From Sipunculus nudus (lineage: Eukaryota > Annelida > Sipuncula > Golfingiida > Sipunculidae), in assembly GCA_026874595.1 (NCBI GenBank), contig CM049317.1:69423118-69487117 (forward strand): a stretch of DNA of 64,000 nt, given 5' to 3'. The notes beneath the pieces were generated by a model, which ran no database searches, was not told the origin of the DNA, and saw only the letters and a list, made by a program, of their open reading frames with translations. Each line of letters opens with the position of its first letter. Position 1 is the first letter of the stretch. A program made the translations under genes and the position numbers. This document shows, piece by piece, positions 1 to 64,000 of this stretch.

Positions 1-359
1 CATTTAGGATTAACTAGGTCGTTAATTTTACCAATTAGGATCGAACAATATGTGATGAGTTGAAATATTAAGCCCGCAACCCCACACTTAGGGTAGCTGT
101 AATACAGGTGATCACTGAGGGGCAATTAGCATCTGACCCCAGGCCAGACCGGCTCATTAATTAATCAGGCCGATGTTTACCCTCTTTGATCTATAACCTA
201 CACCTCAACGAGTCCAAGCGAAGACACCGAGTCGGGAAGATATGCGGGACCAGATTAACACTCGGGTTAAGAAACCTTGTTACCCGCTTTGATCTTTCGT
301 TAAGGCACCTGTGACAAGACGCAGCCATTGACTCGTGACAAATGTTGTTTCAGTACTTC

Positions 360-552
360 TCGGCGGTGGTCGCATTAGCGGGGTCGCATTAGCGCTTGGG
401 CCAGGAAATCTGGTCGTAATTCTGAATTCAGGGGTGGTCGTAATTTTGAGTCATTTTTAAACATAAATAAACTAAAAAAAATCGGGACCAAGCAAAATGG
501 TCGTAATTGTGGGGTGGTCGCAATTGTGGGGTGGTCGCAAGGCGGGGTTCCA

Positions 553-554
<2 letters not shown>
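360..554. repeat. Degenerate short tandem repeat, GGTCGTAATT/GGTCGCAATT type
   Basis: The motif GGGGTGGTCGCAATTGTG and variants (GGTCGCATTAGCG, GGTCGTAATTTTG) recur about seven times before the sequence runs into a TA microsatellite. It looks like the end of a dispersed element rather than coding sequence. No gene is seen in positions 1-360. Confidence 0.6.

Positions 555-608
<54 letters not shown>
555..608. repeat. (TA)n microsatellite
   Basis: About 27 uninterrupted TA dinucleotides. It marks the left border of a duplicated segment; its partner copy at 40.57 kb is bordered by TA repeats in the same way. Confidence 0.95.
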
Positions 609-612
<4 letters not shown>

Positions 613-649
613 AGCATCGACGAAGCATCTTTTTTTTTGGTCTCATTGT

Positions 650-1350
650 GTATGAGACGGTTTTTTTCGATCCATCCTATGTACATGAATTATATAATTC
701 AGGGCTCGAAATTGACAATATTTGCTTCTACCTGACAGTGAGGTCAAAACATTTTGCATTGAAAACACAGTGTTAGTAAATCGTTTGAACGAGATCACTG
801 ACGGCTTTTAACACATTTTACATTTATAGACGTCTAAAATTAAGAAGAGTGGCCTCAGTGGGAATTAAAACTGGGTGAAGCAATAATTAATTTTTTATGT
901 AGCAATAAAAGTAGTTGCGTTGTTTCAACTAACACAAATAATTTTATTTCCAAATAAATACATAACTGAGAAAAACTACCGGGGAAAATCCGGCGGTTGA
1001 GTTTATATAAAACTTGTTACATGATCAACCAGTAGATCGCAGCAACATGTATGTGTTAGTCATGGCCCGGAGAACTGTATCTCAGAATGGTTATGAAGCG
1101 GATATACGTAAAATAAATATTTTTTTTAACCTGCAACGGAAGTTATCATTCTGATACGGATCTTGGTGAGACGTCTAATAAAATAAGTCTTTAATGCGAG
1201 TTATATAGACACGGCTCGTGATCTTTAGCTACACTTCTTTTTTTAATTTTCTACATTATAAATGACGGTGTCACTAAATCTTTGCAGCGCATCTCCCCTG
1301 TGTCCATTTTGGTCTGGAATGATGACAAATGTATCCTAAGGGAGTTATTT
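650..1350. repeat. Segmental duplication D1, left copy (partner about 40571-41262)
   Basis: About 700 bp match the segment at 40571-41262 almost base for base with small indels. Shared landmarks are 'TTCAGGGCTCGAAATTGACA', 'ACCTGACAGTGAGGTC' and 'GTGAGACGTCTAATAAAATA'. The match stops near 1350, exactly where homology to a different segment (31.89 kb) begins. No convincing ORF is seen in it. Confidence 0.85.
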
Positions 1351-2157
1351 TAATGCTAAAGAAATTATAATATGCTTGGTATTACTGGAGAGTTTTCATT
1401 CATTAAAGAATAGCTCAGGGACGACTTATAATTCCTATATAGCTATAAGTCTGGATTTGTTTCCTGAATAATGTACCGTTTCTATCCATAGGTAAGAAAA
1501 TATTTTGTCAGCGAACTCTGGAATATACCATTTTTTTAATGCGTAATTACTTCTCCTGTTATTATGCTATTTTACTTTCCAACAAAACGATAATTATTCT
1601 TGTTAATTTTTACCACGGTTTTTATTTTTATCTGGAGGAAACAAACCACACATGTATAGACTATCATTTTATTACAGCAAATCTTCTTTCCTTTGCTAAT
1701 AAAACTCTTCTTTTAATTAGAAGGAACGATAATATATATTTGTTTTCTTATTTTGTTTTTGTTTTTGGGAACATAACTAAGATATAGCAGAGTAGTGAGC
1801 AAGATCAACGTGTGTGCGGAGGTGATGATTGTTGTGGCGGCTCTGGGATGAGCGATGCGATGGTAAGAAGAATATAACTTAATCAATACATGGATATAAT
1901 GTAAATGGACAAGGACAAATTCTTAATACCGCAAGGCCGATGATATAACAATATACGGTTATTAATGGGCTAATGACATTAAATAAATACCGAGGCCGGT
2001 GGTTCGATGGTATTAACTTTTCGCCGCTTTAAGTCTACTTTTCAGTTATTTAAAACACCCTCCTCTTTAAAATTATTAATTGATCACCATTTTTTTTAGC
2101 TTTTCAATAAAAAATATTTCTGTTGTGTTGGATTTATCATATTTTTTAGAATATTCG

Positions 2158-2211
<54 letters not shown>

Positions 2212-3952
2212 TTGCGATGAATAGAAATGTTCAATTTATGTTAGCACTATATCTTTTTTCCAACAGCCCCCAGAGACCACTTTAGTTTTTGTCTGAAGTT
2301 AAGATAAATTTTGAAGTGTAAAATGTCCGTACTTTACGACCAATGGAAAAGAAGTATCAAGGAAAATGTAAGATTTTTCAATCAATTCATTATATTCAGT
2401 CAAAAATAGGGATGCTTTACAAATTGGTGTTTATTCCTTTGAGTACATGTGAGCAATGAAAACATGTTATAGTTTTAAAAAGCAATTTTAAAGTGGATTT
2501 CACAAGAACACATTAAAAAACAATTGTATATTTATATAGAAAACAGATGGAACAACGCCTTGGGTGTCTGGCAAGGAATCAACCAATTCTGCTATTTGGA
2601 CTTTCGGGCCATGTGGTTTAGAATTATGCAATGCTAACAAACGGCCCGTTAAAATCTTGTATTTGTTGAGATTTGGATTGAAGTAAACATATTCTTTTGT
2701 TGGTTAAAACTCAGTACCTAATTCTTGTGTATCATTTCGCTCTATACCTTATATCATCATATTTTCTCTCATTGTACTGTCAACAAGAAGAACATGTGAT
2801 GTTTCAATATCTCTTAATTTTTTTTTATACAGACAAAATTAGATAACATTGCATTGCAATATTTACCGATATTTTACTGCACGTTATTATCACACAGGAT
2901 GGATCCTCGGGGGAAAAACGGAACTAAGGGAGAAGAAAACCGAGACGGAAATAATGAAGAAGGCAGCTGAAATTAAGTGACTGTTACAAACCCGAATGGT
3001 AAAAAGACGCAATAAAACACAGATAATACGTAAGATAATGAAGAATGCAGTTTTAGTTATGATATTCTTTTGCCACGTATACATGGATCTTACATAGCAC
3101 CGTCTACAGGCAGTCTAAAAAAATCCCTGAGGAATATTGAGTGCAATAAGAAAGCTTTATGTATGAAGATAAACAGAAATTGTCAAAGATCCCAGAGTAC
3201 GATATATTTCTTGCCGGCAAAAACCTCAAATGATTACCAAGTGGTATATTTGGTGACATAGGTAAAATACATAGAGCGGGGCGTTTTTTCTCTATTGTAA
3301 ATAAATTTTAGCAGATTACATGGACTTGCTTCGACAAATTGTGAAAAAGCTCTCCAATTCACTCTTCAATTTTCATCTTTTTATGGATGCCAGACTTGGG
3401 ACATGAGGCATAACAATGTGAAGTATATAGCTAGTACTTATCAAAAAGGATTATGTACAGGTTTAAAACTGTCCTACAATTCACATACAAATATTGTGTC
3501 ATCAGTGACTGGAATTCTTTCATTGTGTATATAGATCTTAAACGATATTTTCCATGTACAGTTCTAATAGTTTATTTTTTTTATATCTTACAAAGGGAGA
3601 TATGATTAGACTAGTTTAGTGTAGGACTTTTGGCTGAAAATATAAAACTAATGTAACTATGATTGGATGAACTAGTTGCCAAGTAATGTGTCTGTAGAGA
3701 AGTAAGCTGTGGGAAGCATTTACCTAGGAATTGAACAGACGGCATAGCTGACATTGTCAACATTTAAACATGTTTCATTGCCTTTTTTATAAGTCAGTTA
3801 ATACAGATGGGTGATCCCACACAGAACTCCTTTTTTTCCTTTCCTAAGTATTAAACTTTTATTCACATAATATACCTTCCCTGTACGAAATAAACACTTT
3901 ATATGAAATGAAATTGCCGAATGTTGGTCAGGCGTTCAAAATACTGCTTGGT
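1351..3952 (+). pseudogene. Decayed duplicate of the 3' end of the 30.1-33.5 kb membrane-protein gene
   Basis: This segment is a diverged copy of 31892-34440. The exons that code for the TM segment, a 9-codon micro-exon and the terminal tail in the 32-33 kb copy can be recognised here near 1711-1864, 2267-2292 and 2900-2960, but all are damaged. The TM exon has a one-base deletion in its T-rich stretch and an in-frame TAG just before the conserved QSxEQDQR tail start. The micro-exon has lost its last codons and its GT donor. The terminal exon has one extra base that brings a TAA after nine codons. The neighbouring introns, including the (TA)n tract, are also conserved, so this is a genomic duplication and not a retrocopy. 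The right end is cut off by a dispersed repeat that starts at 3953. Confidence 0.8.
2163..2209. repeat. (TA)n microsatellite
   Basis: TA tract inside an intron of the decayed copy; the same intron in the better preserved copy has a TA tract at 32704-32766, so it predates the duplication. Confidence 0.95.
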
Positions 3953-4800
3953 TTTTAGCTCTGCTGACTGTAACTCACCTGAGCTACAGCGATCACCCTT
4001 TGTCCGTCGTCTGTCCGGCCGTCCGTCCGTCCGTTAACAGGGCACAAATCATATCCGCTGGACCTGGAACCTTCTAACTTGACATCATGGGAGGTCCATG
4101 AAAAATTTCCTTGGAAACCTGAAATTAGGTCTCCGTTACCCATATTCTCCAAGCTATGGGTCTCGTAAGTACTCCCCAGAATTATCAACAATTTGATCCA
4201 AAAACTCAAGTATCTGAATAAGTACTGCATTGATCTCCATGATTCTTTGTATGAATATTGATCATGGAGTGTTTCATCAGTTCCTGCAACTTGGTGGCGC
4301 CACCCTTATTTTTTAAATATTTTTACGAGTTTTTTTTTTCTGTATTTTGGATACCTTCAAAAAAAAATCTGTCATCTGTAAACAGGGCACACATCGTAAC
4401 CGCTGGACCTGGAATCTTGTAACTTGACATCAAAGGAGGTCCATGAAAAGTCTCCGTGGAAACCTGATATTTTGTCTCTGTTACCCATATTCTCAAAGCT
4501 ATGGGTCTCAAGTATCTGAATAACTACTGCATTGATCACCATGATTCTTTGTATGAATTTTGATCATGGAGTGTTCCATCAGTTCCTACAAACTTGCGGC
4601 GCCACCTGTATTTTTCAATGTTTACAATTTTTTTTTCTCTGGTTTTGATACCTTCATAGAAGCTGAAGAGGCTGTCATCTGTTAACAGGGCACAAATCGA
4701 CACCGCTGGACCTGGAATCTTGTAACTTGACATCAAAGGAGGTCCTAAAAAGTCTCCGTGGAAATCAGAAATTAGGTTTCTGCTACATATGTGACTTTTT
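3953..4800. repeat. Dispersed repeat A, three partial copies in a row
   Basis: It begins 'TTAGCTCTGCTGACTG', continues with a GTCCGTC array, then 'AACCTTCTAACTTGACATC', 'TCCTTGGAAACCTGAAATTA' and 'ACCCATATTCTCCAAGC'. Parts of the body recur at about 4390 and 4690. Related copies lie near 8936, 13030, 25500, 43690, 49370, 58130 and 61380. ORFs in it (for example minus strand 4230-3955) are shadows of the repeat. Confidence 0.8.
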
Positions 4801-4850
4801 AGCGATTCTATGATGTACATATGATGAACGCGATTAAATTTAGCGAAAAT

Positions 4851-4882
<32 letters not shown>

Positions 4883-4914
4883 ACTGAACCCTGCGCCTCC
4901 ACAACAGTCCCTGT

Positions 4915-5535
4915 GGACCCTATAATATTATAGCGTCCGGAATCATATAATAATATAGGGCTTTGGAGGCTCGCTCAAGATCACCCAGGGCCCTCCTATT
5001 AACCCTCCCCCTATAATATTATCACTGCCGTCCAGGGCCTGAGGTGCTGTTGATAACTGCAGCTGATATACCCTTGCCTAATTAGCTACCACCAGATGCG
5101 AAATGCTACAGCGAGAGCGTTCTGTGACGCAAGTGACCACCGGTTATATCACGCGCACTCAACCATTCTTCAAAGCGGCCGCCCAATGCTCAAATGAGCT
5201 GCGGTGATCAGATACGATAAGCTCGTGCGCGTCAATGCATCTCCATGTGAGGCGATTTCGAAAACCAACAGGCCATCCGCGCAAGTCCGAAATGCAATAA
5301 GTCCGAACGCGATTAATAGGGTGTTCAAATCAAAAACGCTTCCGGTAACATGCGGAGAAGTACTTATTTATTTAAAGTTTTGATTAGTATTTCCTCAGAT
5401 CATTTGTTTGTTGATTTTAAATATCCATCCTAATGCATGTTTATATAATACAACCCGGTTTGACGCTTTCATTTTTAATTTTCGATATTCATTCTAATGT
5501 CCATTTAATGAAAATAAAATGTCCCATTCATTTAC
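4915..5535. other. Spacer with AT-rich inverted motif, no gene seen
   Basis: Two copies of CCTATAATATTAT and a facing ATAATAATATAGGG lie within 4918-5025, so this may be a short fold-back element. The remainder to 5535 shows no exon I can support. Confidence 0.4.
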
Positions 5536-5538
5536 CAG

Positions 5539-5886
5539 AAATCCGGTGATTTTGGTGATATACAGAAGAGATCCGACCCTGGTCTGAACGGTGCCACAGT
5601 CTTAGGTGCAAGAGAAGAACAAAGAGCCAGTAATCCTGAAAATCAGCATATGATGATCTCTGACCCATCCACATCTCCAGCAGCGGTTTGCAGTGAAAAC
5701 CGAACCAGCGACAAGGTGACTGAAAGTGTTGAAGCTTCTAGTGGACACTCCGTCAATTTAGCATCTCCTTTGTCGGAAACAAACCAAGCGAAGACAGAAG
5801 CATCCGCCGAGGAAGCAGAAAACAAGGAGAACTCGAACAAGGAGTCCCTTCTAGGAGAACAAAATATGAAAGGGAAAACGGAATGA
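5539..5886 (+). CDS. Orphan terminal exon: hydrophilic cytoplasmic-tail-like C-terminus
   Basis: An AG acceptor at 5537-5538 is followed by 115 codons open in one frame to a TGA at 5884-5886, entering in phase 0. The peptide is rich in Ser, Glu, Asn and Lys, with runs such as SETNQAKTEASAEEAENKEN, and has no hydrophobic segment. That composition matches the cytoplasmic tails of the receptor genes further right in the window. I found no partner exons immediately upstream: the interval 3953-5535 is mostly repeat. It may be the last exon of a receptor whose other exons lie left of the window, or a relic. An ATG-initiated reading from 5650 is possible, but the in-frame sequence continues upstream to a good acceptor, so I prefer an exon. 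The family is not recognised. Confidence 0.5.
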   Translation, partial: KSGDFGDIQKRSDPGLNGATVLGAREEQRASNPENQHMMISDPSTSPAAVCSENRTSDKVTESVEASSGHSVNLASPLSETNQAKTEASAEEAENKENSNKESLLGEQNMKGKTE

Positions 5887-5889
5887 ATC

Positions 5890-6666
5890 CTTGACTCCCG
5901 AAAAATGAATCATTATGCTGTGACCTATATCAAATTTGCTTTTTAAGTCTAATGCACTGCCGGGTTTACGTATTTGCGGGACGGGTTACAAGCCAACATT
6001 TTACAGCATTTTTGCCTAGAGGGTACTGATACTAGCAGAGTCGGTGTTACATTAATTCAGCATATGAAAGTATAAGTTAGTACGGATCGTTTTGCCGTCT
6101 TCACAACAATCATCGTCGTCGTCCCTGACCAAGCGATTGCAGTGCATCGTATGCAAAGTACTTTCGAGTGATAGCCAGTCAAGTCGGCCGGTGAGTAGGT
6201 GAATTGTATAAATTGCTGTTTCTGAAAAGTGAGTAATTTGTTTAGAAGAGGCACTTATTTCAATACTTTAGCTGTGTCAAAATTGCCAAACAATGAACCA
6301 CATAGTGTATGTCTTCTGAGTGAGAGTCAAGTTCGGTAAGTTGAATTTTGTATAGTAGGGGGGCCTATGTATTATAATATATCTGTATGTAACTTCAAAT
6401 AATGTAACCAAGTACACGAAAATACACCTATAAGTAAAGCTAAATGTATGTTCATTAAAAAACTAACAACATTTGGTGTAAGTGTAAGGTTTGATTTTCA
6501 TATATAATAATTACATTACCAATGGTCAAGTCATCTGTGTAGTAAAAGTATTTTTCATATATTTTGTAGAGTCTATTCCTGGGAAAATGAGCCTGGAGAA
6601 GGAGAATACAGCTAGCTGACATTAGAGAACATGTGTGATATAAATATATACATATGTATAAATATA

Positions 6667-6703
<37 letters not shown>

Positions 6704-7190
6704 ATATAATGTATATAGAACATTTAAGGATAAGACAAGTATATCATGTATATCAATGACAATGTAATATCATGTATATATATATGTGTTTGTGTGTGAA
6801 CATGATTATACAAGTTGTTAATACATCCTTTTACTCCAGCAGCTACCCTACACTTAACAACTAGTACACAGACGTACCTCAGGCCCTGTTGAGCCATGTG
6901 GATGGATTGTTTGCAAATAAACTTATGGTTAGTGACTCTATAACAATGAATCCCATTTATAAATACATGTATAATGAACATTTTCAGATAAAATTTCACA
7001 TGACACTGTGCTTTCATAAGTTTTTTATTTTGCAATATTGAAGGCACACATTTTGGAGATGAATGGGAGGAGGACTCCTTAATCTCAGAAACTAACACTC
7101 TAATATGAATATTATATAAAGTACACCTCCGACGTAGCATCTAAAAATAAAAATTATCAGGATGACATATTCGGTCATACATGCTGTGAT
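5890..7190. other. Non-coding spacer with TA repeat
   Basis: AT-rich, with an interrupted TA tract at about 6660-6710. The ORFs here are low-complexity and lack splice or homology support. Confidence 0.5.
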
Positions 7191-7275
7191 TCAATGTTCA
7201 CAAAATCCTGCACACAACTCTGTCATATAGAATGTGTTTTTCATGGAATTTTTACATTTTATGTTGTATTTTCAG

Positions 7276-7475
7276 ACACTCTGACTCTGGAGAAACATTT
7301 TCTTTACAGATTTGTAACCCCGAGTAGAAGAAGGGACCAGGGAAAGTCTATTGTTAAAGTACAGAAGCAGAAAATGAAGAGAGAGCTATATGTTTATCAC
7401 GCGGGTAGCCGTGAACCCAACATTGGAGTGGTAAACTACTTGCTAGAGAGGAAACCGAGATGGATGACGATATAA
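7276..7475 (+). CDS. Candidate terminal exon, basic peptide
   Basis: A 'TTGTATTTTCAG' acceptor is followed by an open frame that ends at TAA 7473-7475. AATAAA-like sequence follows at once (TATAATAAAGC), which would suit a poly(A) signal. The peptide is basic, with RRRDQGKS and KVQKQKMKREL, and resembles no family I know. An internal AG at 7309-7310 offers another start. No neighbouring exons were found, so this could equally be chance. Confidence 0.25.
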
Positions 7476-7657
7476 TAAAGCTACACATTTACTCTTTATG
7501 TGAACACTGAAACACACTCAGACAGAACCTTGTCCACATTGTAAGGAAAAATCAGTCGTAAAACTGTTGCAGACAAATACACGTATCACAAAATACACGA
7601 CCACTTGGTTTTAATAAATATACGTTCTACTTAAAAATGTCTATTTTTATTATAATT

Positions 7658-7660
<3 letters not shown>

Positions 7661-7740
<80 letters not shown>
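7661..7740. repeat. (TA)n followed by (GA)n compound microsatellite
   Basis: About 18 TA units to 7697, then about 21 GA units to 7740. Confidence 0.95.
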
Positions 7741-7743
<3 letters not shown>

Positions 7744-7794
7744 GAAAGAGAGACAGAGTGAATACGGATGAATCTGACAGGTCAGTGACAACCC

Positions 7795-7935
7795 ATAGGT
7801 TGTCACGGCAAACATTTGACAACCTTTTTTACAACCCTAGAGTGTTGTCAAATTGAAATTTTGACAACCTGGGTTGTCGTTTTAGGTACACCCATTTGAC
7901 AACCCTAAAGTTGTCGATTTGACAACCCTATGTTT
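7795..7935. repeat. Cluster of TTGACAACC / GGTTGTCA motifs
   Basis: The motif TTGACAACC or its complement occurs about seven times in 140 bp, in both orientations, so the stretch can fold into several short hairpins. Function unknown; possibly the core of a fold-back element. Confidence 0.6.
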
Positions 7936-8237
7936 TCAGTCACTTTATTTCTAGCTTTCGCATCTCGTGTAAAATTACACAAGGAAGGTGACCAGTTTAC
8001 AGCGACCGCTGTGTACAGGAAATGTTAACAGTTCAGCAACAAAAACATTCATTTTGTTTTGTGTGTCTAGATGCTTATAATTTTATAGCTTTTTTTGTGG
8101 AGTATTCTATAAGCATTATATAGCCTCATTCTTTTCATTATATTCTACATTTTCCAAATGTTTAAAAACAATTTATCTATTGTTATAAATATCATATTTT
8201 GCTTTTTCATATTGTACTATATTACATAATGTTACAT

Positions 8238-8296
<59 letters not shown>
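8238..8296. repeat. (TA)n microsatellite
   Basis: TA tract with a single TACA interruption. No gene is seen between it and 8936. Confidence 0.95.
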
Positions 8297-8299
<3 letters not shown>

Positions 8300-8935
8300 A
8301 GTTTTGTCCCTTATATGAACCAGCTCTGCAGTGAGTGCGTTTACATACCGCTAACCTACGCATTTCCATATCAGGCTATTGAAATGCCAAAATATTGTAG
8401 ATATCATTCAATAAACCCTGAATAAAAAATCAACTTCATATCATTCTTGTTTGTATTATAGTTTATATGTGAAAAATCACAGATTGCATGACATTTATTT
8501 TAGCTGATTAACAAACCCCTAAGCACACAGATAATGATCGTTTAATTTGTCACAACGTAACGGCTTAGTTCAAGGTTTAACCAGTTCAACTTTTTTCCAT
8601 GCCGAGACAAAAATGCTTACAGTGCAATCTATTAAATGAGGGCACCCGTGGGACTGGGCCAAACTGCCCACTCTAAAGAGGTGCCACTACATGTAATCCA
8701 TACAGAGAAAGCGATCTATCTCGGAGAACTTTTTATCTTGTTCTGAGTCTTAAAATGTTAGAAGTTTAATGTCCGGCGCCATCGGCCGATATAGCCCCTC
8801 GATCGACCATCTGATAGTGTTTTATGCATGCAGTTTATGATAAGAGTCCAGGATTTCTGAAATAATTGTAGATTCCCTTGCACGAGACACAATGCTACAG
8901 GCTTAGCTGATAACTGTGCGGAGCGATCCTGTTTT

Positions 8936-10190
8936 TAGCTCAGCTGACTATAAGTCATCTGAGCTATAGTCGTGGTTCATTGTCCGTCGTCCGTACGTCC
9001 GTCTGTCCGTCCGTCCTTCCGGATGTCCGTCCGTAAGACTGGCACGTTTCGACACCGTTGGACCTACGAATCTGAAATTCGGCATACAGTTAGATGTCCC
9101 CAAAATCTACTACCATGCCGAAAATTGGATCAATAAGACTTCGTTCCTTCGAGATATTTAGGAAAAATCTCGATTTTTTATTAGAAATCTATTTTCACAC
9201 TTTAGGACTGCCTAATATCAAAACCACTCATCTGGTTTTCTTCATATTTACCCTAAATATTCCTCTATATAGTTCCTATGTACATGCCAGATATTAAATC
9301 AGTATTGTATAATTTAAAATAGTTATGGGCCCAAACATAATGGACTTTGTAAAAAATCTGGTAGGGATTTTTTTCCAGTAATACAACTTAAATTAATTAA
9401 AATTTAATTGTTTACCAAATTTTGCCCAACTTTGGCCACGGCACGTTTTTTTCCTGTTAGTACTGTGGATTTAATTTTCACAGCATGTATACATAAGGAT
9501 TAAATCTGTTAAAATCTGAAATTTGAAAAAAAAAGCTGCACAATTAAGATAGTTATTGAATTTTTTTTGGAGGCTGTTGTTGTATTCCCTTACATTGCCA
9601 AGCAGTCCACTTTGATGACTGTAGGTCATTCAGTGCACATCTCTATGCTCCCCAGGCTGTTGGCATAATTTTAGATGTCCCCAAAATCTCTTACCATACC
9701 GAACATTGGGTCATTAGGACTTCGTTCCTTCGAGATATTAAGAAAAAAAAAACCGTTTTCCATAAAAAAAGCCAATGTTACACTTCAAGGATGCCTAATA
9801 TCAAAACCACTGATCTGTTTTTGATCGTATTTAGTATTCACATTCTTTCATACATTTTCTATAAACATACCAAAAATTAGGTCAGTATTGGGTATTATTT
9901 TGAAGTAATGGGCCAAAACATAATGCAATATTTTAAAAAATCAGGAAATTTATTTACTCACCTAACATGAGAATTGCTGAACCTAGAGACTTTTTTTCAG
10001 GAATATAACTTTATTTTATCAAGATTCAATTTTTTACCCAAAATTAGATCTTGATTTTGCAAATTTTTCAAGTTATTAGAATAAATAAAAAATCAATACC
10101 TTAAATTTTGTCCAACTTTGGCACTGTTGATTTAATTTTCACAGCATAAATACATAAGGATTTAATCTTTAAAAATCGGAAATTTCAAAG
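8936..10190. repeat. Repeat A head joined to a two-copy tandem repeat of about 580 bp
   Basis: 'TTAGCTCAGCTGACTATAAG' and a GTCCGTCCGTC array at 8936-9040 are followed by two diverged copies of a unit with 'TAGATGTCCCCAAAATCT', 'GACTTCGTTCCTTCGAGATA' and 'ATTTAATTTTCACAGCAT', starting near 9090 and 9670. The 67-codon ORF at 9094-9297 lies in the repeat and is not taken as a gene. Confidence 0.75.
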
Positions 10191-11900
10191 AAATTGATTG
10201 GAAAGAATAGCTTTTATTCATGTTTTCATACACCATGTCAAGTGTTGTTTACATCTAGTCCACCTAGTAGTACAGCCTCACTTGCATTATGTAACCCACC
10301 CCAGGCAGCTTGCCTTAGGTCAGCCTGGCCACTACCAGTAGGCTTCCCCTCTGCCCTGCACTCCCCCCCCCCCCAGGAAGGTGCATAAACTAGATGAATG
10401 TTATTTTTTTCTGTATTTGATTCATTCTTATTCTAGGCTATGCTACATTTAAGATTTTGTATTGTACCACCAGGGTTACAATGATTAAAGTGTACATTTA
10501 AGTGTGTCCACAAAGTGGTGTATTGCTATGAAAGTGTGGATGTTCATCAGATAAGTAATTCCTTACTTCAGAAGAGTAAAAACTTCACCAGGTGTGAAAT
10601 TGACTATTAATTCCAGTAATAAATTAAAACTCGGATAGTAATTAGCACAATGATATTGTTTGTCCCTCATTCAACCAACAGTGTGTATACTTTATTTGAA
10701 AAGATGTTTTATTTTTTATCAAATTTACTTTTATTTTATGTTGGTGAATAAAATTAAGCATGTACTGAAAACTCCAATGTGCAAAACTTTTTAATAGTGA
10801 TTCAAGGAATATTCTTGTAGATGCCATGTTGAGGCATTATTTTCTTTTAAATTCAGTTTAAACATTTATGATTAAAAAATAATAAAATATATGTGTATGC
10901 ATATTATGACCCATTATGTTTCAGTTTTTTTACTCTGTATATAATGATTGCAACTTTTGCAACAATTCTAATATTTTAACTAATATTTTCAGGGTTTTTT
11001 TTTACAAATTTATAAAACCTGTAAATAAAAAAATGATTCAGATAAAAACTTCTTAATGGAAAAAGTGGATATGCTTAAAAAATAGGATTATATATAAACT
11101 TAAATACATTATTCCCTTGAAAGTGAAATAAAGGTATTAGTGCATTCTGTCCACTTGCCTGTGAATCTGTAAATTTTCATATGCATCACAGTATCTCAAA
11201 ATTGTACTGTTTTTCTTCATGACAGTCTTGTCAGAGTATTAGTTTGCAATCATATATTTAGAACCTTACTATAACCAAGTAGGAGGGCCCCTTTCCTCTT
11301 AGCTTTTCATATTCTTATGTAAATGAAAAACATTACAATAGAATATTTCTACATCCACCTTCGTGCTGCCCTCACTTTTCTCTTCTCCGAACCCCATCCC
11401 AAAGTCAGCCTCAGTAAGCAAGAACAAGATGAATCAGATATATTCATACTTTAATATTTTGTATAACTATTCGTCCATTATATCAATATTGTGTAATATG
11501 TAGACATAGTGGGCATCACAATAATGTACCTTGTCAAGACTAAAGAGATATTGTGTCATACAGTCACAAATTCATAAATCACTTCATCAGCATAGTTAAT
11601 CATAACATCATATCTGTCAAATTGAAAGCTTGCAGACTACCATACACTTTAGATCCTTCAACAAATAGCCTTAACATCATTCTACTACTGCTTATTACTA
11701 CTGTCATTGCATTCATATTTGCTCAAATATATCACAGTTTTCAACCCCTCCTAAATAAATAAAAAATAAACCACTATATTTGACTCTATTAAGCCATCAG
11801 TCAGGTAATTTCATTCATCATTTACTCACATATTACATTACATACCTTTATAATAGCCCAACATTTCCATGATATTCGTAAGCTTTATCGACTCGATATA
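10191..11900. other. AT-rich spacer, no gene seen
   Basis: A poly-C run lies near 10370. ORFs are short, AT-rich and without splice or domain support. Confidence 0.5.
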
Positions 11901-11920
11901 GTATCACAGTGGAGAAACAT

Positions 11921-12700
11921 TTATAGTCCAATCACGATCAGCTGAGCGCCGTGACCCATGGGTCCCTTGTTTTTCATAGCATCCTTGATGAAAAGTTGTG
12001 TTGAATGGGCAAAGCACCCATCATGATGAGGGAGATACGAGAAGAGATCACATTCATCACTATCGCAGTCACCGCCAGAAGAATCCAGCGGTTCCTCACT
12101 GTCACTGCATGTACTCACTGTCAAAATCTGTTGGTGGGCCCAGGAAGTCGGAATGCTTTTACCATAATGATGGCATAGTCTGTGATGATGTGGGCTACCT
12201 TGTTGTTTAGATAAAAGAACAGGTCCTCAAACAGGTCGCCCGTAGATCGCTCGGGCAGTGGCCAACATGCGATCGATGTTCGAGCAGCAATCCAACGACT
12301 TAAGACGCATTTTTTGCTTTAAAATTCGGACCGAGGTCGACAAAGCTGCGCGGCCTCCGCATATGCTCCCTACAATACTCAAACGACTCTCTCCCGACTA
12401 GTACAAAGTCGAACGTGCTGCGAACATGCTCCGTGCTGGTGTCGGGCCGCCGTCGCGCGATTACATCGGCCCCCGGCTGGGCTCCTCCTGTCAACTTAGT
12501 TTCCAGTTCATGCGCCGATTTAGCAAACATGTTTTCATACAGTTCAGATGTTGTGGTAACTGCATTTAGTCCCCCATTTTGGTAGTCAACTCCATTTTTG
12601 GGGGGTCTGGCTCATGGACTACTCAGGATCTCCACCACCTTCATCTTAGAGACAGGTTTCCTTGATCCCTTGGTCTTTTTTGGCGGCATCTTAGCTTTCC
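11921..12700 (-). pseudogene. hAT-like DNA transposase remnant
   Basis: This GC-richer island stands out from its neighbours. On the minus strand, the reading 12124-11921 contains CFAHSTQLFIKDAM, which matches the hAT transposase signature of the form C-x-A-H-T-L-x-L-x-V-K-D. Upstream on the same strand are a 76-codon ORF (12530-12300) and a short Lys/Pro-rich start (MPPKKTKGSRKP, near 12692) that ends in a stop, all in different frames. The gene is therefore broken by several stops and frameshifts, and only part of a normal 600-700 residue transposase is present. GC-rich sequence at 12780-12960 may be part of the same element. Confidence 0.6.
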
Positions 12701-13029
12701 CTATTACTAAGTAGCTGTGTATATAGTGCTCTTCACTCTGTCAGACTTCAGACATATGATATGACAAACATTTTACATGCCATATATATACTCTGGGCGC
12801 GGACGTCGGACGGCTCCTGCCATTATGCTGGGCGGCCTTCGCCCGACTGCCGACTGCCGCCGGGCGATTTTTGATCACCATTATTCAATGGACTCCGCCC
12901 GATTCCCGTCCGATATGTGACAGGTTAGATTTTAAGCGTAAAATACGCTCGACTTCCTAGCGGGCTTGGAATCCGGCGACTTTTTGGCTATCCACAAATT
13001 GGGCCAGAGGCCGTTGGATATGTGACGCA

Positions 13030-13490
13030 GGCTTACACAAGGCACGAATCGTAACCTTTGGACCTAGAATATGCTAACTTAAAATCTAGAAAGGTCCATG
13101 AAAAATAGCCTAGGGAAGCTGAAATTAGGTCTCTGTTACCTGTATCCTCCGATATATGGGGCTCGTAGTTACCCTCCAGAATAATTAAAAATGTGATCCA
13201 AAGCTCCAGTATCTGAATAACTAATCTATTGATCGCCATGATTTTTTGCATGCAAATTGATCGTCGATTGTTTCATCAGTTTCTATGAAGCGGTCGTTCT
13301 TTAATTAGGCACAAATCGAAATCGTACTAGGTGTCTTAGTTGACATCCAGGAAGGTCCATGAAACATCTCCTTGGAAACCTGAAATTAGGTGTCTGTTAC
13401 CCATATCCTCAAACCTAAAGGGCTCGTAAGTAGCCTCCCCCCCCCCCCCCCCCCGAATAATTAACAAGTGGCCCATGGGCCTCGACGCTA
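13030..13490. repeat. Dispersed repeat A, two partial copies
   Basis: Contains 'GGTCCATGAAAAATAGCC', 'TGAAATTAGGTCTCTGTTAC' and a second partial body from about 13310, ending in a poly-C run at about 13437-13454. Confidence 0.75.
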
Positions 13491-13619
13491 AGCAGAATTC
13501 AAGGAACCTTGAAAAATGAGTAACATGCCAGGTGTCAGGTGAGATGACATGAACAATGTGAGAAAAGCACTTAATATTTTCTTAATTTAGAGAAGCATAA
13601 GGTATAGACACCTGGTCAG

Positions 13620-13991
13620 TATTTGCGTAAGCTGGCTTCTACAATATATCATGCGTTCCCTTGTGGGTTATACGTTGTAACAACACGTGTGTTCAAACGG
13701 ATAGGCCTGCACGGTTTCCTGTGTTCTGTATTGGTCAATGAAAAACTATGGATGGGCTATAAGTTATCTTCTGAGTTGAAATTAACTGGCAAAAAAGATT
13801 TTGTTGGTTGTTTAAACATCACAAGAGTTATCACAATGCAGTTAGAAACGTGATTAATCGATACTTTTGTCATTCAAAACCATATGCTCGCAGTTTTTAC
13901 GTTTACATAAAATGTTTATATTATAAATTATAAAACATATATATTTATTTCAAGTATCTTGTCTCAGTCAATACATTGTATTGTCTCAGTG

Positions 13992-14056
<65 letters not shown>

Positions 14057-14620
14057 GCAATGTCATATGCACCCTGAATAAACTACTAGAAAATATTAGT
14101 TAAAAAAACTAATTTGACGGTATGGAAGATGCACTATTATATAAGCACAATACATGATATTTCAGAAATACATAAAACAAAGAGAAATGTGCACGCCTGT
14201 AACCTGATATGAACAAGATTTGTGGAAAACATACAGCAAATAATGGTGACCATTCTAAAAAATTTCTGATGTTCTGATAATCATACTCCGACTATTCGCC
14301 TAACATTCGCTCCGTTTTTATCTAAAACAAATTTATATTAAATAATCAACAGCCAGTCACATCTGACGCAGTTCTGTGTGCAAAGCGATATGTATACTCC
14401 CCACCAGAGGTCGCGGCACTACTTTCTTTTTAGCTGCAATCACGTATCGACCTGAAACGTATGGCGACGCTGGTATAAACACCGGGTTATTTTTTACGTA
14501 AGCGTGGCTTCTACTACATATCATGTGCTACTTTATGGGTTATATTTTGTAACAAGAAGTGTGTTCATTCAGATAGGCCTGCCCTGATTCCTGTGTATTG
14601 TATTAGTTAATGATACACAG
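13620..14620. repeat. Direct repeat pair of about 120 bp (13622-13741 and 14499-14615)
   Basis: Both arms read TTxxGTAAGC-TGGCTTCTAC, then ATCATG, TGGGTTATA, GTGTGTTCA and GATAGGCCTGC in the same order. They flank a TA microsatellite at 13996-14051. The 76-codon ORF at 13623-13853 is largely this repeat. Confidence 0.65.
13996..14051. repeat. (TA)n microsatellite
   Basis: About 28 TA units. Confidence 0.95.
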
Positions 14621-15094
14621 ACCCTGATAAAAGGTCCCTGATAAAAAATGAGCGTGATATGTGCATAGGACGTACGTGAGGATCGACATCTACCTGTCAA
14701 TCACAGGGACGTGCGCACAAGAGAATAAGGAACAGGTCTGTACACCCTTCTAGCCTTTATTTACAAATATGTGATTCTGTAAAGACACTGCTCGCTATCA
14801 CATTAGGAATTATCGGTGTGTAACTGATTACTATAAGATTTGTATCGACACTATGGACAAAACCTATAGTACATATAGGGCTACTGGCCAAATATGAATC
14901 TGTGTTTATATTTATTTTCTTCAAATTGTGGATAACCCCGAATCCTGTGATATTGTGAAATAAACAACAGTTTACTATCACTCTATCTGAATCTTTATTC
15001 AACGTGAGTACATAGTAGTATTATGGTGGTAAAGTTTTATGGTTGTTTGTTTCGTTCGGGACCCTAATCCTTGCATTAGTTGATAAAATAAATA

Positions 15095-15610
15095 TCGTTG
15101 CCAGGACTTGGTCACAGAAAGATATATGATATATGGTATTTCAAACTTCCTGAAGGTTGTCTCACTTTATAAATACCCTGTTTTAAAAATCGCTGGTTTT
15201 TCTGACGTGATGTCTGGTTAGTTTTCAGGCCATGCGTGTACGTGGTTTTATCATGGTTATACGATGGTTTAGTTGCTTAGTGGTTAAACAATGGTTCTGC
15301 AGGGACTAGTAGGCCTAAGTGTGTGTATCAGTAAGAACGGTGCGAGTTACGTGATAAATATGACCTACCCCTGACTCGTTGTATAAGTATATTTTATAGT
15401 GAGTATGTAGAACAATGATTTTTGATGGCCTAAAAGTATGTTTAATTTTGGAATATTTTTGTTGTTGGCTTCCCTCTATGGCGAACCCCGATGCAAAATG
15501 TGGATTCGTGGTATGGTTTTAAGGCCCTGGTCACAGAAAGATTTATGGTATTATAAACTCCCTGAAGTTTGTTTCACTTACTAACCTGTTTTAAAGTCGC
15601 TTGTTTTTAT
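15095..15610. repeat. Direct repeat pair of about 90 bp (15100-15190 and 15525-15610)
   Basis: Shared landmarks are CTTGGTCACAGAAAGAT / CCTGGTCACAGAAAGAT, CTTCCTGAAGGTTGT / CTCCCTGAAGTTTGT and CCTGTTTTAAA. No ORF is associated. No gene is seen between 14620 and 16060. Confidence 0.6.
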
Positions 15611-16100
15611 TATTAATTTGTTGAACATTGTCGTTTTTTCAATAAGAATAAATAATAACATATTCTAGCCTACAGTTAAAAAACGCTGTAGTAATTAATA
15701 AAAAGCTTATGCTGTATACTTTTATAAAATCATCTGTTTGGCCTTCCACAGGCCTTGTAAATTTACACATTGATTTTTGTACATTAATGTGGTAGAATAT
15801 ATTATAATCAGAATTTTCTTGCCAATTACTGGTCATTTTTTTATTTACGTACAGTTTAGATATGTGTTCTCTTAGGACACCGTATAAAAATATCTCCGTG
15901 AATGATCATAAAAATATATCAGAACAGCCTATCAGTTCAATATAGGTTATATTATTAAAGCATGTTGGAAATAATCTGTGTTTACATAATATTTTAGAGG
16001 AATAAAACAAAGTGATATCCTTAGTTAAATACTTGTATTCTTTTTTTCAGTAATAGGTGAACCATGCGTTTGATGTCTATACTTTGTTTCAGCAACTCGA

Positions 16101-16165
16101 ATGACTATGGCGGCTTCACGAATGTGGAATTTACTGCTTTTATGGTTATTAAACATCCAAAGCAA
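16101..16165 (+). CDS. Lectin receptor exon 1: start codon and signal peptide
   Basis: ATG at 16101 opens a 21-residue peptide, MTMAASRMWNLLLLWLLNIQ, with the charged start and Leu-rich core of a signal peptide, followed by a GTATAA donor. The exon ends in phase 2 whereas the next exon needs phase 1, so the direct join shifts frame. Either a small exon is missed, another donor is used, or one base is wrong or lost. An upstream ATG at 16064 gives no signal peptide. Confidence 0.5.
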
Positions 16166-19100
16166 GTATAATATTCTACATTCATACAAATTTCAGAGTT
16201 ATATAGCGTTTTGTATGAACCAAAAATTGGGTAATTTTTATTAATTTTCATTTAATGTATACAGGTTTATAACTTGGAGTACGTGATAACATGTACTGGA
16301 AAGGAATTGTGATTTTTTTTCACACTTAATTTCATCCAGCCAATCTGGGTAAACAAATGTACAAGCACTTCTCCGCCACTTCAACTCAGGAAAACGCCAA
16401 AACAGACTGTGGGGATAGCTACACCCTGCCAATGTACCAGACTGCCGCAGAGAGGTCAGAGGTCAACAACGCGTTAAACAACGAGAAGATTCATGAAATT
16501 TGGTTGCCTTATAAGAGAAAAAATCTTCCAGTATGGACTTGGATTGATGACAAACCGGCAGGTAAAAATCCTTTGGGTATATACCTACACTTAATGCCTG
16601 GTGTAATATAATACACACCATATGAGTGGTTTGACCTGCTTTTTTCCATGAACAATTAATTATGTTATATGTAAGCGTATATATTAGAGCTGACGCGCAC
16701 TTCCTCTCCTAAGAAAATGTATATGCCTCATCATCGAAAAAAGTGATGTAAAAAGCGGAACTTCACCCATTGGGCACCTCAAAAACGTGGGCACGTCTAT
16801 AGAAATATGACAGTCCCAAGAGAAGTCACAATATAGAATTTAATATTAAAATCAATTGAAAAATAAAAGGGATAACATAAATTCGCAAACATATCACGTT
16901 ATATGTTTTTCTCAAGTTTCCATGATATGATGCCATGCTTTATTGAAACCAGATTTTTTTTATTTTATCGGAGGTAATATTATACTTTCGATGTAGTAAG
17001 TTTAAACACATTTAAGAATCAAACAAAGATCATTACTTTATTTCGAAGGATGAATATAATTTATAACTTTCAAACACAAGCCTGACACATACACGTACAT
17101 ATGGATCAGTTTATTCATATATCATTTATTGAATATAAGTAAATCCCCAGTTATATGTGTTCATGTGACCCGAACACGGCAGACGGCGTTAAGGGTAGAG
17201 CGTATGTCCATGTTAATGGAAAAAAGTTGTGTAACAACTCGAAAGGACCAAAAGAAAAAAACAGTCTCGACTATATATTTTATTAAAAGTTAAATACATT
17301 TTAGCGACATACCACTTATTTTCAAATCAAAATTATATGCGAATATTTTTATTATTTTGTTATGAGGTGAAATGTAAAATTTAATTACAGTTGCAGCATA
17401 TTTGTTGCTTGATCAAACGTCTATCATGTGTTTTTATGTAGATCAAGCGATTGTAAAGTCGACATGGGCGCCAGGACGACATTGCGGTGTCTTTCATCTG
17501 AGGGACACAGTGATACAGGCTGACAATTGCTCTAAAGCCGAGTTCGGATATTTTTGTTCAGGTATTTTGCTGAAACGGAAAGTTTTACTGAAATGTTACC
17601 CGCCCTTTTGATCATAATGCGCGCAAAGATCCTCTGCTTCTTGGTCAATAATATATATTGCAGATTTTTTGTTCAAGTAAAATTAGAAAAAAAAGTCAGG
17701 TTCCAAGAAGAGCCTCGTTTTTTTAGACTGGCCATGGTTTTACCAAAATACCTTGACATTTAACAAAACATACTACAAGCTTTTATGTATTAATGAGGGC
17801 CCTTTGCATTTTGTTGTATTGGTATCCGACAGGAGACGCAAATGTAATAGAAAAAGCTTTATCCCTTTACATAATTATAACATTTACATTATAATTATAT
17901 AATTATATACATCTTATTCAATAGCAGCCGTCAATATATACATTATGACCAACTTACGACGGCGGTGACCAAAATGGTAAATTTCAAAAACTTTTCCTTT
18001 TCATGTTGGTTATAATTTGTCACTGTTCGTTTACAGGGAATAAGACCTGTAACTCGGATGACTTGATCAGCCGAGCGTGTGTTAATGTGGCTGGTCAGAC
18101 ATACCTCTATGGATGCGATGTTCAGAACTGGTATGAAGCTAGAGCTCGATGTCGTCTACATGGAATGGATCTGGCAATAGTCAAGCCAGAACACTATGAA
18201 ACACTGAAGACTGAGTGGTTCACCAGGGAAAGAAAGAAGTGCATGGATGTATGGATTGGACTTTTTAAGGAGAAATGGGAGGCGGGTAGGTCCGAGTATA
18301 TTTATCCGATAGCCCTTTATCACGCGCATGCGCAAATTAGCCTTATAAGAGCTTTTGCTGGTCATTTATGAGTATCTCTTAATACGGAGGCTTAAAAAGC
18401 AATATTGTCTATGATAATATAGAACTATAGATAATAAAGACTCATTTTCCCCTTTAACTAAAAATGAAAACTGAAAACATAATACTTACTACTTCATTAC
18501 GAAATCCGACGTGCGTCATCCAGGTTTTCCATGGAGTGAATTCCTCTGCCTGTCACACATTAAGCGTGGTTTCTAATTGATCGCGCAGTGGCAACCACTT
18601 AGCGAATTAATGTTAAGTTACGCAAATTCACGGGGAAATATTAAAAAGGACACACTTGACACCGTCCGCAGGACATCGAGTCCAATAACGGCCCATACCG
18701 AGTTGTGGCATCAGAGGTGCCTGACAAATGTTCAGTGACACCACCGTGAATTATTATGTAAATCTTGAATTTATCCGAGACAGTGGTGCTTTTAACGTCC
18801 TCCAGGGAAAACCACTCTTATTTTATTCCTTTCACGAATATGCGACACAAATTTGTGTTGGTGTGTGGGTGACCAACCAGACAGTGAACAACACAGCCGT
18901 TTACATAGTTTTATTCCAGCTCCAAGCCATGGCCGCCATCCTGGGCCTACATACTTAGTGGACTACTTCGCCACCAGGGGGCGATACATGTGGGTGCCAG
19001 GCTCCCATCATAAGACTATATTAAGAGCATATTTGAGTATATAACATCCTTCTGTTCACAAAAGAAATTAAAGCAGAATTATAGGAGTATGGAATATGGA

Positions 19101-22100
19101 TATTGTAGCTTTCAAGTTTTCAGTAAACCAATTAAATTTGTTCAATGAGTCTCTCTGGTTTCTTAACACTACGGTTTGATTTTCTTATGGTTTGGTGTGC
19201 CACTTTATCTTTGTCACTGAACTGTATATTGTCATTAAACCTTACAGTTTTATGTTCAACAACTTTCTTTCACCGGAAGTATCATGAAAACTAAACGAAA
19301 GTCTAGTTGTTGCATCAGGGCTGATCTCCTTCAGGTATCTCCTGTTTTGTCGAATTACATTTCCATTTGGGGTTTCTACCATATATGAGCGAGGCTCATC
19401 ACACAAAGATTTCACAGTACCAGGTGTCCACTGTGACTGTCCTGGTTGTTCCTGTATCATTACTTTCATTCCTTGCAACAAATTAGGCAGCTCTGTTCGA
19501 CATGCATGTTATATCGCTGTTGGTAATCTAGCTTCTTGGCAGAGAGCCTCTCAAATACTAAGACATCGGTTGGTTTGAAGTAATTTTTACAGGTAGATTG
19601 GACCTTACTTTTCTGTTGTACAAAATTTCAGCCGGGCTCGGCAGTCCGGTCTCTACTGGTGTCGTGCGCAAGCACAGCAAGGCTAGCTTTGGATCAGTGT
19701 TGCTTTGTTTAGCTTTCTTTAGGACAGGTTTTACTACACCTACCATCCTTTCACAAAATCCATTACTTTGGGGGTATCTGGGACTAGATGTAATATGTTC
19801 AAAGTCCCAGTCCAGGGCAAAGTTACGAAATTCAGCGCTGCTGTACTGAGGGCCATTGTCGGTCATGAGCCTTTTGGGGATGCCATGTACTGACAACAAG
19901 TCCTTTTAAGAATTTGATCACTTCAGAGCTAGTCTGGGTGGTCAGAGCTCTAACAAATGGCATCTTACTGAAATGGTCCACGACGAGTACATATATATTT
20001 CCATCTAGATCGAACAAATCGCTTGACAGGATTTTACCATGGCTGGGAAGGTACTACATGTGGCTGCATTGGCTCTTTCACTGCACTGCGTGCGTTCTGT
20101 AGGCAAACAATGCAGTCCTGGCATAGCTGCTCTATCTCAGACATCATGTTCGGCCAATATACAGACTCCTTGGCACGCAACTGTGACTTAGTAATTCCTA
20201 GGTGACCAGCGTGTATTCTTTCGAGAAACTCTTTGCTCATAGAGTTGGGGATGATTATCCTATTACTCGTGTACAGTATCCGGGTTTCCACTGAAATATG
20301 ATCTCTCATCGACCAATAGCTTCTGCCTACCTTAGGGGTTTTCTTTACATTATCTGGCCAACCAATCAAGACTTGTTCTCGTAGTGCTGATAGCTCAGCG
20401 TCTCTATTTACAGCTCCATGTATTCTGCTCATCTGGCCTGTTGATATCTGTACCATATGTATGGTGCGCTCTAGTTCAAGTTCTGGGCCCTGTGACGGCT
20501 CAACTTGCGAAAGGTAATCAGCATACATGACTTTAGGGCCTGGTCTCCAAGTAACTGTAGCTTCATAAGGTTGTATACGAAGGAGCATCCTTTGCAAGCG
20601 AGGAGGTGCTTCACTAAGCTGCATCTTTTGCTGGATATTTTCCAGCGGTTTGTGGTCACTGCGGATTATTACATGTTTTCCATATATATATATATGGAAT
20701 TTTTCAACTCCGAAGACAACCGCGAGTAGCTCACGTTCGATATTAGCATATCGCGTTTCTGCTGCAGTGAGGGCTTTTGACGCAAATGCGATCGGTTTTT
20801 CATCTTGTATCAGTGCGGCGCCTAATCCCACTGACGATGCGTCAACCTCGATTTTTCCGTTGGTTTTTGGGGGTCAAAGAATCTTAGCAGCATATTTATA
20901 TGTACAGCTTCTTTCAGAGCTTCAAAGGCTGTATTGTGTTCAGCATACCACATCCATTCAGTATCCTTTTTTAGCAGCTGACGGAGTGTATGCGTCTTGT
21001 ATGACAGGTGTGGTATAAACGGAGCCAGGTGCTGAAACACACCTAAGAAACTTTGCAAGTCTTTGATGGTAGTAGGTGGAGGCCGCTTGCGTATGTCATC
21101 ACATTTTTTACGGATCTGGGCTCATGCCTTTATCTGACCAGATCAAACCGAAGAATTCAACGCTTGGCTGGCGAACATGACATTTTTCAAGTCTAAGGAT
21201 CAGTCCATGTTCTTTAGCGGCTGTCATGAACCTATGCAGGGCATCATCATGTTCGGCTTCATCTTTTCCATGAACACAAATGTCATATGCGATCCCCAAG
21301 ATTCCTGACCCTGCTTTGCGTATTATATCGTCCATGTGTCTCTGAAAAACGTCTTGAGAAACTGACAAGCCAAAGGGAAGTCTCAGGAATCTCATTTTAC
21401 CCAGAGGGCTTTGAAACGCGCATAGTTTGCTGCTTTGCTCATCTAGCGTTATACCCCAGTAGCCATTTTTGCGTCCAATTTAGTGAATATCTTGGATCCA
21501 CTGAACTGATGGCTAATTTCTTCAAGCGTCGGCGTTTTGTAGTATGTGCGCTTTATTGCTTCGTTAAGCGCCTTTGGGTCAAGGCAAATGCGTAACTCTC
21601 CATTTGCCTTGCGCGAAAAAGCAAGGGAATTCACCCAGTCAGTAGCTGCATCATCAGCACATTTTGCAATAATACCAATTTTTTCCATCTCAATGAGCGT
21701 TTCTTCAATCTCTTGTTTGAGTTCAATGGGATATCTACGTGAACGGGTGTCTACAGGATGTGCGTCATCCTTCAGTTCTATGTGAAACTGGCCTGGTAAG
21801 TGACCAATGCCTTTATAACACTCCGGGTATTGGTGCTGTAGCGCATCTCGGTCAGGGTTTGGCCGGTCAAGATCAGAGCGCTGACTCTGTTTCTCTGCAG
21901 TGGTAGCGAATATGTTATGACTGCTTGTTACTTGAATTATGCCTAGATTTTCTGTAGACAAAATGGCAGAACCCTCTGTATCGCATACATAAAATCTAGA
22001 TAAAATCCACTCAGAATCTTCAAACTGCACTGGCATGTCAAATGTACCAATCTATGGTATGTCTGTGGTATTGACTGCAGTAAGCTTTACATCACTTGGT

Positions 22101-25100
22101 ATCACGGTTGATTTTTGGACATTCTCATTTGGGTACATTTGCTGTAAACATCTTAAGGGTAATATGTTACCATTTGACCCTGTATCTGCTTTAACTCTGA
22201 CTGTCACTTTTTTCTGTACTCCAGGGGGTTTAACATTGAGCTTAGCCATGATCGATTGTCTCTCACAGTCAATTTGATCAATGTTGACCACTATTCAGCC
22301 GCAGTCTAATGGCTGGTTTTCTGTTTCTGTAGGTATATCGACAGCGTTTACTGCTCGACCTCTGCTTCCAGATCGTGGCCTACGGCTTTGTCTGTTAGAA
22401 TGTCTTTGCGGTTTGTTGTGTGGTTTTACACTACCGGTATCAGTTTGTATGCAAACAGCAGCAAAATGGTTCATTTTGTGGCACTTTGCGCACTACTTTC
22501 CGTATGCTGGGCATTTCTGAGGTTTGTGTTTTGTACCACAACATATGCATTTGCCATGCTGTGGTCTACTTACAACAGAGTCTACTTTAACGCCTGCGCT
22601 AAAGGTATTAGTGTTTCTCAGGGTGGCCTGAAATGTCTGAGCTGGCTGTATTGCTTCAGCTAGTGAAAGTTCATTTCCCTTAGCTATAAGAGATTTCCTT
22701 TTACTCAGGCCACACGATTCCTTTAATCAGCTGGAATGTGATCATCTCATCAAGTGTATCGGCATTAACAAATTCACAGGTCTGGGCTTTGGCTTTAAGT
22801 CGGCATATGAAACTTTCGACTGGTTCGCCTTCTTTCTGAGTGAGAGCGGCTAACTCTAGGCGGGCGACCCATTTATTTAGTTTTCCAACTAGGTGTGCTT
22901 TGAATTTGTCAAAACATTATCTGGGTTTTTTTTTTCTCATGGACTGTCATAGCCCAAGAGTTCCACAGTTCACGACCCTGCGACCCCGATGATAACAATA
23001 TGTAATGCCACTGACGATCTGTAGCTACTTCATTGATTACAAAGTAACTGGTCAAGAATTCGTGCCATTCTTCATAAGCAAGTTTCTGGTCTGGAGCTGT
23101 CCAGTCTAATATGGGCATCTGAACTCCTAGGGCAGACATTTTGATAATGGTACACGTTATTGTTTACAGTTACACTATTGTGCCATTACTCCAGAGAGGC
23201 TAGGACAATAGTCACTGCACTGATAAGAAATCAACTGACAGTTCGTTGCAACACAGCCGTTTACATAGTTTTATTCCAGCTCCAAGCCATGGCCGCCATC
23301 CTGCGCCTACATACTTAGTGGACTACTTCGCCACCAGGGGGCGTTACATGTGGGTGCTAGGCTCCCATCATAAGACTATATTAAGAGCATATTTGAGTAT
23401 ATAACAAAATTCATCATCCAAAGAAAGCAATATATAGCGAAAATAAAACACACAAAAAATATATATACACCATATTTATTTTACCTTGGTTTAATTATGA
23501 TATTACATAAATAATTTACATATTTTTATGTTTTCAATTCAGCTTACTTTTCTAATCATACCACATTACTATGTCTGCTGGAGGTTCTTTTTAATGATAT
23601 CCTGTGTGACCTAATATTTGCAGGTGACTCTGGTGACCTTCTGGTTTACTTGTGGGGACGAGGGCAGCCTTCTGTTACAGGAGACTGCAGCCTTCTCACT
23701 AAGAATGAGCAAGGACGAGTCTACTGGAGAGCGGAGAGCTGCAGCGCCAAGCATCACCGTCTGTGTTTTCCGGAAGAAAGCAAGTTTTGCTTGATTGTCC
23801 AATCCTTGTCCTTTAATTTGCATGTATTTGCTCATTTGAACTATTAAATTTTATAGTAAAGTCCACTGTTGTATAATTAAGAATACCCGCTTCTTTCACA
23901 TATACAATATGACATTAAATACCTAGTATATATTCTTATGTATATGAATGACACATTATTTGTATGTGTACCTTTTTTCGAATATATTATTACGAATATC
24001 ATGCTTGGTATTACGTAGGCTCTTATAGGACACACAAAAAATGGTTCTATCTCATTTCCAAGCCTTATTATTGCGTGGCCACGCCATAATTATCGCGTGC
24101 GCACGCGTTAGAATGCCAGGCTTGCTTAAGTCCTCATAAGGACAAGAATGTATGTGGTCTGGTGCCTGTTGTATGCCAGAGCGTTAATGGAACTTGAATT
24201 GTTTTTACTTCTTTTGTATGTACCTTTATGCTGGATGCTTTGAGGAAAATTTTACAGGCGCTTTCACTGCGTCGGTTCAAGATTTCGCTGCGTTTGGTCA
24301 TCTTGCCCATTTTTATGTGTTCAGGAGAAACGTTATCGAATTTTTTTATGGTTACCTATGGTAATTTAAGGTTAGGGTAAGTGTGATATAAACCATTGTG
24401 TCTCAACATATGAAATAAACTGAAGCACTTCTTTGTATTTTATGTTCCCGGAAATCTTAATTTTTTAGCTCAGCCGACTGAAAGTCACCTTCGAAAGTTT
24501 TCTCGTAAACCAAACAGGTGACGCCACCTACCTTCCCGGTTTTGTAGAATTGATAAATGCTTTTTTTATCCGGAGTGAGTGGCCGTATTGGCCATAAAAT
24601 GTGCATACTCATATATCTTGAACTCCTCCGTCTTGTACTTGACACTGGTGGTGCCATCTGTAATCGTTTTCTCGTGGCGTCCATCCGTACATATGCATTG
24701 GGTTAAAATTGCTCATATCTCAGGAGTGGTTCAAGGAATTGGTGTAAAATTTGGCATGTCCTTTCATCTTAGAGATTTCTCTAAATTAGACAGGTGTCGC
24801 CACCTACCTACCCGTTTTTGTAGAATAAATAAGTGTACTTTTTCAGGAGTGAGTTGCTGTATTGGTCTGATATTGTGATCTTGGACTCCTCCATCTTGTA
24901 CTACAGACTGGTGGTGCCATCTGTAATGGTTTTCCCGTGTCGTCCATCCGTACATGTGCTTTTGGCAAAATTGTTCATATCTCAGGAGTGGTTTTAAGAT
25001 ATTGGTTGAAATTTGGCATGTCCATCCATCTTAGAAATTTTTCTTGTAAACAGACAGGTGTTGACCCCTACCTTCCCGATTTTGTAGAATAAATGAATGC

Positions 25101-28100
25101 ATTTTTCTCAGGAATGAGTTGCCGTATTGGCCAGAAAATGTACATACTCATGTATCTTTGACTCCTCCATCATATTCTCAAGACTTGTGGCGCCATCTGC
25201 AATCGTTTTCCCTAGGCGTTCATCCATACATTTGCTTTGGGTGAAAATTGCTCATATCTTAGGAGTGGTTTAAGGTATTGGTCTGAAATTTGGCATATCA
25301 AACCGTTTGGAGAATTTTCTCGTAAACCAGACATGTGGCGCCAGGAGTTTTTGTTGATTAAATTAATGCACTTTTCCCAGAGTTTTAGTAGACTATATTC
25401 AGGAGTGGTGTGACATAATACTTAATCAATCCCTCACACCACCAGAACCACTCTGACTTTGGCGGATACACGTTGTCGCTTTTTGACTATCTGTTTTTGA
25501 GTTAAAAATGTGAAACCTCCAGTTTGTGAATAACTAATGCACTGACGGACATGATACTTTGCATGCATATTGATCACTGAGTGTTTCATTAGTTTTTCTA
25601 CACTGCTGGCGCCTGATGTATATTTTCACCTTTGTTTCAGCATTTTTTCTCGAATTAAGGGACCTTCAAATGAAGTTGTCATCTGTTAACACGGCACAAA
25701 CCATAACCGCTAAACATTGAACCTTCTAACTTGAAATCCAGAGAGCTCTAGACTAATAATTCCTTGGAAACCTACCTGAAATTAGATCTTTGTTTCCCAT
25801 ATTCTCCGTGCTATAAGGCTCGTAAGTACCCCGAAGACTATTTGAAAAATGATACAAAAACTCCATTATCTGAATAACCAATGTCTGGATAGCTATGATT
25901 CTTTGGCTATATATTGATCATGGAGTTTTTCATCAGTTTCTGCAGACTAGTTGCACTAACTATATTTTTTTCAATTTTTACGCATTCTTTTGTCCATTGA
26001 TTAGACCTTCAAATGAAGTGGTCATCTGTCCAAAAAGCACACTATTACCAATTTCAAAGGATTATTCACAAAATTCATGATTTTTTTTTACTCTGGCAGT
26101 CATTTTGCTCAATGTTCAACATTCCTTGAAATCAGCTGAGCGTTATGGCCTATGGTCCCCTAGTTTAGGGTTAGGGTTATATAATCTCGGATATACCGAA
26201 CAGGGAACACATCATGTCGGTTTAGGTAACTGTGGTTGGCTTCATATTCACGAGACTGATATTTCGCAATATCTCCATTTTTTAATGTTTCGTGAGGGTT
26301 TCATTTTCGCGATCTCACCAGAACCTATATCAAATCGATAGGAAAGCCATACCTGTGTATAATAAAATGAGCATAAGTCATGAGATTTTGATATTCTTCT
26401 CATATAACGACGGGCACATACAGAAAGCACAATTAGTTAAGTTCAGATTTTAGGGAACTGTTTTCCTATACCTGCATGGATGTAACTTATTATTAAATGT
26501 CTCACTGTTCTAACCTATTCCCATACTAAATAAGAAGGGCATACGCAATTGGCCAATTATTCCCGAGGGTTTAATTTTTGCGATTTTTTCCCGAATCGGA
26601 AATATCGCGAAATTAAAACCCTCGCGACCAATAAGACAACCAAAATATATCTCAAGGGTTAAGACAACAAAAAAAGGTGTCAGACATGATACTTCATTAA
26701 AGGCTGGGGCATTTGGACATGCCCCCATACTTTTGTGAAGAGGTGGTGGGCCACCTTTTATCCCCCTTTTTTGGGGAATAAAACCTTTTTTGCCCCTTCA
26801 GATCAGTTCACAATAATATTTAAGTTATGTACATTAAAAATTTAGTATGGCACATGTTTTTAAAGAACTACCCCCCCCCCCCCCCGGTGCTTCCCCGCCA
26901 TTCCCTGCGCACACATTCTCTGAACAAACAAGGCCCAGTAGTGTTGTAACTGTCGCTGTTACACCATTTCAAGTTTCAGCGTATTAAGCCCGCTCCCTAT
27001 ACATACGAATAATTGACCATAATCTTATAATCCAATGTTTTGAAACCTGCCTATTTTCCAACTATATTTATGTATAATTATCTCACGGCAAGGCGATACG
27101 ATCGCGTGGTAACCAGATAGAAATAATTTTCTGTGTGTCCTAAACGAGCCAACATATGGTACTGGGTGTTCAGGTTTACAATAGAAATTATTTATTACCC
27201 GTTCTCTGATGTTGCATTCTCTAAAATATCTTTACAGTGATTTAGTGTATATGCTTGGTCAACTACTCTTTCTGTCATTCAGAAATTTGAAAATAACATA
27301 ACGCATGGATATTAACTATTTTCTCAGGTTCATTCTTGGAAACGACAACTACAGAGTCAGGATTGACAACTGGGACCTCCCTAGATATACAACGTGCTAA
27401 AGAACATAAGATAAGCAACAGGAACGGTTTGTCGGCAGTTTTTAAACAATAATATTGCTTGTTCAGACGTTTTAAGAACATTAAGATATGATGCTTTCTT
27501 AATGTAAGAGAGTTTAGGTACATTTCTGTAAAGCCAAGGGCGGTAACTCGTAAGGGTAATTATATAAAAAACTTATTTATGATTGTCCATAAAGGGATAG
27601 ATGTAAAGGCATGGTAAAAATAGAGCTACTCCCGGGGACTATCTTTAATTTTAATTTTTGTTTAATTTTTTTCCCAGCTGTGCTAAGGCACATGTTATTA
27701 TTGATAACAAGACAACGACTTTTTTATATATAATATACTGTTTTAGGGCCCATATTTTTAGATATGACTCCAGAATAGAAAAACTGTACGTTATGTCAAT
27801 GTTACTTTAATACAAATCTTGTAATTTAATAAATTTTAAGGATTCACGTTGCTGTGTATGTTAATACGAGTAAACGTTACTAATCACTCATTTTATGATA
27901 AAAATATTGTACAAGTGAATCTAATCTTACTGATATGATGGTATTAATAATAAGGAAATATCAATCAGGTATGTGTGATGCTTCTTGATAATGATGTATA
28001 TATACTTTCCATTGACACAGAATGTTTCAACGTTCATTTCCGAAATGCTACCATTGTCTTCTCCTTTATGTCCGTTGTGCTGTTGATAATTGTCATATGG

Positions 28101-29800
28101 CTGTCAATCAAACTACAGCAAAAACATAAGAAGCATGGAGGAAAGGTAAATAATTGATTGATAAAACTTTATTGCTTAAAAATGCAGCCTATGAGTTGAG
28201 CTGGAAAATAATGGTAACGTAATTTTTGAACGGGTGTCGCAGTGTCAACAGTTATCTAAAAATTTCGAAATATTTGGGTAAAAATCACAAGCAATCATAG
28301 GAAAACAACCCCTGGTACAGTGCTGTCTTGTTGGCGTTCAAAATTTATTATAACTGCTTCTCTGAATAAGAGTTTTGTGGTTGGAGACAAGGACAATGTA
28401 ATTGCAATAAATGAAGTATTAAACTGGTAATATCAAATTTCACATAGAAGTTTTTTACTGTGAACTATACATAAACGGATTTTTTTTAACATTGGCAAAG
28501 TGAAATGGGTTAAATATTTTTTTCAGTATTTTCTTACATATTGCCATGACAAAAGTTAATGATTCACGTTCACTGAATTTGTTTCCAAGGGTTTATTCGT
28601 CAGTTTTAAGAGACCTCATAGAAGATATAAACCGCATGATGAAGAGGTATGATTATCATATGATAGTTTTACCACATAGTTTTAAAAATGCCCAATTAAA
28701 TGTTAATAAGATTGCCTTTGGTAAATCATTTTGTATTTAAATATTTTAATCTAAAAACTTCACATAATATTTTCCATATTCACTTTAACATGAATTCCTT
28801 GGATATAAACGCAAGCACTCTGTCAACTAACATATCGTATACTTCATTATTAACTCAAATTATAATTCAATGATAATTATATACTTTGAAGCCCGGACAT
28901 CCTGAACAAAGGCCTTTAACAGGGGGAAGCTCAAACTTTCAAGGCGTTACCGATTCTACATATGAGCCAACTGCATCTAGTTCCAAACAAGCTGCTGACG
29001 CAATATCTGCAAACACAGAAACGCAACCGACATATGGAGGTGACACACCAGCGGTAAGGCCATCAGTTTTTGTGCACGGTCTCAGGTGTATTCTCTATTG
29101 TACCTGATCTGTCCATCTGTTTTGCAAAATAATTCTAAGGGTATTCAGCCGTATCTTTATTTTACAAACTCCAGAGCAGGACAGAGTGGCGATCTGTGGA
29201 TAATAATCCGTGCCTTGTATAAATTCCTTACTAATATAAGAAATTACATCCGATGGGCTAAGACTAGATTTAAGTTGTCAAACACGAAAGTAATGACAAA
29301 GTGGCATTAACGATTATATTCGCATGTGAAACATTACGTCACATACCAGTCACAGGGATGAAAAATATATGTCGAAACTCAAGAGTCCACATTTTATCCA
29401 AAGCAAACGCTCACCGCGATATTAAAGTAAATACATTCATGTTATACTTACTTATTACAAATTTACACGGAAATTCTTTAATATATGTTTGCTCTTGTTG
29501 ATGACGAACATAAATATAAATAATATATATTATTACAGAATGTCAACGTAGCACCCTGCTGTATAAAGATGTCAATTTTGTGATAATCATTACAGTGGTA
29601 TACTGGCTATCTTTAGCACTATTGTGATATTTCTTATTTTGAAGGCTGTTCACGTTGCAGATGAAATTGCTAATCTTTTGACCAGAAGTCGTGCCAAAAC
29701 TCAGGAACAAAAGTTACTTTCGAAGAATTATATACGATTTTTACCTGTGACCCTCAAAAACGTTAGGATCAATACATCAGGGGGATTAAGGGACCTTTGA
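16101..29800 (+). CDS. Type I membrane receptor with two C-type lectin-like domains (gene span)
   Basis: Proposed exons are 16101-16165 (signal peptide), 16340-16561 and 17391-17561 (lectin domain 1), 18037-18285 and 23624-23779 (lectin domain 2), 27328-27426 (stalk), 28021-28145 (TM), 28892-29053 (tail) and 29645-29800 (last exon, TGA). That gives roughly 470 residues. Every ectodomain intron after the first is phase 1, so each lectin half is a symmetric exon; introns after the TM exon are phase 0. This consistency is the main support for the model. The family is a lectin-type cell-surface receptor of the kind expanded in bivalve innate immunity. Neither lectin domain shows the usual EPN/QPD and WND calcium-sugar motifs, so sugar binding is uncertain. 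Oddities: the first intron does not keep phase, the fifth exon uses a GC donor, and an antisense retrotransposon fills most of the intron in lectin domain 2. An alternative last exon is at 29539-29583. Confidence 0.72.
16340..16561 (+). CDS. Lectin receptor exon 2: first half of C-type lectin-like domain 1
   Basis: An acceptor after a pyrimidine tract (TTTCATCCAG) and a GTAAAA donor bound 222 bp of open frame, phase 1 at both ends. The half-domain has a Cys followed by a helix-like stretch (YQTAAERSEVNNAL), then WLPY and VWTWIDDK, which fits strand beta-2 of the fold with its Trp core. Confidence 0.7.
17391..17561 (+). CDS. Lectin receptor exon 3: second half of C-type lectin-like domain 1
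   Basis: Phase 1 at both ends, 57 codons, acceptor TTAATTACAG and donor GTATTT. The peptide has the closing pattern of the fold: STWAPGRHCGVFHL, then CSKAEFGYFC, that is a Trp/Gly turn followed by the two late cysteines. No WND calcium motif is present. Confidence 0.72.
18037..18285 (+). CDS. Lectin receptor exon 4: first half of C-type lectin-like domain 2
   Basis: Phase 1 at both ends, 83 codons, acceptor TTCGTTTACAG and donor GTAGGT. The order is typical: NW-YEARARCRLHGMDLAIV (first helix and Cys), a second helix (YETLKTEWF) and VWIGLFKEKW (the WIGL motif). Two extra cysteines near the start suit a long-form domain. This is the clearest single exon of the gene. Confidence 0.85.
18286..18888. 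other. Intron sequence left of the retrotransposon
   Basis: The stretch at about 18672-18747 after CGTCCGCAG reads openly for some 25 codons and then stops. It may be a dead exon, but it is not needed to complete the lectin domain. Confidence 0.4.
18889..19046 (-). repeat. 3' LTR of the retrotransposon
   Basis: 158 bp; it matches 23249-23406 except for three substitutions. On the plus strand it starts CAACACAGCC and ends TATATAACA. Confidence 0.85.
19242..20017 (-). pseudogene. Retrotransposon integrase core and C-terminal domain
   Basis: DDE residues are visible: D in VLVVDHFSK, D in LMTDNGPQYSS, E in SNGFCERMV. A frameshift lies near 19880. The C-terminal part (19481-19242) has QWTPGTVK, RSYMVETPNG and RQNRRYL, the usual tail of K02A2.6-like integrases. 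Confidence 0.85.
20034..21058 (-). pseudogene. Retrotransposon RNase H and integrase zinc-binding region
   Basis: The 265-residue frame 20831-20034 contains RNase H motifs (KPIAFASKALTAAETRYANI, ERELLAVVFGVEKFHIYI, SDHKPL) and the integrase HHCC finger (HAGHLGITK...CQDCIVC). The connection domain lies in 21058-20822, in another frame. Confidence 0.88.
21060..22036 (-). pseudogene. Retrotransposon reverse transcriptase, frameshifted
   Basis: Fingers-palm motifs are clear: DWVNSLAFSRKANGELRICL and the FTKLDA motif in 22036-21449, then FLRLPFGLSVSQDVFQRHMD in 21395-21108. The catalytic YxDD box is altered to a form reading AYDICV, so the enzyme is inactive as read. At least one frameshift separates the two blocks near 21450-21400. 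Confidence 0.85.
22052..22291 (-). pseudogene. Retrotransposon aspartic protease
   Basis: Contains VKADTGSNGNILPL, the DTG(S) active-site loop of retropepsins followed by the conserved hydrophobic turn. The ORF is short and not joined in frame to reverse transcriptase. Confidence 0.8.
22430..23139 (-). pseudogene. Retrotransposon gag, with zinc knuckles
   Basis: An ATG at 23139 opens MSALGVQMPILDWTAPD and EEWHEFLTSYFV, a common start of Ty3/gypsy gag proteins. The frame breaks near 22909. Downstream, about 22440-22560, two CCHC zinc knuckles can be read (CICCGTKHKPQKC and CAKCHKMNHFAAVC), separated by an in-frame TAG. Confidence 0.7.
23249..23406 (-). repeat. 5' LTR of the retrotransposon
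   Basis: Upstream LTR in the element's own direction. The minus-strand sequence just inside is CAACGAACTGTCAG, a possible primer-binding site whose tRNA I could not assign. Confidence 0.85.
23624..23779 (+). CDS. Lectin receptor exon 5: second half of C-type lectin-like domain 2, GC donor
   Basis: Acceptor ATTTGCAG; 52 codons, phase 1 at both ends if the exon ends at GAAGAAA before GCAAGT. That donor is the strong form of the minor GC-AG class, and it alone keeps phase; no GT donor fits. The peptide YLWGRGQPSVTGDCSLL, then WRAESCSAKHHRLCF, has the Trp-Gly turn and final cysteines of the fold. Confidence 0.75.
24490..25400. repeat. Tandem repeat, four copies, period about 270 bp
   Basis: Units start near 24498, 24776, 25042 and 25316, each with a form of CTCGTAAACCAGACAGGTG-CGCCACCTACC, TTTTGTAGAAT and TCAGGAGTG. 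The last copy is truncated. It lies in the intron before the stalk exon. Confidence 0.75.
25500..26060. repeat. Dispersed repeat A, two partial copies
   Basis: Contains 'GTCATCTGTTAACACGGCAC', 'CTTGGAAACCTACCTGAAAT' and 'TTTCATCAGTTTCTGCAGAC', as in the copies at 3.95 and 13 kb. Confidence 0.7.
26564..26624. repeat. Inverted repeat (fold-back element)
   Basis: CGAGGGTTTAATTTTTGCGAT faces ATCGCGAAATTAAAACCCTCG across about 20 bases. A single arm-like copy (GTGAGGGTTTCATTTTCGCG) lies near 26290. This is probably a small non-autonomous element. Confidence 0.7.
27328..27426 (+). CDS. Lectin receptor exon 6: Thr/Ser-rich stalk
   Basis: Acceptor TTTTCTCAG, donor GTTTGT, 33 codons, phase 1 at both ends. 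The peptide LETTTTESGLTTGTS suits an O-glycosylated stalk between the lectin domains and the membrane. Confidence 0.6.
28021..28145 (+). CDS. Lectin receptor exon 7: transmembrane segment
   Basis: Acceptor CATTGACACAG, donor GTAAAT. It enters in phase 1 and leaves in phase 0. About 20 hydrophobic residues (IVFSFMSVVLLIIVIWLSI) are followed by a basic stop-transfer KLQQKHKKHGGK, so the C-terminus is cytoplasmic. Confidence 0.82.
28892..29053 (+). CDS. Lectin receptor exon 8: cytoplasmic tail
   Basis: 54 codons, phase 0 at both ends, with a GTAAGG donor. The peptide is hydrophilic and has two tyrosines in TYEPT and PTYGG contexts, but not a full ITAM or ITIM. The acceptor ACTTTGAAG has a poor pyrimidine tract. 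Confidence 0.6.
29539..29583 (+). CDS. Possible alternative last exon of the lectin receptor
   Basis: Acceptor TATTACAG, phase 0, 14 codons then TGA. It would end the tail with a Cys pair (APCCIKMSIL). It competes with the exon at 29645-29800. Confidence 0.3.
   Translation, partial: NVNVAPCCIKMSIL
29645..29800 (+). CDS. Probable last exon of the lectin receptor
   Basis: A pyrimidine-rich acceptor (TTCTTATTTTGAAG) is followed by 51 codons and TGA, phase 0. The peptide is basic (LLTRSRAKTQEQKLLSKNY) and hydrophilic, as expected for a tail. Confidence 0.45.
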   Translation, partial: AVHVADEIANLLTRSRAKTQEQKLLSKNYIRFLPVTLKNVRINTSGGLRDL

Positions 29801-30009
29801 CAATCCCTGTCATAAAGCACTTCTAGGACAGCTACTGTCTAACCATTTTCATAATCACTTATGAAACCAGCATGTTACCAGCATTTCATGTGAGCTAACG
29901 ACCCAGAATACATTAATAAAGATAAATAGACAAATAGAAAAAAAACTAGCATTTGGAGCAGTCCCTGCATACAACCGCCGGAATACCGGGATAGAGTGCA
30001 TATATTATA

Positions 30010-30056
30010 ACCTCTTTCTTCTCTCTATCTATCTCTCTTTCTCTCTATTTCTCTCG
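30010..30056. repeat. CT-rich simple sequence
   Basis: TCTCTC / TCTATC tract just upstream of the next gene's first visible exon. Confidence 0.8.
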
Positions 30057-30118
30057 ACCTCAAAATCACAAACATACAGATTCTTGCTTAACATGTTCTT
30101 AAACGCTGTTTTAAACAG

Positions 30119-30304
30119 ACCGGCAAAAAAGGAATTTTTTGCACAGAACAAGGCAATAATGATCGAATCGTTGCGCTGCCAGAGCCAGAAAAGCCCTCTT
30201 GGGAGAGGACTGATGTGTGTCGTCCAGTTTCCATGTACATTGTGGGCACATTTGTTGAATTCGACATCACATTTTTTGTCACCAACAGTGAAGATGTTCA
30301 CCAG
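30119..30304 (+). CDS. Integrin-like gene, exon A
   Basis: Acceptor GTTTTAAACAG, donor GTTTGT, 62 codons, phase 0 at both ends. It ends in strand-like MYIVGTFVEFDITFFVTNSE. A related strand pattern recurs in the candidate exon at 36441. Confidence 0.6.
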
Positions 30305-30663
30305 GTTTGTTTGGAAAAAATAATCATTTTCTTCTATTACAGATGATTTTCCTAGATAAGAAGGTGTAAAGTCTGATGAGATAACACAAGCATATCGACT
30401 ATGCTGTCAATCATAAATTTGTATCCTGTTATTCTAAATAGAGATGTCAAAGCTACTTCGCTATGTATTTGACTGATACGTTGTTGAGTTTAAAGTGCCA
30501 TGCTGTTTTCTCATCTGTTACAGTAAACCCTGCTTTTCTTTAAGTCATGATGGGTGTAAACTACAGTATAATTTTATTACAATTATCATAGTCATGCCCT
30601 TTACATTACCTGTCTAAGAGAGCGGAGATTTACAATTTCATGGTGTAAATGACTGTGCAAGAG

Positions 30664-30714
<51 letters not shown>

Positions 30715-32701
30715 TCTTTTTCTGTGTATATCATGGCAAAGTCATTTTTTTTTCAGATCCTGTTTCCAGTGTTAGGTCATGGTGCAATAAGGCCAACGGA
30801 TATAAGCATTTCTAAAGTATACAAAATCAAGACAACTCTTCAGGCAAGAGTGAACTCAGATTGCAAAGAATGGGAAGTACATGGCAAAGAGGTACATCAA
30901 ATTACATTTTATCCCCTTATTTTCAGACAGAGTAAAGTAATTGAAAAAATAAAACTCAGATTTGCATGTTAACTAGTGAACTGATGTTTTCACAGCACAA
31001 CGATCACAAGTGTTGTAAATTATTTTACATTAACATTTACATCGTTAAAGTTTATAGTCTTCTAAACTATTTATACTAACCACATTGCATAACTATACTT
31101 TATGACAGGGTATATACTTTATGTTGCAGTGCGTGAGGATAGACCTTAGTGAGATCGAGAATGTACTTAAGAACATGAAATACTATACACTGATCAGAAT
31201 AAATGTAAAACGAACACCAAACTCAGATGTATCAGAAGAGACGGCACCCGATATGGTTTTGTCTCCTTCGTTCACAATAAGGGAAGCTGGGGAGGAGTGC
31301 GACCTCGCCCGGGGCAGCATAAGAGTAAACATTCCTCAGGTATTTTAGAAACTAAAAATCTTAGCAACCACTGAAGCGTGGGCATCCAATGCACGGTTTG
31401 CGGATCCGGCATGCCGAATGCGGATAAAATTCTATATTGACTTAATAAATGAAGTGAGATTCCATATGTCTATGCCGCATGTCTGTGGATATTCCCCTGT
31501 CAGTATAGAGCGAGAAAGCAGCAATGCAACGTGCAAGTTATCTATACTGAAACAAGACAAATGTTCGTTGAATTGATGAGGCATCAACTAGAACTGTTTA
31601 CCCAAAGGTCGGCCGGGGATTCAGATCCTGATTTTATATTTTCATGCACATACTTCTACAACATTTCAACATGCATTTTGTATTCCCATATATAAGGAAT
31701 CTCTTAGCACGAATTCCGCATGTCAGATGCGCACTTCTTGCATGTGGAATCTTACTAATTACTGTTTTAAAGTCCATGTTGTCTTGCTGCTCAGTTCTAA
31801 ACAAGTTGTACTCCCGAAAGGTTCACATTTAAGGATAATCTCTGCTTTAAAAGCTTCGGTAATTATGATTTTGGTTAAAATTGACCATTTTAATGCTAAA
31901 GAAATTAAAATTAGCTCGGTATTACTGGAGAGTTTCATTCATTTAAGAATAGCTCAGGGACGACTTATAATTCCTATATAGCTATAAGTCTGGATTTATT
32001 TCCTGAATAATGTACCGTTTCTATCCATATGTAAGACATTTTTTTGTCAGCGAACTCTGGAATATACTATTTATTTTAATGCCTAATTAATTTTACTGTT
32101 TTTATGCTTTTTTACTTTCCAACAAAACGATAATTATTCTTCTTAATTTATAACACGGTTTTTATTTTTTACCTGAAGGAACCCAACCACACATGTATAG
32201 ACTGTCATTTTATTACAGCAAATCCTTTTTCCTTTGCTGATAACACTCTCCTTTTAGGTAGTAGGAACGATAATATTTTTCTTTTATTTTCTAATTTGTT
32301 TTGTTTTTGGGATCATAACTAAGATAAAGCAGAGTATTGAGCAAGATCAACGTGCGTGCGGAGATGATGATTGTTGTGGCGGCTCTGGGATGAGCGATGC
32401 GATGGTAAGTAGAATATTACTTAATCAATACATGGACATAATGTAAATGGACATGGACAAATTCTTAATACCGCAAGGCCGATGATATAACAATATACGG
32501 TGATTGATGGGCTGCTGCCAAAAACAAATAAGTATTGAGGCTGGTGGTTCGATGGTATTAACTCTTCGCCGCTTTCAGTCTAATTGTAGTTGTTTACAAA
32601 ACCATCCTCTTTAAAATTAGTGATTGATCACCATTTTAATTAGCTTTTTCATAAAAGTATTTCTGTTTTGTTGGATTTATCATATTATCTAGAATATTCG
32701 G

Positions 32702-32768
<67 letters not shown>

Positions 32769-33531
32769 TTGCGATTAATAGAAATGTTCAATTTATGTTA
32801 GCACGAAACCTTTTTTTTTCCAACAGCCCCCAGAGACCACCGTGCAACTTAGGGTGAGTAGTTTGTGTGTGAAGTTAAGTTAAATTTGGTAGTGTAAAAT
32901 GTCCGTACTTTACTACCAACGGAAAGGAAATATCAAAGAAAATGTAAGATTTTTCAATACATTCATTATATTCAGTCCAAAATAAGGATGCTTTACAAAT
33001 TGGTGTTTATTCCTTTGAGTACATGTTAGCAATAAAAACATGTTCTAGTTTTAAAAGGTAATTTTAAAGTGATTTTCACAAGAAAACATTAAAAACAATT
33101 GTATATTAATATAGAAAATAGATGGAACAACGCCCTGTGAATCTGGCAAGGAATCAATCAATTCTGCTTTTGGGACTTTCGGAACATGAATTAGATTTGT
33201 GTAATGTTAACGGACGGTCCGTTAAAAAGCTTGTATTCGTTGAGATGTGGCTTGAATAAAACAAATTCTTTTGTAGGTTAAAACTCTGTACCTAATTCTA
33301 TGGTACAATTCCACTCTATACCTTATACCCTTATCTTCTCGTTCATTGTGTTATCAATAAGAAACAAATTTGATATTTCAATATCTCTTACACAGACAAT
33401 AATTGTTTACACTACATTACAATATTTACCGATATTTTTTGCATGTTATTATCACATAGGATGGATCCTCGGGACAAAACGGAACTGGGGGAGAAGAAAA
33501 CCCAGACGGAAATAATGAAGAAGGCAGTTGA
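30119..33531 (+). CDS. Single-pass membrane protein with integrin-alpha-like beta-sandwich ectodomain (3' part; gene span)
   Basis: Six exons, all phase 0: 30119-30304, 30757-30891, 31130-31339, 32258-32404 (TM), 32827-32853 (9 codons) and 33460-33531 (TGA), together 258 residues. The ectodomain part has MYIVGTFVEFDITFFVTNSE and then C-VRIDLSEIENVL followed by a beta-strand, which resembles the calf domains of integrin alpha chains in spacing of strands and cysteines. The likeness is by eye and the KxGFFKR motif after the TM is absent, so I call it 'integrin-alpha-like' only. The tail is Gly/Glu/Asn-rich. No start or signal exon fits in the 318 bp between the lectin receptor's stop and exon 30119, so the gene is either 5'-truncated, or its first exons are shared with or interleaved in the gene upstream. 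A decayed duplicate of its 3' part is at 1.35-3.95 kb. Confidence 0.6.
30666..30712. repeat. (TA)n microsatellite
   Basis: TA tract ending 44 bp upstream of exon B. Confidence 0.95.
30757..30891 (+). CDS. Integrin-like gene, exon B
   Basis: Acceptor TTTTTTCAG, donor GTACAT, 45 codons, phase 0 at both ends. It contains KVYKIKTTLQARVNSDCKEW. The homologous exon on the minus strand is 42724-42494 (AYLISKVELSDENWK). Confidence 0.62.
31130..31339 (+). CDS. Integrin-like gene, exon C
   Basis: Acceptor TTATGTTGCAG, donor GTATTT, 70 codons, phase 0 at both ends. The motif SFTIREAGEECDLARG aligns with EFVLQESITEANRA in the minus-strand paralogue. Confidence 0.65.
32258..32404 (+). CDS. Integrin-like gene, TM exon
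   Basis: Acceptor CTCCTTTTAG, donor GTAAGT, 49 codons, phase 0 at both ends. The hydrophobic core IIFFFYFLICFVFGIIT is followed by KIK and a Cys/Gly-rich CGDDDCCGGSG stretch. Confidence 0.72.
32704..32766. repeat. (TA)n microsatellite
   Basis: About 31 TA units in the intron before the 27-base exon. Confidence 0.95.
32827..32853 (+). CDS. Integrin-like gene, 27-base micro-exon
   Basis: CCAACAG acceptor and GTGAGT donor bound nine codons (PPETTVQLR), phase 0 at both ends. The duplicated copy at 2267 has lost its 3' end and donor. Confidence 0.6.
33460..33531 (+). CDS. Integrin-like gene, last exon
   Basis: Acceptor TTATCACATAG, 23 codons and TGA. Tail DGSSGQNGTGGEENPDGNN. The copy at 2900 is frameshifted. 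Confidence 0.65.
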   Translation, partial: DGSSGQNGTGGEENPDGNNEEGS

Positions 33532-34440
33532 AATTAAGTGACTGTTACTATCGAGAATGGTAACAAGACGCAATAAAACACAGATAATACGTAAGATAAT
33601 GGAGAAGGCAGTTTTAGTCATGATATTCATTTGCCACGTATATATGTCACTTACATAGCACCGTCTACAGCCATTCTGAAAAAAATACCTGAGGAAGATT
33701 GAGTGCAATGAGAAAACTATGTATGAAGATAAACAGAAATTGTCAGAGATCCCAGGGTACGATATATTTCTTGCTGGCAAAAAAAAAACCCTCAAATGGG
33801 TACCAAGTAGTATATTTGATGACACAGGTGAATTACATAAAGCGGGGCATTTTTCTCTATTGTAAATAAATGCTAGCAGACCACATGGACTTGCTGCGAC
33901 AAATTGTGAAAAAAGCTCTCCAAGTCACTCTTCAATTTACATATTTTTATGGATGCCAGACTTGGGACATGAGGCATAACAATGTGAAGTATATAGCTAG
34001 TACTTATTACAAAGGATTATGTATAGGTTTAAAACTGTGCTTCGATTCACATACAAATATTGTGTCATCAGTGACTAAGAGTCTTTCATAGTGAATAAAG
34101 ATAGCGATATTAAACGAACATATTTTTTATGTACAGTTCTAATAATTTCCTTGTGTTTTATATCTTATAAGGGGGAAATTATTTGACTAGTTTTATTGGT
34201 AACAGTGTAGAAATTCAACAGACGGCAAAGCCGACATTGTCAATATTTAAACATCTTTCATTGCATTTTTAATAAGTCCGCTTAAACAGATGGGTGATTT
34301 AATATTGAACTACAATGTTTTCTTTGTTTAGTATTGAACTTTCAATCACATAATATACCTTCTCTGTACGACATAAATACTTTATATGGAATGAAATTGC
34401 CAAAAATTGGCCAGTCGTTAAAAAATACTTCTTGTTCTTT

Positions 34441-35228
34441 AAATAAACAAATCATACTGTTTATGCAGCAAACACTAAAAGATTTTAAAAGAGAAAGGGT
34501 AATGTTGTTTCTGGATGTTTCAAGATAAACAAGATGCTTATCTTCTACAATTTAGTCCGTCCAAGGAAAACATGTTCTATGCTACATGGCATAATATTTT
34601 CTATGTTCAATGACATCGATGAGACAACTGAGTCCTTACTTTAAATTAATGCATTTGTTCTCACGTCATCTTATGTTTTTATTATTACCGAATGTGAAAT
34701 TTAAGGCCAAAATTTGATATAAAATTGTAACGTTGAATAAATATATTTTAGAAATTAAAAGAGATCTAACGTACACCTATACACTTAAATAGATAGATAG
34801 ATAGATAGATAGATAGAAAGATAACTAGATAGATAAGCCTGTGGTAAGAAAATGCTTTTTTTCATTTATGGTAATACATACGGTCAAAAATCATTCCTTT
34901 ATAACTGAGCTAGCTAATATACCAGGTAACCTTGTCTATCCAGTGTATATTGTAACACCATTACATATTCATCACTGACTGAAGTATAACATTATTACCG
35001 TTAATTGAACTTAATAAGCTTTCAAAACAATTGAACTTCCTAATTTTCTCGTGTAAACAATCCAGCGGTCTTAAAAGAGTCATTTGCCTTTTTAATCATG
35101 ACAATACCACTGACACCATTGTACATATTTAATTTAATTAGATGTTATGAAAATGGTCAACGTAGGTACACTTTGCATCTATGTAAACATGATATGAAAG
35201 ATGAATCAAAAATGTGTTGTGTTTTTAG
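34441..35228. other. Spacer, no gene seen
   Basis: Contains a GATA microsatellite at 34788-34836; otherwise AT-rich, without a supported ORF. Confidence 0.5.
34788..34836. repeat. (GATA)n microsatellite
   Basis: ATAGATAGATAG units with two interruptions. Confidence 0.9.
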
Positions 35229-35302
35229 GCTACCAAGCTGTTCCTAAAGCTAGAAAACGGCCCTGTGATGACTTCGTTTGTACCTGTTGTGCGGTATCTT
35301 AG
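35229..35302 (+). CDS. Candidate terminal exon, basic/Cys-rich tail
   Basis: Acceptor TGTGTTTTTAG, phase 1 entry, 23 codons to TAG. The peptide YQAVPKARKRPCDDF, then CTCC, looks like a cytoplasmic tail and shares YQAV with the candidate exon at 37551. A second frame is also open for 32 codons. No partner exon is identified. Confidence 0.3.
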
Positions 35303-35696
35303 CTGCTCACGCTATGGTTATACAATGTAACCCTCCCATACCTTTTTCCGTGTAACCGCTGCTTTGCATGACAAGATTTTCTGAGTAAGAACACCAGGGT
35401 GCACAAAGAGCAGAGAATTGTAATCAGACCAATGAGAGCGTGGTGTCGGATTGTGCATCCAGCTCTAGATTTTAAACATGCATTTCATATAGCCATATAG
35501 ATCAGGATGGTTGTAAAATCCAGTCATCTATTGTATAACAAAATAAAAAGAACTTGTTCGTATATATGGATTATATTATTTATCATGTTTTCATTTATAT
35601 TTATATTACTAAAACACATAAAATGACATACATGTAAAACGAAAAAGACAAATGCTAAATCGAACAGACATATATCCTTTCCGAAATATGAACGTC

Positions 35697-36081
35697 ACCA
35701 TTTAGTAAAAAAAAAACACATCTGTTCGGGTTTTTTAGTGGTATCAAGTGAAGGGGTTCGACGTGACAGGTGTACGAGGTGTCTGTCATTTGTGCTGTGA
35801 ATTCCGGTCTTCGTCGGAAGTAGTTCGGTCTCTTTCAGTGGTAAACTGCACGAAACCCTTTCATAAACACGCAAAAACAAAACTGAAAATGGTATGTGCA
35901 TTAAAGTTATCAAGTAAAAGAAACGGCCAATACGTACCTTGTGAATAACCAGTAACCAAGCGACGACGTTGGTGTTATGGTCTTTGATCAAGGCATTTGG
36001 GCTAATTTTTTTGCGCTTATCTGTACGAAATTTAGAAACCGATGCAATCAAATGACCAATAATGATGTGTGCATTAAACAT
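35697..36081 (-). CDS. Small uncharacterised ORF, possibly two exons
   Basis: The minus-strand frame from ATG 36081 gives MFNAHIIIGHLIASVSKFRT and is open for 128 codons. A GTACGT donor after codon 48 and later AG acceptors mean it may instead be spliced. I recognise no domain. Confidence 0.25.
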
Positions 36082-36440
36082 TATTTATTCTCCTATCAGA
36101 GAAGTCACTGAGGGAACAATGTCATACACAACGTTGCTTTAGAGAACTCCTTGATAAGTATTAAATGACTATCAGTACGACGAACTGCCAAATGGGATTT
36201 TTCTAAAGTTATATTCTAAGAACAGTTTAATGTTTAAAGTTACAGCTGTAGAAATGGTTAATTGTCTAAATGTTTGTCGGTGTGTTAGATATAAAATAAA
36301 TCTGCAGTTACATCTTAAAGTTTATGCAACATGGCACACTAAGTTTTTCCATAGTACATAATTGTATTGGAAATAGTGTGTAACAAAAAGAACCGAATAT
36401 AAATGCTCAGCTTATAGGCGTTCCGCTTTATTTTTCATAG

Positions 36441-36686
36441 GTGAAAGTCATATTCGCCAATCGTTACTATCTGTCAACGTTGAATAATCATAAACAACCT
36501 GAGTTCAACATTTATTCAGGCAGTATAATTCAGTCATTCATAACTGTATACGTGAGGAACAGTGCGTCCGATTTGGCCCCTGTGGCTATTGCATTACAAC
36601 AAATATATTATTATTGCTTTACATGTTTCAGCGTGAATGTAAACAACACGCGGGCCCTGACTTTTGTAGGAATTTGGCAGTTATGA
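36441..36686 (+). CDS. Candidate exon with integrin-alpha-like strand pattern
   Basis: Acceptor TTATTTTTCATAG, phase 0, then an open frame with FNIYSGSIIQSFITVYVRNS, which aligns with MYIVGTFVEFDITFFVTNSE of exon A at 30.1 kb. The frame runs on to a TGA at 36686; a GTGAAT near 36632 could be a donor. It is probably an exon A paralogue that belongs to another copy of the integrin-like gene, intact or relic. Confidence 0.42.
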   Translation: MKVIFANRYYLSTLNNHKQPEFNIYSGSIIQSFITVYVRNSASDLAPVAIALQQIYYYCFTCFSVNVNNTRALTFVGIWQL

Positions 36687-37550
36687 TAATGAAGGTTATT
36701 ATGGTGACAGGACAGCGATCCAGGCAGACAAATTGGTTAAATTGCCAAAAATGACTTTTGTCCCGGTATAGCAAAATGTCATGATCTCATTATGACCCAT
36801 CTGTATCTTTCTGATTCTAAATTACAGCCATCTACAATTTTCTGTCCCACTATTAGCCTTAATCGCCCTTGCCCGCTCAATGTAGGGTTTATGCGGGTAT
36901 ATAAAACTGAGGAAGTTGATATACATTACATGCTATATCCATAAACAAGTACACTTACAAAGGCTAATCCTCGGTCAAATTTTACGCAGTAAGTGGTGTG
37001 TTGGAAGTTAGGAAAACATAGACTTTTTGATTTCCTATATACGTACAATATATGCACCAATATATTCTAAACATTTTTTTATGCGTTCTCTCTCTTATTC
37101 ACTTACTCTCTCACACAGACACAAGCGCTCCCAAATAAACAAAAAAAGTCAGTATGGTTTATATATATATGGCGTAAGGTTAGATAACACCCATTAATAT
37201 AAAAAATCTGATTAAAATTCCGAACCAAAAGGAATATTACAAGATTATTTGAAATTATGTTGGCAATAGTAAATAAAAATTGATAGCAAAAGTATTCTAA
37301 AAAATGTGCACGTTCTTGTTTTCTTTGTATCCCATGCTATTCTATGTAGCTACGTAACCCTACTGATTTGTTTTATTGATTCAGATATATAAGTGAAATG
37401 CGCTAATCAATAACTCGATATAAATTTTCATGAGTCTCCTCGCAAAAAAAAATGTGTTTTGACAAGGATGAGTGGTACCGTTCAGTTGTATTCAACGGGG
37501 TTTTCAGAAAAGCGGGACTAAGCGTTTGTGACACTCGAATTCTCTTTCAG

Positions 37551-37636
37551 ACGCTTGGTTCGTGATGTTAAAGCGTCCTATCGGACCCGCAAAGTACCAG
37601 GCTGTTCGACCAAGTGAATCAAAATTGGCTCTCTGA
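37551..37636 (+). CDS. Candidate terminal exon
   Basis: A very good acceptor (ATTCTCTTTCAG), phase 1 entry, LKRPIGPAKYQAVRPSESK to a TGA at 37634-37636. Shares YQAV with the candidate at 35229. A second frame is also open for 21 codons, so the call is tentative. Confidence 0.3.
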
Positions 37637-38378
37637 CCGTTTCCGACTTACTTTGATACCAGCAGATTGTGCAAACACTATATTGACAAGTTAATTAAAT
37701 AATCATATGAAGACAGAAAATCTTATCATATACTGGATGTGAAAATAACAAAATGAAAACAAATTCAAATTTACACAACCCTTTAAAATTTAACATGTAT
37801 CATTTCCCGTTGGGACGTTCCAAATTCCTATGTAACGCGCCAAAAAATTTACTCTGATTTGTCTTACGTTTGAAAGCCCTGATTCAATCTTTAATAGAAC
37901 TCAAAATGACTGCTCGGGCCCTATTTATCGACAAGAAGGGTCCAACTTTGTTGATATTAAAAATATTTAAAGTAAAAGAAAATTCATCACATAAGTAAAG
38001 ATGAGGGATGTCTTGTTTCACTAAACAATATGTGGGATTCTGGAACCATGGAACTGAACACGGCAGACGCCTTTTTACGCAATGCTTGTGCTTCTCGAAA
38101 AGGTTCTTTGACACCGGGACAAGAATCATTTTTATTCCTTTTTTCATGTAACAATTTCATTGTATACCTCTCCTATTCATATGAAAATCCAATTCTTCTA
38201 CTACTGTTCTTTTTATGTTATCTTATCTTAAACGAAATAGGTTTATCTTTTGGTATATAGAATTCATTGTGGCTTTGCAATCAAGCTGTCCATTGGTTCA
38301 TTTTGAATCATAAATCATAAAAAAGACATTGTGATGGGGCGTGAAAATTGCTCTTCACAAGTCAGGCGGAATGTTTGT

Positions 38379-39395
38379 TTACACACGTGTATTCATAATG
38401 ATCGTCCTTTCATCATTAGCTTGTTTATCATCTTTACTCGTCAACATCGTAGTCCCAGTTGTTCTTGTAGCCGGTGCATTGTGGGAACGTCGTTTTCTGC
38501 ATCTCCTACAGCAACATATCATACACATATCCTTGTGACGTATGGTATGTATCCAGGGGTGTATAACCATGGCGAGAAAGGTAACAGTCGCCCCAAGCAT
38601 AGGCCCGTGAAACTTGAAAGAGTCTGCCATCTGGGTCCTACAGCCTCCCATCAATATTGTCACAGCAATAAGACAGGGTCCGATTGATAGTAAGAGTACA
38701 GAGATCATGCAGAGCATGATGGATTTCTTTGCGGCTAGTAAATGGCCAATTGTCCTTGCTGCGTTTTTTTCATGACCGCCCCAACTCTTTTTGCCAAGAC
38801 GTCTAAACCTCACATCCGTCACTTTCTTTTGTACATAAATATACATCCCAGCGTTAGCGATACATGGCAGAATAACTGAGGCGCAGAGCTGAATAGTTTG
38901 AACACATATGAGATATCCCTTCCAAAACATATGCAAAAGGAAAGCTAGAACCCATAGAAACAGCGCTATGGGTAGAACCCTTTTGCCTGGGCACCACAGT
39001 CGGTGTTTCATGGGGAAAGCCACACTGATGAAGCGGTCCACAACTATTGCACAGAGAGTCCAAGCTTCCACTGTTATCAGGCTGAAAAATGCGTTCTTCA
39101 ATATGATCCCGCCACCGACGTTTGTGTAAATTAGCAGAGGGGCAAACGCGAACGGCACCAATGTAATCATCACATCCGCTACTGCCAAGAAGACCATGAA
39201 CCATTTTCTATGTTGTAATACGAGTTTGCTTTTCCGACAATAGAGGATGAGAATTAGAAAATTCTGCAAAATACCCACAAACGCTGCCACCACTATTATT
39301 GCCAGGTAAACCAGTGCCATGATGTACAATGTAGCTGCATCGTAATTACTACTCACCGTAACGTTAGGATCACCTACTGTATGATTCGCCTCCAT
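38379..39395 (-). CDS. Intronless class A (rhodopsin-like) G protein-coupled receptor
   Basis: 338 residues from ATG 39395 with seven hydrophobic segments. The N-terminus has two N-glycosylation sites (NHT, NVT). TM1 has GILQNFLILILY, with the GN motif changed to QN. TM2 has FLAVADVMI (the LAxAD motif). TM3 ends VVDRFISVAFPMKHRLW, a DRF variant of DRY. TM4 carries the conserved Trp (FLWVLAFLL). TM5 has the conserved Pro (ILPCIANAGMYIYV). TM6 has SIGPCLI in place of CWxP. TM7 has HPWIH in place of NPxxY, then a Cys-rich putative palmitoylation site (CMICCCRRC). The receptor probably couples to a G protein at the cell surface; the ligand cannot be inferred. Single-exon receptors of this kind are common in molluscan expansions. 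It lies between plus-strand exon candidates and the minus-strand exon array, with no visible functional link. Confidence 0.9.
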   Translation of the reverse strand: MEANHTVGDPNVTVSSNYDAATLYIMALVYLAIIVVAAFVGILQNFLILILYCRKSKLVLQHRKWFMVFLAVADVMITLVPFAFAPLLIYTNVGGGIILKNAFFSLITVEAWTLCAIVVDRFISVAFPMKHRLWCPGKRVLPIALFLWVLAFLLHMFWKGYLICVQTIQLCASVILPCIANAGMYIYVQKKVTDVRFRRLGKKSWGGHEKNAARTIGHLLAAKKSIMLCMISVLLLSIGPCLIAVTILMGGCRTQMADSFKFHGPMLGATVTFLAMVIHPWIHTIRHKDMCMICCCRRCRKRRSHNAPATRTTGTTMLTSKDDKQANDERTIIMNTRV

Positions 39396-39399
39396 ATTT

Positions 39400-40511
39400 G
39401 GTAAACCGGCAGAGAAGTTCTTTGCGCATTTATGAGAAATAGTGCTTAAAAGCTTGTAAAATTTTAATTAAACAGCCTTGCTGTTCCATTTCTAGGGATA
39501 ATCCGCGACGTATTGCCCGTGCCCTCCGTGGGTGCTCGCGTGTGTTTGTGTAGATGAACTGCCGAAGCTTAACTGCTGGTGAGTTGATAACATTTGCTGC
39601 AATGAATGTAAATTAGTTCGTTCCCGTGTCATACAGCGTATCCGTATGTGTAGGGACCACTGACAGAGGGCGAGAGAGCAGGGGACCAGCTTACAAAGAA
39701 TGGGCCCTTGCATTCAACCCCTGAATATAAATAACTTAGAAAAAATCTCTTTGTATACAATATGCATGATTGGGAAAATCACTTTTGTGAGATCTTCCTA
39801 AAACTTTGCTAGCATTCACTTATTTGTCCCGTATTCCGAGGTTCATTCGTGCATTAGTAACTGCACATTAGTAAATATTCTTTGACGACATCCCTGAATA
39901 TGAGTTGTGTGTCGGATCCGAACCAACATTTTTCATTAACCCTAACTCAGCTTGTCCGTATAGTTTCGTTAGATTCTGGTTATGATTGCTAGGGCTATGC
40001 TGTGAACAAACACACACACAAACACACACGAACGGAGATGAACATGCAGATATCCTCCTAGGGGAAACAATCAGAAATTGCGATGGCGTCATGCATGTTC
40101 AACCTCTCTTACTTGATATTAGGCCGAATTATTTTTTTATTTTACACACTTTTCCTTTCACTGAATTAGTTTATACCTTCGTTTTGGATCTAGGCTATGA
40201 ATATACCGGCCATATGTTCGGAATCAATGACCCTTGTTTATGCCGTCAGCCTCTATCAGTTGGGAGGTAGTCACGTATTAGGGAATATTTAACCTAGATT
40301 AGTAGATACCAGTTAGTTGAATCGGCAAGAAGATACAGGAACACTATTTTACTGTAGTTTATTTACTTTAAAATTTCTTAACAATTCGGGTATAATGAAG
40401 TGAAATGTAATGGCTCATGATCCTCAAAGAAAGGTATGGTCATATTACATGTAGGCAAGTCCTGTGTTGTGCACAAACAATAGGATTTACGAAAACAGCA
40501 GTCACTCACTG

Positions 40512-40515
<4 letters not shown>
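39400..40515. other. Spacer upstream of the GPCR, no gene seen
   Basis: A short (AC)n tract lies near 40007-40030. ORFs have no support. The GPCR promoter should lie in the first part, but I see no clear TATA box. Confidence 0.5.

Positions 40516-40570
<55 letters not shown>
40516..40570. repeat. (TA)n microsatellite
   Basis: About 27 TA units at the left border of duplication D1. Confidence 0.95.
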
Positions 40571-40574
<4 letters not shown>

Positions 40575-41262
40575 CGGTTTGATGTGATCCTATGTTCATG
40601 AATTATAATATTCAGGGCTCGAAATTGACAATATTCTCTACCTGACAGTGAGGTCAAAATATTTTGCATTGAAAACACTGTGTTAGTAATTCGTTTGAAC
40701 GAGTTAATACACGGCTCTTAACACATTTTATATTTTTAGATGTCTAAAATTACGAGGAGGGGCCTCAGTGGGAATTAAAACTGGATGACGCAATCATTAT
40801 TTTTTATGTACCAATAAAAGTAGTTGTGTTGTTTCAAATAATTTTATTTCCAAATAAATACATAACTGAGAAAAACTGCCGGGGAAAATCCGGCGGTTGC
40901 GTTCATATAAAACTTGTTACGAGATCCAACAGTAAGATGTCAGCAACATGTTTGTGTCAGTCATGGCCCGGAGAACTGTATCTCGGACTGGTTATGAAGC
41001 GCATATACGCAAAATAAATATTTTTTAACCGGCAACGGAAGTTTTCAATCTGATACGGATACTTAGTGAGACGTCTAATAAAATAAGTTTTCAATGCGAG
41101 TTATATAGACACGGCTCGTGATCTGTAGCTACACTTTTTTTTTAAATTATGTACATTATAAATGACGGTGTCACTAAATCTTTGCCCCGCATCTCCCCTG
41201 TGTCGGTTTCGGTGTTTAAGTGTCTAGAACGATACAAAATGTATCCTGAGGGAGTAATTTGT
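40571..41262. repeat. Segmental duplication D1, right copy (partner 650-1350)
   Basis: Starts GAGACGGTTT right after a TA tract and ends around GTATCCTGAGGGAGTAATTT; otherwise colinear with 650-1350. Confidence 0.85.
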
Positions 41263-41387
41263 GGTATGTTCCCATTTATGCAGAATAAATTCAACATCAT
41301 TTGGGAAATTTCACGAAGAATCTGTCTCAGTACAGTGCGGCAACGGTCTTGTTTTCTTCCACCATGTCTATCTTCATCGCTGTTGGC

Positions 41388-41431
41388 TCATACGGGCTCC
41401 ACCACATGTCGATCCTGCTTGGATATATTTG
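41388..41431 (-). CDS. Candidate last exon of the minus-strand gene
   Basis: Acceptor AGTAAAATTAG, phase 1 entry, NISKQDRHVVEPV then TGA at 41390-41388. The C-terminus ends in a PDZ-ligand-like VEPV. A phase-0 reading from the same acceptor is also open, to a TGA at 41327, so the frame is not settled. The plus-strand ORF over the same bases is judged a shadow. Confidence 0.35.
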
Positions 41432-41674
41432 CTAATTTTACTGATCACAACACGAAATAACTTCTTAAATTGACGATTACTTTTCAAGTGAAACCTATGT
41501 TTTGGCCCTTCGCTAAGTTAGAATAAAGTTATTATGTATTACAAATTTTGTGTGTTTTCCTGCATAGATCGAGTGCTAATTAGATAAGATCCATCTGTAA
41601 CTTCGGCGCTTGTCATACCGGTGAATGAATAAAAAGCAGAACAATTTCAAAACCTGACTGCAGGAAATACTTAC

Positions 41675-41752
41675 GATGCTTGTACTTGGTCAATTTTCCG
41701 AATTGTGATTGATACCAGCTCGAATCGTTATTCCCAGCAGATTTCCTTGAAA
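41675..41752 (-). CDS. Candidate tail exon, minus strand
   Basis: Acceptor AATTATAAG and a perfect GTAAGT donor. Only phase 1 is open throughout: SRKSAGNNDSSWYQSQFGKL, 26 codons, symmetric. It would join in frame to the candidate last exon at 41431-41388. Confidence 0.4.
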
Positions 41753-41954
41753 CTTATAATTCACAGACATTCTTATGAAACAGTGATGAAATTTAATTTG
41801 AAAATTGGAAGTGTTGTTTAGACATATCATCTTTTGACTTTAGTATATTTAAGAGAAAAGCATATTTTAAAATAATTCCTGATGAGTATTCTTGATTTCG
41901 GCACTAGCAATTAAAAATACGCGCTATTAATTAAGTAGGAAATTGTTTTAGCAA

Positions 41955-42263
41955 CTAAGCACGATTTGCTTCAGTTATGCTTTCCTGTAGAACAAATTCT
42001 TTCATTAACGATATTTTCTGTGATATTCTGTCCCTGACAAGAACGGATAGACACATTAAGAATGAATCCAGTACCTGGTCAGGTTCCATTTTTATAGCCA
42101 CTGGGATCTCTGCCCCATATTTACTTGAGTCCACATTGAAATAAATACGAACAAGAAAAATCAAGTCCGAATCCATAGGTTCATGCTGGCCAACAATCCT
42201 GCATTTAAGAACCTCGGCATAACCCTCAGTCGTCACCTGTTCCACGAGACTCTTTAGCGGAAT
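41955..42263 (-). CDS. Integrin-like exon C paralogue, minus strand
   Basis: Acceptor TAATTATTAG-type (TAATTAG) at 42265-42264, phase 0. The frame VLKCRIVGQHEPMDSDLIFL continues to EFVLQESITEANRA and stops at TAG 41957-41955. Two endings are possible: a GTACTG donor after codon 63 (exon 42075-42263), or read-through to the stop. The C-terminal part aligns with exon C of the 30-33 kb gene, which favours read-through. No TM exon follows, so the product would be truncated or secreted, or the locus is a pseudogene. Confidence 0.5.
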   Translation of the reverse strand: MPLKSLVEQVTTEGYAEVLKCRIVGQHEPMDSDLIFLVRIYFNVDSSKYGAEIPVAIKMEPDQVLDSFLMCLSVLVRDRISQKISLMKEFVLQESITEANRA

Positions 42264-42493
42264 CTAATTATTATAAAAGTAAACAAAAGTCACATTACGA
42301 ACTGCGAATCATTAGTACAACGCGTCAATTCAGCTTAATTTATTGAATATATTTTGTAAAGACAGGACTGATGTAAGCACATGTATTTTTTTTTTAGATA
42401 ATAACATATTAAGTATTATAACGGGCAATTATATTAATATTCATGGTAAATGCGGGATCTCTGGGCCAAGCTTCTCATATTAAAATTACTTAC

Positions 42494-42724
42494 CGTTGGT
42501 GAAGACAACGTTTCGCTCTTCCAGTTTTCATCTGAAAGCTCAACCTTGGATATTAGATACGCATTTATATCCTCTGGAACATTTATAGTGTAGGAGTTCT
42601 TTTTCCTCCATGTATATTCGTCATCAAAGAATTTCTTCTGTGGTATGCAATAGTCATTATTCTTTGAAATTTTAGAAAAATGTGCAGTCGGAATCGTTAT
42701 GATTTGAATAAGTATCAACAAAGT
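42494..42724 (-). CDS. Integrin-like exon B paralogue, minus strand
   Basis: Acceptor TTGATTATAG, donor GTAAGT, 77 codons, phase 0 at both ends. It contains INVPEDINAYLISKVELSDE, alignable to exon B at 30757. The first 16 residues are hydrophobic (TLLILIQIITIP) but too short and polar for a clear TM. Confidence 0.58.
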
Positions 42725-43070
42725 CTATAATCAACGTTCAAGAAAATGTTATACTTTGCTTTCGGTTGTATAGTAAACCATGTGTCAGATTAAAATCAAA
42801 TGAAATATAAATCTTAAATATTGCCAGAATTGCTAGAAATATCTTTAGCGTATTATAAGCATTTAAAAAATCGCTCCTACTGTAAAAAACTTGATAACAT
42901 ATACCGTGAACATTATGCAGCAAATTGTATTGACATATTGTTTCGCTAAAGTACATTACCTCAGTCTCGGAAAGAAGTACAACTTTCAGGATCACCTCTA
43001 CTTGATTGTTTGATTTTTGAGAAAACCGGTAACCCCAAACCGCCAAAAATAATCCGGGTCTCGATGATCC

Positions 43071-43075
43071 TGATA

Positions 43076-43141
<66 letters not shown>
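43071..43141. repeat. (TA)n microsatellite
   Basis: Long TA tract with one TACA interruption. Confidence 0.95.
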
Positions 43142-43145
<4 letters not shown>

Positions 43146-43298
43146 ATGCTCAACACATCATCAAATCTGGGAACAAGCAGGCGGCTTGTATGTTCAAAAT
43201 AATCTTCCTGTTCACGAGATTTAAATTAAGAATATATCACTATGTGTTTTGCATGATTTAAAACGCACAGTGTAATATATGTCTTGTTTTTCACCTAC

Positions 43299-43416
43299 CA
43301 GTTCAAGTTACTTTTTAGTTTCTTTGACAAAAATATGTTTATTCGAAGTCAAAATTACCAGATTCCTCGCAAATAAACGAATCTCTGACCGACTGACTAT
43401 AGCCATCTTTCCCCTC
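43299..43416 (-). pseudogene. Decayed integrin-like exon A paralogue
   Basis: Acceptor CCCTTTCAG and donor GTAGGT are intact, but no frame is open throughout. One frame gives SVRDSFICEESGNFDFE and stops; a second gives NKHIFVKETKK and stops. Joined across a frameshift they resemble the end of exon A at 30.1 kb. The position, just upstream of exons B and C on the same strand, supports the reading. Confidence 0.35.
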
Positions 43417-43679
43417 CTGAAAGGGAACCAGTATAAACTTATGTGTTGTTTTAAACGTTTTTAACATGCTAAAGATAAGTTTATGAAATCATATTTTATT
43501 TATCAGTACGTGGTTAATTACCTGTAGCTGTACCATTTCTCTGGTTTTTTTCATTAATATTCTTGAAGAAGCAAAAGAGCAACAGATAAAACTATTAAAA
43601 TAACATGGGCTGCTCTCATGATATGAAATGGATTGGAATTATTAAGCTTTATTATATTCTATGTTACAATTGTTAAAAC

Positions 43680-44850
43680 AAAGGTTTTCGTAACCGCTGA
43701 ATGTAGAAACTTCTTAGGTCCAACGAGGTCCATTAAAAATTATCCTTGGAAATCTAGAATAAGGTTACTGTGACCTATATCCTCCAAGCTATGGGGTTAG
43801 TACCCCCCCCCCCCAGGAATAATTAAAAAATATAAAAATCGTCTTTTTCCAAAAAACCATGATGACCTGCTTCCACCCTGGGAGTTAGAAAGGGCATAAA
43901 TTATATTCGTTAGACCTAGAAACATTTAACTGTACATCCGGTGAGGTCGTTTGCAAATCTCTCAGACACCTGAAATTAGGTCATGGTGAAATTGCCCGAG
44001 CTAATGGCCGAAAATATGTTTTTGAGCACACAGAGAGTTAGACGAGGCACATTTTGGCCTACAATCTTCTGATGTGATACTCGGAGAAGTTCTTGGTATG
44101 TGACTAGAAATGTGAAATTAGGTCACTGTAATCTATATTTGGGAGCTATAGGAAATAAGAATTATGAGCACCATGGAAGTCAGATAAGCACAAAATGAAT
44201 ACGTAAGCCCATCTTCTAATGTAATATCCAGAATTGTCTAGTTAGGTTCTTTATTCTTTACGCAACTTGCCCAAATCACGATTTTAAACAACCAGACAGT
44301 CAGACAGGCCTGTTAGGCCTAAAATCTTATAACACAGTAGGTTCTTGCCAACTCTCCAAAAGTCGGGCATAGCACATAACTTTACTGTTGTACCTAAAAC
44401 GCTATCATGACATCCAGAGAGGTCCTTGACAAGTGTCCTTTGAATGATGCAATTAGTTCACTGTACACTATATCAATATTCTCTTTAGCTATGAGCACAA
44501 AACCTAATTTTAAGCACCCAGAAAGTCAGACAAATCACAAATCCTAACTGTGACGTCTTGAAATGTCTTTTTTAATATAAAGGGAGGTCATGTTATGTCC
44601 CCTTTGACACCGTGAGGTTACTGTAATCTGTCATGTGAGAGCTGTGTGAAACAATATGAGTTGAGTGCGTTGTATGTCAGATGGACACCTCTATTAGTTA
44701 TTAGCAGTGATACGTATTAACTTGGAAGGCTCTAGTAAAATCTCCTTGATGTTACTTATTTTCTAAGGATTATGGGCAAAACAATATGATCTTATATGAT
44801 CTTGAGCACTCTGGAAGTCAATTTACACATTGTTCACGGTCCCTTAATAT
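43680..44850. repeat. Degenerate tandem array derived from repeat A, period about 150-165 bp
   Basis: The motifs GAGGTCCxTG, GAAATTAGGTCACTGTAATC and AGTCAGACxAGGCACA recur about six times. No coding sequence is seen. Confidence 0.65.
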
Positions 44851-45274
44851 TTTGTACCAAATAATAACATAAAAAATTAATGCATGCATCACCTGTTTAC
44901 TTAATAAATTCAGCTGAGCGTTACTACGCATGGGTCAATTATTTACTTATACGAAACTCAAATAACCTAAATACAGAAGAAACTGAATAACAAATAATAA
45001 GTTACTATGTTATACTAATGACGTGAAATCTTCCATTTTCTGTTTATTGTATACATTAATATTACCTTTGATTCCACTAACTTAATTTTAAGAATATTAT
45101 AATTACTAAAATGTTATTAGAGGCAGTTTAGCTATGCTATGTAGCCTTCTCTTAATCCTTTATAATTGGATATATAAGGTCATAACTTTAAAAAGTTAAT
45201 ATAAGGGCAGTTGTCCAGTGGAAGTTATTTATCGAACAATTATAATGACAAATTTTGCATAAATGAAACACTAC

Positions 45275-45373
45275 CTTTGAAGTGTTCCTTCCTGATTCAA
45301 GCTTATTGTTTCGAGTGCTACCTCCAGACGTGGTGAAGTATAAATCTGAATCATCACCGAGGCCGTGTGCTTC
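45275..45373 (-). CDS. Phase-0 cassette exon, 33 codons
   Basis: Acceptor TTTTCATTAG, donor GTAGTG. The peptide GLGDDSDLYFTTSGGSTRNN is disordered in character. A second frame (with an ATG) is also open, but phase 0 fits its neighbours. Confidence 0.5.
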
Positions 45374-48300
45374 CTAATGAAAACATGATAAAATATGTCA
45401 ACGTTCAATAAAATACAAAATGTATATGTAAAACATTGAAATGTTACTTTACCCGACATACAAAAAAAATGGTCAGTTCAGCATGTACACTCCTTGCTGA
45501 GGGTATGTTCTTATTTTAAGTTGTTTGCAACCATGACAAATGGATGATGAGACACCACTTTGGTAAATTATTGAGAAAATATTGTCTCTCTCGCTTTAAT
45601 GTTGTTATAGCTTACCTGCATAATCTACTGTAACACATGGTGTTAGTGGGAACTGGGGGTTTATTTTTGTAACCCTCGATTTATCTTAAATAATACATAA
45701 GGGTTTATCACATGAAATGATTTTGTTCATTTTTTCTCAGTACTGAAATAATAATGATTCCTAACATAGCCGTTAGTAAAACTAAGTTTATTGAATACCT
45801 CAATTTGCGACCTTCTTCTTGTGGCATCGTAGGACGAAAATGTACTGGAACAGCTTTTGGCATCATCCATCTGTAATATTAAATAAAGTATATAACCAGA
45901 ATTTCGAAAGGGGATTCACTTGTTGAAAAATATCAAGAGTATCGTTGTTTAAATGTTACCACATGTATGGTTTGTCATAATACTAAATTGGAACTTCAAT
46001 GACATCTGGAGACTTGCTCTTAATGCAAACAGTAAAATCATATTTTGGGTGATAACCTTCCCTTTATCCCCATCTATCCTGTGTTCCCCACGGACTAAAA
46101 CATGCAAATATCAGATTTTCCACTGGTAGTGAAACTGTAAATATGTTTGCTTCAAGGATTTAACAAATCTTATTGCAGCCCACCACCTGTTTGTGATGAG
46201 GAATAGGAATTTTTCCGACTGGCCAATGGTATAATAATAAATACTGATGCCTGCTTGTTATCATGGGCTGTCATCAATATCTGTATAACTGATGGATTGC
46301 TTGGAAGTTATAACATAAAAACAAACTATAACAAACTAACCCAAGTACTGACAAAGGTTTAACACGATGAGTTTATTTGATTTGATCCGTCCTAAAATAG
46401 GAGATGTTTATATCCTTATAGATAACAAATGATGTATTTTTATGAAAAGTCAAATTAAAGTTTGTTTGAAATCTCGGAATGGCAACAACCAAGAAATAAA
46501 ATGTGCGTTTGATCTTGAATGGCATAAGACTATTGATGCGTCTTTTTGGTGTTAGTGTATAATGTTAAGGATCATCTCGGGCAAGTAAGCAAGCATGAAG
46601 GTCTTCTTGTACACGCTTTAATGTTGTATAAAATGCGTATTCGGTATCATAATGCAGTTCTTCTTGCTCTTATTGTTTTATCTTTCAGATCTTTCAATTT
46701 ATTTTTGCAAGTTCCATTCCTATTTTTAAGCAGCCTAACAGTGATTTAATACTTAACTAATCCGTTTTGTTTTTATTCTACAAATCGTCTTGTTTTTTTA
46801 TGTTTAAAGCATGGCTACCACTGAAAACTACCTTCAGTGCTAAATCCTTTTCACTATAACGTTGACCTGTTCTCCTGGGAAACTTTTCGTTAAGAAATTC
46901 CTCATCATGCCTCTGCTAGAAAAAAAACAGCCAATAACGAAGGCGAATTAAAGTAAGCGGAGTATATTGCGATGAACATAATATCGGAATATTTCTGATG
47001 CTCTGCTGAAGTATGACCATAATTTACGATCAAATTTATATATATTTCTCGTATTTTCAATCGGCGACTTACTAATAACTGAGACAATATGCAAGTAGTT
47101 ACCGTATATGTGTCATTTTGTGAAGCCGCTTGTCTGTGGCCACTGCGTCTGGTAGGAACTTGCTTAGATTTCCTCTAAACATGCAAATCTTATAAAATGA
47201 ATTCCTGATATATGTTAATGCATTGATATATGTGGATGAGTATTTAAATAACTGCAGCTTTTAGAGCTTTTAAACTTGTTAAGTCCATTATGCTTCCTTT
47301 TGAAGTATACATGTTAATTAATGGGCTGCGGTGTTTTTATTTTCATTTGTCAAATGTTTAGATAGTAACCTTTCATTTTTCTTAGAATTAAAAGTCCATT
47401 ATTATCAACTATCACATTATCATTCTGATAAAAAGGTATAAGAAATTAGATTTGTTCAATTAAATTTTACCAGATTCGAATGAAATATAAAATGCAGATG
47501 TACGTACAGTTGCATTGGCAGGTGTATGTATATGCACTTGGGCTTGATTCTCACGGTGCAGGGACTAAACAAAAATAAACGACAGGGTTTTAATATCTAG
47601 TAAGGGCTATGCCAATGATTAATGCTAATTATGTGACTTGTCAGAGACCGACTAAATACGATATAACAAGGTTTTGCCTTAAAGGGTAGTAATTCTTTAA
47701 ATATAAAATAAACTCTTTGTAATGTATCAATTTCAAGTTTTCACGATAAATCCATAAAACATTACATTATTATGTGAAAAGGACACACTGATGTTTAATG
47801 TGTTCACGAAAACAAGGTATAACCTGGATGCAAATTGTTATATAAACAACTTTATATTTGACCAACTATTGCTATATAAACCTCCTCAATAGCCAAATTA
47901 ATATCTCTGTTCACTATTTGTTGATCAAGGTGAGTAATTTTATGATAGCTTTTGAATAAAGGCTCTTTGATCTCGTTTCTCTGTAAATATATTTAGGTAA
48001 TCATTCAAGTCCTGCCACTCAAAGTAATTAGACCTTTGCTGCATTGACTATATTAATTAGAACCTACAATTCATCATTTGCATCATATGGTTTTCTTGTT
48101 CACTTTAACGATTGAGTGTGACCGTTTATTTTGATGCAACAAAGTACTCACCATATATTCCATATTTTCATCGATACCCTGATCACTATGAAGAAGAGGT
48201 TCATGCGCCTCGCTCTCCTATAAATTATAAGCTTTAATGTATACGTTATATCGGGAGCTAGTTTTAACTTGAACTGTGCATGAATAATTCTTTTAGCGAA

Positions 48301-51300
48301 TATGAAATCCTGTTTACCGGTAATATGTTTTCCGAATGACGCTCAAGATTATTTTATTTTTCAGATCTGGTGTTGCTATCAAGTGTGTTTAAGAACAAGA
48401 ATTGCAAACAGTTACGGTGTTTGAATATTGGCCCTCGTAGCCTGTGTGACAATCGGGTTTACGATGATGAAGCTCCGTTTGATCGTGACAGCTGCTGCTG
48501 GTTGGAAATTGTCCTTTGTGTCCCTAAATAAGAAAATAATCACCGTTTGTTATCGTTTAAGTGAAAGTTCATGATGTTTTCCCTTATATGCATTCATAAA
48601 TAACCAATTAATTGCATTCATATAAACAGACAGAATGCCACATACCGATATTATATGTTCATCTGGAATACATTGTTGATCTAATGACCCGTGACCTCTT
48701 CCTCTTTTCAAATATTCCGAAGGTTGTCCCCGTTCGGAGGAATACTACAACAACAAGATATATGGGTAAAAAAGCACAGCTTCTCTCGTGTATTTTAGAC
48801 CACATTACAACATAAACATATGTGTGTATGTATGTGTTTTCACCTACATATATGAATTTTAAACATTCCCTGCTGTGTGATTTCATAAGGTTGTTAGACT
48901 ATTTACAGAAATGAAAACCTTAACAGAAATTTTATTACATATTGTAAATATGAATTACAAATCAAATTAAAGAAATATAAATGATATTAAAGAAATAAAT
49001 CCTTTCAGACAATTATTTGTTTTATAAATGGCTGACTGAAATATATTTCCTGTCAACATGTATTATTTAATTAATTACCTTTAAAAGAAGTTACTTAACG
49101 CTTGATATGTCCATTACAGAAATGAGTAAGAGAAGACATTTTGTAAATATACATTTAAATTAGATATTATGCTAACTTTAATTCTTTCAGATCTTCAAGA
49201 TCAAGATAAATCCACCGATTTCAGGAACAAATATGGAAACAAAAAACTCGGAACAAACAATATTAGTAGAAATAGAATCCCAACTTCACGAAGAACATTT
49301 TAGTTTATTCTGATATTAAAATTTAAGCTTGAGCAACTATTTTGTAAGGGAAATATGCACATTATTGGCCAGTCACTTGCAGAATACAGATCACCGTGCC
49401 ATAGTTTCAGGATTCCAAGGAGATTTACAAAGAACCTTCTTTGAGGTTGGTTTAGAATATTCTAGTTACAATTTGTGCCCTGGCTACTTCACTCGCAGAA
49501 TATATGTTCTTCATGACCTAATGTCAGGTGTCCAAAAATATTTGCCTGGAACCTCCTGGGATGTTGAGTTAAAAGAGTCTACATCTGACTCTCCAATTAT
49601 GTTTTTCTGTCCTTTAGCTCGCAGAATAAAGGTAACGGTGACCTAATTTCATGTTTCCAAGAAATTTTACCTATTATCTCACTGAACATCATATTACACA
49701 ATTCTAGGCCAATAAAATTTGTTCCCCGTCTGCCTTTTAGGTGCTACCAATTATGTTTTCACCCAGTATCTCGCAGAATATAGTTCTCGATAACATTATT
49801 TTACGTCTCAGAAGAGACCTAAATTTTTTCGGTCAAGCGGTTACGGTCTTTGCTCTTTTAACGCCCTCGCTGTTTCATTTGAAGGTCTTTAATATAGAGA
49901 CAAAATGTGTAAACAGGGACCTAATTTCAAGTGTACAAGGAAATGTTTGATCTCCTTGTATCTTACGTTTGAAGATTCAAGGTCCAGCGGTTACGTTTTG
50001 TGTCCTTTTATTGGACGGACATACGGACGAAGACTGACAAAGAGTGATCGCTATAGCTCATCTGACTTTCTCTCTTATCAATCACATGGGTTCACATGCC
50101 TCTAACAATTGTGTCTGCTAGGAATAGACTTCCTTGATCTTTGACAATTTAAAATGTAAACGTATACGTTGTACACATTAATCTGAATTTATGGTGATAT
50201 AATTATATATTACGACCCAATAATAGGTACACCTGAATTCCTAGTCCAATATTATTGATTCATTGTCATTAGAGAATAAGGAATATTGAAGTCTACGTTT
50301 TCATAGACGATGAAAGCATGGTGCCCATGAAAACTGCAAAAGGCTAAAAAAATTTGAATTGATATCTTATCTTACCGCAGCTGAACATGGATGTTCAAGG
50401 TGATATGGGTCACTTCCTCTGTGTCTACTCTTCCGAGTCAAGCTTTCCCGGTCTGGGGACTATAACAGGCATATAAAAAGAATAAGGTTCAAATTTTATT
50501 CTAATTGTAAATTTATCATATATATATATATAATAGACAGCATGTTACAAATATGAGTAAATTGTATATCTCAAATGCATATAAAAACGAACATCAAATT
50601 GACAAAATTGACAAATGCCGTGTCTGGGCATCCTTCTTCAGGAGTTTGCTGTAACTGGTACTAAACATTAATTATCAATGTCGAATGGGCGGCAGAGTTT
50701 TTTGTTCTATTAATCCTTACCCTGGGGCTTTTGGCTATTTTGTAGCGGGGTCATCCAAAACAATCCGCTTACACACGGCCTTTTTTAATGTTTTCTTGTA
50801 AAGTAAACACGGGCTGCACTTATTGATTGCAAGCAGGTTTTGTGGGATTTGGGCAAACTAGAGTGCTTGTGAGCTTCATGTGGCAAGGAACTTTCTCAGG
50901 AGAAATATGTGTGTGGAGGTCACCACTTGCTGTAGCTGGACATTTCAATGAAAGGACCTGCGGGTCTTACTATGGTATCAAGAGACCAGTTGTTTCATGA
51001 ACTATTTCTAACATTAGAAAACTTAAACACTGAAAAAATTATTTGCCAAGTTACAGCATATTTTTATCACACAGTGTGTGTATGAACTGGTTTATTCCCG
51101 GTACACCTGGTGGCGAACTTTTGGACTGAGAGGGGATATTTTCCTGGTCTCGGCAGACTTTTGGTGGTGGAGTGCTATGACCAACCTGTGGACGGCCATT
51201 TAGTCGATGTCTGTTGTAGGTCTTTTTGCATGTACTGTTTTAAGTCCAGCAAAACCTAAATTAATGCAGCTCAGTGTATGGTAATACGGTACTATGGTAA

Positions 51301-54300
51301 TACTGGATGTTTGCATGTAAAGACCTTGTAGTGTAATTGTTTTTCACTCTTACATGCATTTTGAAAGCCCCAATTATATTCCTAAAGTTTAGCTGATTAC
51401 TAGAATTCTTAAATGTCCTTTTGCTCCTTGATATAAAATGAGATTAAACTGAAGAATATGGACCTTATTTAATCAGTACATACGAAATCAAGTGGTACCC
51501 CTGACAATTTTTATAGCTTGAGTTCAGCATCTTTTCTTATTGCCCAGAATATCAAAGTATATAGGAGTTAATGTAAAGATCCACATGTGATCTATAAAAG
51601 TGACCGAAACAATTGTTATTATTTTGGGATAACAGTGGGTTGTTTATTTTTATAGGTTGTGATTTGTATGTTTTGTCTACCTGGCTGCCTCGTGTGATGC
51701 CTCTGCGGATACGGGCTAATATTATCCGAGAACGTTCTGCAGAAGAAGGCCACGCAAAATTCATTTTATTTTGTTTTTAGTGTAAATAATTGTATCATTA
51801 AACGCTTTATATCTTCTCTTTGTTAAACCCACGCTGCCATGAGAGTCAGTCCTTAGGAAATCATCAAAATTTAGAGACATAATAAAAGAATCTAAGTTTG
51901 ATCCTGATCCAGTATATGACTTGTATGTGACCGTGACACACTCCTCATGGCTGTATAATCAAATTAAGATCCTAATTTTTCATAATGATAAGCTATAATG
52001 TCAGCAACACTTTTAAAGACAATTTTGATATTAAATTCTGATTTTAGACAAAATTAAGACATTGACTCATGAAATGCTTACATTCGTGGTTGCTGAATGC
52101 ACGTTCGTTGGGCGATGTATCGACTGACTATACCCCTGGATGTTTGATAAGGTTCCTTTATTTCGGTCCCCCTGTAAAACATTTGCAGACTAACATAATG
52201 CAACTCATCTACCGTTCATATATATACCCGTTCGTTCTAGTGCTACATAACTACATCCTAGGTCCCAAGACGGATCGTTTCATCATGAGAAGTATAATAA
52301 CTTATGTCTGGGCCGTTCTTCTCTATTATGTTATATTAAGATTAAATCATGCTGGCGTCATCCGAAACAGCTGAGAATTGAAAATAAAAATATGGATCTG
52401 CAATAGCCTGCACTCATTTTCCCCAGGTATTAAAATGTCCGTTATGTTTACATTGTCAAACATTGTTAGATTTAAACTGTCTAATGATTTAAAACGCTGT
52501 GGATTTATATACCTATATATATATATATATATATATATAATACATGAATATATATATATAGATTTATATACCTATATATATATATATATGAATATATATA
52601 TATATATACATATATAATTATACATTTATATAATTGTGTGCGTGTCAATTTCAAGATGATAGGCAGCACAGAGACAGAATGTGGGAAATGCTTTATCGGG
52701 GAATAGGTTTTTCAGAACCTTTATCATAACGGCTTTAAAATGCTAACTTTATGTTAATTTGTAAAGCCAGTAAGACACATACCGGTCTTTAAGATGATGT
52801 AAATCTGACTGTATAAAATAACTGTTGGTTGGACTGACCCTTCTTTTCATATGAAAACAAAATATAAATTGCTGTATCCCGGATACCATTTCGCATTATT
52901 TTGTCAATGGAACAAAGACTCCACGTATAAATTTCACAGGCTAGAATAAAATATTTTTTAATATAGAACCATTTTTATATATGGTATTTTATTTGATGAC
53001 AAACAAGTAATGCTGACTAACCAATAATGTTCCCGTTTCTAGCAGTAAAAAGCAAAAAGCGCAATATTTAATGAAAGATCAGTTCTATTATTTTATCAAG
53101 GAAAGGAGGAAATATACGTTTTGCATAGTAGGGAATAAAATGTCGGGATCTGCGGTGTATATTTTCAGATGATCTTAAGTTTCAGAGGCAATTCAAAGTG
53201 GCGTTTTGTACAGTCGTATCTTGCCAGTTATTATCCTGCCCATAGACGTGTGCATCGTAAGTATATTTATGTCAATTACAAAATAAATATTGATAAATAC
53301 CAGTTTGAAACGGACGTCTTTTCGCTGGCTTTTATTGACTGGAATCTGGTTCCTCACAGTTGTTAAAGTCTCATTCTGAAAGTGTTGATTATCTGCTGAT
53401 CTGATAAGATGGCCTCTCGAGGGGATTTCAGAAATCTGTTGCTGCAAGTAGCAATTATAAACAGTGTATTTATGAAGGAAAACTATTAAATACTGTGTCA
53501 TGCTGTCATGTATAGTTAGTCATGGGAGTCAATTTAAGGCATTATTATTCAAACAAATTGAATAAAAATGCATTAAGACACACTGCATTAATTTGCATAC
53601 ATTTAATCATAAGAATTTTTATATTAAAATAGCTAGTGTGATTAAAAAGTATTAACAACACGATCACGTACTGTTATTCAGTTTTTTTTTAATATCTACG
53701 TCCATTTAAACTCCCTTGTATTGATCCTTTCCATGGCAACACAACATAAAATAAGTACACTTTTATTTATACTTTTCCAATTATATCTTGTTTGATATTT
53801 TGTTCCCTATTAACAGGATAAAAGCGAGCGTTTATTGAAAAATACCGTATTACAATATCCCTCGTGCGTCTGATGTTCACTAAATGGTCTGTTAGCACCA
53901 TGCCTCGCAGGAACAGGCCTTGTTTGGTCCTGCAAGAGCAACATCTTGTAAAGAATAGGATACTTTGTTGAAAATAAATTCAACGACATGAATGGAGGCA
54001 AGCATAAAAAACACAAGGAAACGAATGTATACCATATTGAATAGTACATGGGATATGAAATGTGCAAACCTTTATCTTAAATACTAGTATTTCATACTGT
54101 TACCCATGAATTAAAGATAACATTTTAAAAGGAAATGTTCAACAAATTTATCCTAGTTAAAGGAGATTAAACAGTTACATTAACTCAAGTTAGCATAAAT
54201 ACAATAAGAACAACACATGCTTATTACATTGAAACACATTGAGCCCATGGCATTTTATCTGCCGATGATGAAAAAATGAATATATAGATGAACAAAAGAT

Positions 54301-57300
54301 ATGTGGAAGTGTCAAATGTTTTTCACAATCTCTTTCTGGAATTTTCACGTTTTGTTGGTAAACATGACAATAGGTTAATTATCTTAGATCTGTAAGACAA
54401 CAACGACTAATAGAAAACAAATGAAAATTGTCACATTTGAATAGTTTGATACAGGCAAATGTGGACAAATTACACTATGGCCTTTGCTTCCTATGTGTTT
54501 ATACCAAACTGGTCGCAATGGCGATGAGAAGTTCAAAACACACAAGATTGTGTAATATACATTTCATAAAAACTAAATTTTTCGAGTATTGCCTTGATTT
54601 TTTTAGACAAATGTCCTTAAAGTTTAATTCTTTATTAAAGAAACAGTAATTAGTATGTTTATTTACTAATTATTTTGCCTTATAGTGTTGATTGAAATTA
54701 AGACGTATATTTAAGTATAATTAGGCGAATATAATCGAATAATGTTACTGTTGGTTTTGTTTATGATATGTTTATTTTGAGGATTTAATGTGAAAAATCA
54801 CGATCCAGCTGTCAGCTGGAATTTTTTATGTTCCACTTTAAAATGTAACGGTAACCAAATTTTACACCTGCAATATTTTCCTTTCTTATTCTATCAGTAA
54901 TGTGCAACTGATGATCTGTTCTAAAAAAAATCTCTCGTGGTGACTTCACAAATCTGTTGCTGCGCGCACCAATTGAAAACTGTGTATTTATGTAGAGAAA
55001 TCATATATAATATCGTTTCGCGTTGACATGTATATTACATTATGAGAGTCAATTTTAAGCATTTTTATAAAGCAAATGTATGCCTAAAATGTTTTTAGAC
55101 ATACTGCATGTATCAACATTCTTTTGACTTCGGAATAATAATAGAAAAATAACACATGAATAAGACGTATGTATATAAGACGATAACGTATTGTGAATCT
55201 TTTTTATTTTTATGTCGATTCAGTGAACACAGTTTGGTCTTCTCTTCTAGAGCAACACAACATAGAAAGTACCTTTTCTGTAAGCAACTTAAACATTATC
55301 GGTATAAGGAAGAGGTATGTACAAATAATTATGTTCGTGTGACTAGAAGAAATTTGCTGATCAAAACACAAGATAAAGTAAGAAATTTCATTACAATTAT
55401 CCTAATATTTGGCTATTATCGTCTTGTTTAGATTAAAAAGAATGAATGTCTTTAAATTAATTCCTAATTCAGATCAGTATTAATAAGTATGTTATTTTGC
55501 TGTTTAGGTTTCATCCTTTATATCTGTTTTTATTCACATTGTTGTATAAAATGGAACAATCGCATAAAAACTACCATCACCGTAAGATCCTCCCCAATAA
55601 TACTTGTTTTAAATGGCCTGCGAGTATCCCTGGTGTAACCCGCTATGTGATGTTCTTGTTAAAAAACAACACCATTGAATATGTATTATGTACATTGAAA
55701 TGGTTTTGTTGTAATAAAAGGATATGGGTATAGGTATTATATAATTATATTAATTATATCTGTATACCATCGTAAGTCATTATACAGGATAACAGTGACA
55801 AAGGTATAATCAACTGTTACTTCCACAAAATAGTTTTCGAATCTTTCTTGCATTGCAATTGCAAACCATAGGGTCCAGTTTGTTAAAAAAATTATTGTTA
55901 TTACATTGTCAAAGTAGGCGACAGTGATTTACCTGTGGCTGATGAATATTTGAATACATGATATCAAGTTAATCTGGATAAATTTGACTCTGATAACTTT
56001 CTATCAATATCCCAGTGTATGGCTTATTGTGAATCATATATTCAATGAATAAACATTAATCTACTTTATGATGACAAAGTTAGATTGCAGGTCCGAGATT
56101 AGTTTTTAGATAAATCCTGTATAAACACCGATCAAGTATTATTCAGATGAGCTGTCAGGTGTATATCGATTTAACTACTGTTTCTTTAGTCCTCATTTCA
56201 GTTTGATGGTTAAATACCCCTCTATTTATTTTGAAACATGCTGCTGTAATTTTTTTTATGAATGGGAGTATGCACTCTATGTACATTTGCATACTAAAAT
56301 GGTTACCTTGTTTGAACACCCGCCGTCTCGAATTTTTGGAGGCATGGATCTGTAATTTCTGTATGTGTATCCCTGTGCATGATTCCAAAGTACAAAATGG
56401 AACATCCAATATGTTGATATTATAGCATTGGCTACATGAAAAATTATAGTTTCAAGACTTACAAATAACCCTTTATGACCATAAATTGCCATGTTGTTTT
56501 ATTTTACTTTATGCTCTGTATTTTCTCTGTTGGAAAGTACGGATTTCATTTCATTTGGCCTGGAAGGATAAAACATTACTTCTAGAAAAATAGCACGGAG
56601 AAACATGATATATCAGATAAAAATTCTACTTTGATTTTGTTTTGATATTTCGGCACGGTCGTGCCCCTGCCATGTTTAAAGTTTCATTCCGAAAACAAAT
56701 TATTGTAATAAGCAAATGCTTCTACCATCAAGTATGAACGTATGACATGTATAACGTAAATCGTGGTATCATTCTTGAATACCCACAACTTTGGGTTATT
56801 TCTTGAAAGATTGTAGTACATATTTGTTCCATTCAGCACAAGCATGAACGGCTTAACAGAAGGATTTAGATAATCACCGTATTTGAAGAGTCCTGGATAA
56901 GATTAAGTGAATCCGACACTCTGCAAGTATTTCTTCCGTCGCGCATTACCCTTCCGTCCCCCTAAATATGAAATGAAAAAAAAATATACATTTGCCCCGT
57001 CTAAGAGTAATCGTATCTTTGCAGGGCCATACATCAGTGGTTTAAGGAACAACACAGGATAAAGGATTTGCACGGTCAACACGACCAAGGATTAGCCCTC
57101 GGTTTAATGAGAAGATGGGACGAACGGTTGTGGGTGTCATTTTCCGAGCCAGCGATGGGGTTGATAACAAGTCCAGGTGCGGTACATCGAGCCTGGTTTA
57201 CACCAGGATATTTGTGTGTTACCACAATGTCTCTTTTCCCGAAATCAAAATGGAATTCTGCAGGTGTCTATAGTTAGTGAAATCGGTACTAAATAAGGAA

Positions 57301-60300
57301 GCGGTTACTTTGATTCAGAAAATGTCTTAACAAAAGTATTCATTTTATATAGAACTACTTTTAGCGTCTTACATTACTCCTTTAATGACCATTGTCCCAC
57401 CCTAGCATGCGTGAACACCAAATGCCCGTCTCTGACAATTGAGAAAACGCCCTAAATCTACAGACCTATATATAAAAAATGTTTTAAATTAATGTAAATG
57501 CTTTGGGATCGACTGGTTTTTTATCACAAGGACTCAACGCCAAACTAGATATAACGGTTTTCAAGACAATTTTTCTTCGATAACATAGAAAGGTTAGACA
57601 TATATCAGTGAACTCACTCTTGCGTTGACATGTTCAGTCGCATGCACTTGCACTTCAACCTCTTGGATCTTAACAGAAATGCTATTATTAATTTAGAGCC
57701 TTTGACGAATATCGTCTAATTCTTTTAATGGCAATGATAGATATTCCATGATATTGACTCACATATCAAAGACAGTGGTTATGGTTTGATAACAAATAGG
57801 TTAACAGTACCATAATATATTCCCTCATTTGTTCAATGAAAATATCATGTGAAATATGTTAAATATATTTTTGTAAAATTACAAGAAATAAAAGTCAGAC
57901 AATATGCTAAAAATTCAAATATCCAGCTCGCCAGTGAAAGACAATGCTCTTAATATAGGTTGTAATATTAATTATATTGTATTCAATTAGTTTTGTGTAT
58001 TATTACTTCAAATTATGGTTGTCACACTGAGTGTTGTCTAATGAATACCCTTCATTCGTTAATTCCTGCTAAGTACTTTAAGCAAACCCAGAGTGAAACT
58101 ACGTAAATCAATGCTTTTCCTTGGTCGCAAAAACTGTCATTAACTATCATGATCATTATCGATGCAAAGAATCATGGTGATCAATGCATAAGTTGTTCGA
58201 ATACTTGCGATTCTGTATCAAATTTTCCATTATTTTGGGGGTACTTCGGAGCCCCATAGCTTGAAGAATATTGGTAACAGAGACCTAATTCCAACTTTTT
58301 AAGGAGATTTTTCATGGTTCTTTCTGGATGTTAACTTAGAAGATTCCAGTTTAAGTCTTAACGATTTGTGCCCTTGTGTCCGGACAGAAGGCTGGACGGT
58401 TGACGGACAAAGAATGATTGCTATAGCTTAGGCGAATTACAGTCAGCGGAGCTTAAAATGAAAAGCAGAGCTCGTGAATCACAAAATTGTACATGCTAAC
58501 TTATTATTACTCGTTATACTCACTGTGCCTCCTACATTTTGGCCAATATTCTGCCGAATATTTCTTAAAGGCTCCCTGCCTTCATTCCCCTTTAGCATAT
58601 CAAAGATAAACATGCAGTTTATTGGAGGATTCATAAAATTACTGATAACAGCGTTACTGGGAATCGTTCTATCTTGTATCCTTGAACATATTTTAAAACA
58701 AACATACGGGTTCGACCCCAGAGTTTTGATGTTTTGAATTGAGAGAAAGAATGTGAGACAAAACGCTTTTCCACTGGCGTCATGAATCGTCAGAAACAGA
58801 CTTAATAAAGACTCGTAACTAAAATTGCAAAAAGGATCATAGGCTACATTGAGGCGTAGTTGCTATCAACAAAAAGGTAAAAAGCAAAGGTCGTGCATCC
58901 ACAGAAATGTACATGCAATCTTATTATATGCAATAAGTCACATACTTATGCTCATGCGCGATTTAGTCGCAATACTCACTGTGTTTTGTACATTTCGGTC
59001 GATATCCTGCTGAATGTTTCCTATAGGCTCTCTGGCTCCATTCCCCTGTAACATTTCATAGATAAACATGCAGTTGATTAGAGGATTCGAACAGTTTGTA
59101 ATAATAGCGTCTATGACGGGTTCAACCTCGTACCGTAAAACATATTTTAAGACAAACAAACGGTTCGACGCAACATTTCTGATGTATTGAGTTGAGAGCT
59201 AGAATGTAAGACAAAACGCTTTTCAAAGGTCGTCATGAACCGTCATATACAGTCCTAACCGGGCCTAATAAACACTTGTAATTGATTCTTTTAAAAGGAC
59301 CATAGGTTACATTGAAACGACATTGCAACCAAAACAAGTTGGAAAGATTTCGTGTATCCACAGAGGTGCAGAAGCAATCCTATTATATGCGATGAGTGAC
59401 ATGCTCGCTCATCTACATGCGTAATTAAAGTCGAAATACTCACTGTGCCTTGTACATTTTGGCCTATATTCTGCTGAATATTTCCTGAAGGTTCTCTGGC
59501 TCCATTCCCCTGTAACATATCAAAGATAAATATGCAGTATTTTAGAGGATTCCTACAATTACTGATAAAAGTGCCTTGAGGGATTTTATCTTTTATTTTG
59601 CAACATAATTTAAGTCAAACATACGGGGAGACTCCAGAGTTCTGGTGTATTGAACTGAGAGCTAGATTGTAAGACAAAACGCTTTTCAAAGGACGTGATG
59701 AACCGTCATATACTGTCATAACCAGGCATAATAAAAACTAATTGGTAATTTTAAAAGGGATCATAGCTTACATTGAAACGACATTGCAACCAAAACAATT
59801 TGTGTAGATGTCGTGAGTCAACAGAGGTGTACTTGTAATCTTTTTATCGGCTATTTGTAACATGCTCACTTATGCTCATGCAAGATTTAAGTCGTAATAC
59901 TTACTGTGTTTTGAACATTTTGGTCGATATTCTGCTGAATATTTCCTATATGCTCTCCGACCCCATCCCCCTGTAACAAATAATGGAGAAAATTGAAGTT
60001 GGAAATTATTCTTAAAAGTATTGATAATAGCATCTACGTTAGATTGAATGGCTTAACAGAAAGATTTAGATAATCATCGTATTTGAAGAGTCCTGGATAA
60101 GATTAAGTGAATCCGACACTCTGCAAGTATTTCTTCTGTCGCGCATTACCCTTCCGTCCCCCTAAATATGAAAAAAATATACTTTTGCACCGTCTTAGAG
60201 TAATCGTGTCTTTGCAGGGGCATACGTCAGTGGTTTAAGGAACAACACAGGATAAAGGATTTGCACGGTCAACACGACCAAGGATTAGCCCTCGGTTTAA

Positions 60301-63300
60301 TGATAAGATTGGACAAACGGTTGTGGGAGTCATTTTCCGATCCAGCCATCTGGTGATAACAAGTCCAGGTGCGGTACATTGAGCCTGGTTTACACCAGGA
60401 TATTCGTGTGTTACCACCCTGTCTCTTTTTCCGATATCAAAATGGAATTCTGCAGGTGTCTATAATTAGTTAAATCGGTACTAAATAAGAAAGCGGTTAC
60501 TTTGATTCAGAAAATGTCTTAACAAAAGTATTCATTTTATATAGAACTACTTTTAGCGTCTTAAATTACTCCTTTAATGACCATTGTCCCACCCTGGCAT
60601 TCGTAAACACCTAATGCCCGTCTCTGACAATTGAGAAAACGCCCTAAATCTACAGACATATTTATTAAAAAATGTTTTAAATTAAGGTAAATGATTTGGT
60701 ATCGACTGTTTTTTTTTATAACAAGGACTCAACGCCAAACTATATATAACGGTTTTCAAGACAATTTTTCTTCGATAACATAAAAAGGTTAGACATATAT
60801 CAGTGAACTCACTCTTGCGTCGACAGGTTCAGTCGAAGGCATTTGCAATTCAACCTCTTGGATCTTAACAGAAATGCTATTATAAATTCAGAGCCTTTGA
60901 CGAATATTGTCTAATTCTTTTAATGGCAATGATAGATATTCCATGATATTGACTCACATATCAAAGGCAGTGGCTATGGTGTGATAACAAATAGGTTAAC
61001 AGTACCATAATGTATTCCCTCATTTGTTCAATGAAAATATCATGTGAAATATGTTAAATATATTTTTTTGTAAAATTGCAAGAAATAAAAGTCAGACAAT
61101 ATGCTAAAAATTCAAATATCCAGCTCGCTAGTGAAGGACCATGCTCTTAATATAGGTTGTAATATTAATTATATTCTATTCAATTAGTTTTGTGTATTAT
61201 TACTTCAAATTAACTTGGATACGTGTTTACATTTATGACTGCCGATTCCATATCATGTATGATTTGTAAATACTGGTTGTCACACTGAGTGTTGTCTAAA
61301 GAATACCCTTCATTCCCTAATTCCTGCTAAGTACTTTAAGCAAACCCAGAGTGAAACTACGTGAATCAATGCTTTTCCTTGGTCGCCAAAAACTGTCATT
61401 AACTATCATGATCAATATAGATGCAAACAATCATGGCGATCAATGCATTAGTTGTTCGGATACTTGCGATTCTGTATCAAATTTTCCATTATTTTGGGGG
61501 TACTTCGGAGCCCCATAGCTTGAAGAATATTGGTAACAGAGACCTAATTCCAACTTTTAAAGGAGATTTTTCATGGTTCTTTCTGGATGTTAACTTAGAA
61601 GATTCCAGTTTAAGCCGTTACGATTTGTGCACTTGTGTCCGGACAAAAGGCTGGACGGTTGACGGACAAAGAATGATTGCTATAGCTTAGGCGAATTACA
61701 GTCAGCGGAGCTTAAAATGAAAAGCAGAGCTCGTGAATCACAAAATTGTACATGCTAACTTATTAATACTCGTTATACTCACTGTGTCTCCTACATTTTG
61801 GCCAATATTCCGCTGAATATTTCTTAAAGGCTCCCTGCCTTCATTCCCCTTTAGCATATCAAAAATAAAAATGCAGTTTATTGGAGGATTTGTAAAATTA
61901 CTGATAACAGCGTTACTGGGAATCGTTCTATGATGTACCCTTGAACATTTTTTAAACAAACATAAGGGTTCGACCCCAGAGTTCTGATGTTTTGAATTGA
62001 GAGAAAGAATGTGGGACAAAACGCTTTTCCACTGGCGTCATGAATGGTCAGAAACAGACTTAATAAAGACTCGTAACTAAAACTGCAAAAAGGATCATAG
62101 GCTACATTGAGGCGTAGTTGCTATCAACAAAAAGGTAAAAAGCAAAGGTCGTGCATCCACAGAAATGTACATGCAATCTTATTATATGCAATAAGTCACA
62201 TACTTATGCTCATGCGCGATTTAGTCGCAATACTCACTGTGTTTTGTACATTTCGGTCGATATCCTGCTGAATGTTTCCTATAGGCTCTCTGGCTCCATT
62301 CCCCTGTAACATTTCATAGATAAACATGCAGTTGATTAGAGGATTCGAACAGTTTGTAATAATAGCGTCTATGACGGGTTCAACCTCGTACCGTAAAACA
62401 TATTTTAAGACAAACAAACGGTTTGACGCAACATTTCTGATGTATTGAGTTGAGAGCTAGAATGTAAGACAAAACGCTTTTCAAAGGTCGTCATGAACCG
62501 TCATATACAGTCCTAACCGGGCCTAATAAACACTTGTAATTGATTCTTTTAAAAGGACCATAGGTTACATTGAAACGACATTGCAACCAAAACAAGTTGG
62601 AAAGATTTCGTGTATCCACAGAGGTGCAGAAGCAATCCTATTATATGCGATTAGTGACATGCTCGCTCATCTACATGCGTAATTAAAGTCGAAATACTCA
62701 CTGTGCCTTGTACATTTTGGCCTATATTCTGCTGAATATTTCCTGAAGGTTCTCTGGCTCCATTCCCCTGTAACATATCAAAGATAAATATGCAGTATTT
62801 TAGAGGATTCCTACAATTACTGATAAAAGTGCCTTGAGGGATTTTATCTTTTATTTTGCAACATAATTTAAGTCAAACATACGGGGAGACTCCAGAGTTC
62901 TGGTGTATTGAACTGAGAGCTAGATTGTAAGACAAAACGCTTTTCAAAGGACGTGATGAACCGTCATATACTGTCATAACCAGGCATAATAAAAACTAAT
63001 TGGTACTTTTAAAAGGGATCATAGCTTACATTGAAACGACATTGCAACCAAAACAATTTGTGTAGATGTCGTGAGTCAACAGAGGTGTACTTGTAATCTT
63101 TTTATCGGCTATTTGTAACATGCTCACTTATGCTCATGCAAGATTTAAGTCGTAATACTTACTGTGTTTTGAACATTTTGGTCGATATTCTGCTGAATAT
63201 TTCCTATATGCTCTCCGACCCCATCCCCCTGTAACAAATAATGGAGAAAATTGAAGTTGGAAATTATTCTTAAAAGTATTGATAATAGCATCTACGTTAG

Positions 63301-63419
63301 ATTGAATGGCTTAACAGAAAGATTTAGATAATCATCGTATTTGAAGAGTCCTGGATAAGATTAAGTGAATCCGACACTCTGCAAGTATTTCTTCTGTCGC
63401 GCATTACCCTTCCGTCCCC
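45275..63419 (-). CDS. Minus-strand gene made of short phase-0 exons (span of the array within the window)
   Basis: I find 23 exon-like segments with AG acceptor, open frame and usually a GT donor, all phase 0 at both ends, reading from 63419 down to 45275. Sizes are 17, 19, 22, 24, 28, 33 and 36 codons. Several are related to each other, so they arose by repeated exon duplication. All peptides are hydrophilic, without TM or signal sequence, rich in Ser, Arg, Asn, Gln and His, and look disordered. By analogy with the tails of the plus-strand receptors they may be cytoplasmic-tail cassettes of a receptor whose ectodomain lies right of the window. Alternatively they form a spacer in front of the integrin-like exons at 42.7-42.0 kb, which lie downstream in the same phase. 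I recognise no known family. Two of the 28-codon exons (60161-60078, 63419-63336) have lost their donor. Confidence 0.55.
45799..45870 (-). CDS. Phase-0 cassette exon, 24 codons
   Basis: Acceptor AATATTACAG, donor GTATTC. Peptide MDDAKSCSSTFSSYDATRRR, then SQIE. Confidence 0.5.
46832..46915 (-). CDS. Phase-0 cassette exon, 28-codon family
   Basis: Acceptor TTTTTTTTCTAG, donor GTAGTT. Peptide QRHDEEFLNEKFPRRTGQRY and on to DLALK. Confidence 0.55.
47103..47174 (-). CDS. Phase-0 cassette exon, 24 codons
   Basis: Acceptor GCATGTTTAG, donor GTAACT. Peptide RKSKQVPTRRSGHRQAASQN, strongly basic. Confidence 0.52.
47508..47564 (-). CDS. Phase-0 cassette exon, 19 codons (QVH family)
   Basis: Acceptor GTTTAG, donor GTACGT. 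Peptide SLHRENQAQVHIHTPANAT; it aligns with the 17-codon exons at 57618 and 60813 (QVHATEHVNAR). Confidence 0.55.
48152..48217 (-). CDS. Phase-0 cassette exon, 22-codon family
   Basis: Acceptor TAATTTATAG, donor GTGAGT. Peptide ESEAHEPLLHSDQGIDENME; the EPL and I-x-x-N positions match the 22-codon exons at 58-63 kb. Confidence 0.58.
48416..48523 (-). CDS. Phase-0 cassette exon, 36 codons
   Basis: Acceptor TTCTTATTTAG, donor GTAACT. Peptide starts GHKGQFPTSSSCHDQTELHH and has three cysteines. Confidence 0.5.
49370..50070. repeat. Dispersed repeat A, reverse orientation, several degenerate copies
   Basis: Ends with GGACGGACATACGGACGAAG and GCTATAGCTCATCTGACTTT, the complement of the repeat A head. 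The ORFs 49329-49646 and 49741-50105 lie in it and are not genes. Confidence 0.75.
50376..50459 (-). CDS. Phase-0 cassette exon, 28-codon family
   Basis: Acceptor GCCTGTTATAG, donor GTAAGA. Peptide SPDRESLTRKSRHRGSDPYH and on to CSAA; it shares R14 and SD16-17 with the exon at 56878. Confidence 0.6.
50462..53357. other. Intronic spacer, no supported exon
   Basis: TA-rich tracts lie at 52514-52612. A minus-strand segment near 51770-51678 and one near 52355-52290 have splice-like borders but do not fit phase 0. Confidence 0.45.
53358..53441 (-). CDS. Phase-0 cassette exon, 28-codon family
   Basis: Acceptor GCTACTTGCAG, donor GTGAGG. Peptide QQISEIPSRGHLIRSADNQH. A decayed copy is at about 54925-54972. 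Confidence 0.58.
53846..53929 (-). CDS. Phase-0 cassette exon, 28-codon family
   Basis: Acceptor GTTGCTCTTGCAG, donor GTATTT. Peptide DQTRPVPARHGANRPFSEHQ. A decayed copy lies near 55217-55250. Confidence 0.58.
54920..55290 (-). pseudogene. Decayed copy of the two-exon cassette block at 53.36-53.93 kb
   Basis: CAACAGATTTGTGAAGTCAC follows a GCGCGCAG acceptor, as in the exon at 53441, but a TAG comes after 12 codons. Further right, GACCAAAC after TGCTCT matches the start of the exon at 53929 and is also broken. Flanks such as GAGAGTCAATTTTAAGC are shared too. Confidence 0.55.
55300..56845. other. Intronic spacer, one weak exon candidate
   Basis: A minus-strand segment at about 56369-56327 has an ACAG acceptor and GTAACC donor and can read SMPPKIRDGGCSNK, but it is not phase 0 on entry. 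Nothing else is supported. Confidence 0.4.
56878..56961 (-). CDS. Phase-0 cassette exon, 28-codon family (unit 1), donor intact
   Basis: Acceptor CATATTTAG, donor GTGATT. Peptide GDGRVMRDGRNTCRVSDSLN and on to QDSSNT. Without splicing, the frame stops four codons later. Confidence 0.58.
57618..57668 (-). CDS. Phase-0 cassette exon, 17 codons (unit 1)
   Basis: Acceptor TTCTGTTAAG, donor GTGAGT. Peptide IQEVEVQVHATEHVNAR. Confidence 0.55.
58130..58440. repeat. Dispersed repeat A copy inside unit 1
   Basis: Ends GCTATAGCTTAGGCGAATTA; the equivalent copy in unit 2 is at 61380-61700, so the insertion predates the tandem duplication. Confidence 0.75.
58524..58589 (-). CDS. Phase-0 cassette exon, 22-codon family (unit 1, a)
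   Basis: Acceptor ATGCTAAAG, donor GTGAGT. Peptide GNEGREPLRNIRQNIGQNVG. Confidence 0.6.
58980..59045 (-). CDS. Phase-0 cassette exon, 22-codon family (unit 1, b)
   Basis: Acceptor ATGTTACAG, donor GTGAGT. Peptide GNGAREPIGNIQQDIDRNVQ; identical to the unit 2 copy. Confidence 0.62.
59444..59509 (-). CDS. Phase-0 cassette exon, 22-codon family (unit 1, c)
   Basis: Acceptor ATGTTACAG, donor GTGAGT. Peptide GNGAREPSGNIQQNIGQNVQ. Confidence 0.62.
59905..59970 (-). CDS. Phase-0 cassette exon, 22-codon family (unit 1, d)
   Basis: Acceptor TTTGTTACAG, donor GTAAGT. Peptide GDGVGEHIGNIQQNIDQNVQ. Confidence 0.62.
60078..60161 (-). pseudogene. 28-codon cassette exon (unit 2), donor GT changed to AT
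   Basis: The 28 codons are open and the CATATTTAG acceptor is kept, but the position of the donor reads ATGATT. Read-through adds three codons and a TAA (60068-60066). It is either a dead exon or a new terminal exon. Confidence 0.5.
60813..60863 (-). CDS. Phase-0 cassette exon, 17 codons (unit 2)
   Basis: Donor GTGAGT, acceptor TTCTGTTAAG. Peptide IQEVELQMPSTEPVDAR, with several amino-acid changes from unit 1. Confidence 0.55.
61380..61700. repeat. Dispersed repeat A copy inside unit 2
   Basis: Matches the copy at 58130-58440. The 89-codon plus-strand ORF at 61421 is a shadow. Confidence 0.75.
61783..61848 (-). CDS. Phase-0 cassette exon, 22-codon family (unit 2, a)
   Basis: Peptide GNEGREPLRNIQRNIGQNVG; splice sites as in unit 1. 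Confidence 0.6.
62238..62303 (-). CDS. Phase-0 cassette exon, 22-codon family (unit 2, b)
   Basis: Same peptide as the exon at 58980-59045. Confidence 0.62.
62702..62767 (-). CDS. Phase-0 cassette exon, 22-codon family (unit 2, c)
   Basis: Same peptide as the exon at 59444-59509. Confidence 0.62.
63163..63228 (-). CDS. Phase-0 cassette exon, 22-codon family (unit 2, d)
   Basis: Same peptide as the exon at 59905-59970. Confidence 0.62.
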
Positions 63420-64000
63420 CTAAATATGAAAAAAATATACTTTTGCACCGTCTTAGAGTAATCGTGTCTTTGCAGGGGCATACGTCAGTGGTTTAAGGAA
63501 CAACACAGGATAAAGGATTTGCACGGTCAACACGACCAAGGATTAGCCCTCGGTTTAATGATAAGATTGGACAAACGGTTGTGGGAGTCATTTTCCGATC
63601 CAGCCATCTGGTGATAACAAGTCCAGGTGCGGTACATTGAGCCTGGTTTACACCAGGATATTCGTGTGTTACCACCCTGTCTCTTTTTCCGATATCAAAA
63701 TGGAATTCTGCAGGTGTCTATAATTAGTTAAATCGGTACTAAATAAGAAAGCGGTTACTTTGATTCAGAAAATGTCTTAACAAAAGTATTCATTTTATAT
63801 AGAACTACTTTTAGCGTCTTAAATTACTCCTTTAATGACCATTGTCCCACCCTGGCATTCGTAAACACCTAATGCCCGTCTCTGACAATTGAGAAAACGC
63901 CCTAAATCTACAGACATATTTATTAAAAAATGTTTTAAATTAAGGTAAATGATTTGGTATCGACTGTTTTTTTTTATAACAAGGACTCAACGCCAAACTA
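63308..64000. repeat. Tandem array, unit 3 (start only, cut by the window edge)
   Basis: About 690 bp that appear identical to the first 690 bp of unit 2. Confidence 0.9.
63336..63419 (-). pseudogene. 28-codon cassette exon (unit 3), donor GT changed to AT
   Basis: Same sequence and same donor loss as the unit 2 copy. Confidence 0.5.

Follow-up and report, generated by a model that had tools for sequence, protein, structure and literature searches.

A 64,000-nucleotide stretch of the Sipunculus nudus genome (the window) carries a long run of short, mutually in-phase mini-exons on its minus strand, which raises the question of what they encode and whether they are combined in different ways. 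Our preferred reading, at a probability of about 0.78, is that the array forms the 3' portion of a type I lectin-receptor gene and supplies a long, disordered, probably variably spliced tail and a C-terminal domain. The head of the receptor would consist of two C-type lectin domains and a transmembrane helix. It would be followed in the same transcript by a cytoplasmic tail of about 39 phase-0 cassettes, predicted to be disordered, and then by a folded domain from the two last exons, U and V.

Cassettes of the array and their putative splicing

The preliminary description had counted about 23 mini-exons, each with splice borders. The segments are borne out and number 26 in the window, all phase 0; most have the expected borders, but two 28-codon segments (E1 and E2) have AT where a GT donor is expected. 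With 13 more beyond the window, there are 39 cassettes of 48-108 nt, 36 with a GT donor. Half of those in the window (13 of 26) sit in repeated units and represent just six distinct cassettes.

All features given here by window position lie on the minus strand. A 3.26-kb repeat at 57548..64000 forms two tandem copies (boundary 60742/60743) with cassettes in the order E-A-B-C-D-F. The first holds E1 (63336..63419; 28 codons, GDGRVMRDRRNTCRVSDSLNLIQDSSNT), four 22-codon cassettes, and F1 (60813..60863; 17 codons, IQEVELQMPSTEPVDAR). The four are A1 (63163..63228, GDGVGEHIGNIQQNIDQNVQNT, borders ttacag and gtaagt), B1 (62702..62767, GNGAREPSGNIQQNIGQNVQGT), C1 (62238..62303, GNGAREPIGNIQQDIDRNVQNT) and D1 (61783..61848, GNEGREPLRNIQRNIGQNVGDT, with a weak acceptor, ctaaag). 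The second holds the copies E2 (60078..60161), A2 (59905..59970), B2 (59444..59509), C2 (58980..59045) and D2 (58524..58589), the last with three differences from D1 that are all amino-acid changing in frame 0 and all silent in frame 2. Its F2 (57618..57668; 17 codons, IQEVEVQVHATEHVNAR) differs from F1 at 6 of 51 nt, again all amino-acid changing in frame 0.

A third E copy, E3 (56878..56961; 28 codons), has a GT donor, gtgatt. It is followed by G (56307..56372; 22 codons, GYTYRNYRSMPPKIRDGGCSNK), H (53846..53929; 28 codons, DQTRPVPARHGANRPFSEHQTHEGYCNT), I (53358..53441; 28 codons, QQISEIPSRGHLIRSADNQHFQNETLTT), J (52082..52171; 30 codons, GDRNKGTLSNIQGYSQSIHRPTNVHSATTN) and K (50376..50459; 28 codons, SPDRESLTRKSRHRGSDPYHLEHPCSAA). 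A partial duplicate of I lies at 54959 and contains a frame-0 stop. Then come M (48646..48744; 33 codons), which is also open in a paralogue at C12:69348040, N (48416..48523; 36 codons), O (48152..48217; 22 codons, ESEAHEPLLHSDQGIDENMEYM), and Y (47882..47980; 33 codons, RNEIKEPLFKSYHKITHLDQQIVNRDINLAIEE), which has a weak donor, gtttat, and was located only via the paralogue. The remaining cassettes are P (47508..47564; 19 codons, SLHRENQAQVHIHTPANAT; 57/57 nt identical in the closest paralogous locus, gene 2), Q (46832..46912; 27 codons, RHDEEFLNEKFPRRTGQRYSEKDLALK), R (45799..45870; 24 codons, MDDAKSCSSTFSSYDATRRRSQIE) and S (45275..45373; 33 codons, EAHGLGDDSDLYFTTSGGSTRNNKLESGRNTSK). Two further features are ambiguous. 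T (43359..43416) is exon-like and conserved, with 58/58 nt identical in gene 2, and is phase 0 only with an internal donor at 43390 (27 nt, EGKDGYSQS); W (43157..43207, EDYFEHTSRLLVPRFDD) is a possible 17-codon phase-0 cassette present in both paralogues.

In line with the preliminary description, adding, losing or skipping a symmetric phase-0 cassette leaves the reading frame intact. Because each could be included or skipped individually, tails differing in length and content are probable, and such variants would modulate signalling or the binding of adaptors, not the recognition of ligands. That cassettes are combined by alternative splicing is something we purely infer, and the "undescribed diversity-generating system" proposed earlier is therefore not established. 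The full form of this idea, a constant lectin head with a tail diversified by splicing of some 36-39 symmetric cassettes, renewed by tandem duplication and with amino-acid change at least as fast as neutral, seems to us rather unlikely.

Somewhat better placed, if still short of even odds, is a reading that shares our gene model and differs in splicing only. All cassettes with intact sites would enter one mRNA and give one repetitive disordered tail, which would have grown because symmetric exons are tolerated in a disordered region, with no isoform diversity. Many cassettes have good splice sites, tandem duplication explains the number of A-F cassettes, and amino-acid change is near neutral; however, the weak or broken sites of D, Y and E make some skipping likely.

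Duplication, paralogues and selection

The repeats indicate that the array grew through 463-bp and 3.26-kb tandem duplications. Cassettes A-D form a 22-codon family (pairwise z 5.4-11.3), of which O is a distant member (z 5.6, 5.4, 4.2 and 2.2 against D, C, B and A). For A-D the 22-codon family described earlier stands strongly, and it takes in O, but none of the 25 best pairs listed links A-D to the 22-codon cassette G at 56372. The suggested 28-codon family is unsupported (best shuffle p 0.04 among 10 pairs compared). Nor does the array end at 63419, as first drawn: A-D go on for about 6 kb past the window end and are present four times in all. C is identical in all four copies of the 3.26-kb unit, and three of the four E copies lack a GT donor. 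A search of all 1.43 Gb of the genome placed every one of 13 matches to the B cassette at the present locus; N matches here and at one tandem paralogue only, and U and V match here and at two tandem paralogues only; the remaining cassettes were searched within the fetched 264 kb.

Stops and frameshifts in relatives had been named as evidence that would count against the exons, and in the 11 exons compared with gene 2 they were found in part. There N has a 1-nt deletion and has lost its donor, O has lost its donor, and the other nine are open, given a shorter form of Q with an in-frame 3-nt indel. In gene 3, the M-S block is missing as a unit. Single cassettes have been lost by donor mutation or deletion. 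A minus-strand lectin head was not found for the U-V paralogues in the fetched 264 kb, where head and tail are joined at one locus only. Because the head is absent from its fetched sequence, gene 2 may itself be decaying.

The nine intact exons (1009 nt, N and O excluded) contain a single 3-nt indel where the introns predict 6.9 indels (P 0.008); with N and O included, there are two in 1182 nt against 8.1. P and T, a pair chosen afterwards, are identical to gene 2 across 115 nt at an intron divergence of 6.3%; T differs in gene 3. The ratio pN/pS is 1.24 between gene 1 and gene 2 (10 exons, W excluded), 1.33 for the intact exons (bootstrap interval 0.75-3.50), 1.68 among the four 3.26-kb copies (18 vs 3 changes) and 0.82 among A-D. 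Of the three frames, frame 0 has the highest value for A-D, for gene 1 against gene 2 and for the 3.26-kb copies; purifying selection acting in that frame would give the reverse. Amino-acid change is not slower than neutral, while indels are depleted in the still-intact exons. Scoring frames by codon usage (totals -12.4, 18.9 and -38.1 for frames 0, 1 and 2, stops excluded) did not favour frame 0 and was judged uninformative. Frame 2 (phase 1-1) was considered for A-D, with its lower pN/pS, and rejected: it is open in A-C, but it is stopped in D and in all other listed cassettes except G, and both gene ends require phase 0.

Ratios near 1 that peak in frame 0 would also be seen if only the first cassettes (t1 and t2, next to the membrane exon, and a few more) mattered and most of the array were drifting, non-functional duplicates. 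The loss of the E donor from three copies out of four, the broken N and O of gene 2 and the stopped remnant of I fit such decay. We nevertheless consider it improbable: the nine intact exons have no frameshifting indel (P about 0.001, with the frameshifted N outside the test), P and T are unchanged, C is identical in four copies, and exons broken in gene 2 have a higher synonymous divergence than intact ones (0.136 vs 0.042, from few sites).

The lectin head and the probable C-terminal domain

On the same strand, 6-9 kb past the window end (C12:69494030-69496411), lie exons for two C-type lectin domains, a transmembrane helix and the two further phase-0 mini-exons t1 and t2, in one continuous frame. 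The eight head exons join into 1046 nt with a single open frame. Lectin_C (PF00059) matches were obtained on the joined pairs c3+c4 and c1+c2, with provisional borders (E 1.7e-8 and 3.8e-7; 35.6 and 31.2 bits vs a curated cut-off of 22.6). The helix, VLAILAAVFLILAVALCFL, has a peak 19-residue hydropathy of 3.24, and the next best value elsewhere in the joined head is 0.77. Over the 14.6 kb upstream, a scan for a signal-peptide exon turned up four start sites at two places, but no convincing one. The membrane exon has phase 1 before and phase 0 after, and the first array exon follows the last head exon by about 0.5 kb. With a transmembrane C-type-lectin receptor head immediately upstream, the array most likely encodes a cytoplasmic tail rather than a free or recognition-diversifying protein.

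The U-V paralogues without a same-strand head in the fetched sequence would be expected if the lectin receptor stopped shortly past its membrane exon and a separate cytosolic gene comprised the array, U and V. This we think quite improbable, given the continuity of strand and phase, the short gap, in which informal inspection noticed no terminal exon, and the two ordinary phase-0 tail cassettes between the membrane exon and the array.

The joined receptor would end in U, the penultimate exon (42494..42661), whose true start, conservation suggests, is 42637 (KKFFDDEYTW...), and V, the last (41958..42263; 102 codons, then the stop TAG). On a charge-hydropathy plot, 21 distinct cassettes fall on the disordered side, in agreement with the earlier view of the peptides as hydrophilic and disordered, and U+V falls on the folded side. 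The tail most likely ends in a small folded alpha/beta domain from U and V; V has a predicted alpha-beta-beta-beta-alpha structure. For U/V, the best Pfam matches, KicB (E 0.057) and MBF2 (E 0.073), were each under their cut-off; no firm match came from a PDB sequence search, Foldseek or VIA-align; and viral contigs yielded four pattern matches and no relatives. V is at most a tentative COMM domain candidate by fold or sequence profile, and TRADD-N, an idea taken from one paper (PMC8195603), found no support for U-V. Likewise, no known family was recognised in the cassettes: joined, they reach the cut-off of no Pfam family (the top match, to Apolipoprotein, has E 0.0029 and 17.8 bits vs a cut-off of 90), and none of seven signalling-type motifs tried is enriched (lowest p 0.117). 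Rfam and tRNA scans (the latter with bacterial settings) gave 0 matches and 0 genes.

On the sequence evidence, the short in-frame mini-exons appear real and far above chance. Between 41.0 and 60.7 kb, the minus strand holds 19 non-overlapping splice-bordered in-frame candidates, 17 of them hydrophilic (16 listed mini-exons and part of U). In 200 shuffles, hydrophilic candidates averaged 0.6 and never exceeded 3, and the plus strand of the interval had 0; the preceding 41 kb has three candidates on each strand. By length class and frame, with overlapping candidates counted, hydrophilic candidates peak at 19 for lengths divisible by 3 in frame 0 (2 in frame 1, 5 in frame 2; at most 8 in every other class). 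F, N and Y fell below the scan threshold and were identified by eye or via the paralogue. Individual short frames are often open by accident, and the scan used approximate splice matrices and a hydropathy cut of -0.8 chosen after initial inspection, but the shuffles, the frame-0 peak and the continuous head frame running into phase 0 leave almost no weight for splice-like borders that happen to flank open frames in AT-rich DNA.

Comparison with known systems

The head resembles C-type lectin transmembrane receptors, with two Lectin_C domains, a stalk and a single transmembrane helix. One of its lectin exons has many relatives in the genome, with 150 matches among 427 candidates. A clam study names a C-type lectin among expanded genes (PMC8905726). 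Two lectin relatives examined downstream of the membrane helix differ in having no array there, with one hydrophilic phase-0 candidate in 13.5 kb (window, plus strand) and three in 20 kb (C12:71.83-71.85 Mb); U and V are confined to the three tandem loci here.

Schistosome micro-exon genes (MEG) have a comparable exon architecture. They are mosaic, fast-evolving and duplicated, with many short symmetric exons and long introns, as is the present locus (26 symmetric exons in the window and 13 beyond, putatively in one transcript). In MEG, about 80% of the coding region is divided into exons of 6-36 bp, or of 3-81 bp in the other paper, and the products have a signal peptide, are secreted or membrane-anchored, and have proteomically confirmed variants (PMC10526429, PMC5825161). 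The cassettes here are longer (some at most 81 nt, none at most 36 nt), and with a lectin head in front of it the array would lie inside the cell. Arthropod Dscam-hv is likewise a receptor gene with tandemly duplicated exons. Its exons are mutually exclusive and serve mainly ectodomain Ig domains; here, symmetric cassettes follow the membrane exon, in the tail, and we saw no sign of mutual exclusion among them.

The cytoplasmic tail of PECAM-1 is built from several short, alternatively spliced exons, but these are far fewer and are not known to form a tandem array. Caseins are secreted milk proteins without a receptor head. The coding regions of the mammalian alpha-s1 and alpha-s2 casein genes resemble the array in their many small, duplicated exons, and one account describes exon duplication and skipping through splice-site mutation (PMC12470106). 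No lectin receptor whose tail is an array of mini-exons was found among the literature matches listed, in a collection with few subscription journals.

Ectodomains are the best-known site of splicing-based receptor diversity. If a constant head is indeed joined to a tail diversified by splicing, the locus would be an inside-out counterpart of Dscam-type diversity: were the cassettes used selectively, splicing could yield many tail versions, with diversity in signalling and not in recognition. It would then be worth asking whether animals without antibodies diversify signalling output in place of recognition. The three tandem loci, with their intact, broken and duplicated cassettes, show exons arising and dying in nature and allow a direct test of the claim that symmetric exons make loci evolvable.

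The mini-exon array and its cassettes

Candidate mini-exons were defined as segments of 45-115 nt, a multiple of three in length and open in frame 0, with acceptor and donor scored by approximate animal matrices. Candidates with a GRAVY below -0.8 were called hydrophilic, a cut picked following a first look at them. The main scan of non-overlapping candidates (minus strand, 41.0-60.7 kb, without one 3.26-kb copy) found 19 over threshold, and 17 of these were hydrophilic (16 catalogued mini-exons and one piece of the penultimate exon, U). Dinucleotide shuffles (n=200) gave means of only 4.0 candidates and 0.6 hydrophilic ones, with maxima of 10 and 3, and the array of in-phase mini-exons in the preliminary description is thus real. 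On its plus strand this interval held 8 candidates, 0 hydrophilic, while 0-41 kb held 13 on the minus strand and 22 on the plus strand, 3 hydrophilic in each case. With overlapping candidates counted, hydrophilic open candidates of length divisible by three numbered 19 in frame 0, 2 in frame 1, and 5 in frame 2; the remaining length and frame classes with any held 8, 5, 1, 1, and 3.

The window contains 26 of these phase-0 mini-exons, or cassettes: A-D twice each, E three times, F twice, and thirteen single ones (G-K, M-S, and Y; there is no L), with Y detected by way of a paralogue. The 22-codon exons A-D sit in 463-bp tandem units, and O is a distant relative of theirs (z 5.6 with D, 5.4 with C, 4.2 with B, and 2.2 with A). 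A second family, of 28-codon exons, had also been proposed; among five distinct peptides (10 pairs) no family could be demonstrated (best p 0.04). The donor GT is changed to AT in two of the three E copies, and I has a partial duplicate, at 54959, with a frame-0 stop inside. Two exon-like segments near 43 kb, T and W, were found in both paralogous loci, with ambiguous exact borders. The frame of W (43142-43207), read to its end, closes with a stop in gene 1, the gene of this array, and has TGG at that position in genes 2 and 3.

A lectin head in frame with the array

A whole-genome search placed the window at C12:69423118-69487117 of the 1.43-Gb assembly. Genome-wide searches among cassettes and exons covered B, N, U, and the last exon, V. 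The B segment had 13 matches, every one at this locus and extending to C12:69492870, and N had 2. Two C-type lectin domains (Lectin_C, E 1.7e-8 and 3.8e-7, exceeding the curated cut-off) are encoded by exons that lie 6-9 kb past the window end, on the same strand as the array. This region also encodes a stalk, a transmembrane helix, and another two cassettes, IWNKSSGKEGTAKNNTEEHE and LMPKDKHEAQPIEEED. Joined together, the eight head exons form a single open frame of 1046 nt. Introns ahead of the membrane exon are in phase 1, the end of this exon is in phase 0, and both cassettes after it are in phase 0 at both borders. For U and V, frame 0 is the only open one, and TAG terminates V; the frame is therefore indicated independently from both ends, and it is continuous from the lectin head. 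We put the probability that lectin head, cassette tail, and U/V form one receptor gene at nearly four in five. Such a gene would hold 39 cassettes (the two of the head, 16 of A-D, 4 E, 4 F, and 13 others), and a GT donor is present in 36.

One lectin exon had at least 150 scored matches across the genome. A second C-type-lectin-like receptor lies on the plus strand of the window (16360 to ~28000), with four exon matches of 42-59% to the head exons and a membrane-type helix near 27.95 kb (frame starting at 27954). A minus-strand retrotransposon (~19245-23163; reverse-transcriptase RNase H and integrase zinc-binding domains) sits between its exons, and two more plus-strand copies of the receptor lie at C12:69310-69326k and 69371-69375k. 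The 13.5 kb downstream of the helix of the window's plus-strand receptor contain 1 hydrophilic phase-0 candidate, and a lectin relative at C12:71.84 Mb has 3 in 20 kb; neither of these two therefore has the array. In its architecture the array is similar to micro-exon genes, and it shares with Dscam that it belongs to a probable receptor, but among the defining features of either system that were tested, none was found here.

Duplication, paralogous loci, and selection

The block E-A-B-C-D-F recurs as tandem 3.26-kb units, giving four copies each of A-D, E, and F in gene 1. Between the two window copies, 47/2795 intron sites (1.7%) and 9/399 exon sites differ. All 9 exon differences fall within D and F and change an amino acid in frame 0; there are none in A, B, C, or E. 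Cassette F (57618-57668, 60813-60863; 17 codons) differs at 6/51 nt (11.8%) versus 4.0% in its flanks, and its four copies encode four different peptides; conversion and diversifying selection are candidate causes. A dispersed repeat, ~70-87% alike in the listed pairs, occurs in both orientations in array introns and elsewhere in the window (58128-58458, 61387-61717, 49899-50068, 43688-43829, 3952-4786, 13035-13467).

Genome-wide, U and V each occur at three places; all of these lie on C12, on one and the same strand. Within the 264 kb of sequence that was fetched, M-V are present in gene 2 (V at 69341997). Gene 3 (V at 69288600) has T-V only, the M-S block being absent. The window also encodes a single-exon rhodopsin-family receptor (38382-39467, minus strand; 7tm_1, E 5.5e-11); N-terminal peptides that resemble its own, at C12:69338898 and 69285482, suggest that a segmental duplication copied it together with the tail locus. 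No minus-strand lectin head for genes 2 and 3 was found in the fetched 264 kb, so both may be headless fragments, and this possibility weakens inference from them.

Genes 1 and 2 differ at 341/5381 non-exon sites, with 37 indels, and at 75/1182 exon sites; exons overall are therefore no more conserved than introns. Cassettes have been lost by splice-site mutation or deletion: in gene 2, N has a 1-nt deletion and no donor, and O has lost its donor. Q has an in-frame 3-nt indel, and in gene 2 a stop stands at the first codon of its longer form, in agreement with a shorter Q beginning at the second AG. Nine exons are intact in both genes (1009 nt) and contain one indel versus 6.9 expected (P 0.008); with N and O added, there are 2 in 1182 nt versus 8.1. 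For the intact exons pN/pS was 1.33 (0.75-3.50), with 2.00 (0.79-6.66) for M, P, Q, R, and S together and 0.95 (0.42-3.07) for U and V; N and O gave 0.68 (0.23-2.90). In T and W, 1 change alters an amino acid and none is silent. Of the three frames, frame 0 had the highest pN/pS in the A-D, gene 1/gene 2, and 3.26-kb-copy comparisons. The reading frame tends to be preserved while amino acids vary freely, which is compatible with a disordered tail on which selection is weak or diversifying. Decay would also fit this pattern in part, and the same counts agree with both readings.

Proposed working of the tail

A charge-hydropathy plot places the tail peptides on its disordered side, and none of seven motifs checked in them was enriched. 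V is predicted to fold as alpha-beta-beta-beta-alpha (pLDDT 78 in the best of five single-sequence models), for which a COMM fold is a weak lead. One transcript would span lectin head to V, with cassettes variably included. At least some skipping is likely because E, D, and Y have weak or broken splice sites; that splicing builds combinatorial tails seems doubtful to us. The tail itself may act in signalling or adaptor binding. The array had originally been put forward as a candidate diversity-generating system; the array stands, and, given the flanking genome, it is most likely an expandable receptor tail rather than a free system of that kind.
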